Assembly: GCA_930367215.1 (NCBI GenBank)
Contig: OV884059.1
Coordinates: 30,681,882-30,745,881, forward strand
Reading direction: 5' to 3'
DNA: 64,000 nt
Source of the DNA: Pollenia angustigena
Lineage: Eukaryota; Arthropoda; Insecta; Diptera; Polleniidae
The stretch's first letter is position 1; the number at the start of each line of letters is the position of its first letter. The notes under the pieces were generated by a model, which searched no databases, was not told the DNA's origin, and worked only from the letters and a program-made list of their open reading frames with translations. Of this stretch, positions 1 through 64,000 are shown piece after piece. The position numbers and the translations under genes are program-made.

Positions 1-1140
1 ATTTGTACGCTTTCAGAGCGGCAGATATTTTGTAAAAAAAGTAGTAACTGGAAAATTTTTTGGATCATTATGTTTCATTTAGAGGGAACTTTATATGACA
101 AAAAAAAATTTTCAAATTCGGAACCTTGTTGTCCAAAATATCGGCCAAAATAAGTGCATATCGTACGTGACATAAAACGGAAGTGATATTTGGGTGAATG
201 TAAAAAAATACGAAAATCTGCGAATTGTGGGAGGTTTTTCTCCTTTTTTTAATTTCATACATTAAACCACATATTTTTTCTTTATAATCCGTAATTGGAA
301 AAAAAATAATTTTTTTGGATGGTTTTATAATGAACAAAATGTAATATCGTTCGTGACATACCGTACGTGACAGATTTTTCTCTTATAGTATTTAGATGAC
401 ATGAAATATATTTTTTGTAAATATATGTATACAAAAACTTTTAACAAACAAGTAAGAAAGTATAGTCGGTCAAGCCCGCCCATATGATACCCTACACTAT
501 AATATTAAAAAAATTTTTTTTGGCCAATCAAGATTGCCAGAACAGAATTATGCTAGGAGGTTAAGAATTATATAAAAGTTATTTGTGCTGAATATTATTT
601 AGTTATTTCCATCTATATGAGATTTGTTTGCCCCTAGCCGATTTAAGGAAGGGGGTTTATATGGGACCTATGGTTAATTTTGGACCTACCAGCACAACAT
701 TTTGTCATGACATAGTACTATCGTAAAAGTCATTGTCGGAAATTGTTATGTAAATACCAACATTTGTAAAGAAGTTATGGCACTTAAAGCTATTTTCGGG
801 AGTAGCACTTGTATGGGAGCTATGGCCAAATATGGACCGATCCCAAAAAATTTTGTAAGATGATTTTGATTGTAATAAAATAAGGTTTGACCAAATTTAA
901 ACTAAATACCAACATAATAAGATGATGCATTTAGTTGCATTTTAGTACTTACAATATCGTACGTGACAAGCTTTAAAAGCTTATAAAATTTTTATTATAA
1001 CAATTTAAAAAAAAATTCCGATCAATATTTTTTTTCAGCAAATATCTTGCTTTGAACTTTTATTTTGAAATATCTAAGACTCACCAATTTCATATGACAA
1101 AGATAAATGATGTTTTCGCACCACGTACGTGACATTAGAA
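1..1140. repeat. Region with recurring CGTACGTGACA motif
   Basis: The motif TATCGTACGTGACA or a close variant recurs at about 159-173, 343-358, 359-372, 952-968 and 1120-1134, embedded in AT-rich non-coding DNA. The spacing is irregular, so this is not a simple tandem array. No splice signals or coherent protein were seen. It may be an element with repeated subterminal motifs, interrupted by the dispersed repeat that starts near 448. The left edge lies outside the window. Confidence 0.45.
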
Positions 1141-1610
1141 TAGCATCCAAAACAAACACAAAAGTATACCGCTAATCGAACTATAAATTTGTTCTTTCGC
1201 CATGGATCTTGTTCATTGTTGTTGTAATATTAATTTTAAAGTATAATTGCAATATTACCGGTATCTGTATTTAATCGGCAGAATATTACAAATTGTCAAT
1301 TGCAGTTACTCAAAATGAATCAATGAGAAAGTGAGTTAAAACTATTATTTTTAGCTTTTTAAAAATTGTAATAAGCTATAAGTACCTCGGCATAGTAAAG
1401 TTTGGGTGTTTTTTTTCCTTTCTACCATATTTGAAAAAAAGTTTCTAGCGTTTTAATTTTTTGAGTCCTGGTTGACATTCTCATGGAAATGCCCATATGT
1501 AGGTCTAAACCAATTTTTATGCAGATGTCTGTTTTTATAAAGAAAACATTCGAACTGTCGGTGGAGGGTATCAAAGATTCGGCATAGCCGAATACAGCAC
1601 TCTAACTTGT
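448..1610 (+). repeat. Dispersed repeat bounded by ACAAGT(A/T)AGA ends
   Basis: It begins ACAAGTAAGAAAGTATAGTC followed by GGTCAAGCCCG and CATATGATACCC. It ends with GGGTATCAAAGATTCGGCAT and AGCCGAATACAGC, then ACTTGT. The outermost bases are inverted copies (ACAAGTAAGA and ACAAGTTAGA). A second copy of the left end lies at 4408. Non-coding, unclassified and probably old. The CGTACGTGACA motifs at 952 and 1120 suggest another insertion inside it. Confidence 0.5.
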
Positions 1611-2556
1611 TTTTTTTAAGTTTTTAAATTGCACTTGATAATGCATTACCAACTAGTAATTGTTAAACTTAAATTATTAATTTTAAGCGATACTTTCTTG
1701 TTGTTTTTCAATCCGTTTAAGAATTATTCTTTGGCAAAAAGTTGGCAACATTTATTATAATAAAGAAACTGTGTTTAATAATAAAGACAACAAAGATTAC
1801 TAGTCTACTTGATATATTTTATTGCGTATCACTCATACGCCCTCGTCACTATGAGTGTGTAAACATTTGCCTCTGTTTGTCTTTATTAATAATGGTTGCG
1901 TAGTAAACACTCGCAACAACAATAGAAAGATACTACAACATGTTGTATTTGTTTTTGCTTAAGCTAAAATATGCGTAATTTTATCTTGTTGTGTAAAAAA
2001 AAACCCAACAACAACGAAACAAAAAGAAAGTACGAGTAGTAATAAATATTTACGCAAAAAACATCAAGAGTTAAAACGTGCTGCATACACAGATGGTTGA
2101 ATACAAAAACATGGTTCGTTGGTTAGTTGGTGGGTTATACGGCTGGTTTTTTGATTATTTAGTCGGTGGGTTAGAATGTTTAATGGGGTATTGGTAGAAA
2201 TAATAGAACACCATGGGGTGCCATAAACAAGAACAACAGCTAGCAATAGGAAAAAAAGCTAAAAAAAAAAGAATGGAAAACCTTAGTAACAACAATGCAG
2301 ACATTTAATAGCAAAAAAAAAAAATTATTACTCCCCACTCTCTCTCCCTAAATCTCTCTTTATCATTCTCTTATTCAAGCCAAAAACAAAATAGGAAATA
2401 AGTCTAGCACGTAAATAAACGAGAAGTAGGGTTTCCGTTTTTATTAATTTCAATAAACAAACCAACATAAATAAATGAAAACACACACATTAAGGAATAT
2501 TTTATAAATGTTTACATACAATCACATATTTTGTATGTCTGCTTATATATGTATAA
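1611..2556. other. No gene seen
   Basis: AT-rich DNA with short A runs and CAACAA-type simple sequence. No open frame with recognisable content, no splice-flanked exon and no clear terminal repeats were found. Confidence 0.5.
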
Positions 2557-2705
2557 ATGTATGTATGTATGTATGTATGTATGGATGTATGTATGTATGT
2601 ATGTATGTATGTATGTATGTATGTATGTATGTATGTATGTATGTATGTATGTATGTATGTATGTATGTATGTATGTATGTATGTATGTATGTATGTATGT
2701 ATGTT
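2557..2705. repeat. (ATGT)n microsatellite
   Basis: About 37 nearly perfect copies of the tetranucleotide ATGT, with one GGATGT interruption near 2583. The Tyr-Ile-His-Thr and Cys-Met-Tyr-Val type frames here are artefacts of the tetramer repeat and are not genes. Confidence 0.97.
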
Positions 2706-2731
2706 TTTAGTATTATCAAATAACAGCACTT

Positions 2732-3155
2732 CCCAGCGGTTTTTATTGAAAGGACCGCAAGTGGCAGGCCTTTTTGAAGGCCTCTATACTCCTTTCTAAA
2801 AGATTCGCTTCGCATGATATCCTGCCTTCAGAAGTATGCCTTCTAGAAGGCATAAACTTCTTTTTGAAAGACATTCTGAAATATTCAGTACACATTCGCT
2901 ACTCCCTTCTTTGAGAAGGGAGAAAGGAAAGTGTTCAGTTTTATTTACTTTTTATTTTTAGTGACCTTCCTTACTCCCTTCTTTGGGAAGGGATCGAAGT
3001 TGTTTTTAAAGGAAGTGTGGAAGGCCTTGCGCCCAATGACAACCTGTGTAAAAAATAAATAAGTATGGAATGCGGCGAGGAGGGCTTCTGACTGCTTGTG
3101 ACTGCTAAATAAGGCCTTCTATTAGGCCTCTTTACTCGTTCTAGTTACCGCTGGG
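2732..3155. mobile_element. Short inverted-repeat element with many internal hairpins
   Basis: It starts CCCAGCGGT and ends ACCGCTGGG, giving perfect 9-bp terminal inverted repeats. Inside are several small stem-loops, for example AGGCCTTTTTGAAGGCCT and CTCCCTTCTTTGAGAAGGGA. The flanking 8-mers do not match, so target-site duplication is not shown. It is probably a non-autonomous DNA element; the superfamily is uncertain. Confidence 0.55.
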
Positions 3156-4407
3156 TTGTATCCAAAGGATAATAATTTATATTTGTTTTGTATTAACTTA
3201 ATAGATATTGTAAGTTTTTGCTGGTGTATGAGTTTGTTAACAATAATGACTCATCGTTTGTTCTAAATTTGATTTATCAATGATCTCTTGTTTGTTTTCT
3301 TTCATTTGCTTTAAATGTGGGAGTCTAAGCTTTCTCCCCTAAAAAACGCCTAAAACTTATTTAAAGTAAATTGAGGCGATAACTATTTAAACAAGTTAGA
3401 AACAAATTAATTTATTTCTTAATGCTTGAAAAAATTGCGAAAAAAAATTTTTTTTTACAAAAATTTTATGTAATAAAATCTTATCGTTCATAATTTTGTT
3501 TTGCCTCTAGCTTAAACAACACATTTATTAATAAATATAACTTTTGCTTTACTACCATTTTTCTGCTCGATTTTTAACACTTTTCACTAGAAAATCGTAT
3601 CTTTTTTAACGTCTTACCCCCCACCATCAGCGAGTTGAAACTAAGACGGTATCAGCACATGTCTCACATGTACTTGTAGACTTTCATTTCCACAAACGCT
3701 CTCACATTCGTTTAATATTGACGTTCAATCTCGTAGAAGGCAAAAAACAGAACGAAAAAAAAAATTTTGGATTTTTGCAATATCTAAAACCTCAGACCCT
3801 CTAAATAAGAGGCTCAAGTGGAAAAGCACAAATACATTTATGACTTTATGACATTGAAGCCTTAGGAAAATTGAAAGTAAAAATCAATGTTTGTATTGAT
3901 ACTCGTTCTAATAATGGTAACATTTGTTTAAAAGAACTTAGATGGCTGTGTGTGGCTGTATATGTGCATAAACGTATACTGAAGACTATAACAAATCTAT
4001 AAAGTTAGATAAGAAAATTTATTAAATAAAAATCCTTAAATTCTAGAAAATTTAAAGAATAATTGAAAAGAAAGAAATCTCAAAAACATTGCAAATAAAA
4101 CATCAATATTTTCTTACATAAATCAATGCCTTTTTAACCCTTGGATAACCCTCTTGGTCTGGCCAAAACAAATTTGCAATATCTTTCTTATATAACAAAT
4201 CATAAAAAACAACAACGTGAATTCTAAAGGATGTCGCACTGGTTCCTCTAAAGAGAGTCAACTCAAAATTTTGCCAATTATCACTTTTTGCAAGAAATAC
4301 CCCCTGTAGAAATCTTACATCGTTTTCTCTAATCTTTCACCAAAAAAATACAGTTGTATACCTCTTCTTGATATAAAAGTTGCTACTTCAGAGTCAACTA
4401 AAGGAAA
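3156..4407. other. No gene seen
   Basis: AT-rich non-coding DNA. A GTAAG-like motif on the minus strand near 3617 was examined, but the preceding sequence has stops in every frame. Confidence 0.45.
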
Positions 4408-4955
4408 ACAAGTAAGAAAGTACAGTCGGTCAAGCCCGATCATATGATACCCAGCATCACATTATTTAAAAACACATTGTGCTCATGTGTCCATATAAAT
4501 ATTGATTTATCTATGTTTCTAAACTACATTAAAATCGGTTTGAAAGTTTGTGAGAGGCAGAAATTGCCCACACCTCCCCTTGTTGTCCTATTTTTGAAAA
4601 ACTGTATAGCTTATGTGTCCATATAGATATAGATCTATCTTTATTTTAAATTTCATTAAAATCGGTTCGATAGTTTCTGAGAGAAAGAAATTTCCCCTTA
4701 TCTTCTCTCGTGGTACTACGATTCGTCCCATTTTCAATAGGCTTGGTCCTCGTTCCAATAAGAATCAATATACCAAATTTTATCAAATTATATCCAAATT
4801 TGCGACCTGTTCTTTGCGCACAAGGTTACATGGACAGCCAGCCAGCCGGACGGACATCGTTAGTTCGACTCAGAAAGTGATTGTGAGTCGATCGGTATAC
4901 TTAAAGGTGGGTCTAGGACCAATATTTTAAGGCGTTAAATACATCAGCACAAATA
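4408..4955 (+). repeat. Second copy of the ACAAGTAAGA dispersed repeat
   Basis: It opens with ACAAGTAAGAAAGTACAGTC and GGTCAAGCCCGATCATATGA, like the copy at 448. The body contains two related AAATCGGTT...GAGAG segments and a GGACGGACATCGTTAGTTCG stretch. It ends near GGCGTTAAATACATC, where a member of the hammerhead repeat family begins. Non-coding. Confidence 0.55.
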
Positions 4956-5070
4956 CACTGAAATTTATTGTTGAAGGCCTAAGCAACCAGTGAAATGCGC
5001 ATCGAAACCAGCTTTCCTCAACAATAAATTTCAGTATAATTATTAAAAATAAAAATTGGAAATTTAGCAC
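4951..5070 (+). mobile_element. Hammerhead-repeat family, copy D (deleted)
   Basis: The left arm (ACTGAAATTTATTGTTGA) and right arm (TCAACAATAAATTTCAGT) are perfect inverted copies at about 4957-4974 and 5018-5035. Between them is GGCCTAAGCAACCAGTGAAA, the second half of a hammerhead core. The CTGATGA box and 5' stem present in copies A, B and E are missing, so this copy cannot form the ribozyme. The distal right flank (AAATTGGAAATTTAGCACGTC) matches copy E. Confidence 0.7.
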
Positions 5071-5567
5071 GTCATACAGAAATCTTATTGAACATATTTT
5101 TAGTTGTCCCCAAATGTGAGCTGAATTCATATCAGTTTTGTTTCAACAAAAGAGATATATTTTAAGTTGTGCCAGTGTTTCTGCTACAGCAGTTTACTTT
5201 GATGATGTTCCATTTTGTGTTGTCTCTTTTTAGTTGTTATAGTAGGTAAATTTATCGTGCTGTTTTATTTCGTTTTTTTTCTTTATTTATTTATGAAATT
5301 ATGAACAAATTTCATATTAAGAGGCACAACTCAAAAAACTTGTCATTTTTCGATGATCCCTGAAAGAATTACAAAAATAACTATCGTTGTAGACTCTGTA
5401 GACTCTCTGCATAAAATTATTTTTCTCAAAAAAGGATTTTTTCTTAAAAAAACGTTTTTTTATCAAAAATATGTACATTTGAGTGCTCCAAAAAAATTAT
5501 TTTGCGAATTTTGAACAACTCCGCCCACAAAATTGTTTTATATACTATAAATATACGTTCTGTAAAC
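5071..5567. other. No gene seen
   Basis: AT-rich spacer between two members of the hammerhead repeat family. It has A/T homopolymers and no supported coding or RNA feature. Confidence 0.45.
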
Positions 5568-6023
5568 TATTAGGAAAGTAAAATAACGCTTACTAGTGCC
5601 GCAACGACGCTGAAGTTTGAAAGTGCATTTACAAGGAAAAAAATACATTTTATTTAACTTTTGTTAAAAAAATTTCCATTAAATAACTCGCAATTGTATT
5701 CTTTTTATACAAAACACTTTTATGGGTAAAACTTTGAGTGTTTATAATTCTTTTAGCTTTCCTTAAATCTTCGGAAAAAGCTTTCCTGATGATCTGGCCT
5801 AAGCAACCAGTGAAATGCGTATAGAAATAAGCTTTCCCTCAACAATAAATTTAAGTGTATTTATTAAAAATAAAAATTGGGAATTTAGCACGTCATAGAG
5901 AAATCTTATTAATAATTATTTTGTATTCCCAAAAATAACTTTTATTATTTTCCCCTTGTAAAAGCAGCTTCAAACTTCAGCGTCGTTGGGGCCCAAGTAA
6001 GCGTTATTTTATTATCCTAATAT
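5568..6023 (+). mobile_element. Hammerhead-repeat family, copy E, with long outer inverted repeats
   Basis: Outer arms of about 70 bp are inverted copies: left 5568-5635 (AAAATAACGCTTACTAGTGC then AACGACGCTGAAGTTTGA) and right about 5953-6023. Inside, the right part carries the family core: hammerhead at 5773-5837, then CAACAATAAATTT, then TTGGGAATTTAGCACGTC. The outer ends differ from those of copies B and F, so the core may have been captured by a different inverted-repeat vehicle. Confidence 0.7.
5773..5837 (+). ncRNA. Putative type I hammerhead ribozyme, copy E
   Basis: The core boxes CTGATGA (5786-5792) and GAAA (5812-5815) are intact. Stem II is CTGG/CCAG around a 9-nt loop. The short stem III is ATGCGTAT, and the predicted cleavage is after the A at 5823. 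Stem I pairs TTTC (5782-5785) with GAAA (5824-5827). It continues with GC/GC (5780-5781/5831-5832), AAA/TTT and GG/CC. Compared with copy B the outer stem has changed on both strands, which supports the fold. Activity is untested. Confidence 0.72.
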
Positions 6024-6043
6024 TTCAAACAACATATATGTAC

Positions 6044-6107
6044 CTACAAAACATATAACAATTCTAGGCGGTGGCGACGGCCTGTGCCTTGATATTTTTT
6101 CTAGTCC
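6044..6107 (-). CDS. Candidate short exon of the minus-strand gene
   Basis: On the minus strand an acceptor-like TTGTAG precedes 6107 and a GTACAT donor-like site follows 6044. Read in phase with the exon at 6156-6208 it gives Gly-Leu-Glu-Lys-Ile-Ser-Arg-His-Arg-Pro-Ser-Pro-Pro-Pro-Arg-Ile-Val and a few more residues without a stop. The implied intron (6108-6155) is only 48 nt, short for flies. An alternative acceptor at 6101 would make it 55 nt and change the reading frame. The sequence is not part of the adjoining repeat. Tentative; it could be chance. Confidence 0.3.
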
Positions 6108-6155
6108 CTACAATCTCGGAGTACTCTAATGTATATTTATACAAAAAGCACTTAC

Positions 6156-6208
6156 GATGTTTGCTTTTCTGGCTAAATGTTGCTCTTGCTCTTTCTTTGG
6201 GTTTTTTT
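6156..6208 (-). CDS. Candidate short exon of the minus-strand gene
   Basis: On the minus strand CTTTTTTAG precedes 6208 and a consensus GTAAGT donor follows 6156. With two leading bases the frame is open for 17 codons (Lys-Asn-Pro-Lys-Lys-Glu-Gln-Glu-Gln-His-Leu-Ala-Arg-Lys-Ala-Asn-Ile). The exon at 8807-8950 ends in phase 0, which does not match. Either another exon lies between, or the acceptor is the later CCCAAAG, or this is not an exon. No function is assigned. Confidence 0.33.
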
Positions 6209-6439
6209 CTAAAAAAGGCGAATATCGTGTTCTATCTAATAATGCTGCCCAAAAAAAACCAAAAATAAGTAACACATTTCAGCCTTAATTTGATCGAAAT
6301 TATTATTACAAGTGTTTGTTAAGTGGTCGAAAATTTACCATAATTATTTATGCAAATATGAAGAAAATATGCATATAAGTTTTTATGAATTAAGATGTTT
6401 TGAGCAATTGTTTCTTATAGTTTATCAATCACTCTGGAC

Positions 6440-7729
6440 TCTGCATGTTGAATTTTATTTCTAGATTCAGTATTAATACAAATTCCAGAAGTACCAGTAA
6501 AAGAACGAAAACGTACCAGAAAGATCCCTCGTACAGATTCTCATTTACTCGGGACCTTGCATTTTAAATTTAAAGTTTCTAGGTCACATAATAAAGGAAA
6601 TTCAAAAAGTACCAGTTGAAGAGCAAAAAAGTACCAGAAAGTTCCCATTTATAGATTCTCACTCACTCAGGACATTGATGTTTAATTTTATGTATCTTGA
6701 TCGAAAAAGTACCAGTTTAAGAGCACAAAAGTACCAAAAAGTTCCCTTTTATATTTTCTCACCCACTCAGGACATTAATGTTTAATTTTATGTTTCTAAA
6801 TCCAATACTAATGAAAAGAAAAAAGTATCAATTGTAATTAGAACAAAAAGTACAAAAAAGCTTCCCCTTACAGATTCGTATGTTTTATTTAATGTTTCTA
6901 GGTCCAGTACTAATGAAAATAAAAAAGTACCATTGTAGAACGAAAAAGTACCAAAAACCTCCCCTTACAGATTCTTATTACTTACCCTACGTTTCCACAT
7001 GCAAGTTATTACTTGCAAGTAGTGTATACGTATTATCAACGAAAAATCGAGGAAACAGCCGATTGGCTTAAAGTACAAAAATTGTGTGAATGCTACTGAA
7101 AAAGTGTGAGTGTATTGAGTTTTTCGAACTTGCACTTGCATGTGGAAACGGGGGGTTAGAACCATGCATATTTAGATTTTTGTTTCTTATCCCAATATTA
7201 ACAAAAATTCAAAAACTACCAGTTAAAGAACAAAAAAGTACCAAAGGGTTCCCTTTTGTAGATTCTCATCCACTCTGGACATTGCATGTTTAATTTTAAG
7301 TTTCCAGGTCCAATGCTAATGAAAATAAAAAAAGTACCAGGTGTAGAACGAAAATGTACCAAAATGCTCACCCTTACAGATTTTTTTGTTTAATTTTATG
7401 TTTCCAGGTCTGGTACTAATGAAAACAAAAAAAAAGTTCCAGTTCTAGAACGAAAAAGTACCAAAAAGATCCCCCTTACAGATTCTTTTTACTCAGAACC
7501 ATGCATAATTAATTTAATGTTTCTTGTCTCAATATTATCGAAAATTCAAAAAGTACCATTTGAATAACAAAAAAGTACCAACAAGTTCTTTTTTATAGAT
7601 TCCCATCCACTCAGGACATGGCATGTTTAATTTTATGTTTCCAGGTCCAATACTAATGAAAATTAAAAAGTACCAGTTAAAGAACAAAAAAGTACCAACA
7701 GTTCTTATCTTATAGATTCTTATTCACTA
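6440..7729 (+). repeat. Tandem array, ~118-bp unit with paired AAGTACCA motifs
   Basis: Each unit contains GTACCAGTTAAAGAACAAAA, AAGTACCAAAAAGTTCCC, CAGATTCTCATCCACTCAGG, a TTTAATTTTATGTTTCTAGG segment and CCAATACTAATGAAAAT. Copies at 6491 and 6609 define a 118-bp period; some units have lost about 20 bp. The same unit forms the array at 60780-62240 in the same orientation. Two elements are inserted in it (6985-7155 and 7730-8178). Non-coding. Confidence 0.85.
6985..7155. mobile_element. MITE with TTA target duplication (PIF/Harbinger-like)
   Basis: A 171-bp element with ~22-bp inverted ends; 17 bp (CGTTTCCACATGCAAGT) are perfectly inverted. It is flanked by direct TTA at 6982-6984 and 7156-7158. 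It sits inside a unit of the 118-bp array, and neighbouring units show the uninterrupted sequence, which confirms insertion. Three-base TWA duplications are typical of the PIF/Harbinger superfamily. No coding capacity. Confidence 0.8.
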
Positions 7730-8178
7730 CCCAGTAAAAAATGTGCTCCAAAAGGAGCAGGTTTTTTGTATAAATTCATGCCTCAAATCGCTTCAAACCT
7801 GTTGATAGGATGCCTGATTTTTGTATGGGGTGTTCCCGGTTTGGAGGACTATTTTCTGCTGACAATAAGCGCTTCTTTTAACATGCATAAAAGCACTCCT
7901 AAAGTGCTTTTCTAAGGGCTAGCTATATAAATATATTCATTAATGTTTTGCTTTTACTTGTTTAAATTTATTTTTTCAATCATTTTCGTAGACGTACCCA
8001 TATTATATTTTAGTTTTTTGCACTTTAAAACCTTCTTCGTTGTCAGCACTAAAATTTCAGCTTATTTGTATATTTTGTTCTTTATCATTTACTGCTCTAT
8101 AAGAGCTCTCTCATTGAAGCGCTTGATTATGCGCTTTTTTCTGTAGTGCTTCAAAAAACCCAATTTTTTTTTAGTGGG
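7730..8178. mobile_element. Inverted-repeat element, CCCAGTAAAAA family, copy 1
   Basis: It starts CCCAGTAAAAAATG and ends with the inverted form, TTTTTTTTTAGTGGG. The body contains small hairpins such as GCTCCAAAAGGAGC and AAGCACTCCTAAAGTGCTTT. A second copy lies in opposite orientation at 22980-23415 and shares sequence over nearly its whole length. The target-site duplication is unclear. Non-autonomous DNA element, possibly hAT-like. Confidence 0.75.
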
Positions 8179-8800
8179 TATTATGTTTCTCAATATAATG
8201 TAAAATTCTAAAAAATATAATGTAAAATTAAAAGAAGATACTAAATTTCCCCTTTTGGTACTTTTTTCTCCCCATTGAAGTATCAAGAATTTCAATATAG
8301 TAATTGGAGCCCATAATTTAATACGTTACGAATTTGGTATAATCTTAATTTCAATGTTTCTTGAAGTTAAAGATAGATTGGCAAAAAAGTCAGGAAAGGC
8401 CAAATTTAATAAAAGTCCCGGACGCCTGTCCGCTTAAGCGACCGAAATCTTCGTTCTGTAGTAACTTTTATTTTCTAATGATTAAAAAGTCATTTTTAAA
8501 ATCAAACTTTTAACCGTTACGGTCGCTGGATTTTTAAGTTTTAAACTACCTAAAGCTTAGCTGAAAGCTTGCTTTTAAATAAACATTTTTAAAGCTTAGT
8601 TACTAATACTTTCTCTTTAATGTTTCGTAATTAAATTAACTGTCTGGTCCACAATGTCGAAAGGAAAATTTAATTCGTATATTTCTATTGAAAACAATAA
8701 TGAAAAATTTAAATTTGTTTTTGTTTTTAATGAAATATACGAAATAAATATTCTTTTAAACATTGTAAGCCAGCCAGATAGAACAAAAAAAGGCACTTGT
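8179..8800. other. 3' flank of the repeat array; no gene seen
   Basis: Roughly 8240-8330 resembles 62270-62370, the sequence following the matching array at the right of the window. The homology between the two array regions therefore extends past the tandem units. A small hairpin around 8410-8450 (GGACGCCTGTCCGC) is present. No coding signal. Confidence 0.45.
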
Positions 8801-8806
8801 ACTTAC

Positions 8807-8950
8807 AAATTCCTGTTGTGGACTAGCTGCAGGTGCTGTTGCCCAACTTTCGGGATTTGTGGGTAAAGCTTCTGCTAAACAGGGATCAAAGCTGGACGGT
8901 CGTTTTTTAACAAAGTCCACAGGCAGACTATAATCATCACAGATGGCAAT
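8807..8950 (-). CDS. Internal exon of an unidentified minus-strand gene
   Basis: On the minus strand, TTGTTTTTTAG precedes 8950 and a consensus GTAAGT donor follows 8807. The 144-nt exon is open in one frame only, 48 codons, phase 0 at both ends. The protein starts Ile-Ala-Ile-Cys-Asp-Asp-Tyr-Ser-Leu-Pro and contains Ser-Phe-Asp-Pro-Cys-Leu-Ala-Glu-Ala-Leu and Pro-Glu-Ser-Trp. It ends in an Ala/Pro/Gln-rich stretch. GC content and codon use are well above those of the surrounding DNA. The upstream PHD exon (13670-13872) ends in phase 0, so the two can be joined directly across a 4.7-kb intron. I do not recognise the family. It could also belong to a different transcript. Confidence 0.72.
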
Positions 8951-10149
8951 CTAAAAAACAACAAATTAGAAAATTAGTAAAAGTTCTTAAATTTATTTTG
9001 ATTAGATATTTTAAATTTATTTACAAAAACTGCAAGGAAAAAAATAGTAAATTGCACCCTTCAAAAAAAAAAAAATAAGACAAAACACACTCGAGCCAAA
9101 ATAAGACAAAAGCTCTTTTAAAGACAAAATAGAACAACTTTTATTTTCTTACTAGTTAAGCACGCATCCTTTTGCACTAACACAAACAAATAATTTGCCA
9201 TTCGAACAATAGACACTGACTGACAGAGAGACAGACAGAGCAAAAACAAAAGCCTTTAGGATGTTCCAAAAAAAGAAAAAACACTTTTAGAGAAGGTCAG
9301 CAAATGAGTCGTTATGATAACGTTGAGGCTGGCGATGATGTTTTTGTTGAATAAAAATAGTAAAAAAAAGCCACTAGCAGAGTTTGAATGCTGGAAAAAA
9401 CCAGGACTGGCTGGGGCTACCGAGAAAAAACAGAATCGAAGTATTTCATAAAACATAATTATTCGTTGAAAGTAAAAGTATTTTATAATTATCATAGTTG
9501 AATTTGCTGGCTCAATGGCATGAGATTTTGCATTGTTCTTTAGGCATTATTCAGAATTTTTGTTTTGCTACACCCCAAACCCCCCCGTATCTTTTCTTTA
9601 CATTGTGTTGAAAAATTTTTCATTTTCTAAAAAGCATTTCCTTTGGAGTATGAGTCCTTATTTCATATTTTTTTTGTACCATTAAAAGCTGCCTTACTAC
9701 AGGGCTTTTTTAATAGCTTCTTATGTTTTGGAGGGGGGGGGGGGGGGGTAATTTCGGTACTTGCTTTTATTTTTTGTGAATTCTTTCTTTTTCATTTTAT
9801 TGTAGATGAAGGAAATAATTATCATTCTTTAAATGTAACTAACAGGGTGTGAGGTAGAAATTAAAATTTAATATTGGCGTGGTATTTTTTAAGTTCTTTT
9901 TTTTTGGAGTTAAATATAATTATTGGATTGTATAAATTAAACAAAATTTAGAGCAGCTAACAAAAGGCTGGCTTAATTGGACTTCAAGCAGGGAGATTTA
10001 ACCTTAAAATAATTTAGTTTATTTTGTTTTGTAAAGTAAAAATTAATTTAATATGGGCTTTTTACTTTCTAAACCCGAGACTGTTTTATTAATTATTTTA
10101 TTATATAAAAATTTTTAGAATGTGCTTATTAATCAAAAGGTCAGGTTAG
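8951..10149. other. Intronic DNA, no gene seen
   Basis: AT-rich sequence between the two best host exons. A run of about 19 G lies near 9731-9749. No terminal repeats or coherent coding was found. Confidence 0.5.
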
Positions 10150-10582
10150 GTTTGGTTTAATAAGCAGGCGACACGATGACAGCTCACTTGGCTCCTTATA
10201 ACAGTCCCTTTGTGATAACCAGAGTCGGTGGCCAAAGTCAGCCGGTATCCACCAGATTATTCCCCAGATATCACTGCCGACTGCCTGTAAAACATAAACA
10301 TCTATTTCAGTCCTCTACTAGATACAGCGCCCAATCATGGCAATTCTTGTCTCTCAAAATGCCTAATCCTAATGTCCAGAGACCGGGGCATTGGCAGAGA
10401 AAACGAAACACCGTTGGCTCCTCCTCCTCATGATGGCAACTTCTACAATAGTCATTATAATTCAGACACATTCTCCTCACATGAGTCCCTATCACCCAGT
10501 GACCCATCATGAACGATATCACTCTTATAATCTGGTCTTTACTGAAACCAAGTAGCACACGCGTTCTCGCCACCTCGTAACC
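10150..10582 (-). pseudogene. LINE fragment, C-terminal cysteine-rich tail after RNase H
   Basis: Minus-strand frame 10307-10573 reads Leu-Leu-Gly-Phe-Ser-Lys-Asp, then Gly-His-Trp-Val-Ile-Gly-Thr-His. It continues through Cys-Arg-Ser-Cys-His-His-Glu-Glu-Glu-Glu-Pro-Thr-Val and Phe-Leu-Cys-Gln-Cys-Pro. This GHxxxGxH ... CRxC ... EEEExxxHxLCxCP-like pattern is typical of the end of ORF2 in I/R1/LOA-type non-LTR retrotransposons that carry RNase H. Only this tail is present. It is truncated at the 10583 hairpin and has no reverse transcriptase. Assignment to a clade is not possible from so short a piece. Confidence 0.72.
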
Positions 10583-10785
10583 AGGCCATAGAGTTACGAC
10601 CTTCTAAAGCAAAAGGTATGCAAACAATTGTGGGAATAGGACTTTTGCAAAAAAATCTTTATAAAATTTAAATTAGTCTCCACAAACAGAGTCAAATTTC
10701 AATCTTATAAAGATTCTTTGCAAAAGTCCTACTGCCACAAGTGTTTAAATACCTTTTGATTTAGAAGGTCAGGACTCTATGGCCT
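10583..10785. repeat. Long near-perfect hairpin (inverted repeat to the centre)
   Basis: About 95 bp from AGGCCATAGAG is followed, almost without spacer, by its inverted copy ending CTCTATGGCCT. Arms include GACCTTCTAAAGCAAAAGGT / ACCTTTTGATTTAGAAGGTC and AGGACTTTTGCAAA / TTTGCAAAAGTCCT. Pairing continues through CTCCACAAACAGAGTC at the centre. A transcript would form a long hairpin RNA. It may be a foldback MITE; no clear target duplication. Confidence 0.75.
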
Positions 10786-11008
10786 TTGAACAGCTTTCAA
10801 AAAATGCTGTCAAAGTAAAAAACTTCCATTTTTCTTCCACTACGTCATTTGTCATTGGCCAAAGAAAGGAATTGCTTTTACTTCTGATTCATTGAATGTA
10901 AACAGTCGCTGTCAAGCCAACTCAAAAAGCGAAAAGTTGTATACAAGTTTTTGTTGTTTTTTATTCGACAGTTTTTGTTTTCGGCTGCAGTTTTTTAAAC
11001 CCTGAAAA
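10786..11008 (+). mobile_element. Short inverted-repeat element, copy 1 (relative at 57230)
   Basis: It shares order and sequence with 57230-57416: AATGCTGTCAAAGTA, CATTGGCCAA, GCTTTTACTTC, AAAGCGAAAAGTTGTATACA, ATTCGACAGTTTT and TTTTTTAAACCCTG. Ends are loosely inverted (GCTGTC / GGCTGCAG with flanking TTTAAAAA). Non-autonomous and diverged. Confidence 0.6.
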
Positions 11009-11018
11009 TGATGTTAAT

Positions 11019-11745
11019 AAAGGGTGTTCCACCGAAACTTACGAAGTTAATTGTAAATAAAACAAAAAGTTTTCAAAGAATTATCTTAATATTGTTTATA
11101 GTGATGGATCTATGATCTATGACAATTATGTGTGGAACAAAATGTCGGTCAAATGCTGGCCATGGCTTACTTGGCATACCGATGGTTTATATTTCCAATG
11201 ACTCTGAAAGATAATTGAGGTTCAATGTCGTTAATGTGCCGAATTATCTCATCTCTTAGCTCTTGAATTCTTTGAAATATTCCCAAAGAAATAAGTCCAA
11301 CGCTGTCAAATTACATGATCGTTGCGGCCAATTAACAAGGCCATTGGATTTTGTTGGCTGTGTGGCAAGTTCTAGGTCTTCTAGGTCCATATCTTCAATT
11401 TCTGGCCACAAAAGTGAGTGGCCCGGTAGGCTAGCTGGTAGTGAGCTAGTCTATCAGCGCCGGGGTTGCGGGTTCGATTTCCGCCATATACTCTGGTTTC
11501 TTTCCTGCAGACAAGCGTAGAGCTTCGCGGGATTAGCTTAGGGATTAAAAAAAAAAAAAAAAAAAAGACCGTTATCATCTCGCAGTAGCGAACACCATTC
11601 ACGGTAACTGCTTGACCGACCTCATTTTCGAAAAAGTATGGCCCGATGACACTGCCAGTCCATAAATCGCACCAAACAGGAGTTTGTTGAAAATGTTGCA
11701 CAATTCTCCCAACTGTGAACACACTTGGTCGATTATGCTGATCCT
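11019..11745 (-). pseudogene. Mariner-like transposase remnant
   Basis: On the minus strand the right part reads Val-Trp-Cys-Asp-Leu-Trp-Thr-Gly-Ser-Val-Ile-Gly-Pro-Tyr-Phe-Phe, then Val-Thr-Val-Asn-Gly-Val-Arg-Tyr. After the SINE insertion the frame resumes with Trp-Pro-Glu-Ile-Glu-Asp-Met-Asp-Leu and Asn-Trp-Pro-Gln-Arg-Ser-Cys-Asn-Leu-Thr-Ala-Leu-Asp. This matches mariner-family catalytic regions such as those at 51615 and 61058. The block holding QQDGATCH is deleted, and the Asp of CDL is Asn. The element ends near AGGGTGTTCC at 11021, which resembles the mariner terminus. Non-functional. Confidence 0.85.
11418..11566 (+). mobile_element. tRNA-derived SINE inserted in the mariner remnant
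   Basis: It starts near GCCCGGTAGGCTAGC with a D-arm-like CTAGCTGGTAGTGAGCTAG. A T-arm follows, GCGGGTTCGATTTCCGC (stem and B-box-like loop), at about 11468-11484. It ends in about 20 A residues (11547-11566). It splits a mariner reading frame that resumes on both sides. The target duplication is blurred by the A-tail. Confidence 0.75.
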
Positions 11746-11809
11746 AAGGAGTTTTTTTTATAGAACCAAACACTTAAAATTTAGTTAAGAATTAATTTTT
11801 TTTAAATTT

Positions 11810-12470
11810 TGCATTTATTTAGGGCGAAACATTTTTGACAAAATTTTTACATGCAATTTTTTTTTTTTTTTTTTTTTGATTCACCATTTTATTTGAAAAA
11901 AAACAAAATTTTATTGTTAAAAATTATAAAGCTTTTGAAACGAGTTCGTTAAAGTTTTTTTTTAAACACGTTTTAAAAATTAAGAAATTAAGTTTTTTAT
12001 TTTCCTTTTTTAAGGGCGAAAAATTTTTGACAAAATTTTTACATGCAATTTTTTTTTTTTTTTTTTGATTCGCCATTTTATTTGAAAAAAGAAAACAAAA
12101 TTTTATTGTTAATAATTTTCAAGCTTTTGAAACGAGCTCGTTAAAGTTTTTTTAAAAACATGTTTCAAAATTTTAGGAAAAAATAAAAAACTTAATTTTA
12201 GTAAATTTTTAAAATTTTGCATTTTTTCTAGACGAAACATTTTTGACAAAATTTTTACATGCAACATTTTTTTTCGTTTGCCATTTTATTAAAAAAAAAC
12301 GAAATGAATTTGTTAAAGTTCTTTTAAAAACACGTTTTAAAATTTTTGGAAAAATTAAAACACTTAATTTTAGTAAATTTTTAAAATTTTGCAATTTTTC
12401 TAGTAGAAACATGTTTGGCAAAATTTTCCACACAACATTTTTTTTTTTATAATTAAAATTTAAAACCTTT
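11810..12470. repeat. AT-rich tandem repeat, ~190-bp units
   Basis: The phrase TTTTTGACAAAATTTTTACA followed by TGCAA and a T run recurs at about 11832, 12024 and 12240, with a weaker copy near 12413. Units also share AAACGAGTTCGTTAAAGTTT and AAACACGTTTTAAAA. Non-coding. Confidence 0.75.
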
Positions 12471-12559
12471 TTGGAAGGAATTCATTTAACTTTTTTTAAA
12501 AAACACAATTTTAGAAAAACTTTCAAACGTTAAACTTTAAATTAAAATCTTTTAATTAG

Positions 12560-13015
12560 TATTTTGATGATTTTATTGAACCGTTTATATTTTTTAATCC
12601 AAATTTTTATTTTTAATCAGGCTTAAGTTCGTCAAATTTAGTTTTCATTAAATGTTTTTAATTAAAGAAGGAATTTAACAACATGAAATTAATTAAAATT
12701 TCTTTAAAAATTTTAAATTCTTGACTGCTCCAGGGATCGAGCTCACGAACAGGTTGATTTGACATGTTTCGATAGTAACCACACTATCTGCTCAGAAATC
12801 TTTGCCGTTAAATACTCACCAGCATTGACGATGGCTGGCAGTCAATAGTCAATACATCAATATTTAAATCAAATGGTATTTTTACGCGGTGGATCGAAAT
12901 TTGTTTTTGGGAAATTATTAATTTTAATTGATTTTTATATTTTTGTTTTCCTTTACTACAATTTTTCATACTATTTGTCAAGAATTCTTCTTGAAGTCCA
13001 AAGTACATTTTTAAT
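12560..13015 (-). mobile_element. tRNA-like SINE family S1, copy 1
   Basis: It matches 22485-22930 in the same orientation and 20140-20445 in the opposite one. On the minus strand a D-arm-like GATAGTGTGGTTACTATC (perfect 5-bp stem) is followed by a B-box-like GCTCGATCCC. The 3' part contains ATTTGACGAACTTAAGCCTG. The D-arm stem is GATCG/CGATC in the 22.6-kb copy, so both strands changed together. The tRNA-like part is internal rather than at the very 5' end of the shared region. Confidence 0.68.
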
Positions 13016-13669
13016 TTTTTTTTTTGTTTTTTGTAAAGTTTTGGTATCAAATAGTTTTTTTTCATTCATTAATAAGATTTTCCTATACTGAAATTTATTG
13101 TTGCTTATTTGTATAAAACCTTTAAGTTTTTGTTCCCTTTTATTTAAACTACAATTTATCATACGCCCCATTGGTTTTTTATTTGTACTGACACTTTTTG
13201 CGCGTTATTTTGCAAACTGCCTACCATATTTATAAAAAAAATTAAATTGCGGTTTCTACTTGTCTTTATTAATGAGAAAAATATTAATCATTTATAAATG
13301 TTAACAAAAACAAAAACACTGAAAGGAAATTAACCTTAATTGTTTAAACTTTACATGGCTTTTGCAAACACGAAAACGAAATTTGTTTTGTTTAGTACAA
13401 ATAAGACAAGACAAGACAAGGCTGATACGCCTCAGAAAGAGTTTTTCTTCAAGTTGAAGGCCATTTGTTGTGTTTAACTTTTAACTCTTTCCTAAATAAC
13501 GCGAACGTGTTTAATTCTTTTTATTTAACCTTTTAAATATAAACGAAAGAATATAACGCATTTAACACAAAACACAACAAGGCTACAATTTTAATGAGAC
13601 AAAATGTCAAGGTTTTAATAATAAAATAAACATAATTTTACTCCATAAAAAAAAATTAAATAAAAGTAC
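13016..13669. other. Intronic DNA, no gene seen
   Basis: AT-rich, with a short AAGAC simple repeat near 13400-13420. No coding or RNA feature was recognised. Confidence 0.5.
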
Positions 13670-13872
13670 CTCAAAATATAACTGCAAACGATACAATTGA
13701 CGACAATGGCAACAATACCATTCTAATTCTTGATTTGCCAGCATTTCGCTTGCCACGGCATCTGGCAAATCGACACAACGATTGTGAAAGAACCAGGCGC
13801 AAGGACCGGAACACTGTATAAAATTTCGCTCATTTGGCTTGAAATCCAACCAGCAGCGACGGCAAAACATTT
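13670..13872 (-). CDS. PHD-finger exon of a minus-strand gene
   Basis: The 203-nt minus-strand exon has an AG (TTTTTTTTTGGAAAAAG) before 13872 and GTACTT after 13670. It has two leading bases and then 67 codons ending in phase 0. The residues give a C4HC3 PHD finger: Cys-Arg-Arg-Cys at the start, Cys-Ser-Gly-Pro-Cys, Phe-His-Asn-Arg-Cys, and Trp-Tyr-Cys-Cys-His-Cys at the end. The spacing C-x3-C-x4-H-x2-C and the 20 residues before the last CxxC pair match the Pygopus-type PHD. PHD fingers usually read histone H3 tails or mediate protein binding in the nucleus. The surrounding sequence does not look like Pygopus itself. The first in-frame ATG lies two bases inside, so it could also be a first coding exon. 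Confidence 0.83.
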
Positions 13873-15399
13873 CTTTTTCCAAAAAAAAATAACAAAATTA
13901 ATAAATAAACAAGACCCAGGTGTGACCAAAGTGTATGAAGTGTCTTTTAAAACTGTTTATTAAAAAGTGTAAAAAGTATTAACAAGCTGAAGCAGAAGAT
14001 TCTTCCTCCAAACAAATCTCCAGAGAGTCATTAAAATTTTAAAAAAAGTAAAATATTTGTTTTAATTTTTTTTTTTTTTTCATCAAAAGATTGAAATAAA
14101 TATGACTTCAAGGATTTCATAATATTTACACAGCAACTTGTTTTAGAACATCACAGAATTTTCTATGGGCCCTAAAGCTTTTGTCATATTTTTCAAGCTG
14201 CAGAGAAAACCAAACAACATCTTTTCACTGGCAATGAATAAGATTTATAAATATTTAATCAAATTCAGAAACACACACACATACACGTACACACAAAAAC
14301 GCGAAGAGTTTGCAATCGTTCTAATCACCCCCACCAAATGTGGTTTAGTTGGTGGTCTGGACAAAACAGTTAACACAACACATGGCAAATAAGGCAAACG
14401 AAATAAAAATAAAAGAAAAAAATATTGTTTTGACACGATTTTTGGTTTGGATTTAAGCCAAATTACAAAACATTTTCTGTAACTACGTTTTTCTTACCCT
14501 GCTGAAGCAAAAACTAAACACTAAAAGCCAGCATGAATCATTTTTGTATTTGGAGACATGAAATGTTAAAAAGGAAAATAAAACATTTTGTTTGGTTATT
14601 CATCTGCTATTTATCTGTGGCCAAATGATTATAATGACAAAAGTATGAACAGACCATAAATGGAGGAACGAATATAATTTCTTCTACTACAGCCCAGTTA
14701 GTTAGTTTTCTATAGACAGGTTGCCAACACTCTGTTACACTTTGTTGTCTCTCGTTCTTATTCTTACATCACTTTTGGTGTAAAGGTCTTATTTGTACTT
14801 TTGTTGGCCACTATTGTATATAGCAACAACAACAACAACAACAAAAACGAAATAGACTTCATTTAAAATTAATGAAAAAAAATCTAGTTCTATAGCAAAA
14901 TTTAGAGAGGCAAAGAGTTGGAGGCAAATCTGTGCCAACACTTGTTACTGTTGGGCTGCATGTTTCTTGTGTTTTTTTTTTTTAGAAGCCAAACATATCA
15001 AGATTCACAATAAAACTACAATTTGTGAACACAAAAAAAATGACCTAAGGGAATTAAGAGCCGTGCACAAAAATGAGTACAGTTAGTGTATTATGACTTT
15101 TGAGAATTTTTGTTCAACATGTTGTGGATACTGAGTAAATATTTTACTTGATATAAATTGAAAAGATTACAGCTAAAAAAAAATAATTAATTATTATTTA
15201 GTACGATGTGTAACGGTTAGTTTAGAATGATTCTTATGGGGTCAATGTTAAACTTAGGGAATTTTCAAACTTCTTGAATAGAAAAACTTTATAAAGTCTT
15301 TTTCAGAAGTTACTAAAGTTTTTGTTACATTAAAAAATTATGAATTTCAAAATTACGATTCTCAAAATAATACTTTAAACATCCCAGCAAAAACTTTAC
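13873..15399. other. No gene seen; small simple repeats
   Basis: Contains a short CA-rich stretch (14271-14296) and a CAA repeat (14824-14845). A minus-strand GTAAG near 14490 was considered as a donor, but no supported exon precedes it. Confidence 0.45.
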
Positions 15400-15790
15400 T
15401 TACCTGGTAAGTTAGCAGATAATGTTGGAGAAAATAGACACTACTAATTTTTTGGCTGAATAACTACCTTTTTTTGTTCAAGGTGTCCACAGAATTCAGT
15501 ACTTACGATATACTTACTAGAAGCCAAAAAATCACTAGTTAATAGACCTAATAAGTAGTTATTGAGTACGTTACCAGTAAGTAAAAAGTCAGTACTGAAC
15601 ACAATAACACAACTAATAAGTAGTTATTGAGCGGATTATTAGTAAGCAAATATTCTGAAGTGAAAATAATAGAAGTAATAAGTAGTTGGAGAAGTCATTA
15701 CTTATAAGTACTTATTGAAGAATAATGACAATTGTAATGACAACTACTTACCAGGTAACGTATGAAATAGCTACCACCTATTACCAAAAT
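15400..15790. repeat. Short tandem region with AATAAGTAGTTATTGAG units
   Basis: Related segments begin at about 15548, 15613 and 15675 (roughly 63-bp spacing). The block is bracketed by ACTTACCTGGTAAGT near 15407 and ACTTACCAGGTAA near 15751. Possibly the decayed interior of an inverted-repeat element. Confidence 0.45.
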
Positions 15791-15835
15791 TCAAAAAGTT
15801 TTCCTGTGATGTTAGGAATTTGATAAAGCACACAG

Positions 15836-16135
15836 AAAAAATTCTCTTTTTAATTTAACAATTAATCAAAAATTAAATCAGTTTTAATTAAAAACTTAAT
15901 CAATTAAATTAAACGTTTACTTATATCAAAAACATTACTCAAGAAAATGAAGAAATATTTAATTGATACTATTAATTTGTTTACGTTTACTTATATCAAC
16001 AACATTAGTGAAGAAACTGTTGTAGATATCACAAAATATTTATCAGATACTATTAATATGTTTGCAAATTTAATAAATTTTTTAGCTAATATCAAAACTT
16101 TTTTAATTGAAACTAATTTTTATTTTCTTCTGTAC
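15836..16135. mobile_element. CACAGAAAAAA family inverted-repeat element, copy 1
   Basis: The left end is CACAGAAAAAATT. The right end is the inverted form, TTTAATTGAAACTAATTTTT then TTTTCTTCTGT. The interior is rich in AATTAAT/ATTAATT. Relatives lie at about 33270-33476 and 56408-56700. Non-autonomous; target site not resolved. Confidence 0.55.
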
Positions 16136-16284
16136 ATCTTTGTTTATCAAAAAAGTATATTTTGTCAATTTTTCGAAATGAATGTTTTGTTGATATCTTG
16201 CTTTTGTAAACTATTACAAGCGTTTATCCAGGAAAATTCTAATAGAAAATTGGTTTTGTTTCCCTTTTTTTTAAGAAAATCTCC

Positions 16285-17560
16285 AATTACTGCCGAGGAG
16301 CCGCCCTTAGGGGGATAAACTGTATGACCAACCTCCATTAGTTTTTGGTATTTAACATTATCTATCATTATAATTACCACTTATCACCATCCATTAGGGA
16401 GGCTTACATACAACCTTGTAGCGCCTAGAATTCCCTTAGACGGGTCAAATGTATGAAAAACACCGCTTTATTTTACATCCCCATTATTTGTGACTAACAA
16501 ATCTTCCTGCTATCCCTATTCCTTAAGGGGCTTGCATACAAAATGTTCAGTACAAACTAGAAATATATTGAAGACAAAGTCCCAAAATTCCTTAGGAGTC
16601 GCTTCTAGGGGGATAAAATGTTTGACCAACCTCCATTAGTAAACGTCCTCAACATTTTCTCAAAACATACTTGCCATGAGGCTTGAGGTGTACTCCCATA
16701 ATGGGCTAAATTTATGAAATACCTACCCGCTTTCTCCATTCCTTATGGGAGCTCCCATACAAAATTTTTAATACAAACTAGAAATATATTGAAAAAAAAG
16801 TCCCATAACTGCCAAGGAGTCGCTCTTTGCGGCATAAAATGTATGATCGACCTCCATTAATTGTTTATCCTTAACAATTTTAAAAACATACTTGCCCCTT
16901 ATCATTATTCCTTTGGAAGGCATCCATACAAATATGACAGTTTAATTAAATTATTAAATTTGGCCCCTGCAGCGCCTAGAATGCCCCTAGACGGGTCATA
17001 TGTATAAAACACCCCACTTTATTTAACATCCCCATTATTTGTGGCTAACAAATCTACCCGCTAACTCCATTCCTTAAGGGCGTTCCCATAAAAAATTTTA
17101 TATACAGGCTAGAAATAACTACCAAGCTGTTACCCCTAGGGGCATAAAATGTATGACCGACCACCACTAGTTTTTTGTCCTTAAGATTTTCTTCAAACAT
17201 ACTTGCCCCTCATCATTATTTATAAAGGGATCTTCCATAAAAATATTGCGGTTTAATTAAATTCTTAATTTTGGGCCCTTCAGCGCCTAGAGTGCCCCTA
17301 CACTGGTCAAATGTATGACCAACCCCACTTTATTTTTCATCCCCATCATTTGTTTATAAGATACTTACCCGCCATTCCATTTCTTAAGGGGCCTCCATAC
17401 AAAATTTTCAATAAAGGCTAGAAATATATTAAAGAAAAAAGTCCCATAACTGCTAAGGAGTCGCCCTTAGGGGCGTAAAATGTAAAACCGACCTCCATTG
17501 GATTTTCGCCCTAAACATTATCTCACAACATACTTCGGCTTGATCTCCGCCACTAAGGAG
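16285..17560 (+). repeat. Satellite array, ~315-bp unit, left arm of an inverted pair
   Basis: Recurring blocks are AACTGCCAAGGAGTCGC, GGGGCATAAAATGTATGACC, GACCTCCATTAGTTTT, CAGCGCCTAGAATGCCCCTA and CCGCTATCTCCATTCC. A CTAGAAATATATTGAAG phrase also recurs. About four diverged units are present. The same units occur in reverse orientation at 21440-22480. Confidence 0.83.
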
Positions 17561-17569
17561 GGCTACCAA

Positions 17570-17860
17570 ATGTGGTGTTTTACGAAATTTTTCAACTTTA
17601 TTAAAAATGTTCATCTTTTGTGAATAAAATCAAAAATTGTAGACAGATTTTAATCATTTGTTGCCTGCTTGGAACCCAATTTTCTATACGTGTAAAAAAA
17701 AAATTGAATTGTATATGCACTTTCCAATTTGTATGCCGTTTAAAAAAAAAACAAGCATTTCGAAATTTTGCTAAGAAATTATTTTTTTCTTGCCAATAAA
17801 GAATTATGATTCTAAAATAACTGCTCAGATTAGAAAAAAGTTTAGCCTTACTTAAAGCCA
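17570..17860 (+). repeat. Edge sequence shared in inverted form with 21300-21460
   Basis: TTCATCTTTTGTGAATAAAA, AATTGTAGACAG, ATCATTTGTTGCCTG and TTTTCTATACGTGTA here occur as reverse complements next to the opposite array. The inverted repeat therefore extends beyond the satellite units into unique-looking sequence. Confidence 0.75.
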
Positions 17861-19179
17861 ATTGTATTCCTGAGTTTCGGTTTTTTTAGATTATTTTATA
17901 AACTAAACCGTTTTGCGTCCTCCACAATTTAAGAAATAACGGTATATCTCGAAAACAAGAGCAAAACTAAAAGAAAAGGTTAGCACCACTGGAATTAGGT
18001 TTACCTGATGGGTGCCCCGCTTGCCAGTTTTTTCAACTAGCACAGTGGTACTAATATGAAAACCGGGATTGCTTAAAAGAAAAATTTCTTCATGAAAGAA
18101 TCTCCTCTTTTTTAACAGCAACTTCTTTAAGATAGTACCTAAAAGAAAACAGTGCTTTTTGTAGTACGTTTTTTTATGAAGTGTCTTTTGCGAAAAAGTT
18201 TTATTTCGAAGTTTAACAATATTTTACTGCCTGAATTTAGAACGCGAACGTTAAAGTGACTCGTTTGACTAATGTTTAAAATCTTATTTAAACGAGTCAC
18301 TTTTGCGCTCGTGTTCTAAAAACAAACAGTTAAATTTTAAATTAAACTTTTTTCTACCAAAATATATGTCCTCTTCTCTAAGCGTCCACGAATTATTCAA
18401 TATTTTTTCAACACGCATACGCCACAGTGAACAAGTAACTAGAAAAAAGTCGACATATTTTTTTGTTTGTAGTTTACACAATGCAACCAAAATTTATTTA
18501 CTACTCCCCCAATAATTTTTTTAAACGACGAAGAAAAAACAGGCAAACAATGTTACTGATTTTTTTTTAATTGTTGTGATACACAAATTTTCAAGTTCTA
18601 TTCCCTTAACTCTGTGGCTCTGTAACTGATTGCCAGATCAACAACAGACAACAACTACAACACAGTCTAATGCTCAGTGTGTTTTCTATGGAAAAGCAAC
18701 AACAACAACAACAGCAACAAAAATAGAACGGAAAAAAGCTAAACTGTAAAGGATACATGTGATAATAATTGGTAGTGGTTTAGCAACGTAAATTAAAGAG
18801 TTCTTGGCTTAAAGCCAATACGAAAACGACAAAAAAGGCATTTTTGGAAGTTTTGCTGCTAAAACATAAATTTGTATAAAATAAATTTCTTTTATAAACC
18901 AGTTAATGTTTATGACATTATAGTTTATAAAAAAAACTACATACATATTTATAAAATAATCGAAAATTCATAAATATGTATTACGAATTTGTAAACTTTG
19001 AAAAAAAAAATTTCTAAAGAGATACTTAAACCATAATGAAATTATAAATATAATTTATTGCTGATAACATTATGGCTTACCAATTTTCTTTTTTCTTTTA
19101 AGCAGCAATTAACAAAATAGCATAAAGTTTTATTATTGGAAACTAGAAAGGAAGGCATAATTTTTAGCAAAATTGTTAG
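17861..19179. other. Spacer inside the large inverted repeat; no gene seen
   Basis: AT-rich. A minor CAA repeat lies near 18700-18722. No coding signal was found apart from the small hairpin listed separately. Confidence 0.45.
18236..18322. repeat. Small palindromic element
   Basis: TTTAGAACGCGAACG ... AAAGTGACTCGTTT is inverted as AAACGAGTCACTTTTGCG ... CGTGTTCTAAA around a short spacer. The imperfect hairpin is about 85 bp, possibly a miniature MITE. Confidence 0.6.
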
Positions 19180-19560
19180 TGTCCGGCCGAAGTCACTTTC
19201 TTAGGCCGATGCCGAAGTTCGTTTAAATTGGAATAATTCGGCCAAACCGATGCCAAACTTTACTTAGCCAAATTCACAACAATAAATTGCTTCGAAATTT
19301 TTGGGATCAATTAATTGCACTGTGCTTAATGAAAACACTAACAAGCGGCGCACCTGGCAGGCTTACCTAATTCGAGTACGCTGAATCCAGTGCTGCTTAC
19401 CATTTTTTTGCTTTCGAGATGTACAATTTTTTCGAAAAAGGAAGAGGTTGCAGAATGTAGTAACGTCCAAGCTTATCTTGTCCAAGAGCGACGAGCAATG
19501 TTAAATAAAACACGTTGCTTAATCCATAAACACTAGAGTCTATTTTACTTCTTTACAATT
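19180..19560 (+). repeat. TAGTGTCCGGCCGAA-type repeat
   Basis: It starts with TAGTGTCCGGCCGAAG and contains further GGCCGATGCCGAAG and CGGCCAAACCGATGCC runs. Similar ends occur near 30760-30835 (inverted) and 23912-24010. Its TGT...ACA bounds with an internal AATAAA resemble an LTR, but no primer-binding site or partner was found. Unclassified. Confidence 0.4.
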
Positions 19561-19675
19561 CGGGATCAAGATGTAGAATATAATACAATACAATTGTTAG
19601 AGATGACATTCATGATCTGAATGGCACAGCCGATTATTATCTATTTACATTAGGGTGAGCCATATCTATGAATAT

Positions 19676-20027
19676 CCCTGCAAATAAAATTGGACCACCT
19701 GATTCATTTTGATAAAATGGACTACTGCATGAACTGGTCCGATGTAGTGCAAGCATGGACCATGTCATTGTTAAAAAGCGTTTGTAGTGAGACGACATGT
19801 TTCGTTTTTAAACGACTTCAAAACTAATCCTATTGAGTTTACCATGGAGTAGTTTAAAAACTACTCCTTAGTGGTCCAAAGGTGGGTTATACAGTCCTCT
19901 CCTAGGACATCGTAATGTTAAATAGACCAGGTTTTTTCCATACGTTTGGGTTACTTTTGGACTAGTCCTGGTCCCTTGTGGACTACTCTTTACACGCGTG
20001 TTTGGACTGGTCCTATTATTTGCAGGG
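19676..20027. mobile_element. hAT-like MITE, copy 1 of an inverted pair
   Basis: 352 bp bounded by perfect 12-bp inverted repeats CCCTGCAAATAA / TTATTTGCAGGG. Flanking 8-mers ATGAATAT and ATGGATCT agree at 6 of 8 positions, compatible with a decayed 8-bp duplication as in hAT elements. A closely similar copy in opposite orientation lies at 47442-47792. Repeated GGACCAGT-type motifs are inside. Confidence 0.78.
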
Positions 20028-20139
20028 ATGGATCTAACTCACACTACACAGAACATATATTCGCGTCACTCAAAAACTTTTAAGTTTGACAGAAGAGAAG
20101 GAGGCAACATGTAAATAAATTGAAAATGATAATAACAGC

Positions 20140-20445
20140 AAATTTCGAACCACCAGTACAACTGGTTAAAGATTGAGTTTTGACTGTTGGCTGGCAGGCA
20201 CCGCAGTGCTGCAGAGGTTAGAACTCAAAGAATTCCGATGAAAAAATGTGGCGATTCTTGAAACATGTAAATTCAACCCAGCTTCGAGCCCCAGCTCAGC
20301 CAAGAAAATTATCAATAAAAAAAAAAAAATTTTTTAAATTTCATGTTGTAAAACAAAATTCCTTCCTTCAGTAAAAATAATTTTATGAAAATTAAATTAA
20401 ATGAACTCAAGACTAACTAAAAATATCAAAAATTAAAAAAAACAA
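20140..20445 (+). mobile_element. tRNA-like SINE family S1, copy 2
   Basis: Contains an A-box-like TGCTGCAGAGG (about 20209), the shared TTGAAACATGTAAATTC, and a B-box-like GCTTCGAGCCC (20281-20291). It then has an AAAATTATCAATAAAA run, TTTCATGTTGTAAAA and AAATGAACTCAAG. Same order as the reverse complement of 22485-22930. Confidence 0.68.
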
Positions 20446-20559
20446 TTCAGCTAAAAATCAAAATTCTTCTTTTATTGGATAAACTAAAAAAAAACCCCGA
20501 AATTCCACAATAAAATTAGCTTTGAACCAGGGAAAACTTTTTTCTAATCCTCGCAGTCG

Positions 20560-21040
20560 TTTTAGATAAGGCCATGATGGCTTTATCTCTCGTTCAATAG
20601 GGAGATAAAGCCTTTTATTTTTTTTCATTTGAATGGGAGATAAAGCCATCATGGCCTTAGCTCACATTAGCAAAGTTCCGGAAACACTAAAGTTAAGTAT
20701 TGAAATCTGGCTTCGCATACTAGTTTTTCTGCGTGGCGGCCTGCTGCTTACGGGTTTTCTCCTTCAGTAGGACTCGGCAGGTGGCTTCGCTGAATAAAGT
20801 TTTCCTGCGTGTGTCACAAGGATAAAAAAATGTTTTTCAATGATAACTAAGGATTTTCCCTTTTACCGAATGTTTACACCATGCATAACAATTTGCGAAA
20901 AAATATGGCTATATCTCTCATTTCGCAAAATTTTAAATATGACCTTACCTCTCAATGATTGGGCAATAAGGCCATTATGGCTTTATCTCCCATTCAATTG
21001 AGCAATAAAGCCATCATGGCCTTATCTCACATGGTTTTAA
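20560..21040. repeat. Cluster of GGCCATNATGGC palindromes
   Basis: AAGGCCATGATGGCTTTATC, GATAAAGCCATCATGGCCTT and relatives occur at about 20569, 20642, 20970 and 21004. Each core is self-complementary and separated by variants of CTCCCATTCAA. It lies in the spacer of the large inverted repeat. A run of 14 C follows at 21049-21062. Non-coding. Confidence 0.6.
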
Positions 21041-21299
21041 AGCAACCCCCCCCCCCCCCCCCTTCAAAAATTTTCGTCGGCTTAGTATGCAAACCGGCTT
21101 AATCCCATTTTTATATCAATTGAGATTTGTGGTAGAGAAAGATACGCCTGGTCGACCAGCATGTAGTTTTTCTTTAATTGGAGTCTTGAAGTGTGTAAAA
21201 CCAACTTTATTTTTGGTTTTCCTTTTAAGCTTCAAATATGAGATATAAAAAGTTTTTTTTTTCTCTCCTGTAAAATGTGCTGGAAGGGAGTAAGCAGGT

Positions 21300-22480
21300 T
21301 TGCTTATTAGGCCGACGATATTTTTTTCTACACGTATAGAAAATAAGGTTCCAAACAAAACAGGCAATAAATGATTCAAAACTGTCTACAATTTCTGATT
21401 TTATTCACAAAAGATGAGAATTTTTAATAAAATTGAAAACCTTCATAAAAAGCCATATTTGTATTGGAGGCCCCCCTAAGGAGAGGAGCTAAAGAGCAAG
21501 TATGTTTAAAGAAAATGTTAAGGATGAAAAACCATTGGATATTGAAAATTTTGTATGGGAGGCCCCTTAAGAAATGGAGTGGCTAGCTGGTAAGTATCTT
21601 ATAAACAAATGATGGGGATGAAAAATAAAGTGGGGTTGGTCATCCATTTGACCAGTGTAGGGGCACTCTAGGCGCTGAAGGCCCCAAATTCAAGAATTTA
21701 ATTGAATCGCAATATTTTTATGGAAGCTCCCCTAATAAATTATGATAAGGAGCAAGTATGTTTGAAGAAAATGTTAGGGACAAAAAACCAGTATTGGTCG
21801 GTCATACATTTTATGCCCCTAGGGGTAACAGCTTGGTAGTTACGGGACTTCTTCTTCAATATATTTCTAGCGTGTATTGAAATTTTTTTATGGGAACGCC
21901 CTTAAGGAATGGAGATAGCGGGTAGATTTGGTAGCCATAGATAATGGGGATGTAAAATAAAGTGGGGTTTTTCATACATATGACCCGTCTAGGGGCATTC
22001 TAGGTACTAAAGGGGCCAAACTTAAGATTTACATTAAATCTCCATATTTTTATGGGAGAACCCCTCAGGGGTGGTTTGATATAATGTGAAGGACAAAAAA
22101 ATAATGGAGATCAGCCATACAGTAAATCCCCCTAGAAGCGACACCTTGGAAGTTATGAGACTTTTTCTTCAATATATTTCTAGTCTGTATTCAAAATTTT
22201 GTATGGGAACCTCCATAAGGAATGAAGAAAGCGGGTAGGTATTTTAGAAACAAATGATAAAAAAAGTGAAAGTGGTTATAAAGCTCTTCAGGGGCCAAGT
22301 TTAAGATTTTCATTAAATCGCCATATGTACTTTTATGGGATTACACCTCAAGTATGTTTTAAGAAAATGTTACGGATAAAAAACTAATGGAGGTCTGTCA
22401 AACATTTTTCCCCTAAGCGCGAGTCCTTGGCAGTTATGGGACTTTTTCTGCAATATAATTCTAGCCTGGTGGTTATTTTG
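21300..22480 (-). repeat. Satellite array, right arm of the inverted pair
   Basis: 21300-21460 mirrors 17570-17860. 21440-22480 carries the ~315-bp units in reverse: TAGGGGCATTCTAGGCGCT, GGGGTAACAGCTTGG, CAATATATTTCTAGC, GGAATGGAGATAGCGGGTAG. Together with 16285-17860 it makes an inverted repeat with arms over 1.1 kb and a spacer of about 3.4 kb. Confidence 0.83.
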
Positions 22481-22484
22481 TTGA

Positions 22485-22930
22485 ACTATTTATGGTTTTT
22501 AATCCAAATTTTTAATATTTTTAATTAGGCTTAAGTTCATCAAATTTAATTTTCATTAAATTATTTTTATGAAGAAAGGAATTTTTACAACATAAAAATT
22601 AATTAAAATTGTTATTGATAATCTTTCATTTTTGACCGTGGCCGGGGCTTGAACCCTGGCCGGCAGGTTACCATGACATGTTTCGATCGCAACCACTCGA
22701 TCTCCTCAGATGGATTTGCCGTCTTACACTCGCAGCCATCGACGACTGCTGACGTTACTAGTCAAACATCAAACCTTAAACCAAATTGTATTTTAACCTT
22801 TGGTAAATCGAAATTTGCTTTTCTGAATGATTATCCATTTTAATTGATTTTACATGTTTTTTCCTTAGTTTTGTTTTCTCGTAATTTTGTCAAGAATTCT
22901 TCTTGAAGTTCAAAGTACATTTTTTCTTTT
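22485..22930 (-). mobile_element. tRNA-like SINE family S1, copy 3
   Basis: On the minus strand GATCGAGTGGTTGCGATC forms a perfect 5-bp D-arm-like stem with the GAGTGGTT loop seen in Ser/Leu tRNAs. A B box, GGTTCAAGCCCC, follows about 40 nt later. The body matches 12560-13015 in direct orientation, including CAAGAATTCTTCTTGAAGT and AAAGTACATTTTT at one end. Confidence 0.72.
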
Positions 22931-22979
22931 TTCATTTTTGTCTTTTTTGACTTGAAGGACAAATGTACACATAGAGCTT

Positions 22980-23415
22980 CCCAGTAAAAAAAATTTGGGT
23001 TATTTGAAGCACTTAAGAGAAAAAGCGCATAATCGAGCGCTTCAATAAAAGAGCTTTTATACAGCAGAAAATGATATAGAATAAAATATACAAAAAAGCT
23101 GCTTTTTAAGTCCTGACAACGATGAAGGTTGCAAACCGAAAAAAATAAAAATATACGAAAATTATTGAAAAAAGGCATTTGAACAAGTAAAAGTGAAACA
23201 TTAATGAATATGCTTATATAGTAAGCCCCTAGAAAAGCACTTTAGGAGTGCTTTGTTTGCATGTTAAAAATAGCGCTTATTGTCAGCAGAAAATAGTCCT
23301 CCAAACCGGGAACACCCCATACTAAAATAAGGCATCCCATCAGCAGGTTTGAAGCGATTTGAGGTATGAATTCATACACAAAACCTGCTCCTTTTGGAGC
23401 CGATTTTTTACTGGG
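22980..23415. mobile_element. Inverted-repeat element, CCCAGTAAAAA family, copy 2
   Basis: Starts CCCAGTAAAAAAAATTTGGG and ends TTTTTTACTGGG. In reverse complement it aligns with 7730-8178, sharing CTCCTTTTGGAGC, GGTTTGAAGCGATTTGAGG, CAAACCGGGAACACCCCATA and CACTTTAGGAGTGCTTT. No clear target duplication. Confidence 0.78.
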
Positions 23416-23459
23416 TTGTGCCTTGGCTTTAACAATAATTAGTATTGTGGTTATTTTGT

Positions 23460-23640
23460 TGAACTATTGAAAATTTTGTATGGGAGCCCCCTTAAAAAAT
23501 GGTGATAGCGGTCATTCTACGTCATTCTAGGTCATTCTAGGCGCTGTATGGTTAAATTTAAGAATTTAATTTACCCACTTTATTTTTTTGGGAGCCCCCT
23601 AAGGGCTGGATATAAAGGGCAAGTATGTTTTGAGAAAACA
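23460..23640 (-). repeat. Detached fragment of the ~315-bp satellite
   Basis: TTTTGTATGGGAGCCCCCTT, TAGGCGCTG and GGGAGCCCCCTAAGG match the 21.4-22.4-kb array. The phrase GTGGTTATTTTGTTGAACTA occurs both here (23450) and at 22469. A segment including SINE and element copy 2 therefore seems inserted into, or duplicated within, the array. Confidence 0.65.
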
Positions 23641-25576
23641 GTTTCTCGCCGGCAACACTAGTTGGTTGTACTGACAGGTATTTCATTGCGAATGCCATTT
23701 TAGTTGTTAAATAGACTTGCGTTTCAATACTCAAATAAAATAATACTGATGGGCTTTTTTTACATAAATTCGTTATTCCTTTTTAAGAATTTATTTTCAT
23801 TATTTTTTCCACTTCAATGTGATGAATGAAGTCCTGATTTTCTTTAATTTGTTTTTCTCTTTTTTTTCTTACGATATTGCTTGCTTGTTTGCCTTTTTTA
23901 GAAACAACATACATAAATCGGACAAACTAATGCCGAACATCGATTACTGGCCGATTAGCAATTTTTGTCAGATACCGAAGCCGATTAATCGGTCGTACAC
24001 TAAAAATTATGTAAACCTTCATAATTACTGTTCAAGAGTTTGACAACTTTTGCTAAAGCCATCATTAAATACTTTATTTAAGTAGGTGTTTTATTATTAC
24101 AACAATTTGTGCATTAATGTGTGTTTGTAATACATGTAAACCTATTAACTTTAGCACTTTAGTCAAGACACATACATACATATATGTTCATATGTAAACC
24201 ATACCCCCATCCCTACAGCTTTTGGCAAATAAGTTTTACAAGAAACCAAACTAGTGACCATGCGTGTCCTTTTGTTATTAAATTCTTTGCTAAATAATAA
24301 AAACCGAGACGCCCTTGTGCTTCTTCATATGAAGCAACTTGAACATAAACCCTGGATGATTACGGACACATTTAATGCAGAAAAATTATTTCAATAGCTT
24401 AATGTGTGTTTCAAGTGCGTCCTGTTCTGCTTTTGCAGAGAGTTTTACAGGAAAAAATTTAAGAAAATTACACAATTTTCACATAATTGCATAGTTGCTA
24501 CCCCACCTTCCCTTTCCGCCAGACTTAAAGGAGTATTACGGCTATAAAGTTCTGCTTTGGTTCTTCCCTCTTAACAATTTTCATTTTAATAGAGTTGTCA
24601 GAATAAAAAAACAGTCACTAGACAAAGTTGTATTTACGCTCGATTAAGTTTTAGTTCTTGTTTTTTTTTTATTTCCTCCCTGTTCTGTTCATTGTTTAGA
24701 CAAATAAAAGCATTTTAAATTGATTTTTTTGTCTCTCCATCTACCTTTTAGAACGTATTTGAAAAGTAATTTCAATTGTTATATTTTACCTTTAATTGAA
24801 ATCAGAAAACAATGCAAAGATATGGAATACAACGGCCAGTTCATGGTGAGGCAACTAATTAGTCTTGAGTATTTAAGAAAAAAGACGACTGGCAAAATAA
24901 TTCTTCAGTATTAATAAGAAAAGTGCTTCGTTTCAATTTAACAAAAAGCTGCTTTTCAATAAGAAAATAATAGTTACTTTTTATAAAATAATACTTAACA
25001 AAACAAACAAAAAAAATATTAAGTATAAAAAGAATGGTATTTCTTATTTATTTAATCATTTGTTTTTATTTCCTCATGGACAATGATTGAGTAATTTTAA
25101 TATCTGAAGCCTACAATTTTATAAAGTTTTTCTCTTAAATTAAAAACAACTGGGCGTATGATTAATGTTACTTGTTTTGAAACACTCTTAGCGGCCAATT
25201 CACTCCTCTTTTACGAGAAATAGTGCGATTTTTGAATTTTTCTTTTAAAATATCCATCCTGCTTAAAATATCAATCCTGCTGAAACCACATATTCTCTTG
25301 ATCTAAATTATCAATTTTTTGATTTTTTGGACCATCTCCCTGCAGCGATTTCATTTGACCAATACCTCAAATTTAGACACCCTTTACTAGTCGAATCAAA
25401 AAGAAATTGAAAATCGACAGAAAAATAAAATACCTCACCCCATCTAGAAGTTCAAGAAGAACATGACGTAAATGTTGTTTAAAAAACAAAACTATATTTG
25501 ACTGAACCTTTTAAGTCCTCAAAATACAGATATATTTCAATATTGAAACTCCAATCCATTTAAAAATCTTAAGGCC
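23641..25576. other. No gene seen
   Basis: AT-rich DNA. 23912-24010 has CGGAC, GCCGAACATCGATTACTGGC and GGTCGTACACTA, resembling the TAGTGTCCG repeat in reverse orientation. No coding or RNA genes were recognised. Confidence 0.4.
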
Positions 25577-25790
25577 ATGACCCGAAAGTACCTTTCAGCA
25601 TTACCAACCATCGCTGCTTCTGGAGCAAACCGTAAAACGGCAAAGAATTCTGATGATGGAAATGTGGTTGTTCTTGAAACATGTAAATTCGACCCGAGTT
25701 CAATCCCGTGTTCAGTCAAGAAAAAAAATTATCGAAAAAAAAAATTTTTTTTTTATGAATTTCATGTTGTAAATTCCATCTTTTGCTAGA
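25577..25790 (+). mobile_element. tRNA-like SINE family S1, copy 4 (partial)
   Basis: Shares TTCTTGAAACATGTAAATTC, a B-box-like GAGTTCAATCCC, an A/T run and GAATTTCATGTTGTAAA with copy 2. The 3' part is cut off where the RTE-like element begins. Confidence 0.65.
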
Positions 25791-25794
25791 GCAG

Positions 25795-27245
25795 CTATTC
25801 CCCTCAGATTTGAGATAAGAGAAATTCATAAACGCTTCATTGCAGGCTTTATAAGTCATTAATAAGCAAAAGCAAAAGGTGGACAGAAGGACTTATAATT
25901 CCTCTCCCAAAAAAAGGCGATCTCCGCCACTGTAATAATTGGCGTGGACTAACGCTACTAAATACAATACAAAAAATCATCGCATTGGTATTGTTAGATC
26001 GCTTGTCCCCGCTCGCAATCAAGATAAGAGATGAACAAGCCGGTTTTAGAGAGGGAAGATCTTGTGCGGATCATATCGCAACGCTCAGAATCATCGTCGA
26101 GCAAGCGAAAGAACTGGACTCACCACTCTATGCACTTTTCATTGATTTTGAGCGTGCTTTTGACACTATACAAAGAGATAGTATATGGGATATACTTCGA
26201 AGGAACAATGTCCCGGAAAAACTTATAGGCATTATGCAAAGCATGTACGAAGATGCGCCTAACTATGTATACTACAAGGGTAAATCCTCCGAAGTGCTTA
26301 AGATAAAGCAGGGCGTTCGGCAGGGATGCGTTCTTTCACCACTATTATTTTTACTTGTTCTTGATGAAGTTATGAAAGCAACCAATAATCCGGCACCCCA
26401 TGGGATCCAATGGACACCATTTTCAAAATTAAATGACCTGGCATATGCAGATGATCTCTGTCTATTGGCCCACAATTTCGAAAGCATAGAAAGTAAACTA
26501 ACTGCACTAAGATCAAATGCCCTAAAAGTTGGGTTAAAAATCAATATAAAAAAGACCAAGCTTATGCGTATAGCTACTACAAACACAAACAACCTATACA
26601 TAAATGGATAAATGGAACAGCTATCGAAAACGTAGTTTCCTTCTGTTATCTCGGATGCATTGTTTCGAAAGATAACGGTGCTAGCGATGATATTGACAAT
26701 AGAATTAATAAATCCCGAAATGCTATGTCGAAATTGCAAAGTATATGGCAGTCAAACGAACTATCTCAACGCACAAAGATTAAGATATATAATGCGTGTG
26801 TCAAATCGGTTCTTTTGTATGGTTGCGAAACGTGAGGCCTTACAAAATCCCAGATAAGAAAACTGCAAACATTTGAAAATCGATGTCTTCGCAGAATAAT
26901 ACGATGTTTTTGGCCGAATACTATTAGTAATGCCGAATTATTAAGCCAAACCAACCAAAAATCGATCACCTATAAAATAAAAAAGCGGAAATATGGGTGG
27001 ATCGGTCATATACTAAGGTCAAACAACACCATTGCCAAAATAGCTCTACAGTACAACCCCCAAGGTCAAAGGAGGGTAGGCAGACCTAAAAATACAATAC
27101 CGTTGAAAGAGAGTTACAACCGACTGGCTATTTATGGGCAGCTGCGATACAAACAGCACCAAACAGAACGAGTTGGAGACTATTAACTGAGGCCGTTTGC
27201 TCCCAAGCTGGAGATTAGCGGATATATATATTTATATATAATAAG
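25795..27245 (+). pseudogene. RTE-like non-LTR retrotransposon, 5'-truncated, recently inactivated
   Basis: Reverse transcriptase is readable from 25880: Trp-Thr-Glu-Gly-Leu-Ile-Ile-Pro-Leu-Pro-Lys-Lys-Gly, Trp-Arg-Gly-Leu-Thr-Leu-Leu, then Gln-Ala-Gly-Phe-Arg. Palm motifs follow: Phe-Ile-Asp-Phe-Glu-Arg-Ala-Phe-Asp, Gln-Gly-Cys-Val-Leu-Ser-Pro, and Tyr-Ala-Asp-Asp. A C-terminal Tyr-Leu-Gly-Cys and Lys-Leu-Gln-Thr-Phe-Glu-Asn-Arg-Cys-Leu-Arg-Arg region follows, ending at TAG 27216-27218. Only three lesions were seen. An 8-bp tandem duplication of TAAATGGA (26601-26616) shifts the frame, Trp became a stop at 26833-26835, and there is a frameshift near 27100. The tail is a TATATA simple repeat, as expected for RTE-type elements. 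The endonuclease domain is missing. Confidence 0.88.
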
Positions 27246-27456
27246 CAAAAGTGGAAAAAAGAGTATTTATAAATGTTTAATAGCCTATTAAACGTTTCAT
27301 AAATTTGAAATATTTAGCCCTAACTTAAGAAAAAGCCAAAATTAGCTAGGAGGTACAAACGTATCCCGGGTGTGTGTTCTCGAAGAAAAAGTTGGGTATG
27401 CATCGTACGGCTTAACATAAAGCTGTATAATCTCTTTTGGAACGTACAGAGTTTAA

Positions 27457-28012
27457 CCTCTTCAGACCATGGGTACACATATGTGTACCTTAACTTATTA
27501 CAAGTTTTAAAGACTAGCGACATCGTGTGACAACAGTTTTATTACTAGCTTTAAGCTACTGCGCTTCAAAAACATATCAAAAGATGGCAGGGTTTAGAAG
27601 TTTAAGCCTTTATTTTTACATTTGCATTTTACAGTTTGAAAAAACCATACTGTTGGGATATTTTTCCTCAATAACTAATTGCTTAGACCTGAAGTGCACA
27701 TATGAAGTGCACCTCTTTTTCTACCACTTTAAATAAAAAAATAATAAAAACCGAAATTAAAGTTACACCTTATAAGATAAAACAAATGGTTAATAAGCCC
27801 TTTACTCAATCGGTTCAGTTCAGATCTTAAGAAATTAAGAATTTACGTTGACATTTTTCATATTTTAAGACCTGATTGCCCCCTTAATTGCTAAGAATTC
27901 AAATAAAATTTAAAAATAAAAATATACAGTTGTCTTATTTGTTCCCCAAAAGGTGAAAATAACATACAAGAAATGTAAAAATTCAATGGGTTAATGCTCG
28001 GGTCTTAAGAGG
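27457..28012. mobile_element. piggyBac-like MITE flanked by TTAA
   Basis: Flanking TTAA occurs at 27453-27456 and 28013-28016. The ends are CCTCTTCAGACC and, inverted, CCTCTTAAGACC. Exact TTAA duplication is characteristic of piggyBac-type transposition. The 556-bp interior has GGGTACACATATGTGTACC near the left end and no transposase. Confidence 0.72.
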
Positions 28013-28399
28013 TTAAGCAGTAAAAATTTGATATTGAAATATGATTAACAAATTTCGCTTCTATTTCAATAGTATGTATTTTATTAACAAAAAAAACATG
28101 AAATTAATTAAAATATTACGTTTTAAAAAACAGAAATTCATTTTAAATTGAAAACCAAACAGAAATTCACTTAAAATTTGTTCGTTGTATGATACCTTAA
28201 TTTACTCGTATCGTTCCATCCCTAGTTGTATGCATCACTACTACAAAAATTGCAATTAAAATAACATGTTGTTGCCAACATAATAACACAAAAGTAATAT
28301 AAACGTTTAATTGCTAATCCACTCCTATTAAGTGTTTATAAATTACGCTTTTTATTAATGGTTATAAAACAAAAAGTGTTTGATAACTATTGTATTCAT

Positions 28400-30385
28400 T
28401 AAAGCTGAGAAATTTTTATGAATTAGACCGTAAGAAGGAACCTGGTATTGATAAGATCAGTAATAAAATGCTTTTAGAGCTACCTCGCATAGCAAAGAAA
28501 ATTATTCTTTTTATTTTTAATGCTGCACGCAGAGAAAGAACATGTTTTAATATGGTCACCTCCAACAAAACTATTTTTAAAGAAAATTTTAAACATATTA
28601 TGGTTAATATAACCATATTATATTCACTTACAGCCATATTATGGTTAAATTAGACCTCCATCCAGAAGACACAACCATATTATGGTTGCCTCTAAACATG
28701 TTATGGTTAAATATGACAATAATTTGTTTTAAAATTAAAAATAGTATTTTCCCTGTTTCCAAGAGCAACATGCTATGGTTGAAAACCAACAATGCTATTA
28801 TAAGTGTTTAACATGTTTTACTTATTTTTGACCATAACATGTTCGGAGGCAACCATAATATGGTTGTTGCTTTTTGATGGAGGACTAATTAAACCATAAT
28901 ATGGTTGCCGGTGACAATAATATTGTTAAATTAATCATAATATGTTTAAAATTTTCTTTAAAAATAGTTTTGTTGGAGGTGACCATATTTAAACATGTTT
29001 TTCTCTGGGTGTATTTTACGCCTTGAATACTATCCTCAAAAATGGAAGGTTTCCTTAGTTACCATGATACCAAAGCCAGGTAAAGATCATACAAAAGTTG
29101 AGTCTTATAGGCCTATTAGCTTATTATCAAATATGTCAAAGCTGTTTGAGAAATTATTAGTTTCAAAATTAACACCGATTTTAAGCGAAAATAGATATGT
29201 ATTCACAACCATCAGTTCGGATTAAGAAGAAAACACAGCACAATCGGACAGACCCATCGAATAGTAAATGCCATTTGAAAAGCATTTAAAGATAAAAAAT
29301 AAATATTGCTCAGCACTCTTCATCGATGTTTCGCAAGCTTATTACATAAATTGAAGCAAAATTTACCAGCAAACATACACAAGCTGCTAAAAAGCTACTT
29401 AGCCGGTCGTGAATTTATTATTAAAGAAGGAAATTTCTTAAGTTCACTACAGCCCATTGGCGCTGGAGTCCCACAAGGCAGCATCCTGGGCCCTCTATTA
29501 TACTTAATTTATACTTCGGCCAACAAGCAACTACACCCAAACTTCAACATTTGCAGACGATACAGCTTTTTTAAGCGTCCACGAAACCCGTTATGAAGCA
29601 TCTCGTTACTTACAGCATCATATATTTCAACTAGAAATATGGTTAAAACAATGGAGGATAAAGGTCAATGACCAGAAATGCGTACATACAACATTCACCT
29701 TGCACCGGGAATCTGATTACAATCAATAATCAAATAATTCCTCAACATTCGCATGTAAAATATCTCGGTATACATCTGGATCGTCCATGAACGTGGAAAT
29801 GCCATATAGAGGCAAAATTAACCCAAATTAAACTAAAAGCCATCCAAATTCATTGGCCTATTGGAAGATATTCTGTCCTTAGTCTCGAATGCAAGCTTCT
29901 ACTTTACAACTCTATCTTAAAGCCTATCTGGTGCTACGGTATCCAACTATGGGGCACTGTCTCGGCCTCAAATATCGAAAAAATTCAAAGGCGCCAAAAT
30001 AAACTTCTTCGAATAATCACAGCCGCTGCCTGGTATGTTAAAAACTCAAACATTCATAAGGATCTCAATGTGCCATTAGTAAAAAATAGTATTAAAAAAT
30101 ATGCAGTAAAATATTTAAAAAGGCTTGAACAACACCCAAATCCACTGGCTCGAAATATTTTAAATCATGACGGCCACACTCGCTTAAGAAGAAGAGACAC
30201 TGCAGCACTTACCCATTAAGATGAGCGATAAACACCTTCATATGTGAACAGAACCCGTGATGAAGAAAATTTTTGTCTGGCACTGGCAGGACTTAAATAA
30301 AGTATTAGGATAAGATTTGATTAATTATTGTTAGTTCATATTTAATATATGAAGATTCAATAAAAAATAATGAGAAAAAAAATTG
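28400..30385 (+). pseudogene. Jockey-like LINE, 5'-truncated and interrupted
   Basis: The reading frame gives Pro-Gly-Ile-Asp-Lys-Ile-Ser-Asn-Lys before an inserted element. After it come Leu-Arg-Leu-Glu-Tyr-Tyr-Pro-Gln-Lys-Trp-Lys, Met-Ile-Pro-Lys-Pro-Gly-Lys-Asp and Tyr-Arg-Pro-Ile-Ser-Leu-Leu-Ser. Further on are Val-Pro-Gln-Gly-Ser-Ile-Leu-Gly-Pro and a broken Phe-Ala-Asp-Asp region near 29550. The C-terminal Tyr-Gly-Ile-Gln-Leu-Trp-Gly and His-Lys-Asp-Leu-Asn-Val-Pro (to about 30215) are typical of the jockey clade. Many frameshifts and stops. The 3' UTR ends in an A-rich stretch near 30360-30380. No ORF1 or endonuclease is present. Confidence 0.87.
28530..29007. mobile_element. Inverted-repeat element inserted in the jockey-like LINE
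   Basis: The left arm CAGAGAAAGAACATGTTTTA and right arm (inverted) CAGAGAAAAACATGTTTAAA begin about 90 bp of inverted repeat. This includes ATGGTCACCTCCAACAAAAC and TATTTTTAAAGAAAATTTTA, identical in both arms. AACCATATTATGGTT-type palindromes fill the interior. LINE coding resumes directly on both sides. Flanking 8-mers agree at only 4 positions. Possibly hAT-like. Confidence 0.8.
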
Positions 30386-30412
30386 ATGAGCTTAAGCCTG
30401 ATTGAAATATCA
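30330..30412 (+). repeat. Segment resembling the S1 SINE 3' end, at the LINE 3' terminus
   Basis: ATTGATGAGCTTAAGCCTGA and GAAATATCAAAAACTTG align with the 3' part of the S1 repeats (GATGAACTTAAGCCTAATTA, AAATATTAAAAATTT). The match follows the A-rich end of the jockey-like element directly. It is either a truncated SINE copy or a shared LINE/SINE tail. Confidence 0.5.
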
Positions 30413-30429
30413 AAAACTTGAATAAATGA

Positions 30430-30725
30430 ATGTATGATGAGATAAACTCACTGTTTATTGTTGATGTTTTTCTTTAAACTTTAATATTGTTACAAGTAGA
30501 ACTGTTGCTTATAATTCTTATACGTTTAACAGTTTTATTTGGTTTAATATATTTAGTTTTTCTAAAATATTTATGGATGAAGTTTCCTGATGATCTGGCC
30601 TAAGCAACCAGTGAAATGCGCATAGGAATCGCTTATCCCATCAACAATAAATTTCGAGTGTTTTTATCAAGAATAAAAACTGGGAGTTAAGCACGAATAA
30701 CAAAATCTTTTAAAATTATATTACA
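30430..30725 (+). mobile_element. Hammerhead-repeat family, copy A
   Basis: The left arm GATAAACTCACTGTTTATTG and right arm CAACAATAAATTTCGAGTGT are inverted. Between them is AACAGTTTTATTTGGTTTAA, then the hammerhead at 30575-30638. The right flank is ACTGGGAGTTAAGCACGAAT and AACAAAATCTTTT. Very similar to copy B over almost 300 bp. No coding. Confidence 0.82.
30575..30638 (+). ncRNA. Putative type I hammerhead ribozyme, copy A
   Basis: Core CTGATGA at 30587-30593 and GAAA at 30613-30616. Stem II is CTGG/CCAG with loop CCTAAGCAA, and stem III is ATGCGCAT. Predicted cleavage is after A 30624. Stem I pairs GGATGA and TTTC of 30575-30586 with GGAA and TTATCC of 30625-30638. It differs from copy B by one base, in the internal loop. 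Confidence 0.78.
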
Positions 30726-30739
30726 ATTATTCAGATTTA

Positions 30740-32684
30740 ATGACAAAAATGACGGCCGAACCTTGCAAAATGTACCGAAATTCGTGTTCGGTCTGAAAAA
30801 ATACGTTCGGTCGGACACTAGGAATAAATGCTAGCTGCGAAGAAGAGAATTGGTATAATTTAGCTGTCCCGGAAAGCCAGCTGATGTAGTTAGAATTTGC
30901 TTCACTTACAAGGCGAAAAAGTGCTAGTCCTTCTTAAATATTTCCTTTGGAACAGAGTTTATCTCAACTTGAGCGGCTTTAAAAAAAAACAATCTGTTGT
31001 TTTAGCTACATCTAAGATGGAGTCCCCATCAGCTGTTAAAATGCACATGATACATTTGAATTAATGATATAAACCTGAACTTTTTTTTTTTACTTTAGCC
31101 ACCCTTTTTTAACTCAAAAACATTTTTGAACATTATTTAACTTAAAGAAAACACTAATGCTAATGATAAGTACCATTTTAATCCCTCATTTGTATCAAAT
31201 TGTAGTTTATTTGAAACAATAATTATGAGCATTTCCCTCGTTCTAAATGGAAAAAAAAAAGCTGAAGGCTAAAAAGGAGAGAGAAAACAAATACCAAACT
31301 GAATTAAAAGATTAAGAACATTCGCCATTGCAAACAAATTAAATACTTCCTTAATGAATTTTTGTAACAATAAAACGAAAAAAAAAGAAACACCATGAAA
31401 ATAGAAAAATGATCTAAGAAAAAATCACAAACATTATGGAGAACAACACCTTGGGGATACTTATTTAATACTAATAAAATCAAACTCTAGATAAAACACA
31501 TGGTCCCAGCAGCTTCGTAAGCAAATTGGAGAAAACCTGAAACAATTAAATGGGCTGGAATGCAATGAAATGTTATTTAAATGTCATTAAGAGTAACGGA
31601 AGTGAGCATTTGCTCATTTTTGAGGGAGGCAGTAAAAACATGACTGTCACCACAAATCAATTAAAACGCCAGGCAAAAACCAAAAGGGCTATACAAACCT
31701 TAAGGCTTAAAAGGACGTGCATGAAAAAAACCTTAGGCCTTAAGTAACTCTAACTCTAAAGCTTAATTGTTAAACAAAATTTAATGAAATATTTTCTACA
31801 ACAAACGGAAATTGTTAGTAATTACTTTTAAAGTCATCCTTCCCAAAACAGAAAGTCTAACATCAGCTACATGTTGGAGAGGAGAGGAGTCTTTTCATAT
31901 TATTAAAACATAAGTTCCTTCAACCCTCCAACCCAGAAAAATCCAATCAATCAGTTTCACATGTCATATGTTGCCAAAGGCCAAGCAAATTTATTAATAT
32001 TAAGGAATTCCTCCTGGCTTTCATCAAAAAGCAGCTGAATTTTCAATTTCCATCTTGGAAATAACGCAAATATTTATCTAATTTTTCTTTTATTATTAAT
32101 TTCTTAATCTTTCGCGTGCATTAAATCAGACCAGTGAAAAAAAGAAACGGTCAAAAAATATTCAATATTCATTCAGCCATGATTTTTGTTTGAATATTAA
32201 GGGTTTTTTACTGTTGTTGTTGTTGTTTTTGTTGTTATTACAAACGTATTTCTACCTCATTGATTTATAAAAAATTCCAATTAAATTCAATCACGTTCAA
32301 TCAATATGAGATTTTTTTCTCCGTTTTTTTTTTTTTTTTGTTATTTGCAAAAGAAAGAACGAAAACAATGATGAGAATTTTAATATGGAGAAAGGGAGAG
32401 ATTAATTATGAAAACAATTTGAGATATTTCTGAACTTCAAAGTTGTTATTTTCAATGCGAAAATTGTAGAGAAAATAATTTACAGGAATTGGAGCAAAAA
32501 AAAAATTAATAAAAAATAAACCTAAATGTTACTAAGGCCGGATTTTTGAGATATGGATTAAGTTTAAACTTAGTTTAAGGTAGTCTAGTTCAGATTCTTG
32601 CGGCAAAATAAGATTTTTTTTTTTTTTTGTGTTATTTCTAAAAGGAGCAACTCTTCGATGGATTATCGTCTCAATACCGTCTTA
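30740..32684. other. Repeat fragment then non-coding DNA
   Basis: 30760-30835 ends GGTCGGACACTAGG, an inverted relative of the 19180 repeat. The rest is AT-rich with a TTG repeat near 32213-32235 and A/T runs. No gene was recognised; the frame at 31550-31747 has no recognisable content. Confidence 0.45.
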
Positions 32685-33003
32685 TATCGGTTGTAGCGTA
32701 GCTACTGGTAGGAACCACCCTTGCCGGTAAGATCGAAGGTGATCACCGAAGCTAAGAATAATCCGCAACGTGGAAAGTCAACGGTGGAGATGTAAAAGCT
32801 ACATTACCACTCCGGCGACTTAGCTGATCACACCACTGCAGCGTCTGTCTCACAGTAAACGGCTGCAAACAGCGTCTAAGTTCCAGAAGAAGCGGCTGAA
32901 TAAAGAAAAGAAAAATTCTAAACCTTTCAGAAGGCAACGGGAAACCACTGAAATCTTACCCGTGGAATAACAATATCGAATAGGCAAATAAAGAAGAAGA
33001 AAG
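32685..33003 (+). mobile_element. Repeat with a 5S-rRNA-like segment (SINE3-like candidate)
   Basis: 32713-32756 reads ACCACCCTTGCCGG then, near the end, GATCACCGAAGCTAAG. This aligns with the first internal promoter part of metazoan 5S rRNA (ACCACCCTGAACGC ... GATCTCGGAAGCTAAG), with one gap. Fly 5S has GATCACCGAA. Downstream GTGGAAAGTCAACGGTGGAG is loosely similar to the second part of the 5S promoter. The body continues about 230 bp and ends in GAAGAAGAAAG. It is not a functional 5S gene: the 3' half is unrelated. 5S-derived SINEs (SINE3) are known in other animals. Confidence 0.5.
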
Positions 33004-33269
33004 ACCAATATTTTAAGCTTAACTGAGCTGTTCCGTCAAAATTTGGTATACAAACTTGGTAATGGCGACTTAAGTCTGTTTTCAGATGACCTAAACCTAG
33101 TTTAACTGACGTCTCAAAAACCCAGCCTTATTAGAATAAAATATCTTGTTCGAAATATTTCATCGAATACAACTGATTAAAGAGAAAACTATTAACACAA
33201 AAACAATTCTCCAAAATCTTTGTCAAATTCAAGCAAAAATAGAATCCGTTGTAATTAAAAAGTGTTATC

Positions 33270-33476
33270 AAGTCGATTAAACGTTTAATCAAGCGAATTA
33301 AACATTTAATCAAGTGAATTAAACATTTAGTCGAGTGAATTAAACATTTAATCAAGTGAATTAAACATTTAATCAACTGATTTAAAAGTTTAAATCAATT
33401 AATTTATTTACTGGTGCATATTCAATTAATATCACAAATTTTTTAATTGAAATAAACTTTTATTTTTTTCTGTGTA
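33270..33476. repeat. ~22-bp tandem repeat next to a CACAGAAAAAA element end
   Basis: Five to six copies of GAATTAAACATTTAATCAAGT run from about 33275 to 33385. They are followed by TTTTTTAATTGAAATAAACT and a TTTCTGTG end matching the 15836 and 56408 elements. The frame rich in Ile-Lys-Cys-Leu-Ile-His on the minus strand is a by-product of this repeat. Confidence 0.65.
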
Positions 33477-33544
33477 CTTCGTTGTAGTAACGAAATGTTT
33501 CATCAGTAAAAACACAGGTAGATATTTTTTTTCTTTTTTGTTAG

Positions 33545-34085
33545 GAGAAGCACTCAGGGGATGACCCCTACTTATACATTGCATTGTGTTAGAACTAGAA
33601 AAAGTAGGCAAGAGGGAGTAGTGCTTGTGAACATTCGACTTGAACTTATTCATGTTGAAAGTGAGAGGAATGACTTTAGCAGGAAGATTGTTCCACATAC
33701 GAACCGCCAGGCCAAAAAACGGGGTTTCCCAGTAATGCGTTGTACGATGCACCGTCCAATCGTCCACAAAGGGATGGGCTCTTGTGGAAAAGCTTGTATT
33801 ACAAACAAACTTACGGGTTTCGGGAACCAAATCTCTAATTTCATCAACACACATCCCATTGTAGTAACGATTAAACAGGAATTGCGATAGGGCTTAAGCA
33901 ATTCAATAGAATTCGATACCCTGCTATCACCAATGACAACCTGCGCCCTCTCCTGCACGCGGTCGAGAAGCTCCAAGATAGACTTTGCACCGGCCCACAC
34001 ATGAGAGTTGTATTCTATTCGTGGTTTTAAAATTATATAAAACCCTTCCAACACACTCTTATGACTTTTGCAAAGCTGAAGTAGA
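33545..34085 (-). pseudogene. LINE fragment (family L-A), C-terminal part, copy 1
   Basis: On the minus strand the frames give Tyr-Asn-Ser-His-Val-Trp-Ala-Gly-Ala, Leu-Glu-Leu-Leu-Asp-Arg-Val-Gln-Glu-Arg and Glu-Ile-Arg-Asp-Leu-Val-Pro-Glu-Thr-Arg. They continue with Arg-Ala-His-Pro-Phe-Val, Asp-Asp-Trp-Thr-Val-His-Arg-Thr-Thr-His-Tyr and Val-Arg-Met-Trp-Asn-Asn-Leu-Pro-Ala. This is the region C-terminal to reverse transcriptase in jockey/CR1-type non-LTR elements. At least one frameshift. It shares its family with 44870-45735, and the catalytic core is absent. Confidence 0.85.
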
Positions 34086-34648
34086 ATATGAACTCAGTTT
34101 TCTCCTATCACGATACATTTATTCGATAACGGTCCATTTGTGTTTAATTGGGGAACAGAATAGTCGCTGTAGGACAACGTTACGAATAGCACTGCAAGCT
34201 GTCAAAAGTTAAAAACGATAGTTTCATGATAGTGTCAACAGCAAACGTAGTTGTAGTAGTCGTTGCAGTTGAAGTTGAAGCGCAAAATTCGAAATTTTCC
34301 TGCGCTACAGAGCATCCGTCAGTTTCAGCTACTACTACAAATACTTTATTCTCTTCCAGGCCTAATCGTTGTATACGTCTCTTTCAGCTAGCCCCAAATA
34401 ACTTTAAAATACACGCTCTCTCTTTCTGGCTCTCTCTCTCTATCTATCTCTCTCTCTATCTCTCTCTCTATATGTTTGTAACTAAACTAAATTAATAAAA
34501 TAACAAAAACATCTACTTCTCTTGGTTCTTCTATAACTTTCTTGTTATTTCTTTAAAGTTAATATCGTGTTTCACACAAAGAATCATAAATGTTGTTTGT
34601 TTCCCACCCCTGGTCCAGTTGCACACACGGAAATCAGTTTCGTTTTAG
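34086..34648. other. No gene seen; CT microsatellite
   Basis: Holds a CTCTCTAT-type simple repeat at 34420-34473. The plus-strand frame here lacks recognisable content. Confidence 0.5.
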
Positions 34649-34651
34649 TAA

Positions 34652-34948
34652 GTCTGAGTTCATACGGCTCATGTCTTATTGACAAGATTCGTCCTTTTTC
34701 TTCTTTGAACATGAATTGGCGTTCAAAGGATTCATGTCATGTTGAGGACATGTTTTTTTTTTTGTATAGTCGTGCGTATGCATGTGTGCTTTTTTGATGT
34801 TGAAAACAAGAACAAAATTAAACAACGAATGAAAAAGCAAAACATAAAGACAGTACATGCATCTGTGTACTCGCTTCTTTTCCCCTCGTCCCTCTCGCCT
34901 ATAAAGTAGCAATCATGTCAATAAGACATGAGCCGTATGAACACAGAC
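34652..34948. mobile_element. MITE with TAA duplication, family H1, copy 1
   Basis: Flanked by TAA at 34649-34651 and 34949-34951. Inverted ends of about 37 bp: GTCTGAGTTCATACGGCTCA and, inverted, GTCTGTGTTCATACGGCTCA, continuing TGTCTTATTGACA. It shares CTCGCCTATAAAGTAGCAA with the element at 63418. PIF/Harbinger-like by its three-base TWA duplication. 297 bp, no transposase. Confidence 0.8.
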
Positions 34949-37097
34949 TAAGGAAAAATTATTGCTCAATCAAAATTATTGCCTCTGAAACTTTAATTAT
35001 AAATTAGATTCCATTTTTCAATATACCAACATTTTTTTTTATTTTGTTTTAACAGAATACAATTTTTTCTTCTTTCAGCTCCCCTCCACCTACATAAGCT
35101 TTTAAAGCCATTAAATTTAAAACACCTTAAATTATTTTAGCATCAATTCCATCTTATTCTTTGCCAAAATTTTAGAATCATTAGCAAGTACAAATTTTAA
35201 ACCTTTTTTGGCTACAATTTCCAAAGGGATACTTGAACGTGAATGTAATTTCAAACTGGCTAAAAAATTGTTAGTGATACGGAGCCATTTCAACAATTGT
35301 TTGCTCTTTTTTTTAGAAAATATATTTTTTACTTTTTTTACAACCCCGATAACGGTTGAACTATGAGGTAGAAAAAAGAACCAACAGACATGCAAAACAA
35401 AAACAGAGTGAAACCAGCTAAAAAGCAGACAGATAAAATTGTATTCAAAAGATACGATTTGTGAAAAATGGTTGTGTGATATGTGGAGGCTTAAATAAAT
35501 GGACAGTTTTTTTATTTTATTACTTCACATGGTTGTTGTATTGTCAATGTTACTGAATGTTAAACATAAATTTTAATTAAATATTTTAAAAGCCAAAGAA
35601 AATCCCATTGAGCCCAAAAAATTTTACCGCACAATGGGGAGTATGTAACCAAAAAAAAAAAACAGAACTTCCCTTAAAAGAAAGTAAAACCTGCAAGATG
35701 TAAAAGTGAAACTGTCATTTGATTTCAGCCAGAGAAATGCGTTAACGGTATATTTTTCAACAGAAAACACTCACACACACACACACACACAAATATACTT
35801 CCAAAGTGTAAAAAGGGAAGTATACATTTTGATGATACCGTTATGCAGATCTACAAACAGATTCATGGCATTTGCAGTATGAACTTACAAACAAACAAAT
35901 AAATATAATAGACTTGTAAAGTATATATCTACACAGTAAAAATCTGTTTGTAAGTCGGTTTGTACTGTTTGTTTTATACTTTACAAGTGTTTTTTGAGTG
36001 CCCTGCTGCCTGTTTTCTCTATATTTCAAAACATTTAAGAGGGTTGTTTTGCTAGATTGTTTTATGAAAAATATAAAGTCAAAATACAAATGTTTTATTA
36101 CTCGTTTTTGTATATTATTTTAAACTTCAAGTAAAATTTTATAAAGTGAGGGGAGAGAAGGCTTTTGTAGTTCAAAATTTTTCATTTGATTGCAATAAAC
36201 ATTTTACCAAATGTTTGTGTAGCAATTAAAATTATGGTTGACATTGTTGGTGGGGGGGGGGGGGGGAGGGGGGGGGGCATTGGTTTCAACAACAAACAAA
36301 TAAATAGAAAAAAAAACCAGAAACAAGTCGCTTTTAACCATTTTGGATTACAATCGCACTCCTTCCCAAAAAAAACCAAGAAAATCACTTTAGTTCTTCT
36401 TTAAATTTGTATAATTTAGATTAAAGTTTTATTGAAAAACAAGAAAAATATTTATTGATATTGCAGCTGACTTTATTTTTTATTTTCTAAATACCAGATT
36501 TTTATAGCTTTTTTATTTCGTTTTCTTTAATATTTATTTTGATTTCTTTTCTTTAATATTTTTATAAAAAGTATTTATTTATGATTATTTTTTATAACAG
36601 ACCACTTGAAACTTTCCACCTCGTTAGAAAATATTTACCCCTTAAGTCATGCTATTCCTCAATCCCTGTTACTTTTTTGTGTTCTGTTTTGCTTAATTTC
36701 CTTGGAAATGATGTTGTGATTTAACTTTTTGGTGAATTGAAGCATAAACTTGAATTTTTTTTTTACTTCTTATTTTGCTCACATTCTCTCTCTACATTTT
36801 TCATCACTAATCTTCATTTTAATATCACCACTGTTTATTTGAGTAGATGCTTTTTAATATTTTTTAACAGGTTGAATGTTGCAATACTAAAAAATATGTA
36901 TGTGTGTATGATGTATGTATGTATTAGATTGGGTAAAGCAAAAAGTCATTTCTGCAGGTTAAAAACTCCTTAACATGATTTATTTTTGCAATCAGAGTAA
37001 TGCTTTTATTCATATTGCTTAGAAAACGAAGCTGATAGTTACGAATATTGAGAACACTGTTTTAAACAGGGCATGTAAGCGGCAAAAATGCTAAGGC
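34949..37097. other. No gene seen; simple repeats
   Basis: Contains a CA repeat (35769-35791) and a G-rich tract (36250-36278). 35875-35990 has a loosely inverted CTTGTAAAGTATA / TATACTTTACAAG pair. No supported gene. Confidence 0.45.
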
Positions 37098-37100
37098 TAA

Positions 37101-37439
37101 CTGCCGTATCTAAATAACAGCGGAAGGCGAAACGTTTGCTTCCGCTTAGCTTTTAAGCTGATATGCCATAACTAAACAAGAGCATCAACGTTGTGTCACA
37201 AACAATTATTAAAGAAAATAAAAAAGGAAGATAAGACCACTAGATTGACCAAAAAATAGCTAAATTGCCATTATTTATTAATAATAGCGACCAAATTCAC
37301 TATTAAACGCGCTATAAAAATCGGATATTCCAATTATTATATTCCATGATATGATATTCCAAGGCTTCATACAAATTGTATGGGCATGACAATTTTTGAC
37401 AAGCAGAAAACGCTTGCCGCTTTTGTTTAGGTACGGCTG
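37101..37439. mobile_element. MITE with TAA duplication
   Basis: Flanked by TAA at 37098-37100 and 37440-37442. The ends CTGCCGTATCTAAATAACAG and, inverted, CAGCCGTACCTAAACAAAAG extend to about 29 bp with CGG(A/C)AAGCG-like pairs. 339 bp, non-coding, PIF/Harbinger-like. Confidence 0.75.
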
Positions 37440-37774
37440 TAAGACTGAAATAGAAAGAGAAAGAGAGAGAAAAACTCTTAGCTCAGCTAGCTGTCAAAAA
37501 AACCTAACTCTTTAATTGTTTTAGTAAGAAATATGTTTACTTGTTTGTTGTAACTTCATACGTACGAAACTTTGAGAGAGAAATTTTTGTTTTGTCTATA
37601 GAGAGTTTCTACACTATTCTTATCCCAATGCCAAATTTAATTAGTTGTTGTTTGTTTAGTTTGCTTTGAAATTTCATTATAAATCGGCTTACACGAGAGC
37701 AACGCGTGAAAACTGTTAAAATTGACTGCACAAATTGATTTTGAATTTCCATTCAAAATTTTATTTTCCGATTA

Positions 37775-38080
37775 AGGCCATTTCTGGTTGAATGGATACT
37801 TAAATAAGCAGAATTATCGCATTCGGGTGAGGAGAATCCACAAGCTTTTGTCGAAACACGATTACATCCACAGAAAATAGCTGTTTGATGCCCTTTATGG
37901 GCTGGTAAAGTCATTAGCCCATATCTCTTCAAAAACGATGTTGGTCAGAATGCGAAAAATTTTTGAAAATTGGCGTTCCAGATTGCGCCTTCTACGCGCC
38001 AGCTCTGCCGGCTACATTGCAGAAATCTTATTTAAACATTAGTCTCACAAAATTTTCTTACGAATAAAGCACGTTTCATT
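37775..38080 (+). pseudogene. Mariner-like transposase fragment
   Basis: Reads, with shifts, Phe-Trp-Leu-Asn-Gly-Tyr-Leu-Asn-Lys-Gln-Asn, then a region matching Arg-Ile-Trp-Ser-Glu-Glu-Asn-Pro and a decayed Leu-Trp-Ala-Gly. It is closely related at DNA level to 61290-61460. The TTTAAACATTAGTC after it resembles the 3' part of the 61-kb copy. Both termini are missing. Confidence 0.75.
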
Positions 38081-38149
38081 GATATTTAAAATATATTTCC
38101 TTGTTGTAGGGGCGCCAAAAGCATTTCGCATTGCAATTCATATTTTCAC

Positions 38150-39260
38150 AACTTCATTAGCTAGACTCACTAAATTTCATGTAGGCAACTTCTAGAACAA
38201 TCATTGAGATAAAGAATAGGGAGACGGGCACCCCCTTAAAAAGTAAATTTGATTTTTCTTATATCTGCAGAACTGCAATAGTGAGGAACATTAGATTTAA
38301 TGTGAGTAACTCTTTGAATAAACTGCATGTTCCAGCAAAATATTGAAGTTATAGTAAGGGGAAGACGGGTATCCCCTACAAAGTAAATGTTATTTTTCTT
38401 ATATCTGCAGAACTGCAGTAGTGAGACTCACTAAATTTCATGTGGGTTACTTTAATAACAAACTGCATTTGCCAAGGAAATCTTTGAGGTATATATGATG
38501 AAGGAGACGGGTACTCCCATCATAAGTCAATTTAATTTTTTCTTATATTTGCAGAACTCCAATAGTAAGGAACATTAGATTTAATGTGAGAAACTCTTAG
38601 AGCAAACTGCATGTTCCAGCAATTATTTGAGTTATGGTACCCCCATTAAAAGAACGTGTTATTTTTCTTATATCTGCAGAACTACAATAGTGAGACTAAC
38701 TAAATTTCATGTTGGTAAGTTTTATAACAAACTGCATGTTCTAAGGAAAAAGGATGAGGAATATAGGATGAAGTAGACGGGTAGCCCAATAAAACTTTGA
38801 TTTTTCTTATATATGCAGAACTGCAATAGTGAGACAAATGACATGTGGGCAACTCCTAGAACAAACTGCATGTTCCAAGGAAATCTTTAAGGTATAGCAT
38901 GGGGAGCCGGGTACACCCTTAAGAAGTAAAACATTTTTCTGATATCTGCAGAAATACAATACTTAGTGCCGAACATTAGATTTAATGTGAGTAACTCTTA
39001 TAACATACTGCATGTTCCAAAAAAATATTGAAGTAATAGGAGGGCGAAGACGGGTACCCCCATAAAAAGTAAATTTTATTTTTCTTATATCTGCAGAACT
39101 GCAGTTGTGAGTATCACTTAATTTAATGTGGGTAACTTTTATAACAAACTGTATGTTCCAAGGAAATAGGATGAGGAATATAGGATGAAGGAGACGGGTA
39201 CGCCAATAAAAATTAAATTTGATTTTTTGAAAAATTTGCAGAAATACAATAGTGAGGAAC
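38150..39260 (+). repeat. Satellite array, ~140-bp units alternating in two types
   Basis: ATATCTGCAGAA or a variant recurs at about 38265, 38405, 38549, 38674, 38813, 38946, 39091 and 39235. Units alternate between type A (GAACATTAGATTTAATGTGA) and type B (ACTAAATTTCATGTGGGTAA), giving a dimer of about 280 bp. One extra B-like unit falls at 38813. GAGACGGGTACCCC closes each unit. Non-coding. Confidence 0.85.
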
Positions 39261-39265
39261 ATTAC

Positions 39266-39611
39266 GATTGATTCATCCAAGCGTTCCGAACAATTTTTTT
39301 ATCCGGAGAAGTGTTCAGTAGAACGATTCACCTATTTCGGAAATTTTGGCCGGAAAAACAGAGCTACCATATGGTTAATAATTATACAAACACAACTAGC
39401 AAAGCACTTATTTTGAATTGTTTTCTAAAAGTGTGTTAAAGAAAATATACGAATAGAGGAAAGTGATTTTATTATTTTTAATTATTTTATTTTTTTTTTA
39501 TTTAATTTCAACTTTTATGTGTAAATTGAAAAACGTGGCCACTCAGTTCATTTTGTTCTAAACAAAAATTAAAATTAAACCAATTTAAGATAAATCTTAC
39601 CGAACAAAATA

Positions 39612-39698
<87 letters not shown>

Positions 39699-39775
39699 AA
39701 GTAAGACGACAAACTCAATATAAAAAAATTTTGTCCGGACAAAAATATTGTTCGGAACGCATGAGTGGATCGAGC
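39266..39775. mobile_element. Inverted-repeat element containing a TC microsatellite
   Basis: Left GATTGATTCATCCAAGCGTT and right (inverted) GCTCGATCCACTCATGCGTT are followed by CCGAACAAT and TCCGGA in both arms, about 40 bp in all. It adjoins the end of the 140-bp satellite. The interior includes a perfect TC repeat at 39617-39693. No clear target duplication. Confidence 0.65.
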
Positions 39776-41189
39776 TTAAGTTTTCTCTAACAAACTGTAT
39801 CTTTTTCTTTTTTTTTTTTTTTTTGTTTTGCCGTAAATGCTCACACAGCTTTCTGTAGCTTCATCTAATAAACAAAAATCCCACGAAAATACTTTTCCCC
39901 ATGCCTAACACTTAAATAAATACATGGTGGTTAAAACCAACATCGTTACTTAAAGGTTGTCATATGATGATGACAACGACTCCTAACCAAGTGTAAATGA
40001 AAACTTCATTATACATATTTTCATAATGCGATTTTAAAACGTTTATAGTGGAAAGAAGAAAAAAACTACTCGAGTATTTATGGAGATAAGATTGAAACTT
40101 AAAAGTGTTTAAACGATAGTGGTTGCCAGCCAAAAACCTTGAGCATATTTCAAATAATTTTCAACATTTTCTTTAATTATTTTTTTTTTTTAATTTATAT
40201 GAAAAACAAATATTGACAACTAAAACGAGATTAGAATTCATGAGAGAATGCAGATGTTTTTATAATATTAATAAATAAAATCTTAATTTTTTTAAAACAA
40301 GTGTGTGGCATGTCAGTTATTGATTTTTTTTTTTTTTTTTTTTTATTCCATATTGGTGTCATCTTGTAAAATGAATGTGTAGAGGAATAAAAAAACCATA
40401 TTTTTTTAATTGAAAATTTTCTATTGTTTCGAATTCTTAGTTTACACAATTCATTGCAAAACTATAAATACAGTCAGTCACCATTTTGTAGTGGGACTTG
40501 AGCAAAAAAAAAAAAAACAATTGAATGCTTGAAATGTTTTATAGTTTTTCGTTTTGTTTTCTCTTTAGTGGATTTTTTTTAAATGGAACAATGGTTGCAC
40601 AAATAACATGAAAACCAAACTCTAGGTATTGTAATGCAATAAGGAAGTATTGTTGTTGTTTTAGTTTTTTTCATTTTTTGTTTTACTTCCATCATCTTCC
40701 CGCAATTTTAAAAATAAAAGTTGAAGCAATAACAGCAAAAAAAGTTTTTACTGAACTATTTTACAAGGGAAGTGGCTAGGAAAAAGCTAAAAAAAAAATA
40801 TAAGTTTGTTTTTTTTTTATTTTAACCTAAATAATAATATCTGGAGAAAATCCTGTAAGCTGCTTTTTAAAAATAAAAACGAATATTTTTACAAATGTTT
40901 TTATGTAGATAAAAAAAAAAAGTAGAAAATCAAATGCAGAGAATTACGCTGCATGCCAAACCTTTAGCTAAGATCACACTATCGGGACCATATGGCACAA
41001 CCTACGAAGATTTTGATCGTGCTTCATCGGCACAAATTGCTACAAATTCCACAATTAATTTCTGAGCTGTCACATTATTGTTGCAAGTTGTGACGCTTTT
41101 TTCCCGCATATTGGCTAAACCAAAAACGAGACAATAATCAGTACAATATAGTCATACCATCTTGCCTTATTTTTGTTTATTTATTTAAA
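39776..41189. other. No gene seen
   Basis: AT-rich with several T runs. 40970-41060 is slightly more GC-rich (ATCGGGACCATATGGCACAA) but shows no frame, splice context or partner repeat. Confidence 0.4.
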
Positions 41190-41540
41190 GCAGACTTAAT
41201 TATCAAAGTAATTTTTGTTAATACAAAATTTTAATTTAAAAGATTTTGTTATTCCTGCTTAATTCCCAATTTTTATTCTTGATAAAAACACTGAATTTTA
41301 TTGTTGATGTTTTTGTTTTAACTTTGATATTGTTACAAGAAGAACTGTTGCTTATGATTCTTATTCGCTTAACAGTTTTATTTGGTTTAATATCTTTAGT
41401 TTTTCTAAAATCTTTATGGATGAAGTTTCCTGACGATCTAGCCTAAGCAACCAGTGAAATGCGCATAGCAACAGCTTATCCCATCAACAATAAATTTCAG
41501 TGTTTTTATCAAGAATAAAAATTGGGAATTAGGCAGACTT
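41190..41540 (+). mobile_element. Hammerhead-repeat family, copy C, with complete inverted arms
   Basis: The left arm CCTGCTTAATTCCCAATTTT (from 41253), running to TTATTGTTGATG, is repeated in inverted form from CATCAACAATAAATTTCAGT to GGGAATTAGGCAG (to about 41533). About 55 bp pair almost perfectly. The hammerhead lies against the right arm. Farther left, ATTATCAAAGTAATTTTTG and AATACAAAATTTTAAT match the outer ends of copies B and F. Best example of the family architecture. Confidence 0.85.
41418..41481 (+). ncRNA. Putative hammerhead ribozyme, copy C (degenerate)
   Basis: The core boxes CTGACGA (41430-41436; the family's T is C, allowed by CUGANGA) and GAAA (41456-41459) are kept. Stem II has an A·C mismatch (CTAG/CCAG). 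Stem I has lost one pair (GCAA instead of GGAA). Probably weak or inactive. Confidence 0.6.
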
Positions 41541-41589
41541 AATTTTTATATTTTTAAAATGGATCACGCTCTAAAAAGAAAATAAAAAT

Positions 41590-42630
41590 AATATAATTTT
41601 TTATAAAAAGTAAATTTTAGCAAAATTTTCTATAAATAGTAAATTTTAGCAAAATTTCCTATAAAAAGTAAATTTTAGCAAAATTTCCTAAATAAAGTAA
41701 ATTTTTAGCAAAATTTTCTATAAAAGTAACTTTTAGCAAAATTTCCTATAAAAAGTAAATTTAACAAAATTTCCTATAAAAAGTTAGTTTTTGCAAATTA
41801 TCATTTAAATAGTAAATTTTAACTAAATATCCTATCAAAAGTAAATTTAAGCAAAATTTCCTATAAAAAGTAAATTATAACAAAACTTCCTATAAAAAGT
41901 AAATTTTAGTAAAATTTCCTATAAAAAGTAAATTTAACAAAATTTCCTATAAAAAGTTAGTTTTTGCAAATTATCATTTAAATAGTAAATTTTAACTAAA
42001 TATCCTATCAAAAGTAAATTTAAGCAAAATTTCCTATAAAAAGTAAATTATAACAAAACTTCCTATAAAAAGTAAATTTTAGCGAAATTTCCTACAAAAA
42101 GTAAATTTCAGCAAAAGTTCCTCTAAATAGTAAATTTAAGCAATATTTGCTATAAAAAGTTAATTTTTACATAATTTCCTATAAAAAGTTAATTTTTGTA
42201 TAGTTTCCTGTAGATAGAAAATTTTAGCAAAATTTCCTACAAAAAGTCAATTCCGGCAAAATTTCCTACATAAAGTAAATTTCAGGACAATTTCGTGAAT
42301 TTTAACATAAGTTACTATAAAAAGTTAATTTTTGCAAAATTTCCTATTATAAGTTATTTTCAGCAATATATCCTATAAAAAGTTATTTTCAGCAATATTT
42401 CTTCTAAATAGTAAATTTTAATAATATTTCCTCTAAATGGAAAATTTTAACAAAATATCCTATAAATAGTTAATTTTAGCAAAATTTCCCATAAAAAGTA
42501 AATTTTAGCAACATATCCTATAGAAAGTAAATTTTAGCAATATTTTCTATAAAAAGTAAATTTTCCTTTAAAAAGTAAATTTAAACAATATTTCCTATAA
42601 AACGTTAATTTTACAAAATTTCCTTTATCT
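41590..42630 (+). repeat. ~29-bp minisatellite with a 173-bp internal duplication
   Basis: About 35 diverged copies of TATAAAAAGTAAATTTTAGC then AAAATTTCC. A block of six units starting near 41757 is repeated with near identity from about 41930 (offset 173 bp). This includes the odd unit TTTTGCAAATTATCATTTAA. Non-coding; the units lack the separation of unique spacers needed for a CRISPR. Confidence 0.9.
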
Positions 42631-44869
42631 TTAGTTAGCCAGGCAGGTGTTTTTTTTTTTACCAAAGATGAGAAAATCCTTGGGACCTTCCGAAGGCTGG
42701 CCATGCAGTGAAAATTTTTCTTAAACAATAGTTTAGTTATCCGTGACCAAATGGACAGTTACTTTTATCCTACGTGTATACCAGCTGCATTAATAATACA
42801 AAATACTTGGAATGTTGCAGTATTAAGATTGACAATTTTCTCATGTCTCTACTTTTTGCAACACCCGAAATTTCACTTCTGATAAAATGTAGGGTACTCA
42901 CCTCATTTTTGCAGCTGCTAATGCAACATTTTTGGGGTGCTGCCGGCAGCTCTTTTGGTCATTCTATTTTATATTTAATTTTATGCAGTCATGTGTTATT
43001 TATGGCCTTTAGTTTCATTGTTTTTATTTTCATCTTCTTTCGTTTTATTCACCAATAAAAAAAATACTTTTAAATGTTCCGACAGTATTTTGGAAATCCT
43101 CATGCAAACGCAATGAATTTTAACACAAGCCTTGTTTTTTATTTAATTCTTATTTTTGGTCAGTCAATTTAATGGCTTTTTGTTGGATAAAAAACCCCTT
43201 ACGAAAACCCCATACACATTTCCGATTTCATAAATGTACTGTGAAAGTGAGTGACTGTGTGTGCTGCCCTGCGTGTAACTGTAAGTGCACATCCTTTCAA
43301 ACATATGCAAATTAAAACCGGAAACCAACATATGAATGCAAATTTTTGTTAAATCTAGACATGAATGTTTTTAAATAAATTTCATTTTTTGTTTGTTTAT
43401 ACATGTGTTTGTATTGTCTCTAGATTTTGAGAACATTAAGATAAAGGATTCTCTATGAATGTTTATGGCCAAGTGTGTATTATAGAAAACAAGGATATCC
43501 TTTTTAAATTTATGCTTCCTTTTGTAAATTGAAATAATTTTTTATTTCTGCTTTTTAGGAATAAATTAATAAACAAATGAGCATCCATTATTTCTAACAT
43601 AAACTCAAATGTCTTATGTTTAAGCATCTTCATACTTTTGCAATTAATTTGTAATCCTTGACACACACACACACACAGTCATCTAACAAAATACTCTGTT
43701 ATGGTTGAGCCACATTATTTGTCTAAGGTCTTAGTAACTTCTCAAAATACACGATTAACATTAAATTCTAAGCCATTTCATCTCTCATCAAATTAAGCCA
43801 TTATTATTTGTTTTTATTGTCTTAATCTGGAAAATATTTACTTCCTGTTTTTCTTCCTTATTTTTTGTTTAAACAAAAGTTCATATTACAATCCTTTTTT
43901 GTTAAGGATTTGTATTACAGTATGCCATACATACGTTTGTATGACTAAAATTATGCTTTATTTTACCTCCCTTTTCCCTCTTTTTTGAAACGGTTGGTAT
44001 TTACTAAGCTGATTTGCTTGTTATGAGCGACACGCTCCTTTAGTCGTTATGAACGAGTGCCAAGTCCATTTATACATATTTTCTTTATTTGTGCTATTTT
44101 CTGTGGCTACCATGGTTTGCCAAAATTTTAATATCCCAGTATAGGTACATTTATTTACCAGTATTACACCACGCTCTTCTTTCTTTCTCCCACTCCCCCT
44201 CTCTCTCACTTTCCCATCGTTTTCTGTTTAACGAACACCCTCTTTTTCATCAAGTTAGCGCTGCTGGTTGATTTAAAGCTCATTGACCTTTAAGCCCGTT
44301 GTACCGTTACCATAGTGTGCTTGCTACTACTGCATTCTTTTCCTTTAGGTTTTATGACATTTATTCTCTTAAGCTTTATGGCCAAGTGTCACTTTGATGT
44401 TTATTTTAATGTTGAGTTCAGTCACAAGCTGCCAGAAAAAATAATTCGAGCATATTTTTATAGTCATCCGGATTACTTGCTTTCGTTTGTTGGGTAGTTT
44501 GATGGAGAGTAAAAGAAGCTTAAGCTGCTTTGCCATCATTATGTTGCTTTTTTGCCGAAACATGAATGTGGCATGTTAAAACAAGCAGTTTGAGGGTTCT
44601 GTTAGTTGTAGCAACTAAAAATAATAATCGTTATAGTTTTAAGTATTGAAGGTACTTGTGTGCTGTAGTTATTTTTTCTCTTCTTTGCTTTGGTTACATT
44701 TTAATTGTGAACAATTTTGGAAACTTTAAAAATAACCACCACCATCGGTATTTGAGTTTGAAGGGAAAAATATAATTTTACGTAAATAGTTGCATAGAAA
44801 AAAAATCTTAAAATAACCTTAAACAAAATAAAATTTATTATTTAACGAAAGGGATGACTATGTCGTTAT
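42631..44869. other. No gene seen
   Basis: Unremarkable AT-rich DNA with an AC repeat (43660-43676). A minus-strand GTGAGT near 42898 has no supporting coding frame. No terminal repeats were recognised. Confidence 0.4.
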
Positions 44870-45735
44870 TACTCTCTCAGGGGAGTAATGCATTGCATCG
44901 TGATGGAACTAGTAAAATAGGCTGTGGAGGATAGATCGAAAAGCGCCTGTGGACATTCGACTTGAATTTAGTCATGTTGAAAATGAGGGGGAAGACTTCA
45001 GCAGGAGGGTTTCTCCACATACGAACAGTCCAGCCAAAAAATTAATTTTCACTGTAATGCGTTGTACGATGCACTGGCCAATCGTCCACAAAAGGATGGG
45101 CTCTCGATGAAAAACGTGTATTACGAACAAACGTACGGGTTTCGGGAACCAGATCCCTAATTTTATTAGAGCACATCCCATTGTTGTAACGATAAAACAG
45201 GCAAATACAACCCACATTTCGACGGTGCTTAAGGAAATCAAAAGAATAGAAGGATAACCTACTGCCACCAATAAGATCCCTTGTCCTCTTCCTGCACGCG
45301 GTTGAGAAGCTCCAAAATAGACTTTGAAGCACCGGCCAACACATGAGAGTTGTATTCCATACGCGGTCGGATATAGGTGTATAATTAGTGAGGAGATCAG
45401 ATGGATTGAAGTTTCTCTTACTTCTTGCGACACCTTGAATATATGTATGTTTTGTCCGTCCAATATAACATTGTATTTTCATGCCCAGAACATCAAGATA
45501 TTCTGATTTTTCAATAATTAAAACACCCATATATACAGATGAGGCACCTTCATCCGTCTTTCGGGCACCAAAATCGATCCCTTTCGCAGGACCCAATTCT
45601 GTGATTATGTCAAGGTCTCTTCAAAGCGTATCATTCAGTTCTGCATCATAGCAACAACATCGGATACGCTTGGTCTATTATCAAATGAATACAAATGGCA
45701 AGGTTGTTGTCATCTGCAGAAGAGTGGATAGGGCT
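44870..45735 (-). pseudogene. LINE fragment (family L-A), C-terminal part, copy 2
   Basis: The minus strand first shows Ser-Ser-Ala-Asp-Asp-Asn-Asn-Leu-Ala (45690-45720), the decayed active-site loop of reverse transcriptase. Then come Tyr-Leu-Asp-Val-Leu-Gly-Met-Lys-Ile, Phe-Asn-Pro-Ser-Asp-Leu-Leu-Thr and His-Arg-Arg-Asn-Val-Gly-Cys. Asp-Trp-Pro-Val-His-Arg-Thr-Thr-His-Tyr follows. It is longer than the copy at 33545 and has several frameshifts. Jockey/CR1-type by similarity. It adjoins hammerhead-repeat copy B. Confidence 0.87.
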
Positions 45736-45744
45736 GGAAGTGTT

Positions 45745-46195
45745 TTCTTAGGCCGTGCACTTGCCTGTTTATTATCAAAAAGTAATTTCAATTTTTGGGA
45801 ATACAACATCTTTTGTAAGTTGTTGTTGTTTTTATTTTGTTTTTCTTAACCTACTTACAACTACAATTAATGTTGAGAGAATTTCAACTAATTGTAGTGG
45901 GGAATGTAAGATGAGATAAACCCACTGTTAATTGTTGATGTGTTTTGTTTAAACTTTGATATTATTAAAAGTAGAACTGTTGCTATAAGACTTATACGTT
46001 TAACAGTTTTATTTGGTTTAATATCTTTAGTTTTTCTAAAATCTTTATGGATGAAGTTTCCTGATGATCTGGCCTAAGCAACCAGTGAAATGCGCATAGG
46101 AATAGCTTATCCCATCAACAATAAATTTCAAGTGTTTTTATCAAGAATAAAAACTGGGAATTAAGCACGAATAACAAAATCTTTTGAAATTAAAA
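45745..46195 (+). mobile_element. Hammerhead-repeat family, copy B
   Basis: The left end is CCGTGCACTTGCCTGTTTAT and TTTTTGGGAATACAACATC, also found at the right end of copy F. It continues through ACAACTACAATTAATGTTGA, GATAAACCCACTGTTAATTG and the hammerhead at 46049-46112 to GGGAATTAAGCACGAATAAC. Near-identical to copy A over the right 300 bp. No coding frame. Confidence 0.82.
46049..46112 (+). ncRNA. Putative type I hammerhead ribozyme, copy B
   Basis: CTGATGA at 46061-46067 and GAAA at 46087-46090. Stem II is CTGG (46069-46072) with CCAG (46082-46085). Stem III is the self-complementary ATGCGCAT, as short as in the known schistosome satellite hammerheads. Predicted cleavage follows A 46098. 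Stem I has inner TTTC/GGAA pairs and outer GGATGA/TTATCC pairs around an internal loop, a site for the loop contacts typical of natural hammerheads. Best-preserved copy together with A. Confidence 0.78.
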
Positions 46196-46199
46196 GTTT

Positions 46200-46560
46200 T
46201 CTCTTTTCTTCTTCTTCAACTCAAAAAAACGTTAAAGTATTTAGTCAGTACTTCAAAAGAATCGATGCAAGGGATGGTCCAAATTGTAGGAAATTATGCC
46301 ACGAAAAAGACTTGTCGGAGGCAGATGCCAAACTTGTAGTAAAGGCCATGAGTGCCACAACCGAGGAAGAGGTCGTGGTTCTGCAGTTAAAACGTATAAT
46401 ACCATAAGCAACAATAGAGTGCCAAATCATGAAAATTCAGCACTTTTTAACGCTGAAGAAGTTTCCTTAGAGGGCAATACTAATGAGCAAATGACACAAA
46501 AGGAAGGAAATACATCGTTAGTAGTATCGAGTATTCAAAAGTATTGAAATATTACAACAC
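46200..46560 (+). pseudogene. Unidentified coding-like remnant
   Basis: One frame (about 46213-46392) reads Val-Lys-Val-Phe-Ser-Gln-Tyr-Phe-Lys-Arg-Ile-Asp-Ala-Arg-Asp. It continues Cys-Arg-Lys-Leu-Cys-His-Glu-Lys-Asp-Leu-Ser-Glu-Ala-Asp before a stop. Another frame has an ATG at 46296 and is open to 46547, with Cys-Gln-Thr-Cys and Arg-Gly-Arg-Gly-Arg-Gly. Composition is more gene-like than its surroundings. It might be part of a transposase or captured gene with a frameshift. No family was recognised. Confidence 0.3.
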
Positions 46561-46566
46561 CATTAA

Positions 46567-46785
46567 GGCCCGTTTTCACAACTTACCGATAGCTAAAGGT
46601 AGGATTGTACCGGCCGTATAAAAACTGTTCCACTATTGCAACTTTGCTTTAACCTTCCAGGTAGGATGAACCTTAATTAACTTTATCGCTTACTTTAGGT
46701 TAAAGTAAAGTTTTAATAATGGAACACTTTTTTTAAGGCCATTTAAAGTCTACTTTTAGCTATCGGTAAGTTGTGAAAACGGGCC
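46567..46785. mobile_element. MITE with TAA duplication
   Basis: TAA at 46564-46566 and 46786-46788. Inverted ends GGCCCGTTTTCACAACTTAC continue into CGATAGCTAAA, about 31 bp and perfectly matched. 219 bp, no coding. PIF/Harbinger-like target size. Confidence 0.82.
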
Positions 46786-46807
46786 TAAGGGTTGAGTATA
46801 AATACTA

Positions 46808-48208
46808 GGGTATTCATTTAATCGACCTTTTGCTTTAATCGGTTAATCGCTCGATTAATTAACCGAGGTTTTGGTTAAATCGGTTAATAATCGGTTAGTT
46901 TTGATTTTGATCGGTTAACCGATTAATCAAGTTTTTTTATAAATTAAGTAATTTCAATGTATAATTGTTTATTATTTGGAGTTTATTAGTAAAAAAAAAA
47001 CAATAACATATAAAACATAACAATTCTTGAACTAAAACGAGCAAACAAAAAAAAAACAATTCATAAATTTAAATAGAAAAAAAACACATTCTGGTCGTAC
47101 GCCTCGTCTCTACCACACGGCATCAAAATTTAATTTACATAAAAAGGGGATTTAGCCGGTTTGCATATTAAGCCGATCTTATAAAATAATCTTTTAGAAA
47201 AGTTATTTATTTTAAATGTTGAGGACTAAAGCTCTTCTTTTCTTTAGTTTATCCAAAACTTGACTTGGAAAAAATTTTTTCACTTATCGTAGATCTTATT
47301 TCTCAGTCCTTTTCCAGGATTTCTCTAAACATATAAAAAACTCCATTATGCCATTAGAGCTTTTAAAAATTTTTAACACTTCTTACTGTTTTAGTTAATT
47401 CTGTTAAAAGACTGTTATGAGAAGATATAAGAAGAAACAAACCCTGCAAATAATAGGACCAGTCCAAACACGCGTGTAAAGAGTAGTCCACAAGGGACCA
47501 GGACAAGTCCAAAACTAACCCAAACGTATAAAAAAACCTGGTCTATTTAACATTACGATGTCCTAGGAGAGGACCATATAACGAACCTTTGGACCACTAA
47601 GGAGTAGTTTTAAAACTACTCCATGGTATACTTAAGAGGATAAGTTTTGAAGTCGTTTAAAAACGAAGACATGTCGTCTCACTACAAACACTTTTTAACA
47701 ATGACATGGTCCATGGTGCATTACATCGGACCAGTCCATGGAGTAGTCCATTTTATCAAAATGAATCAGGTGCTCCAATTTTATTTGCAGGGAATAACTA
47801 AACACATACATGAAACAGAAAAAAGGTGTTGGTAATCAAAAATTTAACCCATTTTTCGCCACATTCCTGTTGATCGATGATGAAGATAAAAAATCATTGT
47901 AATTTTAGTCAACGGTCGGCAGAAAATGGGTTAAAGTTAAGACCACTGAACACTTTCTTTGTTTGTATGAAAAAAATATTTTCTAAACACATACATTTTG
48001 CATATGAGACGAAAAAAATAATTACAATCACAAAAAAATATGTTATAATACTACGAAATATTGAAAATTTTATTACATCGGTTAATCGGTTAATCGACTG
48101 AAATTAATCGGTTTAATCGTTAATCGAAAAAAGCCAATTTGAAATTAGCCGATCAGTTAATGGGGTAGTAATTAATCGGTTAACCGATTGACGGATGAAT
48201 GAATACCC
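46808..48208. mobile_element. TA-flanked element with GGGTATTCAT ends
   Basis: Ends TA-GGGTATTCAT and ATGAATACCC-TA. Both subterminal regions contain many ATCGGTTAAT/ATTAACCGAT motifs (46828-46930 and 48078-48195). The 1.4-kb interior carries the hAT-like copy at 47442-47792. No transposase recognised. Confidence 0.6.
47442..47792. mobile_element. hAT-like MITE, copy 2 of the inverted pair
   Basis: 351 bp with CCCTGCAAATAA inverted ends. The reverse complement matches 19676-20027 almost throughout, for example AACACGCGTGTAAAGAGTAG and GATGTCCTAGGAGAGGAC. Flanking 8-mers do not match. Nested inside the GGGTATTCAT element. Confidence 0.8.
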
Positions 48209-48230
48209 TAATAAATACACAAACACTAAA

Positions 48231-48310
48231 AAACAGATATACATAGTTTCTGGGTGTGTGAACCGTACACTTAATAATGTTCTGTTAATTTTCGAACGCT
48301 CTTTCAAACA
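48231..48310 (+). repeat. Fragment of the right end of the 53.5-kb hAT-like element
   Basis: TGGGTGTGTGAACCGTACAC, AATGTTCTGTTAATTTTCGA and ACACTG resemble 54310-54364. The left end is absent. Confidence 0.55.
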
Positions 48311-49984
48311 CTGTCTTAAATTTGATTTTTACTTTAATTTTGCAATATTTTTTTTTTTTTTTTTGTAATATTTCTTCTTTCGAAAATTAAGATTTTTATT
48401 TCTAAAAGCAAATCTTAATACAATTATTTTTAAACAAGTTTGTCTAAGTTCCCTGGAGATAAACAACAAAAATTTTTAAGCAGAACAAAACTATTATAGA
48501 AGACAAATTTTCTTGATGTTTTATTATTGTTTTCTTGTATTTGTAAAACACCCAAACCCAAAAAAAAATTAAAAACTTTTTGTATTTCTTCAACAAAAAC
48601 TTCTTTGTTAACAAACTTGCCATTTAATTTTACACCGCAAAACTTTTGTCACACCAACACCATGGAAACCCTTAAACTTTTCTTGTGTTTCACTGTGCTG
48701 CTTTTATTTTGCTGCTGCTTTAAACAAATACAATATTAGCCAGCTTTTATTTATGAAATTTATTATGATGTTGTCTTATTGTTTATTGCTGTAATAAGAT
48801 TTTCAAAATAATCCAACTAAATTCATAAGCATGCCATTCAATTCATTCACTCATTCATTCCAGCACAACCCCGTTTTAAGTTGTGAGAGGAAGCGAAAAC
48901 AGATATTAAAACGATGATAAATAATTTCTAACGTTTTGACAATTTTTGAAAATTATTTTCTCTAGAGACTTAAAAGAAAATAACAACAACAAATAAACAC
49001 AAACTCAAGGAAATATTAACGCAGCGAACGTGTTTATTAAACGGGGTATGAAAAAATTGTCTCATGTTTTTTTTTATTTTTTTGATTTGCGGTTATAAAA
49101 AGCAGGGTGTCATTGTCGTGGTGGTTGTCTACAATGTCAGCCAAATCATAAAATGAAAAGTAGCAGTCATAGTCTACGCAGCAGCAGCTGATGACAGCTG
49201 TTTTGCAAAAAAAAAAACACACCATTTTACATTACACATGTTTAGAGCGCTATAAATGACAGCAACAAAGAGAAAAAGTTGTTTGTAAGCATAATAAGCA
49301 CCGCAACTTGTTTAAAGGAGTGAGTGAATAAAGCTTTAAAATTTTGGCCACACTTTGTGGAAAATAACAAGCTTTATAACGATTCTGTTCTGGAAGGATG
49401 TAGGGTATCTTTCTATTTTGGTTTGAGGCTATGACAAATGCATTGGAGTGTTAAATTCAAAAGGGCCTATAAAATGCTTTAGCCAACCATGTCTTATGCA
49501 AAACAAAAATAGACCGACTTTTTTATAAAAGGAAAAAATAAAACGAATACAAAAACGTATGAAACCTTCCAATGAGATAATAGAAATAAAAAGTTTTTAT
49601 TAGAAAAAATAACGAGTAAAACAGACTAAAACATACAAAAATGCACTTGATTAAAAAATGCTGTCAGACATAATGAGCATTTTTTTCTTTGAAAATTTTA
49701 TAGTTGAGGGGGAAAAAAAGGAAAAAAATTTATAAATGAACTTGAAAATTAATCACAATAACAATTTCAGTTTAAAAAGCACTTTTAAATAAAAGCGGAA
49801 GACAAATTTTTAATTAATTTTTAGGTGAAAAGAAAGTAATTTTTTAAATCAATGCTGCTTTTTATAAAAATTAATACTCTATGGGGCCCTATGCTCCCCA
49901 CAGGAGTAAAAGGAACAAATATATTATATTATCCTATACATTACACAGGAACACTTAAGTGACATTAGAACACAAATTACGAGG
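48311..49984. other. No gene seen
   Basis: AT-rich, with a TCAT repeat near 48840-48860. Frames here carry no recognisable protein. Confidence 0.4.
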
Positions 49985-49987
49985 TAA

Positions 49988-50461
49988 AGGCCAGTTTACA
50001 CGGTAATACAATGTATTACGACATTGCAAAAAATGATGTAGAATGAGAAAAATCTTATCATGTAAATGCAAAATGTATTGAGTAAGAGAGAATACGAATA
50101 CAAAATCTGAAAAGCGGTCGGTAAATGGTTTTTTTCTAAACCATTTTAGAAACTTATGTATTCTCATCACACCAGAGGTGTATTTTAACAGAGCATATCG
50201 AAGGTGGTATCATTTTTATACAATTACAAAAACAACTAAATTCAACTCAGGAAATTTTCATCTTGTTTTTGTAAAAATTTAAAACTGCAACCATCTGTTT
50301 TTTGTTATTATTTTTGATTTTACTTGTACCATCCGTGTAAACATGAATTATACTTACAAAACATTTTTATTTTTTTTTTTTTCTTTTAAGCACGGAGAGA
50401 ATTTCATAATATTTTGATTCTACAAAGTCGTAATACATTGTATTACCGTGTAAACTGGCCT
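49988..50461. mobile_element. MITE with TAA duplication
   Basis: TAA at 49985-49987 and 50462-50464. Inverted ends AGGCCAGTTTACACGGTAAT then ACAATGTATTACGAC, 35 bp and perfect. The 474-bp interior is AT-rich and non-coding. The perfect ends suggest relatively recent insertion. Confidence 0.85.
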
Positions 50462-50656
50462 TAAGTAGCATTTTCAGTTGACTTTAGTTAATCATCACAT
50501 ATAAATACCGTACTGACTACTCTTCCGGTTACCTAGGGATAGGTAGGTAAACAGTTTAATCGTTAGTCGGTTGTTACTGCTGTATTCTAGATCATAGCAA
50601 GCGACTGTAACAGAAAAAGTGGAAAATACCTTACTCATCTTAAGACTATAAGTATA

Positions 50657-51218
50657 CAGTCCTTTTCGCTTATAGCCACATCCTTTAGTTGCAACCATAA
50701 CGTGGACTATATCGCTAATGCCACTTTGACGCATATAACCGAATTCGAATATAATCTAGTTATGTGAATAAAAGAAGTAAAAAATTCATTTTAATTACAC
50801 CGACAACAGTCCTATGGTTTTACAACAGAGTTGCATACTGCATACAAAATAGTTGAAATAATAACAAGATAGTTCAAAACTGATACCAAAGGCAAAACAT
50901 TTTTTACGAGTAGAGAGTTGATGACAAAAACTAAATGCTTTAATTCATTCTTTCTTTGGATGGATTTTTGATTCGAAAACTAAAAAGAACTTAGTAAATT
51001 TTGCTAATGTGACTAAAACGCCATTTATTTGCTTTACTTTTCCCTTTGAATACTGTTGATAAATGGCATATATGTATTACAAATGTGCTTATATCGCTCA
51101 ATGGACTATAACGTTAATACTTTATATTAAATTAATTTATAGCGGCAAAATAAACAGATAAAATTGACTATATCGCTAATGTGACTATAAGCGTAGTGAC
51201 TATAAACGAAAAGTACTG
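50657..51218. mobile_element. pogo-like MITE flanked by TA
   Basis: TA at 50655-50656 and 51219-51220. Ends CAGTCCTTTTCGCTTATAGC and, inverted, CAGTACTTTTCGTTTATAGT. The CAGT start and TA target are typical of pogo/Tc1 relatives. GACTATATCGCTAATG recurs near both ends as an inner inverted repeat. 562 bp, no transposase. Confidence 0.75.
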
Positions 51219-51424
51219 TAATTGTAACTGTACTAGGAAAATCGATTATTCGATTTTTTTTCAATAACCGGTTTTCGAATACATATTCCGAATAGTGGCT
51301 ATTTAAAAAAAACCGTGGTGTCAGTTAAGCAATCAAAAAATAAACGGTTAACCGGTTTTATTCGAATAAATAAAAACAAAAAATTCAAATTAGTTTTTAA
51401 AAAAAAACATCAAAGTTGTTCTAA

Positions 51425-52645
51425 AAAGTTAAGTCCTGCTCAATTCCCAATTTTTCAAACCAAAACTGCAGAGTGAATGAGAATTGCTAACGGTCAAAAA
51501 GTCTTCTTTGCAACGATATCAAAGCTTAAACAAAATACCAACAATAAACAGTGTGTTTATCTTTTCTAACATTCTCCACTACAATTGGTTGGAATTCTCC
51601 CAACATTAATTGTAATGGGTGATTTTTTAAGAGCTATAGGAAAGTTAAAAAAAAACACAAAAAATTCAGAAAAATTCATGAAATCTTTATTTGAATCGAT
51701 AGTACGGTCCATATAATTTAATATTTGAAGATTATTTCATGCAAATGTTGACCGTTACTGCGCCTCAAATTGTCCAAATGCTTAGTCCAATTTTGACATA
51801 CTCTTTCCAACATTTGAACAACAATTGAAGCAGGCATGTGTGTATAGAGATGAGCTTTAACAAATCACCACAAGAAGTAGTCTAAAGGCGTTAAATCGCA
51901 CGATCTAGGCGGCCAATTGACCGGTTTTGAACGTGAAATAAAATGTTCACCGAACTCGCCTCTCAATAAGTACATTGTTAAGCGTGCTGTGTGGCATGTG
52001 GCACCGTCTTGTTGAAACCACATGTCATGCAAGTCAAGCTCTTGCATTTTGGGTCAAAAAAAAATTGGATATCATCTCACGTTACGATTCGCATCATCTT
52101 TGAAGAAGTACGGTCCAATGACGCCACCAGCCCATAAACCGCACCAAACTGTGACTATTTCTGGATGCATTGGTAGCTCTTGCAATGCTTCTGGCTGATC
52201 TTCACTCCAAAATCGAAAATTCTGCTCATTAGCGTACCCATTAAGCTTCGTCGCTGAAGACAAGAAGCACGCGATGAACTTTCTTAACAGAGCACGCATT
52301 TTGATAATAAAATTCAATAAGCGTTGTTCGTTTGTAAGACGATTCATGGTGAAATTGTAGACCAAACTGAAAATGTTTGACGGTGAAACAAAACACGAAA
52401 CGTTCGTCAGCTGTTTAAACCAGTGTTGCCAAAAAGATAATAACTAAAACAATCACCCGATGGTTGTAAGTGGCTTAATAAAAAACAAAATTAAACCAAA
52501 AACAAATTGCGTTATTGTGTTCGCAAGAAAATCAAAATAAAGCAACTTGCCAGTTCAGTTTTTTTTATGCCGTGCACTTGCAAATAGGTTATCAAAGTAA
52601 TTTTTGGGAATACAAAATTTTAATAAATAAGATATTTTGACATGT
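51425..52645 (-). mobile_element. Hammerhead-repeat family, copy F, split by a mariner
   Basis: On the plus strand the left end is CTGCTCAATTCCCAATTTTT. Then come CAACAATAAACAGTGTGTTT and CCACTACAATTGGTTGGAAT, all in reverse orientation relative to copies A and B. The mariner follows. Beyond it TTGTAAGTGGCTTAATAAAA continues the family sequence, ending TGCCGTGCACTTGC and TTTTTGGGAATACAAAATTT. The hammerhead block is missing here. Confidence 0.75.
51615..52460 (-). pseudogene. Mariner-like element with internal deletions
   Basis: Ends GGGTGATTTTTT (left) and, inverted, CGGGTGATTG (right), at a TA site. Minus-strand coding begins Met-Asn-Arg-Leu-Thr-Asn-Glu-Gln-Arg-Leu. It then jumps to Glu-Asp-Gln-Pro-Glu-Ala and Trp-Cys-Gly-Leu-Trp-Ala-Gly-Gly-Val-Ile-Gly-Pro-Tyr-Phe-Phe. 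The catalytic part has Phe-Gln-Gln-Asp-Gly-Ala-Thr-Cys-His and Asn-Trp-Pro-Pro-Arg-Ser-Cys-Asp-Leu-Thr-Pro-Leu-Asp-Tyr. By my count 41 residues separate the last two catalytic Asp, as in the DD41D (rosa-like) group. Helix-turn-helix coding is largely deleted, so it is inactive. Confidence 0.88.
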
Positions 52646-52768
52646 TCGCCAAGCAATATGTGTAGTTTATTTTGACCTTTAGAATTTTTTTTTTGATTTT
52701 TGTTTAAAAAAATTATAGAAATTTAATAAATTTGTTATTTGAAACATTCTTAATTATCTTCTTCTTCT

Positions 52769-53217
52769 TCTATTTAATAAAAATGATATGTTGTCTGTTG
52801 CTGATCGCATAACTTGAGAACGGCTAGACCGATTTGGACCATTTTTTCTTTAAAACAATCACCATGGTCCCACTTAGGTTTTTAAGGAAAGAAAATTGTG
52901 CCCCGCCTACTTTTACGCCCATTTTTTACGATTAACCTAAAACCAGAAAACGGCTACATCGATTTGACTAACTTTATTTTCAAATGTTCGTATTAATCTA
53001 TTTTAAGATTTCGTCTAAAGAAAAATTTACCACGCCTACTTTGACGCCCACTTTTTCTATTTATTTCTCCGATTTGGACGATTTTTTCTTTAAAACGATC
53101 GCCATGGTCCAACTTAGGTTTTTACGATTTTACTTTTTTCGATTTACCTAAAATCAGAAAACGGCTCCATCGATCATTAGTAATCAGCTACCGAGCGAAG
53201 CCGGGGCGGCCAGCTAG
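52769..53217 (+). mobile_element. Non-autonomous Helitron-like element
   Basis: Starts TCTATTTAATAAAAATGATA and ends CTAG (53214-53217) followed by host T. A GC hairpin-like CCGAGCGAAGCCGGGGCGGC lies just before the end. Interior phrases GAGAACGGCTAGACCGATTT and CGCCTACTTTTACGCCCA recur twice. TC...CTAG-T termini without inverted repeats fit Helitrons. No Rep/helicase coding. Confidence 0.75.
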
Positions 53218-53500
53218 TTTTAAATAAATTTTAATTTGTAAGAGGTTATGCATATCTTTATCCACAAGATTATACATTTCAAATGATTTTGTTTCCGCAT
53301 TTTGGATGCCAATATGAACATATTTTTGTATGAATATATTTCCATTCATCGACCAAAATTAAACCTTCCATGGCTTTATTTCATAACTTCAATCTTGTTT
53401 TTAAGTGCTTGGTGTTTTAACAAATACAACTGGTGAATTTTTCTAATATCGTTGATTCCGCCGGGATGTTGTAGTTTTAAGCATGAAGAGGTGCTAGAAA

Positions 53501-54364
53501 CAGTGTTCGAAAATAAACACTAAATAACACTCCTAAGTGTTCGGTACGGTAGATTTGAGGAAAACACAAACGCTTATGGTGTTTGTGTAGTAAATCATTA
53601 AAGAAATATCTTGTTCTTATTCAACAAAAAGATAAGTACATTTAGGCCCTAAATTTGTAAAACGCAAAAGCAACGCCAAAAATTATATTGAAAGCAAAAA
53701 CAAAATCGAAAATATTTCATAATTTTGTTGTTGTTTTCTATAGAAATGAATATTGAATTTTTAAATTTTAAACGCTGCATATCTTGTGGCGTTGATAATT
53801 TTTAAACGCAATATGTACTTCTGTAGAAAGCAACAACAAAATTTTGAAAAATTTTTGACATTGTTTTTGCTTTCAATGTTATTTTTGGCATTGCGTTGCG
53901 TTTTACAAATTCAGGACCTAAATTCCGTTTGGCTTTTTTTAAAAATTGTGTTCGGTTCAGCTCATTAGAGTTCGTTCTCTTCAGTTGTGCTTAGCACAAT
54001 TTTGGCTGGTAAAAAAACCCAAACATTTTTAACAAAAACAAAACACACATTTGAAAAAACAAAAAGCAAGCAATATAATTTTACACAAACAAAACACATT
54101 CGCAATACACACACAAGCTGTTCGTGTTGTGGCCATTTCGAAAACTTTTTGTTTGTTCATTTCTTTATCAATGAACATTAAAATATAATGTTTATCTACA
54201 GTATCACTACAATTGTTCGGGTTTTTAACGAAGAACAGAACAGTATTTAATGTTCGGCTCTTTCTTGAAAATAGTTGTGAACGGTATTAAGGGGGAAAAA
54301 TAGATATCGTTCCTGGGTGTGAGAGCCGAACGCTTAGCAATGTTCTGTTTATTTTCGAACACTG
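53501..54364. mobile_element. hAT-like non-autonomous element
   Basis: Ends CAGTGTTCGAAAATAAACA in both orientations. Flanking 8-mers GCTAGAAA and GCTAAAAC agree at 6 of 8 positions, consistent with an 8-bp hAT duplication. GTTCGG motifs recur near both ends. Contains a nested element (53645-53918). No transposase. Confidence 0.75.
53645..53918. mobile_element. Nested long-inverted-repeat element
   Basis: Arms of about 115 bp: GGCCCTAAATTTGTAAAACG and, inverted, GGTCCTGAATTTGTAAAACG. They continue with GAAAGCAAAAACAA and TTTTGTTGTTG on both sides. Almost the whole 274 bp is hairpin. Flanked by TA. Non-coding. Confidence 0.75.
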
Positions 54365-56407
54365 GCTAAAACTACTTAGTATTTTTAGTGCATTAACGCG
54401 CATTTCGTCCTTGGCAAAATAACGGGCTTATATTTCACCCAATGATTCATTTTTGCCAGTGTATTTTAGTAAAGTATTATTTGCGTCTCTTCAGAACTAC
54501 TTGGAACGGAGTCAAGTTTTATTTGGCGAATATTTATGGCAAGCTTGTTGACTAATTAAAGGTAATTATAAAGTCGTGACGTTGAGGAAACTTTGCCGCT
54601 TATCATCTTAGGCCACTTCAGGCACCTAACTTTGTCTTTTTAGTCCCGTTCGAAATATCCCCAGAGATGATATCTGTATTTTTAATTGTTTTCAGTTTTA
54701 ATACAAGAACACGCGCCTTTAAAAGCGATTTGTATTTACATCGTTCATTATCGTTCATGTTTTTTAACTTTTATTATGTTTTAATTTGACATTCTTCATT
54801 AAAAGTTTAGGGTTTCCCAATATAACAATTAAAAAACTACTTAAATTGCGGGTTCATTTACAACAAAAACAACGAAAACGTATATAAATTACACATTATT
54901 AAAAATGTTTTAAATGTTTTAAATGCCCAAATAACAGGTTTAGTCGATACTCAAAAAATGGATATTAAATAATGACCGACTTGAGCCAAGTTAAAAAAAA
55001 ACCGGCATAAACCTGTGGAATAATAAACGTTCGATTTCCCTTACTTTTACCCATTATTAACATACTATATTCAGGACAACTGCTTATTTCAAAGTGTTAT
55101 TTCAAAAGCAAAACTTCTTACAAATTACAAAAAAAAACCAGAATAAAAAAAAATCAACGGTCTACACTGTCGATTAGTTAAGAAAAGTAAAATGACAAAT
55201 TACAAAAGTCTTATTAGAAAATTACCGCACTTTAGATAATTTGCAGATTTTAATAAAAAAAAAGAAAAAAATTATTTCCGCAAATTTACTTTTTTTGTTG
55301 TTGGTGGTAGCATGTTGCAAAACTACAAAAAAAAAAAAATTAACAGTCATAAAGAAATATTTTCATCTCATCAAAAAATCATAACATTTTAATAATGCAG
55401 AACACATTTCTTCACAAATACACATGGACAAAAAGTTATTACAACTTAATGTTTCCATGTATTAGTAAAAGTATCATTAAAACACATTCACACAAATCAC
55501 ATACTCTTACAAATACTTAGACCACATCCATAAATACAAGTGGGTATGATATCACTTCGTAACAGTACAAGGCACATTAGACGCTTCTGCATACAAATTT
55601 GTGTGAAGTATCTGTATGTGTGTCTGTGTGTGCGTATTGCCATTATAAATACACTGATAAATTCCATTTGCCCACAAGGGGATCAATAAACTTGCAATAA
55701 TATCAAAAGTTGTCTTACAAATACGATTCTCATATTTTAGTTGTTATTGTTGCTGTTCTTTGCCAAAATGATTTTATTTCTTCTTTTTTTTGCGTCTTTT
55801 CCGTTTCCTTTCCTCTTTTTCACCTACCAATACTTTTTTTAAACATTATAATCTTTAAGCAATTTCCATAAAATGGAAAGCAAATATTCGTCCGTCTGTC
55901 TTTCTGTCTGTCTGTCTGTCTGTCCGTTTGTATGGCTGGCTACTTGTCTGTCTGTTAGTGAGCGAGCGTAAGTGTTTACAAAGTATCTTACAAATATGAA
56001 AATATTTAATGTGTATTTGCTGGGTGCAAATTCTGAACACATAAACGCCACATAAATCAGATTTATTTTTTTGTGATTTTATATTTTGATTTCTTTTTTT
56101 TTACTCTTTTTTTATTATTCAGTGTGAGACTTAAGTTTTTTTTTAAGTTTTCTTTAAGGACATCAGGGCGTTAAGAAAGAATATTTTTTTTTTGTTTTTT
56201 TGATATAAACAAATTTAAGGAAATACAATTTGCTAGTAATTTATACAAATAACATTCGAAGGCAACCCAGCGAAGAAAAACTGGATTCAATAAAAATGAG
56301 GCTTGTAAATGTCATCGAAGCAAATAAGCAAATTATAACCCTAACGAAATTTTAAAGATGTTAAAACATCGTTTTCAGGTGTGAAAGTTTAATTACATTA
56401 GCATTCT
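54365..56407. other. No gene seen; CTGT microsatellite
   Basis: A CTGT/GTCT simple repeat lies at 55890-55950. The Thr-Asp-Arg-Gln frame on the minus strand is its product. Otherwise AT-rich non-coding DNA. Confidence 0.5.
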
Positions 56408-56700
56408 GCACAGAAAAAAATAGAAATTGATTTCAATTAAAAAACTTGTTGTTGTAGTTGTTTCTTTGGCCAGAGTGATGAATTTATGAATGTTATTTTT
56501 GTCATGATATTAATTAAAAAATTAATTAAATTTGCAATCGTTAACAAATTAATAGTATAAATTAAATATTTTTTTTTAAATTTGCGACATTTTCTGCAGT
56601 AACAATGTGGATTTTATTAAACGTTTAATTCAGTTGATTAAATTTTTAATTAAAACTGATTTTATCTTTGATTAATAGTTTAATTGAAACAAAATTTGAC
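56408..56700. mobile_element. CACAGAAAAAA family element, copy at 56.4 kb
   Basis: Left CACAGAAAAAAATAGAAATT then GATTTCAATTAAAAAACTTG. The right half has ATTAATTAAATTTGC and GTTTAATTGAAACAAAATTT, inverted to the left. Similar to 15836-16135. The right terminus is eroded. Confidence 0.5.
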
Positions 56701-56734
56701 GAGAAGTAGATGATTAGTCAGCTGCAGCAGGTAA

Positions 56735-57166
56735 GATTGCACTGTCTTAGTTCTTGGAGTATCGATCAGTCTATTGTTATTTTGCCTTCAATCAGTTACC
56801 TTAATCGGTTGTTGTTCCAGCTAAGTAGATAATTAGTCTGCTAAACGAGGTCCTAGAATAATGGGGCTGCCATCTGTAGTTGCCGATTTTGGTGTAGTGG
56901 TAGGGAACCTTGCTAATCTTTTATTCCTGGTGTTTTTCCTAGGGGTTGATATGGCTGCCTGACTTTTGCCATGATGTTATCCCCTTTTCCGGGGGGAGGG
57001 TGTGTCAGGAAGCTTCTTGGATGGATTGTTTGGAGGGGGATTGAATCCAATTAATTTTTCAAGCTCGAAAACCCAAATGGAAAATTTTCGTCCTCTGCCG
57101 GGATCGAACCTGGGATGCTTGGTTTTGTAGGCAAGCACTTTACGCACTATACCACGCCATCAAAAA
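56735..57166 (-). mobile_element. tRNA-derived SINE with all three tRNA-like arms
   Basis: Minus-strand head GATGGCGTGGTATAGTGCG carries an A box (TGGTATAGTGC). The anticodon-like arm is GCTTG/CAAGC around a 10-nt loop. The T arm is CCAGGTTCGATCCCGG with a perfect B box (GGTTCGATCCC). The ~340-bp unrelated body ends near two related segments, GTAGATAATTAGTCTGCT and GTAGATGATTAGTCAGCT, 118 bp apart. RNA polymerase III would transcribe leftward. Too long and diverged to be a tRNA gene. Confidence 0.78.
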
Positions 57167-57229
57167 TATAGGCAATGAAAATTAACTTGAGAAGCTGGAA
57201 AAAAATCAAAGTGGTCTTAGTTCAGGTTC

Positions 57230-57416
57230 ACACCAGCGTTTAAAAAACAGCAGTCAAAGTAGAAAACTGCCATTGCTTCCAGTTCTTCATTGGCCAAATA
57301 AAAACGGTTGCTTTTACGTCGAAGTCATTAAAAAAGCTAAAAGCTGTACACAAATTATTGTTTTTTGTTCGACAGTTTTCGGTTTCGACTGTAGTCTTTT
57401 AAACCCTGGTTCACCC
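57230..57416 (+). mobile_element. Short inverted-repeat element, copy 2 (relative at 10786)
   Basis: Left AGGTTCACACCAGCGTTTAA and right (inverted) GGGTGAACCAGGGTTTAAAA, with AACAGCAGTC / GACTGTAGTC inside. Shares CATTGGCCAA, GTTGCTTTTAC, AAGCTGTACACAA and GTTCGACAGTTTTC with 10786-11008. Confidence 0.65.
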
Positions 57417-57639
57417 AATGATTGTCTGTTTATCGATTTCGAACGAAAACCTCGTTCGATTAACTCACATGTAAAACATATTTTTTTTATATTGTTTTTG
57501 TTTTAAATATAAGTTTAGTGAACGAAATCTTTGTTCGGAAATAGATGAACTGGCATTGAGTTCATCGGTAGGAGGGGAAGAGAACATGCTATTCTTTTTT
57601 CCCCTCTCATTAATAAGTTCAGACTTTTTGAAAGAAAAC

Positions 57640-57860
57640 TTTCATAGTGTAAGCCCAGACTTAAGATCGCTTACTCTGTCAGCCATAATCTTAGGAGAAC
57701 TGGCGATTTTAAATTTCCAAGTATTGGCTAAACCCCGGGAAAAACATATCTTAACTATAAGTTCTCTAAAAAAGGCTGAGTTCCAAACGTCGGTTGCAAA
57801 GTCTGCTTTGACACGTTTCATCTTTTGATGCTCAACTCTAATGTTTTTAGGTGAGAGAAG
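57640..57860 (-). pseudogene. Unidentified coding-like remnant
   Basis: A minus-strand frame from about 57860 reads Leu-Ser-Pro-Lys-Asn-Ile-Arg-Val-Glu-His-Gln-Lys-Met-Lys-Arg-Val-Lys. It continues Trp-Asn-Ser-Ala-Phe-Phe-Arg-Glu-Leu-Ile and Ala-Ser-Ser-Pro-Lys-Ile-Met-Ala-Asp to a stop near 57654. It is open for about 70 codons with gene-like composition. I do not recognise it. It could be the end of a transposon or retroelement protein, or chance. Confidence 0.3.
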
Positions 57861-60779
57861 AAAGAAGAAAGGGGGTTAGTACGGAGATACCTGTACTCGG
57901 TCAGTACGCTTTGTGTTTTTATTTGTTGGTAAATGCACAAAGATGGCTGCATTTAATTTTTTTATTTTCTTTTTCTCTTTGATTCGCTGTTAATAAAATT
58001 GTTGTTGTTTTAAACCGAAAAAATTCGAAACCGATTGCTGCGTGTGATTATATTGGCATCTTGACAAGGGAATTGAAAAGAAGTTGAGCATCACATCTAC
58101 AATGCAGCCGTGTTGATTATTATAATGTTTTTGTCCCAAAGTGCACCAGAAAAGTACTCGATGCGTACTTAATAAGAATGCTGTGCATCGTTAAACTTGA
58201 TGATATATTTTTGACTTGTGCTGCAAAGTATTATGATGTCTTGGAATTCAGCCATACCAAAAATTTGTTTTTTGATTTTAAAATTATGTTTTATTTGTTT
58301 GTAATCTGCCGCTTAATTTGGAAAGCAAATATTAAAAATAAAAATGCAATTTTATAAAACTTCGTTTTCTTTATAGTTTTGTTTGCTTGGTTGCATTAAT
58401 GTTGTAGGTAAGTGAGTGTATTATTCAAAATAGTGGCTTGTAATGTACAGATGATATTGCAACACATCAACTTTTGCATATTTCATGATTACATGTGGTG
58501 TAAATGGCTAAAACGTCATGTACTTTTATGTACACAATCACTTGTCTTCTTTCGCTATACATTTGTCTGGATTTAATTTTTATGTTTTTTTTTCTCTTTG
58601 TCTGCTTTATTTTCTTTTTCTATACGATGTATTACATGTGTTTTGCTTTTCAATCGTTCACTAAGGCCGGCTACAAATGACACATCATTGCGGCTCCACA
58701 CACTCAAACACTCTGCCAGCCAGCCAGCCAGCGAGTCAGTCCAATATGTTGTTTGAATTTCAATAAAAATGAGGGTGGTAGTTTGGGCGCATACTGAATT
58801 AGCCTACTTTGCGGCTGTGGTTATTACAACTTTATGTAGAGGGCATAGCAAGCACTCTATCTAAATATTTATGAAATTATAAGTAGTTGTGCAGTTGAGA
58901 AATGTTTTGTGTAACTGCTAGCATTTGTTATAAACTACTTATTTATGGAGGAAATGTAAAACTATTACGACATTTAAATACATACGTTTTGTTTTAGGTA
59001 AAACGAGTTTTCCCTTAATCAAATCAAGTTAAACAAAATTTAAAGACACATTAAGCAAATATTTAGCATTATAGAATAAGAATTGTGCTAAGGAATAATA
59101 ATTGCTTTCTTTATAAATTATTTTTCCTTGCATTAAGGCTTCATAAAACTTAATTAGTTCTTTAAGGAAAATTTTTTATTATTACTTCGAATATTTGCCA
59201 AATGTGCTTTATGCAATCTAGTGTACTAAATGCGTAGCGAGGCAAAAGTGCGTTTAGTTGTTGTGGTAGTTTGACAACAGCCATTATGAAACAAATGTGT
59301 TTTTTTTTTTTTTTCTTTCTTTTATAGCAAAAACATTTTCGAGTGTAATGCGAAACGACAAGAGGGCGTTTAAAAAGTTGTTTAAACTTGTCAGGGTTAT
59401 AAAAAGTGCTTAAAAATGCATGTTACAAGAAAAGGAAAACATATTGCAAATAACTATAATGAAAGACATATTTACAAATGTATTCATGCAACATATTACT
59501 ACAAGTTACATATTGTGGTAAGTTTAACAACACTTGAGGGGGAACTGAAACAAATTCCACAAAAATCTAATAAATTTGTAACAAATCACTAAGATGTGAA
59601 ACAATTTTTTAATTTCCCTCCAATGAATTTGCATAAAATAAGCGTTAGTTTCGACTTCAAAATTTATAGCTGCACAAAATTAAAATATAAAAACGCACAT
59701 TAAAGAAATTTATAACCATTTTAAGAGATTCTTTCTTTTCTCCCGCTACTCACACCCACCAAATAGAAAACCGAAAAAACCAATCACGCACCAACAATGA
59801 CTTTAAGCACCCAAATAGAAGAAGAAAAAACGAAAACTGTCAATAGCAATGAGCTCAAGGATACCAACAACAACAAAAAAATATCGACAGAAAACAAAAT
59901 GAAAAACTGAATGAATTTAAACAATGCCATCCATGAATCACTAACAAAAGGCAAAATAAAAACAAAATTGAAAATGTTTCAACACTTGAAAAATCAACTA
60001 ACAATTTTGTATTTGTATTTGTATAATTTAACAATGGCATTTTTCGGTTTTCTTCAACATTTTATTTATACCATACCATTTTAAACATGACAATAGATAG
60101 CAACAACTAACAGTCAACAAAACTTTGGCACATTGTTAACCAGACCAACAACAGAGAGCAGCAAATGGTTTGAGAGAAAGAGAAACAAACTTTGTCGTAT
60201 TGGCAGGCAAATAATAGCAAAAATTATTTTATCACGTTGCTATAAAGGCCTGGAAATTGTTACCAAATAGTTGTTGTTGTTTGAGAAAATTAATTTATAA
60301 TGAAAAAGAAAAAAAACGCTAAGAGAGACAGAAACTTTTTGTGCAAATTTAAGCGAACATTTTTATCTCTAACCATCCATAAAACTGTCTATTTAACGCC
60401 GTTTATTGTCAACAGTTTTACAATACTTGAGACTTGTGCTTGGGTCAGCATTTCTTTTATCGATAGTGCAGTCAATTGCTATTTTTATTAAACTCTGTGT
60501 GCCGTTTAAGATTTTAATTGAAATAAATACGAAGTAAGAATTATTCCAAATAACCGAATACTCTTGTTAATAGAATTACACAAAAACAAACGAGAAAAAA
60601 TAATTATATAATATCTGTTAAAAAGGACGATTAGATTAAGAATTATCGACATATTTTAGATCATTATGTAGAATTAAGTACTTTAAAACACGTACTTTTT
60701 TCGTCTTAAGTGAAAGGACGAACCTCCAATCTATATGTTATGTTCCCCATAAGTCCGTGAACATTTAATTTAATTTTGT
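57861..60779. other. No gene seen
   Basis: AT-rich DNA. TAAGGCCGGCTACAAATGAC at 58670 looks like the left end of a TAA-type MITE, but its inverted partner was not found. A CCAG repeat lies at 58719-58735. No exon-like segments. Confidence 0.4.
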
Positions 60780-62240
60780 AAGTTCAATAATATAAAAAAA
60801 TCAGAAAGTACCAAATAAAAAACCAATAAGTACCAAATAGACTGGTCTTATAATTCATCAATAACTCTGGACTCTGCATAATGAATGTTATATTTCTAGG
60901 TTTTATATTAATAAAAATTCAAAAAGTACCAGTTAAAAAAATGATTCTCGTTCACTCAGTACCAGTTGAAAAACAAAAAAGTACCAAAAAGTTCCCTTGT
61001 ATAGATTCTCATCCACTCAGGCAATGTCCTGTTTTATTTTATATTTCTACGCTTATATCGGGTGTTTTTTTTACAGGTTTGTTTTTCGAATAGAGATAAA
61101 ACTGGCATTTTGTGGTCAAATCTGGCAACTCTAATGTCATTTATGTTCAGTTTGGTTTGCCATTTCATCATGAACAGGTTGACAAAAGAACAACGCTTGA
61201 AAATCGTGCAAATTTATTTCGAAAATAACGGTTCAGTTCGCGAAGTTTACTGATTTTCATCGCAAAATTTTGTTCAGTGATGAGGCTCATTTTTGGTTGA
61301 ATGGCTTCGTCAACAAGCAAAATCGCCGCATTTGGAGTGAAGAGAATCCACATGAGACCCTTGAGACGCCATTACATCCACAAAAACTGACTGTTTGGTG
61401 TGCTCTTTGGGCTGGTGGAGTCATTGGGCCATACTTCTTCCGAAATAATGCTGGAGAGGCAGTTACCGTTAATGGAGACCGGTATAGAGCCATGATAACC
61501 GACTATTTTGTTCCCGAATTGGATGGCATAAATGTGGATGAGTTGTGGTTCCAACAAGACGGCGCTACATGCCACATCATATTTAAACATTAATGGCATA
61601 AAATTATCCTTCCAATAAAGCCAAATTGATGGTCATTAAAACGATTTTCTTGTGTTTTATTTCAATTCGAAGTTCTATACCACAGAAAAAAACACCCGAT
61701 ATTAACAAAATTTAAGAAAAGTACCAGTCTTAGATCAAAAAAGTACCAAAACACTTTTCCTTACAGATTCTTATTCATCTTATGTTGCTAGGTCCAATAT
61801 TAAGGAAAATTCAAATCAAAAAGTACCTGTTAAAGAACAAAAAAGTACCAAAAAGTACCCTTTTATAGATTCTCATCCAGTTAGAACATTGCACGTTTAA
61901 TTTTTTATTTCTAGGTTTAATATTAACAGAAAATCTTTAAAAATTACCAGTTTTAGATTAATAAAGTCCAGTTAGGACATTGCACGTTTAATTTTTTATT
62001 TCTTGGTTTAATATTAACAAAAAAACTTTAAAAATTACCAGTTTTAGATTAATAAAGTACCAAAACACTTCCCCTTTTTCACCCAGGACCATTCATGTTT
62101 AATTTTATGTTGCTAGGTCCAATATTAACGAAAATTCAAGTCGAAAAGTACAAGTTAAAGTACAAAAAAGTACCATCTTGTTTCATCTAAAGGCTCTCAT
62201 TCACTCAGGACTCTGCCCATATTTATATTTCTAAGTTCAA
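60780..62240 (+). repeat. Second array of the ~118-bp AAGTACCA unit
   Basis: Units match those at 6440-7729 (AAGTACCAGTT, AAAAAAGTACCAAAAAGTTC, AGATTCTCATCCACTCAGG, GGTCCAATATTAA). A 62-bp segment with TTAAAAATTACCAGTTTTAG is repeated near 61930 and 62030. Interrupted by the mariner at 61058-61699. Same orientation as the left array. Confidence 0.85.
61058..61699 (+). pseudogene. Mariner-like element, deleted, with TA target duplication
   Basis: TCGGGTGTTTTTTTTA and the inverted TCGGGTGTTTTTTTCT are flanked by TA (61056-61057, 61700-61701). Coding starts at 61170 with Met-Asn-Arg-Leu-Thr-Lys-Glu-Gln-Arg-Leu, is interrupted, and resumes Phe-Ser-Asp-Glu-Ala-His-Phe-Trp-Leu-Asn-Gly. It continues Trp-Cys-Ala-Leu-Trp-Ala-Gly-Gly-Val-Ile-Gly to Phe-Gln-Gln-Asp-Gly-Ala-Thr-Cys-His. 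The C-terminal catalytic Asp region is deleted. At 642 bp, about half of an intact mariner, it is inactive but mobilisable in principle. Confidence 0.9.
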
Positions 62241-62379
62241 AATTATAGAATATTCAAAGAAATTTAATTTGCCGTATCTCCCCTTTTTGATATATTTTTT
62301 TTTCTCCTTATCGAAGTAACAAAAATGTTAATATTTCAGTGGTAGCCAATAATTAAATACGTTTGTATATGTCAACGAA

Positions 62380-64000
62380 TGTAGAAAAATATTTTCTAAA
62401 AATGTACCAAAACAAGGTAAGAATTTGGTACTTTTCAAATAAGTACCAAAATTGTATTTTTATTTTTTAGATGAGTTAAGAATGTAAAAAAATGTATTTC
62501 TATGTAAAATGTTTTAAAAAAATAGATGAAGCGACAGGAAAGTTCAAGAAATACATGTTTTATTGGTTTACTTCCCAAAAGGCCAGAATTTTAAAAAAAG
62601 TACGAAACACCTGCACGTTTTGTTTTTTAAAGAACAACGATAAGCTTAAATATGTTTAACTTTTTTAGTTTAGGAAGTCTAGCGAATTAACACGTTTCCC
62701 CCCTGTTTTCCTTATTTGAATAAAAAGTACCAAAACGATGTACGAAACGAAGAATAGTACCATATTTATATTTGTATTTTTTAAATAAGTTACGAATGCG
62801 ATAACACTTTTTACTCGTTTATTGAAGGCAAAGATATAAGCTATAACTACAATTAACAATAGTTAATAATATAAGGATTATAATATACAGTGGTTCTTAT
62901 TAGGGCTCTCTAGTATTGTTACCATAATAATATTTGTTTTTTCAAAGAATTAGTTGTTATATGTTAAAGATTAACAAATTAAACGTACATAATTTACTTT
63001 TTGCAATGAAAAATGGTGAAAAAACATTGCTTATTTAATTATGAGGGTGTTTTGTCAAGGGTTAAAAAAAAGGAAACGAAGAATAGTACCATATTTATAT
63101 TTGTATTTTTTAGATAAGTTGCGAATGCAATTACATTTTTGTTATTAAGTTTATTGGTTTAAAAGACAGATGGAGTGACAAAAATAATCCAAAATACAGG
63201 TTTTACCCGTTTACTCCAAAAAGGCCCGAATTTCAAAAAAGTGCCAGAAACCTATCTGTTAATGTTTTTTAGAATAACGACAAGTATTACATTTTTGTTG
63301 TCTCTTTTACTTAAGAAGAAATGAGGTTAGCGAATTTACACGCTTTTACACTTTTTTTTGTAAATAAAAGTTGGATTTCGAAAAAGTACCAAATTATATT
63401 TGCATTTTTTTTGGTAAGTCCCAATTCACACGTTGCAAGTCTTATTGATCAGCTTGCTACTTTATAACGAGAGTGACGAGAGGAAAAGAAACGTTTCTCT
63501 CTCACTCTCTTTCGCCTATAAGGTAGCAAGCTTATCAATAAGCCTTGCAACGTGTGAATTGGCACTAAGTGACGAATGTGATAAAATTTTAATTTCTATG
63601 TTTATTGGTTTAAAAGATAGATGGAATGACAAAAAAACTCCAAAATAAAGGGCCGGAGTTTAAAAAAAGTACCAGACACCTGCTTGTCTATTTTTTTACA
63701 GAACAACGATAAGTATTAAATGGTTTTCATATCTTTTAATTAATCCCCTTTTATGTTAAAAAAAAGTACCAAACGAGGAACGATTATAACCACTTAAACG
63801 TTTGAATTTCGAAAAAGTACCAAATTTATATTTGTATTTTTTAGATAAGTTACGAATGTGAAAGATGGAGTGACAAAGAGTTCTAAAATACAGGTTTTAC
63901 CCGTTTTCTCCAAAAAGGACCGAATTTAAAAACAAGTACCAGAAATCTGCTTTTTTAAAGAACAACGTAAAATAATAAATGTTGCTTGTATCTCTTTAGT
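62380..64000 (+). repeat. Tandem array, ~300-bp unit with AAAAAGTACC motifs
   Basis: ATATTTGTATTTTTTAGATA then AGTTACGAATG recurs at about 62447, 62769, 63094, 63400 and 63823. Units also share CAGGTTTTACCCGTTTACTC, AAAGTACCAGAAACCTGC and AGAACAACGATAAGTATTAA. It follows the 118-bp array and runs off the window. A MITE is inserted at 63418. Confidence 0.75.
63418..63565. mobile_element. MITE with TAA duplication, family H1, copy 2
   Basis: TAA at 63415-63417 and 63566-63568. Inverted ends GTCCCAATTCACACGTTGCA and, inverted, GTGCCAATTCACACGTTGCA extend about 50 bp (CTTATTGAT, GCTTGCTAC). The interior CTTTCGCCTATAAGGTAGCA is related to 34652-34948. Neighbouring array units show the empty site (TAAGTTACGAATG). 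Confidence 0.85.

Follow-up and report, generated by a model that had tools for sequence, protein, structure and literature searches.

Among the described systems closest to the repeats analysed here are the metazoan retrozymes, which consist of tandem hammerhead repeats, with long duplications, and are made into circles (PMC7229834). In the sections of that paper drawn on here insects are mentioned, and its Discussion states the enzyme that spreads animal retrozymes as an open matter, with Penelope-like elements as a strong candidate. For PAc (Anolis), reverse transcription starts 111–118 nt into the ORF and the hammerhead cuts 26 nt into it (PMC11167929), which by our own subtraction from these figures places the start 85–92 nt past the hammerhead cut. 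Both strands are cut and extended, an optional tail of 30–40 nt lies between two start sites, and the PAc hammerhead needs protein, with hammerhead mutants still inserting in vitro (PMC11167929). The Penelope elements of Adineta vaga, as described in the excerpts of PMC3846280 used here, are often found head-to-head, with 8–10-bp duplications and an optional tail on one arm.

The present locus is a stretch of 64,000 nt from the fly Pollenia angustigena (contig OV884059.1, positions 30,681,882 to 30,745,881, henceforth referred to as the window), which we have examined together with related copies from the rest of the genome.

Hammerhead copies in the window

A sequence-only reading of the window had claimed four copies of a repeat (family 1), at 5773, 30575, 41418 and 46049, all on the plus strand and all with the complete layout of a type I hammerhead. 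Each of them is present at its position on that strand (Table 1), and the layout fits at 46049, 30575 and 5773, but the copy at 41418 has decayed. In copy D (46049) stem I comes in two parts (GGAU/AUCC and UUUC/GGAA, with one U.G) and stem III is the palindrome AUGCGCAU (46090–46097). The 4-bp stem II that had been claimed is there as CUGG/CCAG, with a 9-nt loop and then GAAA, but its base (10.1–11.1) is a U.U in all four copies. The palindromic stem III could hardly form a hairpin alone and would make an 8-bp helix between two copies, while loop II (UAAGC) is complementary to the internal loop of stem I (GCUUA), with which pairing is possible.

Table 1. Coordinates of family-1 and family-2 features in the window
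Feature	Position	Strand	Details
Family-1 hammerhead copy D (the main finding)	46049..46112	+	core CUGAUGA 46061–46067; predicted cleavage after A46098
Two-armed family-1 insertion around copy D	45738..46199	+	minus arm (unit 165–94), then plus arm (unit 171–469, 1–101); no target-site duplication found, flank match of just 4 nt
Family-1 hammerhead copy B	30575..30638	+	intact layout; predicted cleavage after A30624; inside 5'-truncated family-1 piece 30428–30718
Family-1 hammerhead copy C	41418..41481	+	decayed: mismatches U.C (stem I) and A.C (stem II)
Two-armed family-1 insertion around copy C	41210..41535	+	12-nt flank match GCAGACTTAATT, taken as target-site duplication
Family-1 hammerhead copy A, diverged	5773..5837	+	outer stem I GGAA/UUCC, not GGAU/AUCC; G.U in stem III; predicted cleavage after 5823
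Truncated family-1 piece (fifth copy)	4976..5092	+	without CUGANGA core
Family-1 remnant without ribozyme region	51508..52624	-	split by mariner-like insert
Family-2 piece	22469..22978	-	intact hammerhead, core CUGAGGA 22709–22703; predicted cleavage after C22675 (GUC); then tRNA-like B box
Family-2 piece, diverged	12553..13031	-	mutated core CUGAGCA; compensatory changes in stems I and II compared with 22709
Family-2b (older subfamily) hammerhead	25636..25783	+	CUGAUGA core at 25650; GAAUU/AAUUC in stem I; stem II preceded by an additional U
Family-2b piece	20225..20434	+	degenerate core CCGAUGA

Several other repeats lie beside these copies. Copy A stands between inverted arms (5548–5642 and 5948–6042) that are 83% complementary and without family-1 sequence; they may be a MITE, or a two-armed element of greater age. 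A 28-copy array in 29-bp steps (41523–42679) follows immediately downstream of copy C, and a family-2 3' tail (30356–30434) sits immediately upstream of the 5'-truncated copy B, a possible further fusion. The insert that splits the minus-strand remnant is mariner/Tc1-like, of ~830 bp (51625–52459, minus), and apparently entered at a TA site. Elsewhere in the window, repeated units form two opposite blocks (16711–17517 and 21584–22258) that are up to 93% complementary over 257 nt, and a GTACCA-rich repeat family with a 69-nt unit, present 15 times, occupies two clusters (6433–7724 and 60750–63871).

The hammerhead motif and chance expectation

It had also been claimed that all the parts would rarely align by chance. 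For the bare motif (CTGANGA..GAAA..TA) this did not hold, as the window contains 10 matches against 5.5 expected, and at least 10 were obtained in 15 of 100 shuffles. When stems I, II and III were required the claim was borne out, with 5 matches against 0.0067 expected (300 shuffles) or 0.010 per window (3000 local shuffles within 1-kb blocks), and with no match of the same descriptor on the reversed window. The five matches are three family-1 copies plus the family-2 hammerheads at 22709 (minus) and 25650 (plus); the copy at 41418 fails through its mismatches. Given that the descriptor was written after family 1 had been seen, and permits U.U at the base of stem II, the fair test is family 2, which the descriptor also found.

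A search with the Rfam hammerhead models had been proposed as a check, and it gave no match to family 1. With release 15 there was none in the window at the gathering score, none in the whole window at E≤10, and none at E≤10 in 161-nt pieces around copies 46049 and 5773. Even the better-formed family-2 copy at 22709 scores just 15.3 bits against RF00163 (gathering score 34), and for this reason we regard the model as insensitive to the present hammerhead type; since it misses this type, a missing covariance-model match is not decisive as a refutation. In minimum-energy folds of single family-1 and family-2 copies the hammerhead was not the fold obtained. As to the mismatch, U.U at the stem II base occurs in natural hammerheads, where it is the most active of the mispaired combinations, and ~40% of hammerheads are predicted to use pseudoknots of the loop II/stem I type (PMC3088659, in the parts used here). 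Neither family had a match in a viral contig collection when exact and gapped patterns were used, and one exact family-1 pattern had none in a general collection of genome contigs.

Family 1 across the genome

A 208-nt family-1 query gave at least 35 matches in the 1.37-Gb Pollenia genome. Of 65 near-full-length copies, 49 keep the strict ribozyme layout intact (window plus non-redundant fetched loci, with 11 shorter matches dropped and many of the counted copies sharing arrays), and at least one intact ribozyme occurs in 23 of the 30 sources. These counts give good support to the sequence-only reading, a type I hammerhead whose stem III is very short, carried by a dispersed repeat of flies. 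The base of stem II is U.U in 47 of the 49 intact copies and U.C and U.G in the other two, while stem III is AUGCAU in 30 and AUGCGCAU in 17, both palindromes. That the palindrome is kept despite a 2-nt change in length, and that a second family covaries (see below), further favours the short-stem-III hammerhead. At the level of sequence the hammerhead reading is sound and the ribozyme motif is real.

Few parts of the unit vary less than the ribozyme stretch, where minor letters make up 1.3% compared with 3.2% in the rest (rank 10 among 469 windows), in a comparison that omits matches below 85% identity and whose copies were recruited through the ribozyme stretch. "A1", an alignment of 40 chosen rows, has 95.5% of cells paired and almost no variation; just one pair changed on both sides, a result matched by 216 of 500 shuffles, and with variation so scant covariation in family 1 speaks neither for the hammerhead nor against it.

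Family-1 ribozymes recur head to tail, one per 468–476 nt and up to five in a row, with two irregular spacings (207 and 790) in one locus, L041. Unbroken full units follow one another with nothing between them, four in L039 and three in L041. Among 17 full units compared, those within L040, L041 and L044 differ at 0–4 sites and those within L039 at 12–16, while units from separate insertions differ at 3–37 sites; a single site distinguishes one arm of L040 from the other, and L040 differs from the separate insertion L048 at just 3–4. Repeated copying of one template unit, as from a circle, would explain the near-identical units within arrays, although the transcript of an already uniform array could be an alternative source. 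The longest stop-free stretch in one circularised unit is 62 codons. The carrier of the family-1 ribozyme can be identified as a tandem, retrozyme-like element.

Anatomy of family-1 insertions

When pieces less than 60 nt apart are joined, family 1 forms 46 clusters, 22 of them head-to-head, none tail-to-tail and 24 in a single orientation, i.e. with one arm only. One locus (L032) reads plus then minus at a looser joining distance and falls into separate clusters at 60 nt. Flank matches of at least 9 nt (9–15 nt) were found in 11 of the 20 head-to-head insertions with both flanks, compared with 5.8% for swapped flanks, and the observed mean was reached in 0 of 20000 permutations; two of these 11 matches are A/T runs (L044, L047), and the remaining nine insertions have no 9-nt match. 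The rule-based figure of 11/20 stands beside 11/14 in a hand-picked sample of 14 insertions. Target-site duplications longer than 4 bp, a feature of metazoan non-LTR retrozymes, are thus present in family 1.

The outer ends of the insertions concentrate 87–116 and 131–136 nt past the cleavage site (about 95 and 133). In 11 of the 22 head-to-head clusters both outer ends lie inside these two zones, and 10 of these 11 pair one short with one long end; in the other 11 at least one outer end lies outside both zones. The centre junctions, where the arms meet, vary. Paired ends together with variable centres would be the expected trace of two cDNAs begun at both ends of one staggered cut. An interpretation of the inverted arms as MITE ends was dropped in view of the two end classes and the variable centres.

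Penelope-like elements of the same genome

At least 19 GIY-YIG (PF01541) matches were recovered from the genome, 150 of 493 candidates having been scored. All 10 plus-strand loci inspected carry Penelope-like GIY-YIG motifs, most of them also reverse-transcriptase motifs, and an open stretch in L058 scores 39.3 bits for RVT_1 and 22.8 for GIY-YIG, barely above the cut-off of 22.6. Among the best 120 of 1505 protein relatives of this stretch, the species named belong to Haematobia, Calliphora, Eurosta, Rhagoletis, Episyrphus, Stomoxys and Musca, all of which we take to be flies, and this supports the description of the repeat as one of flies. Upstream of L058 lies a reversed element piece followed by a direct pLTR copy, so this Penelope element was also inserted head-to-head.

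A minimal hammerhead is found downstream of the GIY-YIG end in 15 of the 19 loci; these hammerheads were first spotted by eye, after which a purpose-built pattern was used to gather them. The stem descriptor finds none of them in the Penelope loci, just family-1 and family-2 copies, because they have an extra base (A or U) before stem II. Between subfamilies (L058, L094, L050 and others) stem II is compensated, as GUGAA/UUCAC or GUCAA/UUGAC, and stems I and II form in the minimum-energy fold of one Penelope hammerhead (z -2.2). Measured from their own hammerhead cut, 12 of 15 Penelope ends fall at 73–101 nt and three at 120–131 nt, where several values are bounds imposed by the copy used for comparison and where L053 and L054 are near-duplicates.

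At two of these 15 ends (L059 and L051) the Penelope sequence continues into a family-1 piece lacking its 5' part, truncated at unit positions 252 and 357 respectively, with the junction within about 10 nt. Both junctions could be chance insertions beside a Penelope end, given how dense family 1 is: pieces occur in 3 of the 19 GIY-YIG loci (61.7 kb), and the window has 7 clusters. At the DNA level the family-1 unit shows no resemblance to the pLTRs of the sampled Penelope copies, its matches being to separate family-1 pieces only, so that we infer its recognition by a Penelope enzyme rather than read it from a shared sequence.

A second hammerhead family

Family 2 has a unit of ~563 nt (spacings of 562 and 564 nt in two arrays), with a longest stop-free stretch of 81 codons in one circularised unit. 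At 22709 the base pair 10.1–11.1 of stem II is G-C, and a putative loop II/stem I pairing would join GGUU with AACC or GACC. The query 22600–22760 returned 1635 first-look candidates, with at least 40 near-full-length matches at 97–100% and two partial ones (40 candidates scored), and the family-2b query (25636–25783) returned 1782, of which 40 were scored, all at 82% or more. Apparently, family 2 is far more abundant than family 1.

An alignment of 27 rows, which includes all 20 fetched older copies, has 92.4% of its cells paired, against 18.5–56.5% in slid controls. Both sides changed in 7 of 16 pairs (three in stem I, four in stem II), a number that 19 of 500 shuffles reach, while the 27 cells with two-sided changes and the covariation score of 0.304 are each reached by 0 of 500 shuffles. 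This covariation represents few events, as the changes mainly separate three subfamilies. Core and GAAA are intact in just 10 of the 20 older copies.

Of 21 family-2 clusters, five are head-to-head and none tail-to-tail. Flank matches of 10–16 nt were found in 3 of 4 testable insertions, one of them low-complexity (L043), and their mean was reached in 834 of 20000 permutations, which makes this duplication test a weak one. The outer ends, at about 167, 178–186 and 217 nt, are less tight and fit the Penelope spacing more poorly, and two of them (L047, L051) adjoin A-runs, as expected for LINE-copied elements.

Family 2 also combines its hammerhead with a tRNA-like B box (22469–22978, minus, and the unit of L043). 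This B-box-like stretch lies 3' of the cleavage site. Runs of at least four T occur only twice on the sense strand of one unit, and these two features suggest transcription by RNA polymerase III. Loop II of the ribozyme presumably resembles the AGTGGTT of the tRNA D-loop/A box; a tRNA scan of family 2 called no tRNA, and for that reason we treat the tRNA-like head as mere resemblance. Classification of family 2 as a SINE was considered and dropped given the tandem spacing of 562–564 nt.

A proposed origin of the insertions

What sequence establishes is the motif, the tandem units and their near-identity in three of the four arrays compared, as well as the two arms, the duplications, the paired ends, Penelope elements of equal geometry and two fused junctions. 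Our best reading, to which we give a probability of roughly three in four, is that these are non-LTR retrozymes, which are cut by their hammerheads and which Penelope-like enzymes copy at both ends of the target. An array would be transcribed, and the hammerheads would cut the RNA to unit lengths, in family 1 probably as dimers held by the self-complementary stem III (AUGCGCAU or AUGCAU), as the preserved palindrome suggests. The cut units would then be closed into circles. To judge from the insertion ends, a Penelope-like reverse transcriptase/GIY-YIG endonuclease would make a staggered cut and prime at both of its ends, reverse transcription starting about 95 or 133 nt past the cleavage site. 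Repeated passage round the circle would produce the tandem arms, and the anatomy of the insertions points to two cDNAs joined head-to-head. Family 2, with its unit of about 563 nt, would work alike.

A broader view, which we hold to be slightly better than an even bet, is that fly retrozymes are parasites of Penelope-like elements, circular RNAs processed by their hammerheads and copied round and round by the Penelope enzyme from both ends of its staggered cut. If this is true, every insertion consists of two tandem arms in inverted orientation, and the two Penelope/retrozyme fusions, located at Penelope start sites, are fossils of one enzyme switching template between RNAs. The insertion scars of family 1 match the scars that Penelope-like elements have left in this genome, and the two fusions link both. 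Family-1 insertions would be a genomic read-out of two-end priming by Penelope-like elements, and the question of the retrozyme helper would become directly testable in a fly.

Alternative explanations

Family 1 might instead be the pseudo-LTR of an unsampled Penelope-like element, its arrays being the 5'-truncated or solo remains. Penelope pLTRs also have hammerheads, tails and head-to-head copies (PMC3846280, in the portions drawn on), and the surroundings of family 1 were sampled as stretches of 3.3 to 9.9 kb. However, the abutting full units (four in L039, three in L041) leave nothing between them, the unit has no match to the sampled pLTRs, and its stop-free stretches reach 62 codons at most once it is circularised; we consider such an origin unlikely. 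A LINE could also have mobilised the retrozymes, in which case the inverted arms would stem from twin priming. The window does contain a LINE-like reverse transcriptase (25832–26611, RVT_1), and the A-runs beside two family-2 ends (L047, L051) agree with this mode of copying. Twin priming, though, is expected to give insertions with one constant or poly(A) 3' end and, opposite it, an internal end that varies, whereas in 11 of 22 head-to-head family-1 clusters both outer ends lie within the two narrow zones, 10 with one of each, and no A-run was seen at the family-1 ends inspected. We regard a LINE as quite improbable.

Slightly less probable again is that these are foldback or MITE DNA transposons which a transposase mobilised, the hammerhead being carried along. 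The inverted arms and target-site duplications, and copy A within its 95-nt inverted arms, have the look of such elements; yet the outer ends usually lie at two different unit positions, centre junctions and the lengths of flank matches vary, and arms can hold complete tandem units that are in phase with the cleavage site. The least credible proposal is that the hammerhead layout is a chance resemblance or a functionless relic. The missing Rfam match, the U.U at the stem II base and the lack of family-1 covariation would fit it, but it has to contend with a descriptor rate of about 0.01 per 64 kb, with a hammerhead common to both families and the Penelope elements, and with a ribozyme stretch among the least variable parts of the unit (in copies recruited through it), while U.U is a natural and the best-tolerated mismatch (PMC3088659, in the parts used).

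Comparison with known systems

As retrozymes copied by Penelope-like enzymes, our preferred reading, both families can be set beside the metazoan non-LTR retrozymes, with which, going by the sections of PMC7229834 drawn on here, they share a type I hammerhead, gene-free tandem units of a few hundred nt, low GC and target-site duplications of more than 4 bp. Among the axolotl retrozymes of the same source, loop III is palindromic in one motif, and in another the stem II base is a U.U. Unit lengths of about 470 nt in family 1 and 563 nt in family 2 stand against repeats of 150–450 bp there, and the families differ further in their two-armed head-to-head insertions with paired end sites, and in being known from DNA alone. 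The words 'inverted' and 'head-to-head' are absent from the main text of that paper, in which by these terms we found no two-armed retrozyme insertions described, and no description of them stood out in literature titles and abstract openings, mostly of open-access literature. The repeat hammerhead of Aedes aegypti, likened here by description only, is another dipteran repeat with a palindromic loop III and a proposed dimer (PMC3088659, in the parts used here).

Unlike Penelope-like elements, the units of families 1 and 2 have no reverse transcriptase/GIY-YIG ORF. Lunse et al. 2017 reportedly described small hammerhead variants of Penelope-like elements in which stem III is very short and which cleave as dimers. 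In contrast to those variants, the families here keep the loop II/stem I pairing and a stem II of 4–5 bp. Family 1 is nevertheless like Penelope-like elements, as far as the portions of the sources used describe them, in its hammerhead, its tandem and head-to-head copies, its optional tail and its end sites downstream of the hammerhead, and the likeness in head-to-head copies, tail and end sites is less tight in family 2 than in family 1.
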